Positions 1 to 64,000 of a stretch of 64,000 nucleotides of DNA are shown piece by piece; the stretch's first letter is position 1, and each line of letters opens with the position of its first letter. A program made the translations under genes and the position numbers. The stretch is from Muricea muricata (lineage: Eukaryota; Cnidaria; Anthozoa; Malacalcyonacea; Plexauridae), in assembly GCA_963855995.1 (NCBI GenBank), contig OY979728.1, forward strand, positions 3,148,330-3,212,329, given 5' to 3'. Below the pieces are notes generated by a model. It worked only from the letters and a program-made list of their open reading frames with translations. It was not told where the DNA came from and searched no databases.

Positions 1-946
1 TTAAATTCTGGTAAAATCGACATGCCACCATCTGTTTTGCTACGGTGAATTGGAATACAAGTCACATTTTCTCGCTTTTTAACCAGAGAACACATTCTTT
101 AAAGGTAGAACGACGGAATTGATCGTTTGCAATCGACGCCATCTTTGTTGACGTTTGAAACACATGGCAACCACAAAGTATCTATTCATTATATCTGATC
201 CTATCGAGCCATACATCTTTAAAGTATCATTCATAATACGCTAAAACTAACGATGAAATAGTAAATTGACACAAGTGTTTCGCTGTAAACAGCTGAAGTA
301 ATCTGCAGAGTCAACCAAGATGGCGCCCAATCACACGAAATGACGTCATGTGCAAACCAAGAATAGTGACAAAATGCATCAACTATAATTTAGTGGCATT
401 ATTACGAAACTTATTTTTGTAAAACGTTCAATCCTACATGTTATTTTGTTTTGTTTTTAGAAATATCCAAATCCAAATGTTAGAGACGAAATTTCCAGGC
501 GTTAAGGTATTGTTTCTTTAAAAAATATTGTCGACATTTACCATATTTTTACCTGTTTTTTGACTCGAAAATTGACTGCCAAACTCCTAGATATTCTATT
601 TAATTATTTTGTTGAATGTATTTGATATCAATGTTATTTCAATCCAATTTTTTTCACTTAATTTGCTGTCTTTTCTTTTTCATTAACGAGAAATATCTAT
701 TAAATCCTCTTTGATCCCTCAATAATAAGTATCTTGTTTTCTACTAACTTGCACATTACCACTACTTTCTATTACAATGTCGTGTCTTCTTATTCTTGTG
801 GATTGTTGTTTTGTGGGTCTTGCCGTCCAGGATCGTTCATTCTTTTCTCTTCTTGTGCGTTTTTTTCACATCCCATCACCCTTTGCAATAGTAGAAAGAA
901 TTAAGTCATGAGATGATAGTTACGAATAATTTATAAACTATAACAT

Positions 947-1068
947 GATAAGTTTCTTGTACGTTTGCATGGTGAATACAATATACTTATTAAGCTTTGT
1001 GGAAACACCACGTAAATTTATTATTGCAATAATAAATTTACGTGGTGTTTCCACAAAGCTTAATAAGT
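947..1068. mobile_element. MITE insertion A, left arm only
   Basis: A 122-bp insert, absent from the mirrored site near 13,080-13,110, is flanked by a 12-bp direct repeat (aaactataacat at 935-946 and 1,069-1,080). Its right part, 984-1,069, is an almost perfect hairpin with a 'ccacgtaaatttatta' stem. The duplicated target and clean absence in the other arm mark it as a transposition made after the palindrome formed. Confidence 0.8.
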
Positions 1069-1083
1069 AAACTATAACATATT

Positions 1084-1226
1084 AAGCACTTATTGGATGA
1101 GGTTTTTGTGATATGCGAAATTATCAATGTCGAGGTAAGAGTTATCAGCCGAGCCGAAGGCGAGTCAGATAACTCTTACCAAGACATTGATAATTTTGCA
1201 TATCACAAAAACCGAATCCGATAATT
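1084..1226. repeat. Long hairpin present in both arms
   Basis: The sequence from 'ggatgaggtttttgtgatat' through 'gaggtaagagttatc' is repeated in reverse complement up to 'cacaaaaaccgaatccg'. The stem is over 60 bp with a small loop that includes 'agccgagccgaaggcgag'. The same hairpin is at about 12,935-13,075 in the right arm, so it predates the inversion. Confidence 0.7.
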
Positions 1227-1444
1227 GCTTTATTATACATTGTAAGTCTTTTTCCTCGAGCAATTGACGAATTTCGCCTTCGGAAGAGCTTAAAAAGCAA
1301 GATGCCATAACATGAAACAGAAAATATCGAAAAAATGTTGTTGCCATGCCAACCATTGATGCCAACGAATACCGCATACTGTAATAATCTGCACCGTAGG
1401 CTCAACATGCAGATAACTCAGTTATCTGCTAGCAGATAACTGAG

Positions 1445-1668
1445 CCATAGAATAAGAATACATAGAAGGGCCACTCGCGTCGGAGCCTTTGGAGTTTTTG
1501 AAGCCGCGCATGTCGCATTACGCACGTTATTAGCATTTTCTCAGCCAGTCAATTGCATTTTCTGGCCAATAGGAATGCTGAACTGGCTGGTGGCAGCCAG
1601 TAAACTGCATAAACATAGTGTGACATGTTGCACTGCTGAGTGGCCCTTCTATGTATTCTTATTGTATG
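1445..1668. mobile_element. MITE insertion B, left arm only
   Basis: A 224-bp insert has roughly 28-bp terminal inverted repeats (core 'aataagaatacatagaaggg') and a candidate 6-bp target duplication, actgag. The empty site is seen in the right arm around 12,715-12,750, where the cagataactgagttatctg sequence is uninterrupted. Confidence 0.8.
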
Positions 1669-1759
1669 ACTGAGTTATCTGCAGATTGTGTGATAGTCGC
1701 ATTTATCTGCATACAACTGACCAATCACAACGCATAAAACAACTGCAATGTATAGTAAT

Positions 1760-2126
1760 TAACACTTATTGACTGAGACCGAGGGAAACAGTATGTTTTG
1801 TGGACCAGAGACTGTCGATGTCGAGGGTCCACAAAACATACTGCTTTCCCGAGGTCTCAGTCAATAAGTATTTTATTATATACTGAGTGCCAAAAGAGAA
1901 GAAAAGTACCACAAATCAATCAAACATGTGTAAAAAGGATTACCTTTTACCTGACATGGCTACGTGAGGCTTTGTGGATTTGTTGTCTACCGGTGAATAA
2001 AAGTAATGTCCACCGCTTAGCTACGTTGCCAGGGAGACAATAGAATTTCTCCACTATCACGTGATACGTTCTTAACCAATAAGAAACAGGAATAAATGAA
2101 CTTTGACACTCAGTATATTAAAAAAT
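1760..2126. mobile_element. MITE/hairpin insertion C, left arm only
   Basis: About 365 bp are absent from the right arm at about 12,620-12,640. The insert holds a long hairpin at about 1,761-1,869 (stem including 'cttattgactgagacc') and a second inverted pair, tatactgagtg near 1,878 and cactcagtata near 2,113. It therefore looks like a small element plus a nested hairpin. Exact borders are uncertain by a few bases. Confidence 0.65.
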
Positions 2127-3869
2127 AGTATTAATTAGGCCGGCCAAATTATTGTGTAAGCTGTTAATATGAAATTTTTTTATTAAAATCTCGAGAATCA
2201 TTAATAAATCGTGAGCAAAACACAAAAGAAAATCATAGCCGTGAAGGAGTCTTTATTTCTCACACGCACACAACTTGCAGCTACCCTAATTTATGAATTT
2301 AGATTAAAATATCTCGAGAATTAAACAACACGTAAGGAATGTGTAAATTCTTAAAGCTCTTTCGAACAATAAAAATTAATATCTCGCACTAATCTCTCTC
2401 AAAAGCTCTCTCAAATTTATTGCCGATATCTCTTTGAGAATTACTGTGCACGTGAAATGTAACTTATATCAAAACTAGCTTACTTCAAGCTGTTTGGGAA
2501 TCAAGATTTTACGTGTCAACGAGATCAAATATGAATCTAAGATGGCAGACAGCGCATTAAATTTCTATCTTTACGACCAACTCCCCAACGAAAGGCTTTA
2601 ATTCGCTCGAAAGTCGAATTTTGTTTTTTTTTTTATTGTTTCAGGTAGTGAAAGATCCTGTGTGCTTTTTACAGTACTACCGACACTAGCAACGTTAGTG
2701 CGAGATGTTAATTTTTATTGAAACAAAAGCTGAACTGCTAAAAAAATGGAAACGACAAGATAAAATAAAAAAACTTACTTTCACTCTATCTTTGGATCTT
2801 CTTGGCTTCGGTTGTTCTCGTTTCATCATGCTGTTTATGGTTTCATCTGGTTGGCGCACTCTCTTCATGGAGCATCAAGGCGGTCCAGTAGGTAACTAGC
2901 TCACTCGTGTCCAGTCAACCAACATAAAATAAGGAGAAAATTAATGTTACAAAATATTTTAGAATATAGGACACTAAGCTTTAATTGAATTGACTTTAAC
3001 AAACCGTACATTGTGACAGTATTTGCATCTTAACATCTGATGGAGACGGCTTGTGATTTACTTCTTATGTCGATATGAATTCTTTCCCATCTTGTTGCAT
3101 CATTAGTTGATGGTTGTTGTATTCACTTTTTACTTGGCATTCTTTGAAAAAAAAATTACGATGTTCAGAAAACTGTTTACAAGATAAGCAAAGAAAACTA
3201 CGTTCACAAGCATTAGAGAGGACTAAGTAATTATAATAGGCGTGACAGGTCACAGAGGTTAGTCGACGAAGAAACTCATGGACAAATTCCCGGCATGATG
3301 ATACCCCGATAGCAAGAAATACAGCAAGTGTAGAACGTGTACGTGTGAGCTTAAACTGTATGTATGCAACTCCAAGAAAAGCGCAACACAAAATGGCGGA
3401 ATTTAAAGACATTTCTGGTGTCATTTCCAGTTCCCTAACTTTCGCGGACAAATATATTTATATATTTTTCTCAAATTTTTTTGAAGTAAATCTAGATAAA
3501 TTTTGTGAATAAACAAATTAAAAAAAGTATTGCCCACGTTAGGAAACTAGAACGGGCGCCCAAGAATGCCCACAATTTCTCCAATCTGGATTATATTTAT
3601 TGATTGCGCAAATGACTGATAAAAAATAAGAGAGTAATAAAATACCAAATGGTTTCCTCTTCAAGATAGTGTCATACATGCGCGCGGCATTTCGGGATAT
3701 TTGGGAAAACTCATGTTGAAGTTGAACCTAAGGCAACATGCCAAGTACATGGATGACGCTATCCTGCTCAGGAAACTATTTAGTAATTGTCTTACAAAAT
3801 GATGACAGTGAAACACAAGTCAACGCCACGGCATTTAAATTTCTCGTGTAGGATTGTTTGATCCTGCAC

Positions 3870-4110
3870 AGTAATAGCCAAGTGGCGCAATCGTCAGAGC
3901 AAACGCCTATCACATGTGAGGTCGTGGGTTCAATCCTTACTTCAGACTCGTGACACCCATGTGAGGAGTTAGTCAGTCGTGGGTTTATTCCGGGTACTCC
4001 GGTTTGCGAATGTTGACTGGATGGTTAAAATTGTAAAATATCAGTAATCACCGGAACACGGGTACTTGACTAAACTGCTGACGATGAGGCGGAACTCATA
4101 ATGAATTAAT
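3870..4110 (+). mobile_element. tRNA-derived SINE, left-arm copy
   Basis: A polymerase III promoter is visible: box A TGGCGCAATCG at 3,883-3,893 fits TRGYNNANNNG, and box B GGTTCAATCC at 3,927-3,936 fits GWTCRANNC, about 34 bp apart as in a tRNA gene. A central region with 'ccgggtactccggttt' follows near 3,990, and that block recurs in SINE fragments at about 16,385-16,480 and 49,610-49,700. The head is not a functional tRNA because no acceptor stem or anticodon arm can be closed convincingly. Confidence 0.8.
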
Positions 4111-5811
4111 GAAAATGTGTTTCACTGTAGTTATCATATAATGTAATTGCCAAGCTGAATGAATAATTCTCCAGTAACTACGTCATATGAATAACTTACA
4201 ATTATGAGAGTAGTGGGGGGGGGGGGGGGCAGCATAAAGATTGAAGTAGTGTCAAGGAAGGGGTACTACCCTGACGGGTACTAGGCGAAGAAGTAGAGTA
4301 AACAGGAGGAAGAAGATGAAATTGGAGTAAATAAGGGGGATTGGGGTAAAGAAGGGGAGAAGCAGGATAAAGAAACCAGTGGAAGGGGGTGCTATCCTGG
4401 AAGGAGTACCCGGGAAAGAAGAGGGTGAACAGGAGGAAAAGTAGATTGGAGTACAGAAAGGGGAAATTAAACGGATCAGGAAATTCAGACTTGCAATTCA
4501 AATGAAAGGCAGCTCATTGGTCATGTAAACACTCGTTAAATCATGGTTCTCGCTTGCCTTTAGCTTGGAATCATCTTTGAATTTGAACTGAAAGTCTGAA
4601 TTTGCATGTTTCTTGTATAGAGTGCAGTGTATCAGAACAGAAGAGGTTTTGAAGAAAAAGAAAGGAAGAATAAAAGTAAGTTAAAATTTGTAAAGAATAA
4701 TGAAAAAACTATTGGTACAGCACTTGATACATCATGATAATCATCATTATAAACTCTCTATTAATCCGGGGGGGGGGGTATAATAGAGAATTTGCAATAA
4801 TAGTAAGTATATTGTAATATTTGGGTTTTTACCACTAAATCCTCTTGAAAGTTCTTTTTGGCTGTGGCTTCTCTCATCACAGTTGTCACGTGCTTGTCTT
4901 GCAAAATCTCTGGAATATCTATAACGTGAAGGTCAATATTTAAGATTAGAAAAATAGAAACCGTAAAATAGAAAGAAATTTAAATCGTGGCGAATACTTT
5001 TTACGGTCTTGCTGGCATGACAAAAAGAGAGTATAGATTTATTAGATCATGTTGATTTATCCTTTATCTGAACTATATTTAACTTAGATTTTAAAATAGA
5101 TTTCACCCTGGTAAGCAGACCGAATGGTTTTTCAAACAAGATAAGATTTAATGACTAAAACGTGCACAGAATAGTTAGAGAATGCTTACATGTCGAATAA
5201 GAATCCAATACTTTTAATGTCCAACTACACAATAGCGATTTTCGTTGCATTTCTAGACTGGAGAAGAAGACGACGCCATTTTGATTTTGATTTCTCCCGA
5301 CAACGGCAGATTTGTCTTCGCAATTTTTTTCCATTTCTTCGTCGTTTTAGCTCCAATTTGCTCGTTGTGTTTCTTTCGTACCTTCCTCGCCATTTCCGTA
5401 CAATCAATGGACATTTATACTCAAGATTAAGACTGTACTGAGACTTTCAAAATGTTCGTCAGGAGACATAAAAATCGAAGCTTCTTCTTCGGGTTGCAGA
5501 AGCAAATGACGTCAGACGACCTTTGTCCGCCAGCAAATACCCGTATGTATAACATTCAATGATCTTTTTAGGAAGCTGAAAATCAGTTTTTATTGCGCGA
5601 ACGAAATGTTTTTGCCATTATTTCTTACTCAGGTCTTTGTTCTACTACTTTACTTCCAGTTTAGTTAGGTAACTTGCCAAAAGAAACGCCTGTAAGGGAC
5701 AATTTTGCATTTTTTTTTTATTTCGATGCTGATGAAGAAGAGAAGACTCGTTAGAGCTTTCATTGGCAAATATCTTTCCCTCCGTGGCCGAGAGGTAAAG
5801 ACAACTGTCTT

Positions 5812-5912
5812 GACTTCGATTTTGGGTGGATCGAGGACCGGTCCAGTTCAACTGAGTTTGGTAAGAATTTAATTCTGATCGGTGCTCGATCCACCCAAAA
5901 CTGAAGTCAAAG
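5812..5912. repeat. Hairpin in inner palindrome arm
   Basis: The motif 'ttttgggtggatcgag' and its complement 'ctcgatccacccaaaac' form a stem of about 40 bp. The mirrored copy lies near 8,820-8,940. More hairpins follow at about 6,055-6,130 (gaagact...agtcttc) and 6,136-6,200 (gtagtggtttagctagctaaaccactac type). Confidence 0.6.
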
Positions 5913-7077
5913 CTGGGCGTGGAGTGCAGGAAAACACTAGGCAGTACCGCGAGGCCAAGGAGGCAAACGTTATTTTCCTAGTGTTGTTAACTAATATTTA
6001 AGCAAATTTCATTAACTTGACTGTTGGGGACAGACCTGTAGGGTTGGTGCATTGAAGACTTCTCGTCGTTATTTCCCTTCGTTCAAGAAGACAAGTTGTC
6101 TTCGTCGAGAAATAACAACGAAAAGACTTCAAGACACCACTAAACCACTACACTTTAAAGCTACAGTGTAGTGGTTTAGCTAGCTAAACCACTACACTGT
6201 GCCAATAATATATGGCTGACTTCTTCCTAACACTTACGGTACGACCATGGATGCGCAAAGATGCGCAAACACATTAAAGCCTTGAAAGCAAGTGTTTTCT
6301 TTTAGGAAAGAATCAAGGACGACAACGCTTACTAAATCAAAGCCGTCTAGTCATGTTTTAAGTACTTCAGCTATGTTTAACGATCTTTTACCAGATCTTT
6401 GCAAGAGGAAAAGTAAAATTTTGCATCATTATTATTAACTTTCCGTCAGTCGTTTCTTTCTTGATCGAGCATTATATGCCATTGTGTTCAGTGTCCTTGA
6501 TATAGGAGCCATATACTTATGGCCTTGGGTTTAATTCCCAAACACTGAATGGCAGTGTTTTGCTCTTCCAATGAGATAACAAGATGGCACTGTAGAACGC
6601 GTGGTTTTATATAAGCTACGAGCGTCAAGATATCCTTGATAGGTAACTATTGATCCTACAATGGCACTTATGTTCACTGCCAATAGGAACGTTTTCAACT
6701 CACAGCTTGTACATAATGGATTTTATAGGTTGTGTCACAAGGAAACTGCAGTTCGGTCGTAAAATCAACTTGTTTTCAAGGTTGCCGGGTTTTAAACATT
6801 ACTGACACTGTTAATGTTGTAGCTCGGAATTGTAAAACAACGGCGGCAATGCAGTTTTCTTGTGCCATAACCATATAAGCTACGACCGCCAAGCTTTATC
6901 CTTGATAGGAAAGAATTGATCCCACCAACGACATTTGTATTCTCTACCGATAGGAACGTTTGAGACTTACAGCTTGTACATAACGCATTTTATCGGTGAG
7001 TCGTAAAACCAACCTGTTACTGCTCAGCAAACTACCATTTCCCTCGATCAACGATAGTCGATGAAGCTTGGCGCTCG

Positions 7078-7652
7078 AGTTGTTCAGCTAAGTTAAACGA
7101 TCTTTTATGGCGAGGTCTTTTCAAGAAGGCATGAAGCATAGATGCGCAAACACTGTACAGCCTGTAAAGAATATGTCTTCTTTCGGGAAAGAGTCAAAGA
7201 CGATAACGCTTATTAAATCAAAACTGTGTAGGCATGTTTTAAGTTGCTCAGCTATGTTTAACGATTTTTTATGACCAGGCCTTTGCAAGAAGGAAAGTCG
7301 AAGTTTGCATATACTATTGACTTTCCGTCGGTCGTTTCTTTCTTGATCGAGCTTTATATGTCATTGTGTTCAGTGTCCTTGATATAGGAGTCATGTATTT
7401 ATGGCCTTGGGTTTGATTCCCAAACACTGCATGGCAGTCTTCAGCTCTTTCAAGTAATAAGATAACTTTGGAACAAGATGGCAATGCGTTATTTACTATA
7501 TGCCTGGTCATGCTGTAACTAATCATGTAGTATATTCTACAAACCTTAACTCAGAACGTTGGCTGTCAGTTTCTATTCGTGGTTGCTTTGAAACATTGCA
7601 GATACTGCTAACCTGGCTATAACCTGTAAAATGCTTGGTTTTACACAACCTA
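7078..7652. repeat. Spacer of the 14-kb palindrome
   Basis: This 575-bp loop is not unique sequence. Positions 7,141-7,440 are a diverged direct copy of 6,255-6,562 in the left arm; both contain a 'gatgcgcaaac' start, a 'cagtgtccttgatatagga' stretch and a 'tttgattcccaaacactg'-like end. The spacer therefore looks like one unpaired unit of a short tandem series, left over when the flanks were inverted. No gene is visible. Confidence 0.8.
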
Positions 7653-10600
7653 CGAGCGCCAAGCTTCATCGACTATCGTTGATCGAGGGAACTGGTAGTT
7701 TGCTGAGCAGTAACAGGTTGGTTTTACGACTCACCGATAAAATGCGTTATGTACAAGCTGTAATTCTCAAACGTTCCTATCGGTAGAGAATACAAATGTT
7801 GGTGGGATCAATTGTTTCCTATCAAGGATAAAGCTTGGCGGTCGTAGCTTATATAAATGATAAAACCACCCATTTTACAGGTTATGGCACAAGAAAACCG
7901 CATTGCCGCCGTTGTTTTACAATTCCGAGCTACAACATTAACAGTGTCAGTAATGTTTAAAACCCGGCAACCTTGAAAACAAGTTGATTTTACGACCGAA
8001 CTGCAGTTTCCTTGTGACACAACCTATAAAATCCATTATGTACAAGCTGTGAGTTGGAAACGTTCCTATTGGCAGTGAACATAAGTGTCCATTGTAGGAT
8101 CAATAGTTACCTATCAAGGATATCTTGACGCTCGTAGCTTATATAAAACCACGCGTTCTACAGTGCCATCTTGTTATCTCATTGGAAGAGCAAAACACTG
8201 CCATTCAGTGTTTGGGAATTAAACCCAAGGCCATAAGTATATGGCTCCTATATCAAGGACACTGAACACAATGGCATATAATGCTCGATCAAGAAAGAAA
8301 CGACTGACGGAAAGTTAATAATAATGATGCAAAATTTTACTTTTCCTCTTGCAAAGATCTGGTAAAAGATCGTTAAACATAGCTGAAGTACTTAAAACAT
8401 GACTAGACGGCTTTGATTTAGTAAGCGTTGTCGTCCTTGATTCTTTCCTAAAAGAAAACACTTGCTTTCAAGGCTTTAATGTGTTTGCGCATCTTTGCGC
8501 ATCCATGGTCGTACCGTAAGTGTTAGGAAGAAGTCAGCCATATATTATTGGCACAGTGTAGTGGTTTAGCTAGCTAAACCACTACACTGTAGCTTTAAAG
8601 TGTAGTGGTTTAGTGGTGTCTTGAAGTCTTTTCGTTGTTATTTCTCGACGAAGACAACTTGTCTTCTTGAACGAAGGGAAATAACGACGAGAAGTCTTCA
8701 ATGCACCAACCCTACAGGTCTGTCCCCAACAGTCAAGTTAATGAAATTTGCTTAAATATTAGTTAACAACACTAGGAAAATAACGTTTGCCTCCTTGGCC
8801 TCGCGGTACTGCCTAGTGTTTTCCTGCACTCCACGCCCAGCTTTGACTTCAGTTTTGGGTGGATCGAGCACCGATCAGAATTAAATTCTTACCAAACTCA
8901 GTTGAACTGGACCGGTCCTCGATCCACCCAAAATCGAAGTCAAGACAGTTGTCTTTACCTCTCGGCCACGGAGGGAAAGATATTTGCCAATGAAAGCTCT
9001 AACGAGTCTTCTCTTCTTCATCAGCATCGAAATAAAAAAAAAATGCAAAATTGTCCCTTACAGGCGTTTCTTTTGGCAAGTTACCTAACTAAACTGGAAG
9101 TAAAGTAGTAGAACAAAGACCTGAGTAAGAAATAATGGCAAAAACATTTCGTTCGCGCAATAAAAACTGATTTTCAGCTTCCTAAAAAGATCATTGAATG
9201 TTATACATACGGGTATTTGCTGGCGGACAAAGGTCGTCTGACGTCATTTGCTTCTGCAACCCGAAGAAGAAGCTTCGATTTTTATGTCTCCTGACGAACA
9301 TTTTGAAAGTCTCAGTACAGTCTTAATCTTGAGTATAAATGTCCATTGATTGTACGGAAATGGCGAGGAAGGTACGAAAGAAACACAACGAGCAAATTGG
9401 AGCTAAAACGACGAAGAAATGGAAAAAAATTGCGAAGACAAATCTGCCGTTGTCGGGAGAAATCAAAATCAAAATGGCGTCGTCTTCTTCTCCAGTCTAG
9501 AAATGCAACGAAAATCGCTATTGTGTAGTTGGACATTAAAAGTATTGGATTTTTATTCGACATGTAAGCATTCTCTAACTATTCTGTGCACGTTTTAGTC
9601 ATTAAATCTTATCTTGTTTGAAAAACCATTCGGTCTGCTTACCAGGGTGAAATCTATTTTAAAATCTAAGTTAAATATAGTTCAGATAAAGGATAAATCA
9701 ACATGATCTAATAAATCTATACTCTCTTTTTGTCATGCCAGCAAGACCGTAAAAAGTATTCGCCACGATTTAAATTTCTTTCTATTTTACGGTTTCTATT
9801 TTTCTAATCTTAAATATTGACCTTCACGTTATAGATATTCCAGAGATTTTGCAAGACAAGCACAGACAACTGTGATGAGAGAAGCCACAGCCAAAAAGAA
9901 CTTTCAAGAGGATTTAGTGGTAAAAACCCAAATATTACAATATACTTACTATCATTGCAAATTCTCTATTATACCCCCCCCCCCGGATTAATAGAGAGTT
10001 TATAATGATGATTATCATCATGTATCAAGTGCTGTACCAATAGTTTCTTCATTATTCTTTACAAATTTTAACTTACTTTTATTCTTTCTTTTTTTTTTCT
10101 TCAAAACCTCTTCTGTTCTGATACACTGCACTCTATACAAGAAACATGCAAATTCAGACTTTCAGTTCAAATTCAAAGATGATTCCAAGCTAAAGGCAAG
10201 CGAGAACCATGATTCAACGAGTGTTTACATGACCAATGAGCTGCCTTTCATTTGAATTGCAAGTCTGAATTTCCTGATCCGTTTAATTTCCCCTTTATGT
10301 ACTCCAATCTACTTTTCCTCCTGTTCACCCTCTTCTTTCCCGGGTACTCCTTCCAGAATAGCACCCCCTTCCACTGGTTTCTTTATCCTGCTTCTCCCCT
10401 TCTTTACCCCAATCCCCCTTATTTACTCCAATTTAATTTTCTTCCTCCTGTTTACTCTACTTCTTCGCCTAGTACCCGTCAGGGTAGTACCCCTTCCTTG
10501 ACACTACTTCAATCTTTATGCTGCCCCCCCCCCCCCCCCCACTACTCTCATAATTGTAAATTATTCATATGACGTAGTTACTGGAGAATTATTCATTCAG

Positions 10601-13600
10601 CTTGGCAATTACATTATATGATAACTACAGTGAAACACATTTTCATTAATTCATTATGAGTTCCGCCTCATCGTCAGCAGTTTAGTTAAGTACCCGTGTT
10701 CCGGTGATTACTGATATTTTACAATTTTAACCATCCAGTCAACATTCGCAAACCGGAGTACCCGGGATAAACCCACGACTGACTAACTCCTCACATGGGT
10801 GTCACGAGTCTGAAGTAAGGATTGAACCCACGACCTCACATCTGATAGGCGTTTGCTCTGACGATTGCGCCACTTGGCTATTACTGTGCAGGATCAAACA
10901 ATCCTACACGAGAAATTTAAATGCCGTGGCGTTGACTTGTGTTTCACTGTAATCATTTTGTAAGACAATTACTAAATAGTTTCCTGAGCAGGATAGCGTC
11001 ATCCATGTACTTGGCATGTTGCCTTAGGTTCAACTTCAACATGAGTTTTCCCAAATATCCCGAAATGCCGCGCGCATGTATGACACTATCTTGAAGAGGA
11101 AACCATTTGGTATTTTATTACTCTCTTATTTTTTATCAGTCATTTGCGCAATCAATAAATATAATCCAGATTGGAGAAATTGTGGGCATTCTTGGGCGCC
11201 CGTTCTAGTTTCCTAACGTGGGCAATACTTTTTTCAATTTGTTTATTCACAAAATCCATCTAGATTTACTTAAAAAAAATTTAAGAAAAATATATAAATA
11301 TATTTGTCCGCGAAAGTTAGGGAACTGGAAATGACACCAGAAATGTCTTTAAATTCCGCCATTTTGTGTTGCGCTTTTCTTGGAGTTGCATAGATACAGT
11401 TTAAGCTTACACGTACACGTTCTGCACTTGCTGTACTTCTTGCTATCGGAATATCATCATGCCGGGAATTTGTCCATGAGTTTCTTCGTCGACTAACCTC
11501 TGTGACCTGTCACGCCTATTATAATTACTTAGTCCTCTCTAATGCTTGTGAACGTAGTTTTCTTTGCTTATCTTGTAAACAGTTTTCTGAACATCGTAAT
11601 TTTTTTTTCAAAGAATGCCAAGTAAAAAGTGAATACAACAACCATCAACTAATGACGCAACAAGATGGGAAAGAATTCATATCGACATAAGAAGTAAATC
11701 ACAAGCCGTCTCCATCAGATGTTAAGATGCAAATACTATCACAATGTAAGGTTTGTTAAAGTCAATTTCAATTAACGCTTAGTGTCCTATATTCTAAAAT
11801 ATTTTGTAACATTAATTTTCTCCTTATTTTATGTTGGTTGACTGGACACGAGTGAGCTAGTTACCTACTGGACCGGCGTGATGTTCCATGAAGAGAGTGC
11901 GCCAACCAGATGAAACCATAAACAGCATGATGAAACGAGAACAACCGAAGCCAAGAAGATCCAAAGATAGAGTGAAAGTAAGTTTTTTGATTTTATCTTG
12001 TCGTTTCTATTTTCTTTAGCAGTTCAGCTTTCGTTTCAATAAAAATTAACATCTCGCACTAACGTTGCTAGTGTTGGCAGTGCTGTAAAAAGCACACAGG
12101 ATCTTTCACTACATTAAACAATAAAAAAACAAAATTCGACTTTCGAGCGAATTAAAGCCTTTCGTTGGGGAGTTGGTCGTAAAGATAGAAATTTAATGCG
12201 CTGTCTGCCATCTTAGATTCATATTTGATCTCGTTGACACGTAAAATCTTAATTCCCAAACAACTTGAAGTAAGCTAGTTTTGATAGAAGTTACATTTCA
12301 CCTGCAAAGTAATAGTTGAAGAGATATTGGTAATAAATTTGAGAGAGCTTTTGAGAGAGATTAGTGCGAGATATTAATTTTTATTGTTCGAAAGAGCTTT
12401 AAGAATTTACACATTCCTTACGTGTTGTTTAATTCTCGAGATATTTTGATTTAAAATCATAAATTAGGGTAGCTGCAAGTTGTGTGCGTGTGAGAAATAA
12501 AGACTCCTTCACGGCTATGATTTTCTTTTGTGTTTTGTTCACGATTTACTAATGATTCTCGAGATTTTAATAAAAAGATTTCATATTAACAGCTTACACA
12601 ATAATTTGGCCGGCCTAATTAATAAACTATTTTACTATACATTGCAGTTGTTTTATGCGTTGTGATTGATCAGTTGTATGCAGATAAATGCGACTATCAC
12701 ACAATCTGCAGATAACTCAGTTATCTGCTAGCAGATAACTGAGTTATCTGGATGTTGAGCCTACGGTGCAGATTATTACAGTATGCGGTATTCGTTGGCA
12801 TCAATGGTTGGCATGGCAACAACATTTTTTCGATATTTTCTGTTTCATGTTATGGCATCTTCCTTTTTAAGCTCTTCCGAAGGCGAAATGCGTCAATTGC
12901 TCGAGGAAAAAGACTTAAAATGTATAATAAAGCAATTATCGGATTCGGTTTTTGTGATATGCAAAATTATCAATCTCTCGGTAAGAGTTATCTGACTCGC
13001 CTTCGGCTCGGCTGATAACTCTTACCTCGACATTGATAATTCCGCATATCACAAAAACCTCATCCAATAATTGTTTAATATGTTATAGTTTATAAATTAC
13101 TCGTAACTATCATCTCATGATTTAATTCTTTCTACTATTGCAAAGGGTGATGGGATGTGAAAAAAACGCACAAGAAAAGAAAAGAATGAACGATCCTGGA
13201 CGACAAGACCCACAAAACAACAATCCACAAGAATGAGAAGACACGACATTGTAATAGAAAGTAGTGGTAATGTGCAAGTTAGTAGAAAACAAGATACTTA
13301 TTATTGAGGGATCAAAGAGGATTTAATAGATATTTCTCGTTAATGAAAAAGAGAAGACAGCAAATCAAGTGAAAAAAATTGGATTGAAATAACATTGATA
13401 TCAAATACATTCAACAAAATAATTAAATAGAATACCTAGGAGTTTGGCAGTCAATTTTCGAGTAAAAAAACAGGTAAAATATGGTAAATGTCGACAATAT
13501 TTTTTAAAGAAACAATACCTTAACGCCTGGAAATTTCGTCTCTAACATTTGGATTTGGATATTTCTAAAAACAAAACAAAATAACATGTAGGATTGAACG

Positions 13601-14022
13601 TTTTACAAAAATAAGTTTCGTAATAATGCCACTAAATTATAGTTGATGCATTTGGTCACTATTTTTGGTTTGCACATGCCGTCATTTCGTGTGATTGGGC
13701 GCCATCTTGGTTGACTCTGCAGATTACTTCAGCTGTTTACAGCGAAGTACTTGTGTCAATTTACTATTTCATCGTTAGTTTTAGCGTATTATGAATGATA
13801 CTTTAAAGATGTATGGCTCGATAGGATCAGATATAATGAATAGATACTTTGTGGTTGCCATGTGTTTCAAACGTCAACAAAGATGGCGTCGATTGCAAAC
13901 GATCAATTCCGTCGTTCTACCTTTAAAGAATGTGTTCTCTGGTTAAAAAGCGAGAAAATTTGACTTGTATTCCAATTCACCGTAGCAAAACAAATGGTGG
14001 CATGTCGATTTTACCAGAATTT
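7653..14022 (-). repeat. Right arm of the 14-kb palindrome
   Basis: This is the reverse complement of 1-7,077, shorter because it lacks three insertions present in the left arm. It carries its own substitutions; for example the frame mirrored at 10,252-10,572 differs at several residues from that at 4,202-4,501, and the long frame at 3,065-3,451 is broken here by a stop near 11,391. It ends inside a MITE at 13,982-14,211. No gene is visible. Confidence 0.93.
10715..10885 (-). mobile_element. tRNA-derived SINE, right-arm copy
   Basis: This is the mirror copy of the SINE at 3,870-4,110. The reversed box B ggattgaacc lies at 10,819-10,828 and reversed box A cgattgcgcca at 10,862-10,872. It differs from the left copy just 5' of box B ('catctgatagg' here), so the two have diverged independently. 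Confidence 0.8.
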
Positions 14023-14211
14023 AATGCGGGTATCAATCAAGAATAGCAGTGAAATGATATTTAACATAAGCTAATGGACGGAATTTTAACACAAGTGACA
14101 AAATAACCTATCTGTCTGTTCCTCAAACGAGGTTAATTTACCTTAAGTTTTTAAACGATTTCAGACCGCAAGGCATTCTGGTAAAATCAACACCCGCCAT
14201 CTTTTTGCTAC
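13982..14211. mobile_element. MITE with gtagcaaaa termini, copy 1
   Basis: A 230-bp element begins gtagcaaaacaaatgg and ends ccatctttttgctac. The inner TIR part includes 'gtcgattttaccagaat' and its complement. The same family is at 19,673-19,907, and a partial end is at 1-43. The outer edge of the 14-kb palindrome visible here falls within this element. Confidence 0.75.
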
Positions 14212-14713
14212 ATTAAATTCCCAAGGGAATATATCATTTCTTTGTTTCTTAGCTAATTTGGTTCATACATCCATGCAAATCAGTAGGATCATTATATTTT
14301 TTTGTGCATTTTAAATTCCCATGGGAACACAGCATGCTTTGTTTCAATGGTGATGCGTCTGTTTATGGTAATTACTGCATAATGCGAATCCTCTTTGATT
14401 ATTAATATGATAAGTATCTTGGTGCTTTCAGATTTGTTTTGGTAAGCAGGAACAATGAAGTCATTGTTTGTGTACACTAAAGCAAATTACGAAGGTGGTT
14501 TGAGAGCAGCTGCGAGGTACCATGCAAATGAAGGCGTTTCGGTTAAATAAGTGTGAGAATTACGGCATTAAAAATTGCATGTCATCTACACTTAAGGATA
14601 TAAGTTGCCAAAAAAAAAAACAACTTTAGTGAATCTGTTGAGTTTCAATTGCTTTTTATTTTTGCCTAATTCTCATGCTTATTTGACCCAGCCTTGGACT
14701 TTGGTAAGTATCA

Positions 14714-14955
14714 GGGGCCGGTTGTATCAAAGGCGTTTAGCTTAAACGGTGGATAAGTCAAAAATATGAAACAAGTTTCCATGTTGTATAAACAAACCAG
14801 CTGAAGTTATTTGACCTGAGAAGAACAATTATATATAAAACTAAATATTTATTCTATTTCAACTCATAATTTCGGTTCCGTACTAGGTGTAAAACTGATT
14901 TTTAAATTTCACTTATCCACCGTTTAAGCTAAACGCCTTTGATACAACCGGCCCC
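14714..14955. mobile_element. MITE with ggggccggttgtat termini
   Basis: A 242-bp element has TIRs of over 40 bp that start ggggccggttgtatcaaagg and continue with a 'gcttaaacggtgg' stretch. The interior is AT-rich and non-coding. The same terminal sequence occurs next to a transposase fragment near 47,178, which suggests a Harbinger-type source. Confidence 0.75.
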
Positions 14956-15790
14956 AGGTTTATATTTACTCCGGAACAGTTAACACAACGAAAAGCCCAT
15001 GCCCATTCAGCTAAGGTTTTACGTTTGAAAATTCAATCAAAAACTCAGTCTAAGTGGGTTTAAGTAGCTAGAGATAACGTAATTTATCTTTTTATTTTGC
15101 TTTTTTGTTTATAACGTAATTTATTAGCTAAATGTATGGACTGCGAGGGTGTGCGCCGTGTGTAAGTTGCATGGGATTAGGTTTATTAAAGGAATTAAAA
15201 TTTTTGAAAGTATGCTTAAAAACCAAAATCTGTCGTCACTTCTAACAAAACAGTTAAGAGTAGGTTTCAACATCAACTAAATTGATCTATACTATTAACT
15301 AAGAAAAATGCGAATTAAGTTTTATATTTTGCAAGCAAATTTTAAATAGAATTCTCACCTGTTTTTATGTACGAGCTTTTTCTGTTTACGTTTGATCTAA
15401 AATATCCAAATAAATTGCATTTAAAATGCATACTTTACCGAAATTTTAACTCTTTTAATTTTCGAAATTGGGTGGCAGTCGGGGTGGTGGTGGTGCATGC
15501 GGGTTTATCAGCTGTGAGTGACTGTGCGATGGTGAGGAAAGTGAAGGTAACGAATGGAATGCAGGAGCTTAGAACTGAGGAAGACAGCTTAGAACTGAGG
15601 CAGGTAGGCAGTTGGTAGGATCAGCGGGGGGCACTTGACATTTTGGCTTTGGGAATCAAATTTGCATGCTAAGTACTTAAGTCACTAACGTTTGTTGTTT
15701 TAATTTGTTAGGTACGCGCGGCTGCTCTCTAGGGAAGATCAACTTAGCAATTGTATTAGCACTTGCAAAGTTGGTCTTCTCTTTGCCGGC

Positions 15791-15906
15791 TACCCCGGCC
15801 AGTTCTCCGAGTGCTACTTCCACCGTGAATAAGTAGAAGTACTTGTACTACATGTATAAGTACTTCTACTTAGGTGGAAGTGGCACTTGGGGAGCTGGCC
15901 GGGGTA
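15791..15906. repeat. Imperfect 116-bp hairpin
   Basis: taccccggcc at 15,791 pairs with ggccggggta ending at 15,906, and 'aagtagaagtacttgtac' lies near the loop opposite 'tataagtacttctactta'. A separate perfect 20-bp palindrome, tcaattcccatgggaattga, follows at 15,931-15,950. The stretch 14,956-15,790 between this and the preceding MITE shows no recognisable gene. Confidence 0.6.
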
Positions 15907-16384
15907 GGGGGATTTTTTTTATTCAATTTCTCAATTCCCATGGGAATTGAATTTTTAATTAAAAAGGGGTCACAAGTAAATTTTGTAAACAATTTATTGA
16001 AAAAATTTGTAAAGATTACATACAATTTGAATAACAATAAAAAGAGATTAACTACCACACATTGTACTTATTAAAATAACAACAGAAGAAAACAGAACAT
16101 GGCAGAGAGAACAATAACACAAGTGAATGAACAAAGTCCTAAAAAACTTGGGTCTTTTCAACGTAAGTAAATGTTTATACTTCAAAATATATTATAACAA
16201 TGAAACAACTTGAAGTGATAAATTTTGAGAGTTTTCAAAGGTTTACCCAGCATATAACGAGTTGTTTCACAATTACAAAGAAAAACATGTGGCTCAAAAC
16301 ATGCAACTGATAGAGACGACGAGAAGGCTTAACAAGTCTAAGTAGAAAGGTTTTCAAAAGTTAGTCACATTTTTATAACCATAT

Positions 16385-16480
16385 GTAACTACCCTGTCAA
16401 CTCTCCCAGTGGGAAGAACCGGAGTACCCGAAGAAAACCCACGAGTTTTGGCGGAGCGTTGACCAACGCTTTTTCAAATA
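16385..16480 (-). mobile_element. SINE fragment
   Basis: On the minus strand this contains 'cgggtactccggtt' preceded by 'cgtgggttttctt', matching the central block of the SINE at 3,870-4,110. No box A or B head is visible, so it is a truncated copy. Confidence 0.55.
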
Positions 16481-16760
16481 CAGCCAGCCTCACAGAAGAA
16501 AGGTATTTTTGTCAAAAGAAAAATATCATTTTTAATCAATTGCGCTTTTATAAGTCAGAAAAAATACATGCACGAATTACAAACGAATTTTGATGGCTTT
16601 GAGACATGTAACGTGGGCACATAATTCTTCCTAAAAATACTTTTTTGTACTCGAAACAACCCTTCAAAACGTCGAAAAACAACGAAGAAACGATTTTTTT
16701 ATAAATTCCAAATTGACCAAGCTGTAATGTTCGGAGCCACATTTTTCTTATTGCGTTTCT

Positions 16761-17279
16761 AACCTGACAATGTGAAATGCACTAAACATTGCTACCTTTA
16801 TTTTTTTTAACAAAAAATTCAAAAATACATAGAATAAAAACCAAGCATTTTTAGAATATTGTGTGTAGCACGACATTTTTCAGAAACCAATCTCTTACAC
16901 TTTTCTTTGCATAACAGTGCATGCGATCTATTTTTCGCAAAAAAATACAAAGAAAGTCTCAGACATCTCATTTTTCTGGTGGGCACAAGAACAGAAGCTT
17001 TTTGTTCAAATTGTGATAATTTATTTGAGATAACTTTGGGCAAAATTCTATTTTTCATTGAAAACAGCCGAAAAATCAATGCTTTGGCTTTGCCCAGCAA
17101 CTAATGAAGTCACTCGATAGTGAAGTTGCTTTATATACAATTGATAGTTTCAGTGTTAAAGAGACCAAAATAAAAGTAGAAATACATAACTTAGATTGAT
17201 CTTGGATTGAAAAGTAAAAAATTTATTCGAAGAATCAATTTAAATTTAGTCTTTTTGGAAGGTACCATTGTCAGGTTAG
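16761..17279. repeat. Possible small element with 14-bp inverted ends
   Basis: ctaacctgacaatg at 16,761-16,774 is the exact complement of cattgtcaggttag at 17,266-17,279. The inside is AT-rich and has overlapping antisense short frames that look incidental. The remainder of 15,950-19,500 is AT-rich sequence in which I see no gene. Confidence 0.3.
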
Positions 17280-19526
17280 GAACATATCTCTTTGAAGTAT
17301 AAATTCATCTTTACTTACTTGTTGAAAAGACTATATTCAAGAGCCATGTAAACCTGTTTTCTTATATTATTATTACCACCCAAGTATTACAAAGTGGAAT
17401 ATTTGAAATGTAAACTTGAACTGAAGCAAAGGAAATGCGCATACAAATTCAGAAATATTTCAATTGCCAAAATACAAATTCACCACAACCAAACAATATA
17501 AAAAGTTCCAGTAAAAGGCAATATGTTGTAATTTTAATTAAGAAACTTATAAAGTAATAAATCATACAGGAAACACAAAAGAAATCATTTTCTCATCTTA
17601 CAGAATCGGTATTTTCAAAATCACTTTGCTATAGATCTGATGTATAAAATTGACGAGTTTCACAAGCCATTTACAACATTCGCATCTGTGTATGTCAGAT
17701 ATCTCGCCTTCAGCTTGGGTTTGTATATCCAATACAACCCGGTCACTTGTATTGTAAATAGTACAAATCAAAATTGTTATCAAATCAAAGTCTCAAACTA
17801 ATTTAAATTATTCTACTCCATATAATGCCAGACAGTTTTACTTTTTCTCAGGAAAGACCTTATGTTCAACAAGGTAAATTTGGCATGTTAATTAAGAAGT
17901 CTGTAAAATTTGAAATTGCATAGTATCAACTAAAAGCTTCATGTGACTTAAAACTTTTTCAAGTCGATGTAATACGAAGAACTCTGGTAAAGTATTTACT
18001 ATATCCAGGCATCAATAGAAAACTTTTAAAATTAAAAATTGTAGTTACTTATACTTATTATTGGCCAACATCTGTACTGCTTGTTTATCTAGAAAATCTG
18101 GCATACTGTCAATTTTTTTAGTCCAAGGAAACTTTTTTACTCTTAAATTCTTACATCCGCCACATCTTTTCTTTGCTAATAAAAAGAGCCCACAGAATTT
18201 ATTTGGCAAGTTGTGGTTTTCTTTTTCATTTAAGATATGTAATTAATTGATAAAGTTAAAGAACAACTGCATCAGTTCATCTCAATTCCAAACAAGTTCC
18301 ACTTTGTAAACAAAAGACAATATGCTAGCTTATTTTGTCCTTAATAAGTAGTTCATCTTAAAGTTTGAAAGTCAACATTCTAGTACAAAATCACAAAGTC
18401 TGTATCTAAGATAAATTACCAGTAGTATAAAATATTACAAAGTATTTTTTTAACTTTAAAGGGTCCAATATAACATTGAGAACTATTGTGATTTTCAAAT
18501 GAACTTTCCAAACTTTCAAATGAACACTCAAAGCCAGCTTAAACAAAAGATGATTGAGATAGTAAACCAGGAAATAACATAGGTGTCGTAATTTTTTATC
18601 AAAAATATGATATAGTGCATATAACAGAAACATTTCAATTAAAAAGTAGAAATATATTTCCTGTGGTTAGTTTTAATTGCTACATATATTGAAATTTTAG
18701 TATAATAATGGATGTTTTTGTTTCTGGCAAAGTCACCTCAATCTCCTTATGTTTAACCAACATTACAAAGTCAAATAATGACAAACACGAATGATTAAAC
18801 ACAAATTTATATTTTAATGGGTAAAAATAAATATGTCCAAATTAGTATAATCATGCATATAGGTCTAGTAGGGTACCAATTTTTAGAAACAGAATTGTGT
18901 TGTTTAGAGGCATAACATATAAAATTGCTAGATTTGATATTTCAGTTTTTTAAGAAAGCCTTTTGTATGTGTTTTCATGAACTCTTGGGCCATAATTCAA
19001 TTGATTTGAACCAAATAAGATTCTAACTTTCTTTTAAAACACAGTTCATCATTATTTGACTTTTTCTAAGATTAAAATGCTTCTGGAGCACATGAGATTC
19101 CACGGTATGTGTACCCACAAAATAATCGTCAAATTAGGTGAGAATGAAACCGTCATGTCCAAAATTATACCGTCCCAAATTGTCCCATATTCAATATTGT
19201 ACATGCAATATTCCAATACCTTTAACAATTTCATTTTTCATAATCTGCCAGTTGTTGAGAGGAGGTTAAGCATTTTGTCAATCTACAAACAAATTTCAAA
19301 GAATTCTATTGAAGATAGATAACTGAAATGGTAAACAAACTGCAAAAGATAACAATGCAAGTGGTTGTGTAAAAACTAAAGACCACGTAAAGTCGGCCAT
19401 TCTGTACAGTGTTTGGATTTGACAGTTTGAATTTTAATTGCCTCAAGAAAAGTCTAAAAGGCATTAAAAACATAACATTCCTTGTTCTTTTTTAACATCC
19501 CGACCTTGCACGACTCCCACATCCTG

Positions 19527-20063
19527 CTCCGTCTCCTCCTATCCACCTCCCACCCTCAAGGCCCTGTCACACGGTGCAATTTTTCTTGCACTTGTAACTG
19601 CTCCGTCTCCTTCTCTATCCACCTCTTACCCTTAAGGCCCTGTCACACGGTGCACTTTTCCTTGCATTCACCGTAGCAAAAAAGATGGCGACATGTCGAT
19701 TTTACCAGAATGCATTGCAGGTATCAAGAAAGAATACGTGGGAAAAGATGACAAGAAACAAAGCTACTGGATTGAAATTTTAACACAAGTGTGAAAATAA
19801 CCTATTGTCTTCTGTCTGTTCTTTAAAAGACGTTAATTTGCCTTTTTAAACAATTTCAGACTACCATGCACTCTGGTAAAATCGACATTTGCCATCTTTT
19901 TTGCTACAGGGAAAATCTACTCTTAAGTAAATTTGTGACAAATGTTTGGTACGTTAAAAACCCCAGCAAACTGTGATGGAAACTTGCATTTGCCAATTTT
20001 ACATCTCCCAATAGTAGAATTGCATTTCAAGTTGCAAGAAAAATTGCATTGTGACAGGACCTT
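19527..20063. mobile_element. MITE with nested MITE
   Basis: The outer element starts aaggccctgtcacacggtgc at 19,558 and ends with the complementary tgtgacaggacctt at about 20,063. Its left end is tandemly duplicated with a flank of about 78 bp (19,527-19,600 and 19,605-19,670). The MITE at 19,673-19,907 is inserted inside. Confidence 0.65.
19673..19907. mobile_element. MITE with gtagcaaaa termini, copy 2
   Basis: A 235-bp element begins gtagcaaaaaagatggcgac and ends gccatcttttttgctac, the same family as 13,982-14,211. It is nested in the element at 19,558-20,063. Non-coding. Confidence 0.75.
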
Positions 20064-21297
20064 TATTCTCCAGTGTTCCCACCAACCTGTTCCCACCATT
20101 AGATGGAAAGTCCTTTTTTCACTACATTTTAGTAATTAGGCTACCCCCCTCCTCTCACAAGTCTGTAATCGCCTGACGAAATCAATTGGTCGACAGTCCA
20201 AGGCATGTTTTGTAATCGAAATTCACAAAATTAAAATTAAATTGCCTTTTTTCAATAAATTTGAACCAGAACCAACTCTATACATAGAACTGTCTCAGCA
20301 TACTTTCTTCGACAATCTCAACAATTTAAGACCTCATTCAGTTTCTATAGCGGATTTCATGGTATTATTATCGAACCAACTTCAACTGAAAACGGTAGCC
20401 TTAATCTTACATGCGACCATAGCCATGCTTGGAAAGCACAAACTTACAATACTCGAATATTGTACTTATTTCCAGTCTGATCTCTCAAAAATCGATCTCT
20501 ATGCACAATCTAAGTACTTTGCTACAAATAATCATAGAAAATAAAGCATATTACCTTAAAAAAAGTTAGGATGCATGAAAATTTAGAGGACTTTCAAGGA
20601 GCAAAATCTTCGAGCTAGAGCAAAATTTTGAAAAAATAGTATTCGGAAAATCTTCGAGCAGCGTCGGAAACCGACGAAATCCGAGGAACGCCGAAATTAC
20701 CACTTTGTGTCGACATGCTCCGAGCAAGTTCCTTGTTCCTGATTCAGAAGAAGCTGTATTGCTCGTAAAGAGTTAGAGGAATTTTAATCAGGGATGAAGG
20801 AGGTAACTTGAAGTTGCAGGGGCACTACGTTATAAACCACGCTTTTCCAGGGTATTTTTCCACTGTTTTATCTTTAAAAATAGCACTATAGAAAATTGGA
20901 GGGGGGACATAAGCCTCCAGTGCTGGAGCTTTCTAGGCCTGTGATTTTAATTGTTCTCAATCATTAGCCGGACACCCTACAGAATCTCATGTTTCACATG
21001 GCAAGGCCCAACGTACGTTAGTCAGTTTTGAAACATTTTTCTGCTCTAAACTGATCTTTTGGCGAGTAGAAGGGGGGTTAAAAATCTCACATAATCCGTT
21101 CGACCATATGAATTCATTTGAGCGCCAAGACTGAGACATTACGGATGGATGGAGTACCAGGACAAAAAAATCAAATTATCACTGCCTGGCGACTTCAAGC
21201 TGCAACTGTTATGAAGTATTAAGTTTTTAATTCTGAATGGGTCCTTGTAATGGATGTTTCTGCACACCGCTTTCCTATAGTATATGTGGCATACTAC
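20064..21297. other. Interval with no recognisable gene
   Basis: The longest frame here (20,242-20,544, plus strand, 100 codons) resembles no family I know and has no clear splice or promoter context. The rest is AT-rich single-copy-looking sequence with a short run of cttcgag words near 20,600-20,700. Confidence 0.5.
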
Positions 21298-22160
21298 TAT
21301 GGAAAGCCATAGCTGTCTTAAGTGATAAAACGTCATTTCATTAGGTCCTTTGTACATTATATACGGTGCTTTAAACATGACATGCGGTGCTTTGAGTATT
21401 ATATGCAGTGCTTTAAACATTATATGCGGTGCTTTGAGCATTATATGCGGTGCTTTAAGCATTATATGCGGTGCTTTAAACATTATATGCGGTGCTTTAA
21501 ACATTATATGCGGTGCTTTAAACATTATATACGGTACTTTAAACATTATATGCGGTGCTTCGAGCATTATATGCGGTTCTTCGAACATTATATGCGGTGC
21601 TTCGAACATTATATGCGGTGCTTTGAACATTATATGCTGTGCTTTGAGCATTATACGCAGTGCTTTCATCATTATACGCAGTTATTTCATCATTATACGC
21701 GGCGCTTTCATCATTATATGCGGTGCTTTCATCATTATACGCGGTGATTTCACCTTTGTACGCGGTGCTTTCACATTATATGCGGTGCTTTCACCTTTAT
21801 ACGCAGTGCTTTGAACATTATACGCGGTGGTTTCAGCGTCATTATACTCAGTGAGCCAGTACCTTTGGTCAGCGTTGTGGAATGTTACACGATTCTGCTA
21901 TACGTCATGTCATCAAGAATATCTAAACACTCATCGAATATTCATAGGGCGATCACGTGTCATTTCCTGCTTCGAAATTTACAAGTTGAGCGCAGTTATA
22001 AAACGGTAAAATATATAAGACTTTTCTGGCGTTTTAAATCGAAAGTAAACCCAGGGGGTTTGAAATATGGAACAAATACTGCAATCTTTAAATTTGGGGA
22101 CTTTGCGTGGCCGATTTGAAGCACAGTGAATAGAACCGCAGGCAGTCTTAAATTTAATGG
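21298..22160 (+). repeat. Left arm of 2.85-kb palindrome with 21-bp array
   Basis: From about 21,345 to 21,835 a 21-bp unit, close to attatatgcggtgctttaaa plus one base, is repeated about 23 times with drift toward 'cattatacgcggtgctttc'. About 320 bp of unique sequence follow. The whole arm reappears inverted at 23,308-24,150. Because 21 is divisible by three, the array gives long open frames with a seven-residue period in several frames; they are by-products, not a gene. Confidence 0.9.
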
Positions 22161-22164
22161 GAAA

Positions 22165-23305
22165 AAAATTGAAAAAAAATTTGGGAAAAAAAATTTGAAA
22201 AAAATTCGGGAAAAAATTTTGAAAAAAAATTTGGGAAAATTTTGAAAAAAAATTTGGGAAAAAATTCGGAAAAAAAATTTGGGAAAAAAATTTGAAAAAA
22301 AATTTAGGAAAAAGTTTTGACAAAAAAATTTTTCCCAATTTCTTTTTCAAAATTTTTTCCAGAATTTTTTTTCAAGATTTTTTCCTGAAAAATGAATTCA
22401 TGAATTATTCATGAATTATTCATGAATTATTCATGAATTTCCCAAATTATTTTCCCAAATTTTTTTTCAGAATTTTTTCCCAAATTTTTTTTTCAAAATT
22501 TTTTTCCCAAAATTTTTTCAAAATTTCCCAAAAAAATTTGGGAAAAAAATCTTGAAAAAAAATTCTGGAAAAAATTTTGAAAAAAAAATTGGGAAATCAT
22601 GAATAATTCATGAATATTTCATGAATAATCATGAATAATTCATTGAATTTTTCAGGAAAAAATCTTGAAAAAAATTCCGGAAAAAATTTTGAAAAAGAAA
22701 TTGGGAAAAAATGTTTTGTCAATTTTTTGCCAATATTTTTGTCAATTTTTTTTTCAAAATTTTTTCCCAAATTTTTGGTTCAAAATTTTCCCTAATATTT
22801 TTGTCAATTTTTTTTCAAGATTTTTTCCCAAATTTTTTTCAGAATTTTTTGTCAAAGTTTTTTGTCAAAATTTTTTCCCGAATTTTTTTTCAAATTTTTT
22901 TCCCAAACTTTTTTCAAAATTTTTTCCCAAATTTTTTATTCAAAATTTTCCCCAATATTTTTGTCAATTTTTTTTTCAAAATTTTTTCCCAAATTTTTGG
23001 TTCAAAATTTTCCCTAATATTTTTGTCAATTTTTTTTCAAGATTTTTTCCCAAATTTTTTTCAGAATTTTTTGTCAAAGTTTTTTGTCAAAATTTTTTCC
23101 CGAATTTTTTTTCAAATTTTTTTCCCAAACTTTTTTCAAAATTTTTTCCCAAATTTTTTATTCAAAATTTTCCCCAATATTTTTGTCAATTTTTTTTTCA
23201 GAATTTTTTCCCAAATTTTTTTTCAAAATTTTTTCCCAAATTTTTTTCAAATTTTTTTTCGCAAATTTTTTTTCAAAATTTTTTCCCAAAATTTTTCAAA
23301 ATTTC
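22165..23305. repeat. A/T homopolymer core of the palindrome
   Basis: Runs of ttttttcccaaattttttt-like words on both strands fill this core. A 222-bp direct duplication is visible (the 'ttggttcaaaattttccc' mark at about 22,775 recurs at about 22,997). Near 22,385-22,440 and 22,595-22,640 are clusters of 'catgaattattcatgaatt' words in inverted relation. Phe-rich frames read through the core but reflect base composition. Confidence 0.85.
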
Positions 23306-23307
23306 CT

Positions 23308-24150
23308 ATTAAATTTAAAACTGCCTGCGGTTCTATTCGCTGTGCTTCAAATCGGTCACGCAAAGTCCCCAAATTTAAAGATTACAGTATTTGTTCCATA
23401 TTTCAAACCCCCTGGGTTTACTTTCGATTTAAAACGCCAGAAAAGTCTTATATATTTTACCGTTTCATAACTGCGCTCAACTTGTAAATTTCGAAGCAGG
23501 AAATGACACGTGATCGCCCTATGAATATTCGATGAGTGTTTAGATATTCTTGATGACATGACGTATAGCAGAATCGTGTAACATTCCACAACGCTGACCA
23601 AAGGTACTGGCTCACTGAGTATAATGACGCTGAAACCACCGCGTATAATGTTCAAAGCACTGCGTATAAAGGTGAAAGCACCGCATATAATGATGAAAGC
23701 ACCGCGTACAAAGGTGAAATCACCGCGTATAATGATGAAAGCACCGCATATAATGATGAAAGCGCCGCGTATAATGATGAAATAACTGCGTATAATGATG
23801 AAAGCACTGCGTATAATGCTCAAAGCACAGCAAATAATGTTCAAAGCACCGCATATAATGTTCGAAGCACCGCATATAATGTTCGAAGCACCGCATATAA
23901 TGCTCGAAGCACCGCATATAATGTTTAAAGCACCGCCTTTAATGTTTAAAGCACCGCATATAATGTTTAAAGCACCGCATATAATGCTTAAAGCACCGCA
24001 TATAATGCTCAAAGCACCGCATATAATGTTTAAAGCACCGCATATAATACTCAAAGCACCGCATGTCATGTTTAAAGCACCGTATATAATGTATAAAGCA
24101 CCTAATGAAATGACGTTTTATCACTTAAGACAGCTATGGCTTTCCATACG
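23308..24150 (-). repeat. Right arm of 2.85-kb palindrome with 21-bp array
   Basis: This is the inverted partner of 21,298-22,160, ending with ctatggctttccat at about 24,148. The array here stays in one frame for over 230 codons, while the left-arm array has a small indel near 21,770, so the arms have diverged. Confidence 0.9.
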
Positions 24151-25240
24151 CGACAATCATTACTCACCCTTCGGGCTCGCGCTTTTGTTAAATTTGGTGA
24201 AGTAGATACAGTCCCAGTGAGTGAGAATAGTCTTAAATATAATACCTTTTGCTAGTAAAGTTTAATATAGCAAAACAGTACGCTTACGTCTAAGTCCACT
24301 GTGACATATTTGCTAGTGATATGAGTATGGGAATACACAAAACACGAGAGTATATCACTGTGACACCGTTTTGCAATCCCAATACGAACACACTACGATT
24401 ATTTACGAAGAAATAACGAATTTGTATGAACAACCGCATGCCAAAAATATTGACGTCACCCACAAAGAACGCCCGTGAGGTAGTCAATCCCAATATTTTC
24501 AAATATTAGGTGTGACGGAGGCCAAACTATTAACGAGCAATTCCGACGCCTGTCCGGATCAAGCCAATGAATTCCGCACGGAGCCCCTGAAGTGCCCACA
24601 GTGGGGGCCACATCATACCATCATACGATTGGTTGGATTTGTGGCGGGAAAACTAGTTTGAAGGCTCGAAAGACGCCAGCCAAACTATGTGCCAAACTCT
24701 AACGAGGTTGAGAAATATTTACACGATGCTTTTGCTGGTCGTTATTTCAACCTTTTTACTCTTCAAAATTACCAAATATTTAAGTTTCTTATGTGTTTTT
24801 CTCTGCCTTGTAAAAAAGCGTAGCGCGACGATCGACGAATGAAAAAAGCGAACAAGTTGCACGTAGGGACAATGTTGCTTTTGTCTTAAACAAACATTAT
24901 TCAGCAAACAATGTTGCACCAACCTGCAGATCAATTTTACGCGTGATGTAGATTTCGTACTAATTTGCAAGAAATACAGCCAGATTATCTTGGGGGGGGG
25001 GGGGGGGGTTATGTGTAGAGGCCACAGATATATGACATTTGCTCATTGTTATCATAAATGAAAACCAAGAACAAAATACAAGGATAAATACTTTATCTGA
25101 AAGAAATAAAATATCTGACTTACAGAGTTAATGTTAAACCCCCTTCAACTTTCCCACATTAGAGAAATTCTACGAGGGAAGTTACACTGTGACCTTAAGT
25201 AATCTTTGCATGCAATATATACATAGTTGGGCAAAATTTC
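24151..25240. other. Interval with no recognisable gene
   Basis: The sequence contains a G run near 24,993-25,008 and short repeats near 24,830-24,930 (gttgcac...gcaacattg). No exon with splice sites and a recognisable protein match was found on either strand. Confidence 0.5.
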
Positions 25241-25400
25241 ATGTCATACAGAAGCGAAGTCAGCCCGACAATTTGGTCATGCTGTGCAAATTTAAACATT
25301 ATCATTATTCATTTCTTCAGAAATTGATTCCTTATACGGTCTATAAACACTGAAAAATTTGCATGACCTAATGTCGGGCTGGCTTCGCCACTGATGTCAT
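25241..25400. mobile_element. MITE downstream of the SLC15 gene
   Basis: A 160-bp element has TIRs of about 40 bp, beginning atgtcatacagaagcgaagt and ending cgccactgatgtcat, both with a cagcccgaca/tgtcgggctg core. It lies 110 bp beyond the transporter stop codon and could be part of its 3' UTR. Confidence 0.7.
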
Positions 25401-25510
25401 GGGCACTTTAAGAGCAGAACTGTTCGCCAGAGCGGGCCAGCGTCTTTAAACTAAATGGACGTCGAGATTGTAGCTATACATGTCAACAGTCGCACTTATT
25501 GTTCTCTAAT

Positions 25511-25672
25511 CTAGTTTTCAGTCTCTTCTTCAGGTTCGACCGGTGTTAATTTCTCGTAATGTCCATTTCTCTCTGGCTTGCTTTCATCCGACACGTAGGT
25601 GTAGAACTGTGCCATAACAGCAAATATAATTACCACTACGATAAGGAGACCGGCGAAAAAGAATTCACTGGC
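25511..25672 (-). CDS. SLC15A1/A2-like: SLC15 last exon
   Basis: 162 nt after ttttttag encode ASEFFFAGLLIVVVIIFAVM, then a QFYTY end of the last helix and an acidic tail ending in TAG at 25,511-25,513. This matches the family's last helix and cytoplasmic tail. Confidence 0.92.
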   Translation of the reverse strand, partial: ASEFFFAGLLIVVVIIFAVMAQFYTYVSDESKPERNGHYEKLTPVEPEEETEN

Positions 25673-26235
25673 CTAAAAAATCCACAATGACAATGTTGGG
25701 AATGTCCAGCTATAAAGACACGAGAGCTATCAGCTGAGAAAAAGTCACTTGTGCCCCTTAGTTCTCTGATACAAAACATGATTCGCGAGATGGTTGCACA
25801 AGGTATAAAACTCAGAACAGTCCACCAGCACAACCAATCTAACATGCAGGCACGAATAACACTTGCTCATTCGATAGCTCTCATGTGGGGAAGGACAGAT
25901 AGAAGAATGGTTGGGAAACTCATTAGAAATATAATACAAATCATAATCTATGTTTTTGTCCGGGTTTATGCAGAAATAAGGTTCTTCATCGCCACGTGCC
26001 TCGCTTAGCAACCAATACAAACGTTTAGGAAAGGCTAAGCGCGACATGAACAATTTGGCAATACAAGAATTGCTCTTGGTGGATTTGGCAAACCACACGA
26101 CGAGAAACCATCTCTTCTATTAACTATGTTAAAAGATAAATAGCGGGAGCGAAAGTCAAATCTGAACCAGTATAAAACTAAAGTAGCAAGCGAAACATGA
26201 AGAAATAATATTTTCATCCACCATCAATGACTTAC

Positions 26236-26343
26236 CATGCTCAGGAAGAAATGAGCTTCAGCAAAAATAACAACGATCAGATTACCAACAGAAACTGTTA
26301 GCAACCATGCCGCCATTATGCAAGACTTCATACTTGGTGGAGA
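26236..26343 (-). CDS. SLC15A1/A2-like: SLC15 exon, SMKS...LLTVSVGNLIV
   Basis: 108 nt between cattttag and gtaag encode SPPSMKSCIMAAWLLTVSVG and the rest of the penultimate membrane helix, a highly conserved block in peptide transporters. Confidence 0.93.
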
Positions 26344-26821
26344 CTAAAATGTAGGAAATACTGGTTTCACTGTTAAGGCATCTGTGATCAAAGCATTTGC
26401 TCCCAGAACGTCAAAACGATCGCAATTTTTGAAGCCTTGGAAACGTATGATAAACTCAAACTATTAATTAAAACTTTCTGTGTTAACATCAGAAATTGTA
26501 CACGGGTAAAGTTTTAAATATTTTGCATAAAATCTTTCACACATTATAATTCATGAGGAAAACACAACTGTATGATAAAATTTCGTCCCAATTTACATAA
26601 CCTTTGATTTTCTCAGCTTTAAAGACAAAGCTAATTTTCAAAATCACTTTGTCAAAGGACTGATGATTAAGATAATGTCTTTAAGCTAACTACAACACTC
26701 GCAGTCCGTGATTTAGCGGTACTTATACTCATGGAAAAGGTACTGTATATGCCTCTGTGACACGAAACGGTATATGAAACTGCAAGAACTGCTGTAATAC
26801 TCGCTACAGTGCATAGCTTAC

Positions 26822-26953
26822 CTGAGAGTATGCAAACTCCAAGCCAGTGATTAAGAACATAACCTCTCCCGATGTCATGGCAAGGTACTAAGGAATTTGC
26901 CAAAACATTGACACTGTCTTTGGACCAACCTCGACATATCTCTCTAAGACAAG
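26822..26953 (-). CDS. SLC15A1/A2-like: SLC15 exon with premature TAG
   Basis: 132 nt between ctatttccag and gtaagc encode KTVSMFWQIP, then TAG (26,888-26,890), then YLAMTSGEVMFLITGLEFAY and SQ. The family has Gln where the TAG stands, and a C-to-T change of CAG explains it. The TAG also ends a possible splice acceptor (tttggcaaattccttag). Using it would drop 22 codons in frame and avoid the stop, at the cost of the first part of the helix. Confidence 0.9.
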
Positions 26954-27243
26954 CTGGAAATAGAGAAAAAGCAACAGAAGACGGCGTTAGCCAGCCCATA
27001 TAGTGTCCGTTGGACTTCCCATTTGAGACTACGTAAGGAAATTTCCTAATCACGTCATTCTGTCAGATAAATGTTCTTATTCTGTACAGATTTTGGACAA
27101 AGCAAAAATAGTCATCCTTGTTTCTGAAACCTTTTCACAGCAGACTGCCAAACTCCCCACTCTATTACTCTCTTAACTTACGTAAACTTCTACAATAAGT
27201 GCATTGCTTTTGAAAAAAATTCAAATGAAAATCTTCACTGTAC

Positions 27244-27303
27244 CTCGGGATTATCAGGAGTGGTAGGATTCCCCTGCACAATAACCGTGTACATCCCACT
27301 GTT
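27244..27303 (-). CDS. SLC15A1/A2-like: SLC15 exon, SGMYTVIV
   Basis: 60 nt between tttcag and gtacag encode NSGMYTVIVQGNPTTPDNPE, matching the (G)xxYT(I/V)xV strand at the end of the extracellular domain. Confidence 0.85.
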
Positions 27304-27699
27304 CTGAAATTCAATTTTTTCCTACAAATAGGAGCAAAGATGTTGGTACGCCTGCTTGCCGTGAACAAAGTAACTTCATAAATAGATTAATATTTCACCT
27401 TCAGTTTAACTTTATTATCACCATTCAAAACTTGCAAGTTATAACTGAAAAGAGGAAACATAATATGGAATCTAGTTGAACCGACACGAGGACTATTTTC
27501 AAGCAACTTTCAAGTAAAAATACACAAACCTTTTTGACTTAATTCTGAGATATTGAGTTGCATTCAATCGTGTTAAATTATAAATAGTAAAACTGTTATT
27601 GAGTTTGATATAGATATTCTAGGGATCACGGCTGCACCGGCGTGGAGAAATCTAAAAAAAACCATTTTTCTGTCAGTGTGTTTTCATTGGGTTGGGTAA

Positions 27700-28150
27700 T
27701 AAGAAATTTAGGTCAAATCAAGTGAAATCATTCCAATATGAATTGTTGAGTCTTCAGTTGGGATATTAGAAAGCACGGATTGCTTCAGATAAATCAAATC
27801 ATTTAGAAATGTTGCTAATCTTGTTGTTTTTGTTGTCGATAACAGACTCACAAGTTGTAATTGAAGTTGTAGTCTGTTCAAAAGCTGTTGACAAGTAGTG
27901 TTCGCAAAACAAGTTTTGGAACAAGCTTTTAAGAACTTGTAACAAGCTTGTTGGACTATCAGACTTGTTGAAAAGTTATTCCAGCAAGACTGACACAATC
28001 ATGAATGATATAACAATTTTTTTGTCAATCGAACTACAACAGACCTGTTCAGGTCTGGTTCAGACAAGCTCGTAAAACAGTTCTGATGTTTCCATCAAGC
28101 TTGTTACAAGTTGTCAGTAAGTTGTCTTAAGTTGTTGACGGTTTGTTGAC
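27700..28150. repeat. Dispersed 'caagcttgttggactatc' repeat in SLC15 intron
   Basis: A stretch rich in 'aacttgtaacaagcttgttg' and related words reaches nearly to the exon end at 28,183. A relative lies at about 49,440-49,600 in a PIK3C3 intron (gggactatcggacttgttac). Non-coding. Confidence 0.55.
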
Positions 28151-28182
28151 AGACTTGCTAAAAGTTGTGAGATCTTGTTTAC

Positions 28183-28521
28183 GAGTCCAGCATACTCCTT
28201 GTCAGACCCTAAGCTACGCTTATCCACGAACCCTTTTTTTGTGGTGACTCGCACAGTCACATACCTTACGCGTGATGTGCCGCTTTTAATCTTGTTTAAG
28301 AACCGTATTTTGAACTGTTTGCCCGTGAATTTCCCTTCGTAATTGGAGACGACAAACTCGAAGGATTTCCTAGAAGCAAGGGACAATTCGAATGACTCTT
28401 CTTTCTTGAAGTAGGCCAGCGTGGGCGACTGTGGACACTGATCAGCTTTAACTCGTACATCTTTCACATACGACGGAAGCACGAGATATTTGCTTGCCGG
28501 AGGGGAAGAAATATTGAACAC
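28183..28521 (-). CDS. SLC15A1/A2-like: SLC15 exon, extracellular domain part 2
   Basis: 339 nt (113 codons) between cctaaag and gtaaac. Beta-rich, hydrophilic sequence starting VFNISSPPASKYLVLPSY with an N-glycosylation-like NIS site, in the place of the animal-specific extracellular domain. The 3' border at gtaaac is inferred from phase. Confidence 0.75.
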
Positions 28522-28551
28522 CTTTAGGCGTATGGGTTAAGTCATAAACAA

Positions 28552-29093
28552 TTAAAGTGCTTATAAGTCCAAAATGGGTTATTGGTGATTCAGATAGAGC
28601 TAAAAAAGTTAGTTAGTAAGTTATGATTTAGTTTTTTTCGTTAAGCGTTTAGTTACGGAGATAACCGGGCTCAAAGAAGCCAGCTCGTTGAAAAAGTGAG
28701 CGCCTGCGGGAGACTGGATCCCAGGAACATGTTTATGTAGACTTGATGTACAATTACATAGTAATTTTATCTCGAAGCTCAAAGAAAGCTGTAGTATTAG
28801 AACACCCGTAAACAACGCATCTTTCAGGCATTTTTCCACAAAAAACTACGGTGACACATGCATTCGCAATAGAACCCTAGTGACTGTGAAAATTGGTTCC
28901 TGGGACCCAGGCCTCCAAGTGTAAAATTTGGATGTGCACTTTTTTTCCCAAATGTGGCCAAACTAGCACGTTTGACTGCATTTATCTCCACAACTAAACA
29001 CGCAACAAAAAAACTAAATTATAACTTACTAACTAACTTTTTTAGCTCTATTTGGATCACCAAAAACCCATTTTGGGTTTATAAGCACTTTAA
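28552..29093. mobile_element. MITE with about 80-bp TIRs in SLC15 intron
   Basis: ttaaagtgcttataagtcc at 28,552 is mirrored by ggtttataagcactttaa ending at 29,093; the pairing continues through the 'agctaaaaaagttagttag' stretch. The middle has a second inverted pair around a 'cccaggaacatg' / 'ggttcctgggaccc' core. Confidence 0.75.
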
Positions 29094-29589
29094 AGGAACA
29101 GAGTGGAAACGCGAGCAAAAGCACTATGACATCACGTACGATCTGGTACGCTTTACTTTGGAAGCCTGTAACCTCACTTTAAAAGTGTTTCAGGACTTTG
29201 TATTTTTTCTTCTTTTGGGTAGAAAAATCTAGAATCAACTCTGAGTGGTTGTTAAGTGCCGAGAAATAGTGTTGCTGCTCATATTGCTAAAGTTTTTCGA
29301 AAGCATTCAATTGTAATTTCAAACCTGATTACACGTCAATAAAGTCGATAGTTGCACAGACATTGCTGTTCTTGTTTAAAGCATGTAAATACAAAATCCT
29401 AGAATATACTTAAAGCGAAGTTACGGGCTTTCATTAGAAAATGCCTTATAGGGTGTCCTATTGGACAAAAGAAAGAGACAATGAACTTGTGAAGAGATTG
29501 TATAATGCCACCTGACATTGACACTCCTATGGGAATCTGCAAGGAAGAATCTTTGCTGCGAAGCTGTCTAATTGCTTCTTTATCCTTAC

Positions 29590-29721
29590 TGATCTTTGTG
29601 GGATATTTAGGAGTAATGAAGGATACTGCGGGAATGTGACATTCAGTGAGCAACGAGCTGCATTGATAAGGCGTAGATTTGATTCTCCGGAAGGCGGGCG
29701 AGGAACTCTGAAAGCTGTGAC
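29590..29721 (-). CDS. SLC15A1/A2-like: SLC15 exon, extracellular domain part 1
   Basis: 132 nt (44 codons, phase 0) between tttccag and gtaagg. Assigned by phase, splice sites and position, since the extracellular domain is poorly conserved. A palindromic MITE begins 36 bp upstream of its acceptor. Confidence 0.72.
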
Positions 29722-29756
29722 CTGGAAACACATTGAGAAGATTGAGGTCAAGTCAC

Positions 29757-30145
29757 AATGGACCATTCCCCAATCAGACAAACTTTTAAATTCGAAAACA
29801 ATTTTAGCACAGTTGGAAAGAGCTTCCTAAGTTTAGTGAAATTATCAAGTTTAGTTGTAAAATATTGAAAAATGTCGAAAATATAGTAATGTAAATTTTG
29901 CGAATTTTGTATACTTTTGTATTACGCGGGAAAAAGCGTTACCACATTTCCACACAGTGGTAACGCTTTTCCGCGCGTAATACAAAAGTATACAAAATTC
30001 GCAAACTTTAAAGGGCTATATTTTCGACATTTTACAATGTTTTACAACCAAACTTTACAATTTCACTAAATTTAGAAAGCTCTTTCCAACTGTGCTAAAA
30101 TTGTTTTCGGATTTAAAAGTTTGTTTAATTGGGGAATGGTCCATT
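29757..30145. mobile_element. Palindromic MITE next to an SLC15 exon
   Basis: A 389-bp near-complete palindrome starts aatggaccattccccaat and ends ggggaatggtccatt. The centre is gcgttaccacatttccacac followed by its complement. It lies 36 bp upstream of the acceptor of the exon at 29,590-29,721, so it borders the branch-point region. Confidence 0.8.
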
Positions 30146-30277
30146 AAACAACTGATTAGCTCAAGTCAAACGATGAAAATTCCTATTTACTCTCTTCATT
30201 AAATCCACCGGAGCTTAAACGAACAACTAACTCAACTCGTCTTCAATCTTTTTAATATCCCATTTTCAATGACATAC

Positions 30278-30359
30278 CTGAATGTCCAGCTGAAGAAACG
30301 CTGCCAATAAGAAGGAAACACTGGCCAGAAACATACCAAAACACATCCTTTGCAACGGT
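30278..30359 (-). CDS. SLC15A1/A2-like: SLC15 exon, helix before extracellular domain
   Basis: 82 nt between ttctag and gtatgt encode PLQRMCFGMFLASVSFLLAA and FLQLDIQ, the helix that precedes the large extracellular domain. Confidence 0.9.
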
Positions 30360-30430
30360 CTAGAAAGAAATAGATCGGTAATTGGTGAGTGTAGCATTTG
30401 CGAACCAAAGATCACTTTAACCAACCTTAC

Positions 30431-30519
30431 CTTAAAGCAAATCCACATTTTCTCAAAATGGGATAAATGATTCTCTCGAAAATTGGAATCAACACCAGGA
30501 TAAAGATAGGATTAAGAGC
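30431..30519 (-). CDS. SLC15A1/A2-like: SLC15 exon, ALNPIF helix
   Basis: 89 nt between atttag and gtaagg encode ALNPIFILVLIPIFERIIYP and a following KCGFAL loop, a membrane helix of the family. It ends with two spare bases that pair with the one-base start of the next exon. Confidence 0.92.
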
Positions 30520-30689
30520 CTAAATATTTTAAAAATGGATTTAGATTAGTTTAAAATGGGTCCAGATTTGTTTAAAATGGATCTAAACTTGTTTAAAATG
30601 GATTTAGTTTTGATCGAATGTGTTGCGTTGTATAGCACATGCAAATATTTCTGATATTGAAAAAAAATCAGTATTTTTTGATGGCAGTA

Positions 30690-30840
30690 ATCGTTTGTCC
30701 TCAGACGCAAAAGACCTTCCGTGTACTATTAACTGCACTGTCTGCACTAGCAACGTTAGTGAAGTTAGTATTCAGGTAGTGAAAGAACCTATACCTTTCG
30801 TGTACTATTAACTGCACTACCTACACTGGCAACGTTAGTT
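30690..30840. repeat. Tandem repeat inside SLC15 intron
   Basis: Two copies of a block containing 'cgtgtactattaactgcact' and 'ggcaacgttagt' lie side by side. The 'agcaacgttagtg' core also occurs at about 2,690 and 12,065 in the 14-kb palindrome. The block occupies the interval where the missing PDQ-motif exon would be expected. Confidence 0.55.
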
Positions 30841-30965
30841 CAAAATTTAAATCATTATTCATTTGTTTAGAAATTTATCGTTTCCAATGCGACAAAGAGG
30901 GAAAAATATTTGCAAAGCTTGACCAAAGTGTAAGACCAGCTTCGCGAATCATCATTTCCACATAC

Positions 30966-31010
30966 AATGTGTCCATCCAAGAGCTCCGCTTGTAAAGTCC
31001 ACCTTGAACC
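30966..31010 (-). CDS. SLC15A1/A2-like: SLC15 exon, GSRWTLQA
   Basis: 45 nt between ttttcag and gtatgtgg encode GSRWTLQAELLDGHI, continuing the FDQQ|GSRW motif. The family continues with about ten residues ending in PDQ before the ALNP helix. No exon for that piece is visible between here and 30,520. Confidence 0.85.
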
Positions 31011-31084
31011 CTGAAAACAAGACGATTTAAAAAGCAATTAAATTTAATAATGAACAGGTTTTGATTGTTACGTTTCGAGCACAA

Positions 31085-31350
31085 TATTGCAGAAATATAT
31101 AGAGAATAATACATGGGTGCGCGGTAATACCAGATTTATTTCGAGTGTTGAACATGATATCACGTTCAACACGAGAAATAAACCTGATATTTCCAAACAC
31201 CCGTGTACCTTTATGTTTATTATATAAACTAATGGTTTTCCACCAGTATGAAATGTCCAGAAGCTATGATTGGTGATTGTTTGAAAAGCGATGATTTTCA
31301 CATGTGCCCGAAATTCGTATAAAGCACTGTACTGTATATAATAAAATAAG
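31085..31350. mobile_element. MITE in SLC15 intron
   Basis: A repeat with 'gaacatgatatcacgttcaa' in the middle and a 'gattgtttgaaaagcgatga' segment is found here and, in reverse orientation, at about 39,855-40,105. Non-coding; borders approximate. Confidence 0.6.
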
Positions 31351-31371
31351 GTATCGCGAATCATCCCTAAC

Positions 31372-31461
31372 CTGCTGGTCAAATAAAGTCCAGAATAATG
31401 GAAGAGGAAGAAACATGAACAGAACTCGAAGCAAAGCTTTCACATCAGATATCATTTCTCT
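31372..31461 (-). CDS. SLC15A1/A2-like: SLC15 exon, PLPLFWTLFDQQ
   Basis: 90 nt between ttccag and gttagg encode the helix LFMFLPLPLFWTLFDQQ, which corresponds to the conserved substrate-path helix of POT transporters. Confidence 0.92.
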
Positions 31462-31566
31462 CTGGAAAAAAGCAACACTTTTGTTTTGGAAATGTATCAG
31501 GGATTCACATGGTATAATTAAAAAAAACTTGACCGCAAAAACAAAGCGTTAACATCAGACACTAAC

Positions 31567-31650
31567 GCCATATTTATCCTCAGCCCAGTCCAACCAATGC
31601 TGCTTCCTGACACGGCGACCAACAGAACTGCAACGTCTTCGGGCTGCATG
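31567..31650 (-). CDS. SLC15A1/A2-like: SLC15 exon, HWLDWAEDKYG loop
   Basis: 84 nt between aactag and gttagt encode a basic cytoplasmic loop ending HWLDWAEDKYG, strongly typical of animal peptide transporters. The acceptor before CATGCAGCC was chosen because it keeps phase with the flanking exons. Confidence 0.88.
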
Positions 31651-31783
31651 CTAGTTGAAAAGTGCAGACGATAACCTGTGAAATTCCGATTTTAAAAGAC
31701 ACGAACAGAACTCATGCTGGTCTTCTAAAAGGCTTCGCTAAGATTTATTTTCGACTCATTTGCATGCGTGTTCATCTACTTAC

Positions 31784-31866
31784 AAAAATACACGATATTA
31801 CATTGACGACAACATTTCCAGTAGGAGGATTTTTCTTGTACCGCGGAGTCCCAGCGACAAATACAA
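31784..31866 (-). CDS. SLC15A1/A2-like: SLC15 exon, VFVAG helix end
   Basis: 83 nt between ttttag and gtaagt encode VFVAGTPRYKKNPPTGNVVV and then NVISCIF. This matches the family's helix end and the basic loop with a PTGN/PQGN motif. Confidence 0.88.
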
Positions 31867-32323
31867 CTAAAAGGAAATTATTATATATTGATGTTACTGA
31901 CAGTAGTAAAAATTTCTTGGCTAGGCAATTGACATGAATGCATAGAATACTGTAAATACGACAATACATAATACAGAAAGGCTTAGATGTGCTTAGTACG
32001 TTAAAAGCTCACAACTTGGCAATAAGATAAATTCGTAAAACGTGGGCCTTAATGCTGTTTTTATATGTTACTACAAGTTTCTCCTAACAACTTTGGACAC
32101 ATTGCAGAAGCCGTTGCACGGAGCTCATACCATATTGTTTGGCCCATACCGTATTGCAGTAAGTTTCCAAAAGGTTACCAGTGAAAAGTTTGGACCAAAT
32201 GGAGGATGAACAATAAGAATACTGTACATCCTGTTGTCAAGTTAATGGGGCAATGCTTCAGGTCTGAAAAATGTGTGTTCATTTACTAGCACTATGTTCA
32301 TCTTAACAATTATGATATCGTAC

Positions 32324-32367
32324 TTATTACAATGATCATCAAAGCTGCTGGAACACCAAATGCCAAA
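32324..32367 (-). CDS. SLC15A1/A2-like: SLC15 exon, LAFGVPAALM helix
   Basis: This is the most 5' exon found, 44 nt, between ctacag and gtacga. It encodes LAFGVPAALMIIVI, a membrane helix typical of the family, and splices with one spare base into the next exon. The codon that opens it needs two bases from an upstream exon that I cannot find. Confidence 0.8.
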
Positions 32368-32540
32368 CTGTAGCAATTGTTGATATATGGAAATCAGTAT
32401 GTATAAATGGGGACATGTGTTGACATTAGTATATATATTAGCAGGTTACGTAATGCTGAAGGCGGACACGTGATCGGACGTTCGTTGTACGTTGTTATGT
32501 TGAACAAAAGGTGTATTATATTTTTAGAGATAATCTAATC

Positions 32541-32770
32541 TTCGCGCCTCGCGCCTTTTCTTCGCGCCTCGCGCCTTTTTTCGCGCCTTTTTTTCGCGCC
32601 TTTTTTTCGCGCCTTTTTTTCGCGCCTTTTTTTCGCGCCTTTTTTTCGCGCCTTTTTTCGCGCCTTACTTTTCATGCTTTTTTTTTCGTGCCTTTTTTCT
32701 GCCGTTTTTCCCGCGCCTTATTCCCGGCCTCGCGTTTTTTTCGCTAAAAGTTCATTAAATTATTCTTAAA
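32541..32770 (+). repeat. Left CGCGCC/T-tract array
   Basis: About fifteen units of cgcgcctttttt with small variations, ending in a unique stretch that pairs with 41,899-41,925. The reading frame through it is compositional. Confidence 0.8.
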
Positions 32771-33165
32771 AATTGCCATCATCATCTTTTAATGTATAGG
32801 GAGAAAGAAACTTGCTAAACAAGTGACTCTACTATTATTCATTAACTGGAACGATAACTCGGCAATAAAGCCGTTTTTTCACTGGCAAATTTTTGTCGCG
32901 CAAGTCTTCTATCTTATAAGCTCTCAACTAGGACAAATTAGATTCTTAATTAATAGTTCATTTCAATTTGAGTAGAACCGTACACATGTCACATCGCGCG
33001 AAAGTAATCGCCAGCAAAAAATCGGCTTATGAATACTGTGTATTACTTATGAATACTGTCCAATGTCATATGTCATTAGTCAAATGTCTGAAAATAACAT
33101 AGAATAAATAAGTACAAAATTAGGGGGGGGGTTACCCCTGATTAATTAAAGTCTGATTATGAACA

Positions 33166-33775
33166 GTTATATGATTATTTTGTTTCAAATAATTTGCTAT
33201 CCGATCATCAATTTGGTTTTAGACAGTTTCACTCCACAGCATCAACCCTTTTAGATAGCACAAATGAGTGGCTTAGTTAATATGGACCGTTGTGAAATTA
33301 ATATTGCAGTATTTCTAGACTTACAAAAAGCTTTTGATACGATAAATCACGATATTCTTTTAAAGAAACTTGAAAGGTATGGCATGGGATCACCAGTGTT
33401 GAATCTTTTAAGAAATTACCTAACAGACAGAACTTAGATGTGCTCAGTAAATGGCGTATTGTCCTGTTCAAAAACAGTTGCGTGTAGTGTTCCTCAAGGC
33501 TCGACTTGGTCCACTTCTATTCTTAATTTACATAAACGATTTACCAGGTAGTTTGGAGTTTTCGTCGGCAAGAATGTTTGCTGATGATACTACATTAACT
33601 GCCTCTGGTGAATCAGTTCTAGATGCTGAGGTGGCCATCAATCATGACCTTGCAAATATCAAACAATGTCTCTCAGCAAATAAATTATCACTAAATCTTG
33701 TCAAAACTGAGTATTTATTAATCGGATCAAGGCATAACATAAATAACTTATTTCATGCTCCCAAAGTGCATGTTG
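33166..33775 (+). pseudogene. Non-LTR retrotransposon RT fragment, copy A
   Basis: Broken frames encode SDHQFGFRQFHST, FLDLQKAFDTINHDILLKKL, GPLLFLIYINDLPGS and the catalytic FADDTTL, the order of a Jockey/CR1-type reverse transcriptase. There are frameshifts near 33,275 and 33,495 and a stop near 33,435. The copy ends abruptly at 33,775, where the foldback element begins. Confidence 0.88.
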
Positions 33776-34079
33776 TAGTACTCACTCTTAAGCGCTTAAG
33801 ATAATATTCTCCCTCTCCAAAATGCATGGTTACATAAATGTAGTTGTATACAAGACCGAATTTTGGGAGAGGTGCGCGCCTCCTCTGGGAATAGGAGAGG
33901 TGCACACCTCCCCAAAAAAACCCCCACATTCCCTTACAATTTCTCCAAAATCTGGCCTTGGTTATATGTTAACTCGGTTTTTGCATGCATGCCACTTGAT
34001 TTCTTATCTTTACTTCAAAGTTCAAATGGTCATTGTGGCCATGCATGTGTCTTTAGTATTGGAAAATGTTATTATAAGG

Positions 34080-34322
34080 ATTGAAATTATTGTTTTCAGA
34101 GATTTTATGACTTTGGTTAAATAGGAACAAATTTTGTCATTGTTTAACCAAGCCTATTATTACACGAATTATTATGTATTTAGTATTACGAATTATTGTG
34201 TCTTTAGTGTTGGAAAATGTTATTATAACGGCTGCTGTATTGTTTTCAGAGATTTTATGAGTTTGGTTAAACATGATCAAATTTTTTCATTATTTAACCA
34301 AGCCTATTATTACACGAATTAT
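34080..34322 (+). repeat. Forward-oriented part of the 127-bp array
   Basis: About two units run opposite to the rest of the array, with 'tgtctttagtgttggaaaat' on the plus strand. Orientation switches at about 34,322 within 'cacgaattattgatcatg'. Confidence 0.7.
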
Positions 34323-37300
34323 TGATCATGTTTAATCAAAGTCATAAAATCTCTGAAAACAATACAGCAGTCCTTATAATAACATTTTTAAACACAAAAG
34401 ACACAATAATTCGTGTAATAATAGGCTTGGTTAAATAATGACAAAATTTGATCATGTTTAACCAAACTCATAAAATCTCTGAAAACAATACAACACTAAC
34501 AGCAGCCCTTACAACAACATTTTCCAACACTAAAGACACAATAATTCGTGTAATAATAGCTTCGTTAAACAATGACAAAATTTGTACATATTTAACCAAA
34601 GTTATAAAATCTCGGAAAACAGTAACTTCAATCCTTATAATAACATTTTCCAACACTAAAGACACAATAATTCGTGTAATAATGGGCTTGGTTAAACAAT
34701 GACCAAATTTGCACATATTTAACCAAAGTTATAAAATCTCTGAAAACAGTAACTTCAATCCTTATAATAACATTTTCCAACACTAAAGACACAATAATTC
34801 GTGTAATAATGGGCTTGGTTAAACAATGACCAAATTTGTACATATTTAACCAAAGTTATAAAATCTCTGAAAACAGTAACTTCAATCCTTATAATAACAT
34901 TTTTAAACATTAAAGACAAAATAATTCGTGTAATAATGGGTTTGGTTAAACATTGACAAAATTTGTACATATTTAACCAAAGTTATAAAATCTCTGAAAA
35001 CAGTAACTTCAATCCTTATAATAACATTTTTAAACATTAAAGACACAATAATTCGTGTAATAATGGGCTTGGTTAAACAATGACAAAATTTGTACATATT
35101 TAACCAAAGTTATAAAATTTCTGAAAACAGTAACTTCAATCCTTATAATAAAATTTTCCAACACTAAAGACACAATAATTCGTGTAATAATGGGCTTGGT
35201 TAAACAATGACAAAATTTGTACATATTTAACCAAAGTTATAAAATCTCTGAAAACAGTAACTTCAATCCTTATAATAACATTTTTAAACATTAAAAACAC
35301 AATAATTCGTGCAATAATAGGCTTGGTTAAATAATCACAAAATTTGTACATATTTAACCAAAGTTATAAAATCTCTGAAAACGACAATAATTTCAATCCT
35401 TATAATAACATTTTCAAACACTAAATACATAATAATTCGTGTAATAATAGGCTTGGTTAAACAATGACAAAATTTGTACATATTTAACCAAAGTTATAAA
35501 ATCTCTGAAAACAGTAACTTCAATCCTTATAATAACATTTTCCAACACTAAAGACACAATAATTCGTGTAATAATGGGCTTGGTTAAACAATGACAAAAT
35601 TTGTACATATTTAACCAAAGTTATAAAATCTCTGAAAACAGTAACTTCAATCCTTATAATAACATTTTTAAACACTAAAGACACAATAATTCGTGTAATA
35701 ATGGGCTTGGTTAAACAATGACAAAATTTGTACATATTTAACCAAAGTTATAAAATCTCTGAAAACAGTAACTTCAATCCTTATAATAACATTTTTAAAC
35801 ATTAAAGACACAATAATTCGTGTAATAATAGGCTTGGTTAAATAATGACAAAATTTGATCATGTTTAACCAAACTCATAAAATCTCTGAAAACAATACAG
35901 CACTAACAGCAGCCCTTACAACAACATTTTCCAACACTAAAGACACAATAATTCGTGTAATAATAGCTTCGTTAAACAATGACAAAATTTGTACATATTT
36001 AACCAAAGTTATAAAATCTCTGAAAACAGTAACTTCAATCCTTATAATAACATTTTTAAACATTAAAGACAAAATAATTCGTGTAATAATGGGCTTGGTT
36101 AAATAATGGCAAAATTTGTTCCTATTTAACCAAAGTCGTAAAATCTCTGAAAACAATAATTTCAATCCTTCTAATAACATTTTCCAACACTGAAGATACA
36201 ATAATTCGTGTAATAATAGGCTTGGTTAAATAATGACAAAATTTATACCTATTTAACCACAGTCATAAAATCTCTGAAAACAATAATTTCAATCCTTATA
36301 ATAACATTTTCCAGCACTAAAGACACAATAATTCGTGTAATAATAGGCTTGGTTAAATAATGACAAAATTTGATCATGTTTAACCAAACTCATAAAATCT
36401 CTGAAAACAGTAATTTCAATCCTTATAATAACATTTTCCAACACTAAAGACACAATAATTCGTGTAATAATAGGCTTGGTTAAATAATGACAAAATTTGT
36501 TCCTATTTAACCAAAGTCGTAAAATCTCTGAAAACAATACAGCAGCCCTTATAATAACATTTTTAAACATTAAAAACACAATAATTCGTGCAATAATAGG
36601 CTTGGTTAAATAATCACAAAATTTGTTCCTATTCAACCAGTCATAAAATCTCTGAAAACGACAATAATTTCAATCCTTATAATAACATTTTCAAACACTA
36701 AATACATAATAATTCGTGTAATAATAGGCTTGGTTAAACAATGACAAAATTTGTTCCTATTTAACCAAAGTTATAAAATCTCTGAAAACAGTAACTTCAA
36801 TCCTTATAATAACATTTTCCAACACTAAAGACACAATAATTCGTGTAATAATGGGCTTGGTTAAACAATGACAAAATTTGTACATATTTAACCAAAGTTA
36901 TAAAATCTCTGAAAACAGTAACTTCAATCCTTATAATAACATTTTCCAACACTGAAGATACAATAATTCGTGTAATAATAGGCTTGGTTAAATAATGACA
37001 AAATTTATACCTATTTAACCACAGTCATAAAATCTCTGAAAACAATAATTTCAATCCTTATAATAACATTTTCCAACACTAAAGACACAATAATTCGTGT
37101 AATAATAGGCTTGGTTAAATAATGACAAAATTTGATCATGTTTAACCAAACTCATAAAATCTCTGAAAACAGTAATTTCAATCCTTACAATAACATTTTC
37201 CAACACTAAAGACACAATAATTCGTGTAATAATAGGCTTGGTTAAATAATGACAAAATTTGTTCCTATTTAACCAAAGTCGTAAAATCTCTGAAAACAAT

Positions 37301-37560
37301 ACAGCAGCCCTTATAATAACATTTTTAAACATTAAAAACACAATAATTCGTGCAATAATAGGCTTGGTTAAATAATCACAAAATTTGTTCCTATTCAACC
37401 AGTCATAAAATCTCTGAAAACGACAATAATTTCAATCCTTATAATAACATTTTCAAACACTAAATACATAATAATTCGTGTAATAATAGGCTTGGTTAAA
37501 CAATGACAAAATTTGTACATATTTAACCAAAGTCATAAAAGCTCTGAAAACAATTTCAAT
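34323..37560 (-). repeat. Reverse-oriented 127-bp tandem array
   Basis: About 25 units with a 127-bp period, visible in the even spacing of 'taaccaaagttataaaatc' blocks. Some units differ in blocks (opening atttaaccaaagtcgtaaaa or gtttaaccaaactcataaaa), which suggests higher-order duplications, for example 36,180-36,720 resembling 36,940-37,490. Confidence 0.85.
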
Positions 37561-37864
37561 CCTTATAATAACATTTTCCAATACTAAAGACACATGCATG
37601 GCCACAATGACCATTTGAACTTTGAAGTAAAGATAAGAAATCAAGTGGCATGCATGCAAAAACCGAGTTAACATATAACCAAGGCCAGATTTTGGAGAAA
37701 TTGTAAGGGAATGTGGGGGTTTTTTTGGGGAGGTGTGCACCTCTCCTATTCCCAGAGGAGGCGCGCACCTCTCCCAAAATTCGGTCTTGTATACAACTAC
37801 ATTTATGTAACCATGCATTTTGGAGAGGGAGAATATTATCTTAAGCGCTTAAGAGTGAGTACTA

Positions 37865-40650
37865 GGCTAGTAGCGAGAAAAAGGTATGTTGAAAATTGAA
37901 TAATATATGTATGAGGTTAGCAGAAATATATGGTACATGCACTGTTTTTCGTAATAAGATTATTATATTGTATTTTGATTTATAAATAAATCTGAACACA
38001 AGATAAGAAGAAATTATTTATTAAATTCTATTATTAACAAAAACCGTATTCGTTTGACTAATTACGGTATATTTAGTATAAGATAAATGAACATTTAATT
38101 AGACCTGATTTTGACTAGCAAGATGAACATAAGCACACGGTTAAAAAACAAAGAAATCAACAGTACCGAAATGTGCGTCGGAACAAAAACAAATTTTAAA
38201 GAAAATTCTTTCAGCATTTTTTCGCAAAATTCACTGGAAACGTTATCCCTTTTTATTTTACTGATGCTCATGCTGCCAACAAAAACCAGGTCATATGCGC
38301 AGTATACTGGCGAGTACACAAGCCAAAGTTTATAACGAATTTGAAAGAGAAATGTCAATTAATTGACGATTTTATGAACACTTTCATGGTTCGTGGATAT
38401 GACGTCGTATATTAGCATAGAACATGAGAGACTGGCACGTATCCAGTTGCACATCTGTTTATCCTTAATCCATGGCTTTACAGCACATCCATTGTGTGTC
38501 TTTTTAAAGTTCCTTTCTTTTCCTAAAACAGCTTCCAGACGTTTTGTTGGAATTTATGTTGTGCATTTTCGTGGATGACTGAATTGTCCAAATATGGCTG
38601 TGCAGGCCAGATCCTTTGGTGAATGCATACTTTACAGGACTGAAATGTTGGTCCGGCCAAACAATATTTACCATGCAGGCAATTGTGTGAATTTGTTTCT
38701 CAGCCTCAGAGACTAAAAATAATTATCAAATATTAATTACTGATAATTGGGGGGGGGGGTGCATGCTCATATATTTCCATTCTGCACAATCTCTGCACAG
38801 ACTAAATCTCATGAAGTTTTTCAAACGTTTTTTATGCCCCAGGTTTAGCTGCTAGAATGATGGCATTGTCACAGCCAAGGAGACAAAAACATATAGGTCC
38901 CAACATGAGTGAGACTTATTGTTGGCTATTCTCTACTAATACTGAAGTTCCAAAGTATATAGTGACCAAACATTACTAAAGATTTCTGATTAAATAAACA
39001 TTAAACTTCTGTGGATGGCTAGATACTGTTAACTTAACCTTAATAAGACAGTTACTGAATGTTGCAAAAAGATGGCATGGGCAGAAGAATAGTATACAGG
39101 GAGTGATAAAAAATAGTCCACTTAACTAGCTTATTTTCAAACTAGCCACAGTCGGTTGCATTATTTTCACATTTTCAAATGTTTCAAACAACAGTCTTGT
39201 ACCCACAAGAAATCAATAATGTTGATTGTTCGAAAATTTTCATGTTTATGAACCTGCAGTCCAGACTGGAAAGATTATGTGCTGAGATTTAAAACACTTA
39301 ATAGAAAATATATAGGGACTAAAATATAGGCAATTTAATAGAAGACATTTAATAGAAAATTTATTAGAAGACATCAAAATTGCAGCCCAATACTGTATCT
39401 TGGCTGTGCAGTACAAACAATCCACTTTGATAGGCAGTCAGATAATGTAGACTGATGACCTAGACTGGAAAGTATGGCTGTTTTTAACAAGATCTCGGGT
39501 TTCAAAAATTTCAAATGTACAGTGTGCAAACCTGTGTCAAATGCACTTCAGTGTGCATGTTAGATACCTAGCACTGGCCATATTCACCATATTCAGTATT
39601 AAGCCAAGTATGCAAACCTGAACACAACAAAAATTCTTGAGTGGCTAGTTGCCATACTTTCCAGACCATACCGGCTGATTACAAAATAAAGTCAAAAGAG
39701 ACTTACTTGTGGGTTTTATATAGGACTATAATTGTAGGTTGAATACAATCTCGAATTTTTACCTGCCTGTTTGCCATCACATGATCACTACATGCAATGA
39801 ATTACTAACCTTCGTGACTAGACAGACAATACTTATTATTTAAAGTACAGTGCTTCATAAAGATTTCCAGCACTGATAAAATTGATAATCTCAAATGTGA
39901 GATCATGACATGTGAAAATTATCGCTTTTCAAACAATCAACTAATAGCTTCTGGATGTTTTATATTAGTAGAAAACACTGTAGTTTATATAAACAGAAAA
40001 ATACATGGTGCTAGGAAATGCCCTCGTTCGCTGCACTCACTCTTAGGATATCATGTTCAACACTCGAAATAAATCTGGTATCTCTGCGACTCCGCGCACC
40101 ATTTTAATATTATTAATATCATCCAATATCCGTACGTATATTAAACTGGTGAAATTCATAAACAAACCACGTAGTCGTACAGTCTGTACTCAGAAAAAAT
40201 ATTACCAATTCTATTTACCTCGCTACTTTCCGTCGATTCATGAATATTCAAGCCCTCATTATTAGAAAGCTCATCCATATCTAATCCATATCATCCAATA
40301 TCTTCCACATTCATATTTTGACTCTTGTTAGAAAAGGAAGCCATGTTGAAATTACTTATCAGTACCTTTGATCGCGTTTAGCTTAGTAACCATGCCTTGG
40401 TTTCTGTTGTTGGTTTTTGAAATAATACCTCTTTTATCTTAACCAACGCTGTGCCAATATCGTCTTTCATTTCAGTAACCTATTTCCTAATATTAAACTG
40501 AAAACCACATGCAGCTGCTTCCATACCAACTGTGAATAGAGCCGGATTGATGACAGCTTTACCTATTAAATTTGTTGGAATTAGGCATAATTGTATCCGG
40601 AGAAACGCACAAATTTTGTGCGTTTGACACCTTTTTTCGGCCGTGCGGAT
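37865..40650. other. Interval inside the composite with no recognisable gene
   Basis: AT-rich sequence with a short G run at 38,750 and a MITE at about 39,855-40,105. A minus-strand stretch near 40,130-40,345 gives an acidic reading frame that is broken by stops; I cannot assign it. Confidence 0.45.
39855..40105. mobile_element. MITE, second copy of the 31-kb family
   Basis: It contains 'tatcatgttcaacactcgaa' and 'atcgcttttcaaacaatca', which match the reverse complement of 31,085-31,350. An internal cctcgttcgctgcactcact motif also resembles the hairpin at 42,715-42,868. Confidence 0.6.
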
Positions 40651-40654
40651 TCTC

Positions 40655-41781
40655 ATGTTGGTCCACTTCTATTCTTAATTTACATAAACGATTTACCAGG
40701 TAGTTTGGGGTTTTCGTCGGCAAGAATGTTTGCTGATGATACTACATTAACTGCCTCTGGTGAATCAGTTCTAGATGCTGAGGTGGCCATCAATCATGAC
40801 CTTGCAAATATCAAACAATGTCTCTCAGCAAATAAATTATCACTAAATCTTGTCAAAACTGAGTATTTATTAATCGGATCAAGGCATAACATAAATAACT
40901 TATTTCATGCTCCCAAAGTGCATGTTGGTGACATGCCAATCAAAAGGGTGGAAGAAACAAAGGCACTTGGAGTCTATATTGATGAATATTTATCTTGGAA
41001 TAAGCACATTGAAATATTTCGCAGAAAATCTCATCCGGCATCGGGGCGGTCAGGAAACTAAAGCCTCATGTTGATCATATTATGTTAATATGTGCTTACA
41101 ATGCACTAGTTTTACCGCACTTCGATTATTGTTGTGAAGTTTGGGACACTATTAATTTTACACTTTGCAATCGCTTGCAGAAATTACAAAATAGGGCTGC
41201 TAGAATAATCGTGGGCCGTATAAACGAACATGGACAGTCTGAACTTGCTCTGGCTGAACTCAACTGGAAGACCTTAAGTGAAAGAAGGGCTCAGTTTGTT
41301 GCAAGCCAGATGTATAAAATAACCCACGATCTAGCACCCAAACGATTATCCAATATTTTTCATGAAACGCCTTCCTCTCGACATTACAATCTGAGAGGTT
41401 CTTCCCCTAAACTTTGTTTGCCCCAACCTATGACTGATTATCTAAAAAAGAGTTTTAGTTATAGAGGGGGAAAACTGTGGAACAGCCTCTCAGATGATAT
41501 ACTTGTTGTTGACCAATCACTTGTTGTCTTTAAAACCAGCATTCGTGCACCTGACCAATTTCTTAAAATCTTTTAATCTATTTACATATTTCATGTGAGT
41601 TCAAAATTTCTATTTATGAGTAATTCCAAATATTCCATGTAGTAACGTACTGTCTCTATGTTGTAATTGCTTAATATTTTTAATATATGTATGTAATATG
41701 ATTTTTAAACTACGCGCCTCTTGGAAATCAGCTCTTGCTGAATGGTCAGCGTAGTAAAATAAAGTTTTACCTACCTACCTA
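40655..41781 (+). pseudogene. Non-LTR retrotransposon, 5'-truncated copy B with 3' tail
   Basis: The RT region restarts at GPLLFLIYINDLPGS, with FADDTTL, and continues into the C-terminal part (SELALAELNWKTLSERRAQF) to a stop at about 41,576. A frameshift lies near 41,025. The 3' UTR ends aataaagttttacctaccta with a repeated cctac tail, typical of non-LTR retrotransposons. Its first 270 bp (40,658-40,926) duplicate 33,508-33,775 almost exactly. Confidence 0.88.
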
Positions 41782-41898
41782 CCTTCTTATTAGTTGAACT
41801 CAAACTATAGTTGGTTGAGTTAAACACGGGTTTATATGAATTAAAATTCACTGACGGGCTAATCTTAAATGCCCAAAGTGAACGTCAGTAAGTGGTAG

Positions 41899-42200
41899 TA
41901 AATAATTTAATGAACTTTTAGCGAAAAGGACGCGAGGCGGGAAAAAAGGCGCGGGAAAAACGGCAGAAAAAAAGGCACGAAAAAAAAGCATGAAAAAAGG
42001 CATGAAAAAAAGGCGCGAAAAAAAGGCGCGAAAAAAGGCGCGAGGCGCGAAAAAAAGGCGCGAAAAAAGGCGCGAGGCGCGAAAAAAGGCGCGAGGCGCG
42101 AAAAAAGGCGCGAGGCGCGAAAAAAGGCGCGAGGCGCGAAAAAAGGCGCGAGGCGCGAAAAAAGGCGCGAGGCGCGAAAAAAGGCGCGAGGCGCGAAAAT
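41899..42200 (-). repeat. Right CGCGCC/T-tract array
   Basis: The inverted partner of 32,541-32,770. It has additional regular units of ggcgcgaggcgcgaaaaaa in its outer half, so array length differs between ends. Confidence 0.8.
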
Positions 42201-42239
42201 CTCCACAAAACGCAGTTTATTACATGAGTATAGAGATTT

Positions 42240-42870
42240 ATTCATCGATAAGGCTGTGCGTAATAATCGTTCCAAATTAGCAATAGCCAATTGGCACCAA
42301 GAACGATAAAATTTCACTCGGTGAAAAATCATCGTTCACGGCCTTTGATTGGACGAACGATGTTTTTTCACCAGTGAAAATTTATCGTTCAGTGTTCTGA
42401 TTGGCTGACCCGAACGTGCAACACCTGCTCGCAGGCTAGTGTAAACATGGAGTCTGATTTTACGAGTATTTTTTAACTCACCGAAAAGAGAGATTTAAGA
42501 CAATTTCACTGATAAAACAACCACCTAAAATCATAACGACGACATTCGTGGCCTCAGTAACTTGAAATAAACCTCATGGTTTCATTTTCAGCAAGAAAAC
42601 AAAGCAATAAATGGTAAGAAATTCCATTTTAATATTTTGCTTGAGTATTTGTTTTTGTCAGTAAGTTATATCCGTATCTTTATACACTCATCTTTATACT
42701 CATATAATAAACAAATTACTTCATGGTTGGTTCGTTTGTACGATTTTTATTTTTCACTCGTTGTGAAGGATCGCTAAACTCACTCGTTCGCTGCGCTCAC
42801 TCGTTCGTTTAACGATCCTTCACAACTCGTGAATAAAAATCGTACGCACTCACCAACCATGAAGTAATCT
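42240..42870. mobile_element. MITE and hairpin cluster
   Basis: 42,300-42,405 has 'gaacgataaaatttcac' and its complements around a 'gtgaaaaatcatcgttc' core. 42,715-42,868 is a 154-bp hairpin from attacttcatggttggttcg to accaaccatgaagtaat. Non-coding. Confidence 0.6.
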
Positions 42871-43679
42871 CTATTAGTCGGATATTAGTCGGATCTCTAT
42901 AGCTAAGTATTTTATATTTTAGTCAAGTATATTATATATATTGACGCAGAAATTTATTTTACAAATGCATGCATTATCAAAACTGCTCAAAAAACAACAA
43001 AAGTACTGAAACGACCGGCTTTTCGCAAATGCTCTCAACACTATTAGAGCTATTCTAACTTGTACACGTTTTAAATAAAGAACACGTTGAGATGACAATT
43101 ACCTTATGTATGGTGCAGTCGTGCCACATGCGAGCTTGACTTTTCTTCGTCGTTTTCGCTGGGATACTGCTAAATGTCTTTATAAATATCCGAAACACGA
43201 AATGTCTTTTCGCCTGTGAAAATGGTAAGAAACATGATTAAAATGTCATTTTTAGTCTAAACTCCCATCTATACACCAAGTAAAGAACTATACTTTAACT
43301 GTACCTCTATTTTTTCGCTTCAATCTCTATTCAACCTTTCAAAGACTTGACATCTTCTGTTGTTTTTTTTTTAAATATATCTTTCTTGCTGTTGCTTGCT
43401 GTTTGTAATGACGAATACGGTCTGATCTTGATTTGATTGGTTGTTTGATTGTTCTTGAATTTTAAAAGCCAATCAAATGCTGTATCGACTGTTCGTGACA
43501 ATTTATCATTAACAAAAATAAATAAAGTTACTGCAGCGAAAATTTAATTTTAGTGCCGCTTTATTTTAAATATCAAGAATAGTTTTCTTACGTATTTTTA
43601 ACATTTTCCAACCAATGTTCGAGGATAGATTGCAATTATTTTACGCTAACGACTGTTAGGTCTGTCAGCCCTTATATAT

Positions 43680-44360
43680 AAATACAGGCTATAGCTTTGA
43701 CAAGACTTGTTATTCACAAGCAAGTTTTTTCAGTAACTTTCAGAAAGGCTGCATTAAAATATTAAATCGCATCAAGTCTGATTTTCACTGCAAATTTGCA
43801 GCAACTTATATATTATTCAATTTGCAGCAAGATTCTCTTGTATCAGCACTGATGCTTTCAACAAACATGCTGCAATTTGTGGTTTCAGTTTTGCAGCAAG
43901 TCTGTGATGTCAACTTGCAGCAAATCTGAAAAAATCAACTTGCAGCAAGTCTGATTTTTGCAACTTGCATCAGCATTGATGCGTTCAACCGACTTGCTGC
44001 AAGTTGCTGTACGACAGACTTGTCAAGACTTGATATCCACATGCAAGCTTGCTGCAAGTTGTTTCAACAACTTGCAGCAAGTCTGCAAATATCAAGTTAC
44101 AGCAAGTCTGATTTTCGCAACTTGCATCAGCATTGATGCGTTCAACAGACATGCTGCAAGTTGCTGCGACAGACTTGTCAAGACTTGATATCCACAAGCT
44201 TGCTGCAAGTTGTTGCAACAACTTAAGCAAGTCTGCAAATATCAAAATGCAGCAAGCCTGATCCTCACAGACTTGCTGCAACTTGATGAAGTCAACAGGC
44301 TTGCTGCAACTTGATGACAACTTGCAGCAAGCCGGTAAAGTCCACAATTTGCAGCACGTC
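43680..44360. repeat. Repeat cluster of 'aacttgcagcaagtctg' words
   Basis: The block consists of imperfect repetitions of ttgcagcaagtctg and its complement. A unit of about 165 bp starting near 43,960 ('ttgcatcagcattgatgcg') recurs near 44,120. Related copies lie at about 48,300-48,480, 51,880-52,060 and 56,000-56,290. The 42,870-43,680 stretch before it shows no gene. Confidence 0.65.
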
Positions 44361-44379
44361 TGTGGCGTTTCTGGCTATG

Positions 44380-44750
44380 TAATGCCTAACAATATTGTTC
44401 TGACAACATTTAACATCTTTGTTTTATCAGTATTGTTGAGCCTTGTTCCAACAGCATAGAACAGCATTGTGCATCCATCAAGTCCGAACAATATTGTTAC
44501 AACAATATTGTCGAGGCATGATAAAACAACAACGCCTAACAATATTGTTCTGACAACATTTAACATCGTTGTTCTATCAGTATTGTTAAGCCCTTGCTCC
44601 AACAACGTGGAACAGCATTGTTCATCCATCAAGTCCGAACAATATTGTTACAACAATATTGTTCAACAATGTTGTTTCAACAGTACTGTTCAACCATGAT
44701 AACAACATTGTTCCGGTGTTGTTCAACCATCATGCGCCAACAACCTGTTC
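44380..44750. repeat. Repeat cluster of 'aacaatattgtt' words
   Basis: The palindromic word aacaatattgtt recurs at least five times, with a direct duplication of about 145 bp (44,389 and 44,538 both start 'caatattgttctgacaacat'). Non-coding. Confidence 0.6.
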
Positions 44751-44939
44751 AATTTTTGGCCGTGTAGTTAACTTGCGTGTGGCTCGCGTGGGGCAGTTGA
44801 CATAAATTAAATTAAAATAAATTAAGTATTGTTTGTTTAAAAATGGCTAACAAATTCGATTCAAATAATTGCAGAAGAATGCGCCTCATCTGTGATAAAA
44901 GCAACCGTTATACATTTTTCGTACAAATACAAACACTCA

Positions 44940-45110
44940 CCATTATTGAAGAAAGTACTATTTCGTTGGTTTGTAAATTTCGACCTTAAAACTGGCCAAA
45001 ACTTGTCTGGATCACTGGACGTCACATGTGCTAAATTGTGTAATTTGTTTGGGTGACTCACTGACTGTATCGAGAGTGCCAAGCAGATTTGTGTAAAGAT
45101 ATTAAAATGT
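44940..45110 (-). pseudogene. Possible non-LTR retrotransposon fragment
   Basis: A minus-strand frame contains SSDPDKFWPVLRSKFTNQRN, which resembles the linker between endonuclease and reverse transcriptase of Jockey/CR1-type elements (a DPxxFW motif). No other domain is visible nearby, so this is tentative. Confidence 0.35.
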
Positions 45111-45451
45111 TTAGTTTGCAAACATATGCTAATGAAGAAAAGCGAAGTCAAGACATGTACTGGAAATGGATTACTAGATATTGGGAGACTGGTCATTGTT
45201 TATAGTGTGGGTTACACTGTCACCCATTAATTAATTAAACAAGCAGTTATCAAACTCATGTCATAGAAGTGGTGAAATACATGTGTGACAACTTAATGGT
45301 ATCCTTTTGTAAAGCTTTTGGCTATAGGTGGCAGTTTGTTACAGAAACTACTTCAATATTTTAATGGTTTAATCAGCAAGTTTTTAGCAAGAGAAGACAT
45401 TTCTGTTTGGTGCAAACTTCCACCATGAATAATGACTGGCCCTTACAGAGT

Positions 45452-45809
45452 CACAGGATGAAAAATCAGATTTGCAATACATGTTCAACCCAGTGCCAAA
45501 ATGCAAATTCTGTGAAGGCAAAACATTTGCTATATAGTGCAAATTTGATCATTTGAAACACATACATAAAATGAAAAACCAGATTCACACAAAATTTGCA
45601 CCTGGGTGCCAAAATGCAAATGCATCAAATGTGCACAAATCATTCAAATGTGTGGCAAATTGTTGAAGCAATATCTGTCTAAAAGAAGAATATATCAGTT
45701 TTCAAATGATCAAATTTGCACTATATAATAACAAATTTGTTGCCTGCATGGCATTTGCATTTTGGCACTATGTTGAAAATGTATTGTAAATCTGATTTTT
45801 CATCCTGTG
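45452..45809. mobile_element. MITE with cacaggatgaaaaatcag termini
   Basis: A 358-bp element has TIRs over 100 bp: cacaggatgaaaaatcagat at 45,452 pairs with tctgatttttcatcctgtg at the right end, and a 'tgcaaatttgatcatttgaa' stretch is mirrored inside. Non-coding. 45,810-46,700 shows no recognisable gene. Confidence 0.75.
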
Positions 45810-46734
45810 AATTGTACTATCCTTGGTTACCAGACTGCAGAGTTGGTCAGGGTTGCCCCCAAGATTTTTTGGGGAAAAGTTTTTAGTACCCCTGGGAAGT
45901 GTTTCATTATTTAAGCAATTAAAACTTAAATCTGCCCCAAATCTCTAAATTTTACTGTGTTTGGTACCTATTTGCATGGTTACTTTTCTACTGTTTTGCA
46001 CCCCTGCCCCTAGATTTTACACCCCCAAGATCTTGTAGAAAATTCTGCAGTGTGGATAAATTTATAAATAAACTCAAGTCATTTTCATCATGAAACCTAA
46101 TCTGGGTTGGCCTAGATTAAAACCAACTTGGCTAATGTTGTTAAAGTTTAAATATTTCAATCTGTATGAGTTTATTCACTATTAGATGGTACACTATATT
46201 TTTCAATATTGTGTTATACACAAGAATCAATATTTATTTGATGTGTTGTCAGATGTAACAAAAGTCAATATACAACTCATGTCACACTGTATGTATTTGT
46301 ATCATGTCTGAGGTCATATTTTCCCATGTAACCACAGTTGCCAAGCTTACAGGTATTTTGAGTTACTCAGTTACATTAAGTTGAATTACTCAATTACATA
46401 TACACACAAATTCAAAATGTCTGCCCAAAAAGCAACTACTCCAAAACAAGGGAAGAAAACCAAAACAAAATTTTAATTCAGTAGAATGCAACCTACTGGT
46501 TAATATAGTTGAACAAAATTTAGACACATTACGAGGCCAATTTTCGAGCACAATAACAAATGCCTAAAAGCAAAAGTTGTGGGAAACTATTTACTTCCCA
46601 GATTAACAGCTATGAAAAACGTACACCAATAGAAATACGGGAAAATTGCAAAGCATGACCCAAATTGACAAAAAAACCCCCAACAAATTCTGGGGTAATG
46701 CAGTCTCAATGGAAAACTGGTGGACGTCCTGCAG

Positions 46735-46993
46735 CAAGACCACCAACCACTACCACTGCTAAAATTATAAGTCTTAGGCGATGAGCCTGGTTTCGCTTTG
46801 TTAGTGGTCTCACTTCCCGGTCGATGAGACGCGCTATAAAAAGCAAGGATTCTCCGCCAAATCTATAGCGTTTTAGGAGTTCTTCAACTGAGAAATCTTC
46901 CTAGGGAAGATGACAATTAAAAACTCTAGGTAAGCGTTGCCTTTCAGTATTATCTCGCTCATGAAAGTTGATCACTCTTAATACAGCCGCCAT
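46735..46993 (-). pseudogene. PIF/Harbinger-like transposase N-terminal fragment
   Basis: From ATG at 46,991-46,993 the frame encodes MAAVLRVINFHERDNTERQR, an in-frame TAG at 46,911-46,913, then EDFSVEELLKRYRFGGESLL and a RPLTKRNQA motif. The ELL.RYRF...RP.TKRN pattern is typical of the start of HARBI1/Harbinger nucleases. The catalytic DDE part is absent. A ggggccggttgtat-type terminus lies about 185 bp upstream at 47,178. Confidence 0.65.
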
Positions 46994-47178
46994 ATTTAAC
47001 TAGGTTTTGGGAAGTTAACTATGCCATTGAGGATAGTTAACTTTAACTACTTTTTAACTGCAGTTAACACTAACTGCTTTTTTGTACAACCGACCTAACT
47101 ACGTGGTTAACGTTAACCACCATTTAACTACTTTTTGGGTAGTTAAAAAGCAGTTAAGAGCTTTATACAACCGGCCCC
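46985..47178. mobile_element. Terminal region of a Harbinger-like element
   Basis: The segment ends ctttatacaaccggcccc and is rich in gttaac words ('gttaacgttaaccacc'). Its terminus matches the MITE at 14,714-14,955. An internal 'tttgtacaaccgacc' near 47,082 looks like a duplicated end. Confidence 0.55.
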
Positions 47179-47241
47179 TGCATTTGAAGTTGTTGCATTT
47201 CAGTGTACAAAATATATTCGTGCCAAATTCCTTGCACACAA

Positions 47242-47706
47242 CAGGGACCGCGGAGCAATTTTTGGATTGAGGGGGCCGAATGCTTAGCTTTCCAGGGGCG
47301 GCGAGGGGGGCTGGGCCAACGATCGAGTCCCCATTCTTGCTTCGTTCTTTTTCAACTTTTTTCCGGTTTTTTTTAAATTTTTTTACTTTTTTTCTTAAAC
47401 TGTCTTGTGGTTGCGACGTGTTCATGTTTATTGTTGGGATTTTTTTCGTTCTTTATCAGTAAATATTGGAAAAAATATGTGTATGTTTTTTCGACGCCAA
47501 TCCTTTTGCCTCCTTTTGCTGGATGTCAGAGTGCGTTTTCCCAAAATCACAGCCAAAATGTTAATGAGGTGCTCTTGACCGGAGCTGTAACGCTACTTAT
47601 TGAAAAAACGTCAAGTAGCACTGGTTATAATTAACCGCCATTTAATCAATCACAGAAAAATTATTGGGGGGGCCAAGGCCCCCGCCCCCCTCCTCCGCGG
47701 TCCCTG
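47242..47706. mobile_element. Element with cagggaccgcggag TIRs
   Basis: 465 bp bounded by cagggaccgcggag and ctccgcggtccctg, with GC-rich subterminal regions and a T-rich middle. Non-coding, non-autonomous. Confidence 0.7.
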
Positions 47707-48030
47707 GTATTTGGTGTGAAAACTGTAAAAATTAAACAAGTATTTCCTGTTAACATCTTTTCAGTCAATACACTTATTCGAAATAAATACACGTATACCT
47801 TGAAATGTCCCAAGTAAAATTGTCCATTCATTCACCAGTGTATAAAAGGTTTTGGAAACTTGTTTCAAAATTAGAGCATTTCTCTAATCAGTGAAACTTG
47901 TTTCCGAAACAAAGAAATTTTTGTGTTAGGAGCGTTGTTTCAGAAACTTGTCCTAGTGCGTCTACGGCGAGAGGAGAACCTATGATCTTTGAGATGCTAA
48001 CTTAACCTGATCCTCTTCCACATGAGACCT

Positions 48031-48255
48031 CGTTTACACGGTACGGGATCCGCATGGTGACGATATCAAATTGGATAGTTTCTAGACAAGTGTGGCTTTC
48101 AAATATATGATAATATGACAGAATTTAATAAGAGGAAGAGGTAAGAATATGGTAAGAAATAGAATATGGAAATAGAGAAAGTGGTAAGAGTAAATATGAC
48201 CGCAAACTGCCCGAACTCGATGTCGTGACCATGCGAATCCGCTACCGTGTAAACG
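48031..48255. mobile_element. MITE with cgtttacacgg termini
   Basis: 225 bp from cgtttacacggtacgggatc to 'gcgaatccgctaccgtgt' plus aaacg, with about 28-bp TIRs around a catggt core. Non-coding. Confidence 0.7.
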
Positions 48256-48299
48256 CTGTCTGATATGGGCAGTCAGGTTGGTTCGAGTACGAGATAAGT

Positions 48300-48490
48300 C
48301 GACACCGAGTCTACAACAACTTGCATCAAGCTTCTGGATAAAAAGTCTTGACAATCAACTTGCATCAAGCCCGTTGACAACTTGCAGCAGACTTGTTATC
48401 ATCAATTATGCGAACGCATCCTGACAACAGCTCGATGACAGCAAGGTAACAAGCCTGCAGCAGACTTGCTGCCACTCAAGCGTTCCTGGT
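48300..48490. repeat. Dispersed 'caacttgcatcaagc' repeat
   Basis: Another member of the ttgcagcaagtctg family, immediately 3' of the last PIK3C3 exon found (48,511). The final few codons and stop of PIK3C3 should lie downstream, but I cannot place them. Confidence 0.5.
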
Positions 48491-48510
48491 TGTGCATAAT
48501 TCATTATTAC

Positions 48511-62868
<14,358 letters not shown>

Positions 62869-62979
62869 CTAAACAAATAGAGAGGGATATCAGCCTAGCT
62901 CATCTTTAATCGTGTTAGAGACTGTCTATATATATACAGTAGAATTTGAAGAATAATAAACCTCAAGCTTAAACTGAAG

Positions 62980-63310
62980 TAAGACTGATAACCAGGAACG
63001 ATATTCCACGGATGTACACCCATAAATGGCAACCCAGGGATGATAGCCCGTGGAACATAATCAAGAATGATAACCAAGAATGATAACCAAGAATGATAAC
63101 TAAGGAAGATAACCCGTAGACGATACATAAACTAAGGATTCTAACCCATGGAACATAACCAAGAATGATAACCAAGGATGATAACATATAGATAACTCGT
63201 GGATGGTAGATAACCTAAGGATAATAACCCCTAACATAACCAAGAATGATAGCCAAGGATGATAACTAAAAGATAACCCATGGATGTAGGCAAACTAAGG
63301 ATGCTAACCT
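62980..63310. repeat. Imperfect tandem repeat of 'aagaatgataacc' words
   Basis: Short units such as aaccaagaatgat and aaccaaggatgat are repeated irregularly for about 330 bp. No coding meaning is likely. Confidence 0.6.
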
Positions 63311-63699
63311 ATGGATGCTTTGCGCTTCGGTGCTCGACCCACCACCCTGCTGGATTTGGGAAAATGCTAACTAATACCAACATGTACATTGTGCTACCTT
63401 TTTCTTTCGATTACCCCCAAACTGGGCAACTGCTTTCATCGTGTTCCCAAGCTTATCAACAAAATGTTGTTGTCTTCTTAACATTTTCGCCGTACGAACT
63501 CTTGTATAGATGGCGTCCTACAAACAGAAGAATTATAGTTCTAGGCAAAGGCCACTTTAGAAAAGAAGACAGAAACATCCCCCGTTCTCCGGTATCTTTG
63601 CATATGGCCTACCAGTTGATAAAAAGAAACTTCAATAGGTTGATAAAAAGAAACTTCACGGCAAATTGCATTAAAAAGAATTATTCTTCGTCGTTGTAA
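63280..63699 (+). CDS. Unassigned 139-codon reading frame
   Basis: An open frame with no family match that I recognise. It ends in a basic stretch with a direct repeat (LIKRNF twice), followed by AT-rich sequence ending aataaaccatc and a (attc)n run, which looks like a non-LTR retrotransposon 3' end. It may therefore be a degraded retrotransposon part rather than a gene. Confidence 0.2.
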   Translation: MDVGKLRMLTYGCFALRCSTHHPAGFGKMLTNTNMYIVLPFSFDYPQTGQLLSSCSQAYQQNVVVFLTFSPYELLYRWRPTNRRIIVLGKGHFRKEDRNIPRSPVSLHMAYQLIKRNFNRLIKRNFTANCIKKNYSSSL

Positions 63700-63829
63700 A
63701 TGTACTTAATTTTACCTAAAGTTTGATAACTGTCTGTTTAACTTGATTCAAGTATGAAATCTGTAAATTAATTTTCTATATGTAAATATGCAATTCAGCC
63801 ACTGGGCTGCCATATATTTATAATAAACC

Positions 63830-64000
63830 ATCATTCATTCATTCATTCATTCATTCATTCATTCATTCATTCATTCATTCATTCATTCATTCATTCATTC
63901 ATTCATTCATTCATTCATTCATTCATTCATTCATTCATTCATTCATTCATTCATTCATTCATTCATTCATTCATTCATTCATTCATTCATTCATTCATTC
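63830..64000. repeat. (ATTC)n microsatellite
   Basis: About 170 bp of uninterrupted attc tetranucleotides, running to the window edge. It directly follows an ataataaaccatc end, as expected when a retrotransposon tail expands. Confidence 0.97.

Follow-up and report, generated by a model that had tools for sequence, protein, structure and literature searches.

A gene-free giant palindrome of considerable age has probably been captured by a Helitron-like element and spread through the genome of Muricea muricata by rolling-circle read-through of the element's terminator, the copy from which we started apparently being a pre-capture one. This copy opens the window, the whole 64,000-bp stretch of DNA that was analysed (C13:3,148,330-3,212,329, on a 13.0-Mb contig of the 453-Mb genome, which is assembled in 74 contigs).

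The window copy is a gene-free palindrome of 28,570 bp

When 10 kb of left flank was added to the self-alignment, the palindrome extended from C13:3,141,057, 7,272 bp to the left of the window, to window position 21,297, a span of 28,570 bp. Its arms of ~14 kb each (left arm, inner part, 1-7,077 on the + strand; right arm, 7,653-21,297 on the - strand) lie in inverted orientation on either side of a loop that measures exactly 575 bp (7,078-7,652, + strand), the length given in the first-pass annotation of this DNA. That annotation had described a 14-kb palindrome with arms of more than 6.3 kb; the inverted arms were confirmed (BLAST E = 0), but the length was not, because the arm match continues up to window base 1 and position 14,022 is therefore an edge effect rather than the palindrome end. 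The self-comparison of the arms that it had proposed also supported the inverted arrangement, with 95 differences (58 transitions and 37 transversions) over 6,341 columns inside 1-14,024, i.e. 98.5% identity.

The right arm of the window copy is the odd one among those compared. It lacks three stretches that are present in 13 of 13 other arms, found in the left arm at 934-1,067 (134 bp, holding an 86-bp perfect palindrome), 1,439-1,668 (230 bp, with inverted ends) and 1,756-2,118 (363 bp). A reading of these stretches as young insertions was rejected, since all 13 other arms carry them. The window copy is also missing both of the Helitron-like ends described below, and the site occupied by a Helitron-like leader in other copies is an uninterrupted arm edge on both sides (20,230-20,267, - strand, in the right arm). 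The outer end of the right arm, T2 (~540 bp; 20,760-21,297, - strand), is absent from captured copies, and the left end of the window copy is cut by a different repeat. Adjoining the right-arm end, at 21,298-24,148, is an inverted-repeat element in which ~1-kb arms (93%) built of 21-bp tandem repeats enclose an A+T-rich satellite; similar A+T-rich repeats occur at the end of one of the copies on C5 (C5b).

We found no recognisable gene in the palindrome and no support for coding, in agreement with the earlier statement that it holds no transposase or other recognisable protein. Stop-to-stop frames in 1-14,060 numbered 31, compared with 26 ± 5 in simulations, and yielded no recognised protein; the right arm had 45 compared with 30 ± 5 (~2.8 standard deviations above), the longest being 134 aa. 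Pfam searches with ten of the longest palindrome frames returned no match above the cut-off, two of the ten giving weak sub-threshold matches (E 0.025-0.084).

The palindrome recurs hundreds of times with a chromosomal bias

A 42-mer from the loop, allowing up to three mismatches, matched the genome 574 times (276 and 298 matches on the two strands; control, 0). Thus, the genome search for further copies suggested in the first-pass annotation revealed hundreds of relatives. In searches with the loop and with the outer arm (window 1-900), the best 40 of 1,667 and the best 40 of 1,593 candidates scored, respectively, were all printed at 100% identity. The 100 exact loops listed were distributed as none on C1 and C2, 2 on C3, 15 on C4, 28 on C5, 22 on C6, 20 on C7 and at least 13 on C8. 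Among the matches listed, exact loops are therefore absent from 196 Mb (C1, 124 Mb; C2, 72 Mb) and frequent on the smaller contigs C4-C8, whereas C1 and C2 have many of the short leader-type elements. Both arm boundaries were in place in 59 of 78 classified loops, a set made up of those listed exact loops that the junction and edge listings covered. By a rough estimate (574 loops × 59/78 with both arm edges × ~29 kb, extrapolated from exact matches on C3-C7), the family totals 12-13 Mb, amounting to a few per cent of the genome.

The ends belong to a short Helitron-like element that inserts without duplication

The captured units are bounded by the ends of a short non-autonomous Helitron-like element, which begins 5'-AACAAG and finishes in a 3' hairpin (...ACTCCGCCTCGCCTACGGCAGGCGGAGT) that folds at -13.1 kcal/mol (z -5.5). 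The motif ACTCCGCCTGCC is found at a distance of 24 bp from the 5' end, and the 3' end carries it in inverted orientation. Genome-wide, a 40-mer from the 3' terminator occurs 1,234 times and a 36-mer from the 5' end 1,188 times (controls, 0). On C1, exact ends formed 26 right-order pairs 1.2-5.8 kb apart and one pair otherwise arranged, with 0.125 expected by random placement. Since the same two ends bound these short elements, they define a short element family.

No target-site duplication was found in any of the seven two-ended copies, which come from 23 loci: three of six on C1/C2 (L060, L061 and L064), two of seven full copies (C10 and C5a) and two of ten end-sampled copies (C4_6.7 and C5_15.4). 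The terminator is followed by AA and then A or T in 20 of 20 junctions (three internal, some nested), and the base flanking the 5' end is A, T or C. One copy, at C4:6.69-6.72 Mb (read at its ends but not in its interior), is nested in another copy of a leader-type element. When its flanks at C4:6.69 Mb were joined at AACAAG/GGAGT, 640 bp aligned with the same element elsewhere at 619 identities (97%) and with no gap. Therefore, this unit inserted precisely at A|AA, without duplication or loss, and the AA after the terminator is target sequence. In this single empty site the target is A|A and not A|T, and the termini, 5'-AACAAG and GGAGT-3', are not the canonical 5'-TC and CTRR-3'. A 3-bp duplication (TTA/TAA) had fitted two of four giant copies and not the other two, and was dropped after the C4 empty site.

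Helitron Rep domains are abundant in the genome (the best 150 of 352 candidates scored), and no Rep gene with AACAAG/GGAGT ends, as expected of an autonomous partner, was found among the Rep matches examined. A Rep gene near such ends on C2 was considered as the partner and rejected, the segments being copies of one repeat that carries short elements. These segments, L077 and L078 (C2:26.01 and 25.09 Mb), are 99.1% identical, each with two short Helitron-like elements, and lie 9-12 kb from Rep matches.

Captured copies have the anatomy expected of a skipped terminator

Seven copies were read over their full length (window, C8, C10, C5a, C11, C6 and C5b). All seven are palindromic, and the window loop shares 99.65-99.83% identity with the other six. 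The two captured copies read whole are C10 and C5a. The C10 unit (30,253 bp) consists of a 1,923-bp leader that starts AACAAGACGCC and has a hairpin terminator at its end, a 27,198-bp core palindrome directly after it, and 1,132 bp with a second terminator; C5a follows the same complete plan of leader, terminator, palindrome and second terminator in 30,209 bp. The bypassed leader terminator is intact and adjoins one palindrome arm. C5b has an internal leader-arm junction like that of C10 and C5a and an A+T-rich repeat on the far side, and a search for its 5' end found none. In C8, C6 and C11 both sides carry the terminator (3' end), and the leader is absent.

Genome-wide, there are 172 leader-arm junctions (control, 0) and 354 uninterrupted arm edges. 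The commonest form, seen in 42 of the 78 classified loops, has a leader junction on one side and a plain arm edge on the other. The remaining 36 have an edge on both sides (15), one edge only (16), one leader junction only (3), a leader on both sides (1) or a mixed arrangement (1).

A leader with an intact terminator, followed by foreign DNA and a second terminator, is the anatomy of a skipped stop, and we infer from it a rolling-circle process in the following order. Transposition would have started at the 5' end of a short Helitron-like element lying at one arm edge; replication would then have continued through the element's still intact terminator and the whole 27.2-kb palindrome, to end 1.13 kb further on at a second terminator. 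The captured unit would subsequently have spread to the leader-arm junctions, at least 172 in number. Several observations sit less easily with read-through capture, namely the lack of a Rep gene with these ends, the intactness of the bypassed terminator, the non-canonical termini, the 36 of 78 loops of non-standard form and the count of two captured copies read whole.

The palindrome arose before it was captured

The 36-mer marker of T2 occurs 12 times in the genome: two matches are in the window copy, two on C10:12.67-12.70 Mb (facing, 31 kb apart), seven on C2 and one on C1. The copy at C10:12.67 Mb shares the left flank of the window copy (a 2,699-bp match at 97.4%). Compared with the window arm, the stretches read on C2 match at 81-88%, and the centre at C2:17.50 Mb is itself palindromic, with arms 82-87% alike over the aligned parts and ~1.4 kb inside the loop. 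From this diverged C2 palindrome we conclude that the palindrome was already in existence when it was captured. We read the window copy, which has no Helitron-like ends and one arm of an older type, most readily as a relative from before the capture.

The arms recombine within copies

The 14 arms of the seven copies were compared over 11,191 shared columns. The two arms of a copy differ at 14, 14, 20, 20, 66, 77 and 118 positions, compared with a mean of 72 and a minimum of 30 between copies, and only 37 of all 135,135 arm pairings were as good as the true pairing. Arm divergence is <0.2% in four of the seven copies. Arms are nearest relatives within C8, C6, C10 and C11 (support 0.97-0.999) but not within the window copy, C5a and C5b. 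In C5a and C5b, between-arm differences are 0-3 per kb in the outer 6 kb and up to 26 per kb inside. The window copy contains an identical tract of 1,494 bp (5,201-6,695, matching 8,057-9,552 of the other arm), a local homogenisation; when the differences were placed at random 20,000 times, no run of that length appeared. Loop orientation relative to the leader was one way in 31 of the 42 standard-form copies and inverted in 11. These patterns demonstrate that arms recombine within copies, leaving homogenised tracts and sometimes an inverted loop, and we infer that they do so by repair.

In some copies the palindrome continues into the flank, for ~190 bp in C8 and at least 4.6 kb in C6; C11 shows no continuation and its flanks are unrelated. 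In some copies arm recombination has apparently substituted a second-terminator side for the leader side, sometimes together with flanking DNA. Fold-back repair on the other arm would give such flank palindromes, and an assembly fold may still account for that of C6. A more tentative idea is that the rolling-circle intermediate would be a 13-kb single-stranded hairpin, in which case rounds of transposition might copy-correct the arms and so both propagate the 27-kb palindrome, a kind of sequence that normally ranks with the least stable, and keep it near-perfect.

Alternative origins of the family

The palindromic architecture would also fit a foldback transposon whose long terminal inverted repeats are the substrate of a DDE transposase, with the Helitron-like pieces as later insertions. 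T2-type copies (window, C10:12.67 Mb and C2) do show that the palindrome was there before the Helitron-like ends; the original termini of these copies lie beyond the sequence read. Such an element should, however, carry the same inverted terminus on both sides, and the commonest form is asymmetric (42 of 78). The seven two-ended copies have no fixed-length duplication, the empty site was entered precisely without one, and no transposase was found in the parts read. We regard this origin as unlikely. The giant non-autonomous foldback element proposed in the first-pass annotation is thus upheld in its architecture, which is multicopy, gene-free and foldback, but not in the ends of its commonest form, where the 5' and 3' termini differ from each other, the 3' one forms a hairpin and target-site duplications are absent. 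Slightly less probable again is a spread of the palindrome by segmental or ectopic duplication, with the Helitron-like ends as passengers. The left flank shared by the window and C10:12.67 Mb copies, the arms of different lineages in some copies and the long flank palindrome of C6 are consistent with it, whereas the sharp recurring ends in unrelated flanks, the precise C4 empty site and the 172 identical-type junctions speak against it. An inverted segmental duplication, also considered in the annotation, fails for the family because the copy number excludes a single event, although this may be how the window copy spread.

An assembly fold, either of two haplotypes or of one molecule with its complement, was the leading rival on the window data alone: the arm differences there resemble haplotype differences, and the C6 flanks are palindromic too. 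For the family it is excluded, and overall it is very improbable, given 574 loop matches on both strands of chromosome-sized contigs, a C2 palindrome with the same centre and arms that have diverged to 82-87%, and the unrelated flanks of C11. Read-through capture remains our preferred reading, made somewhat more probable by the C4 empty site.

Relationship to known elements

Foldback elements such as FB, Galileo and Tm1 have a short middle flanked by long inverted repeats, and their arms recombine. The palindromes described here share all three properties but have asymmetric ends without duplication, and arms many times longer than those of Galileo. Primate Y palindromes are large, unique loci with genes that undergo arm-to-arm gene conversion; they too have arms that are kept alike and spacer inversion, whereas the present family is a dispersed gene-free repeat. 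In eukaryotic chromosomes, long palindromes are considered unstable. A ~27-kb palindrome that recurs hundreds of times offers many natural replicates for reading and dating events of arm conversion, loop inversion and flank copying.

Terminator read-through was demonstrated experimentally for Helraiser, ~11.7% of events carrying flanking DNA (PMC4778049), and has been reviewed for Helitrons, which reach 39 kb in maize (PMC6431247). With the Helitron read-through of Helraiser and HelibatN, the captured units share the 3' hairpin terminator, the lack of target-site duplication, the A+T-rich target (PMC4778049; PMC6431247) and foreign DNA between a bypassed and a later terminator (PMC4778049). 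Here, in contrast, the cargo is a near-perfect gene-free palindrome, the terminal letters are not 5'-TC and CTRR-3', and a Rep partner was not found. Compared with a canonical Helitron, the absence of duplication and the 3' subterminal hairpin agree but the termini and the A|T insertion do not. Helentron-associated HINE/DINE-1 elements (PMC4067079) are likewise non-autonomous, with an inverted repeat near both ends (ACTCCGCCTGCC here), a 3' palindrome, internal tandem repeats and no duplication; our elements differ in having no border T-runs, no TT insertion, inverted repeats at other distances from the ends and no endonuclease-type partner found. As canonical Helitron and Helentron-associated features are each matched only in part, we use "Helitron-like" as a working name. 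What is new relative to known read-through is the cargo, a 27-kb palindrome, which suggests that terminator read-through can mobilise DNA that folds back on itself. Judged by titles beyond PMC4778049, PMC6431247 and PMC4067079, our literature search found none on a palindrome-carrying Helitron.

Other features of the window

Searches for Rfam families, tRNAs and the telomere repeat found none within the window, and a search of a phage collection gave no match. Two TRAF-zinc-finger/kelch genes, ~91% identical, lie head-to-head at 53,319-58,786, the frame of the second being in broken pieces, and a RING match among the window proteins was below the cut-off. At 40,591-41,576 there is a reverse-transcriptase gene fragment (RVT_1, 29.4 bits compared with a cut-off of 29.6). 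The window also holds ~24 copies of a 127-bp tandem repeat with 550-bp inverted repeats (92%) on both sides (33,776-37,864), a 743-bp tandem duplication that is 99.5% identical (58,494-59,982) and a perfect (TCAT)n microsatellite that runs up to the window end (63,831-64,000).
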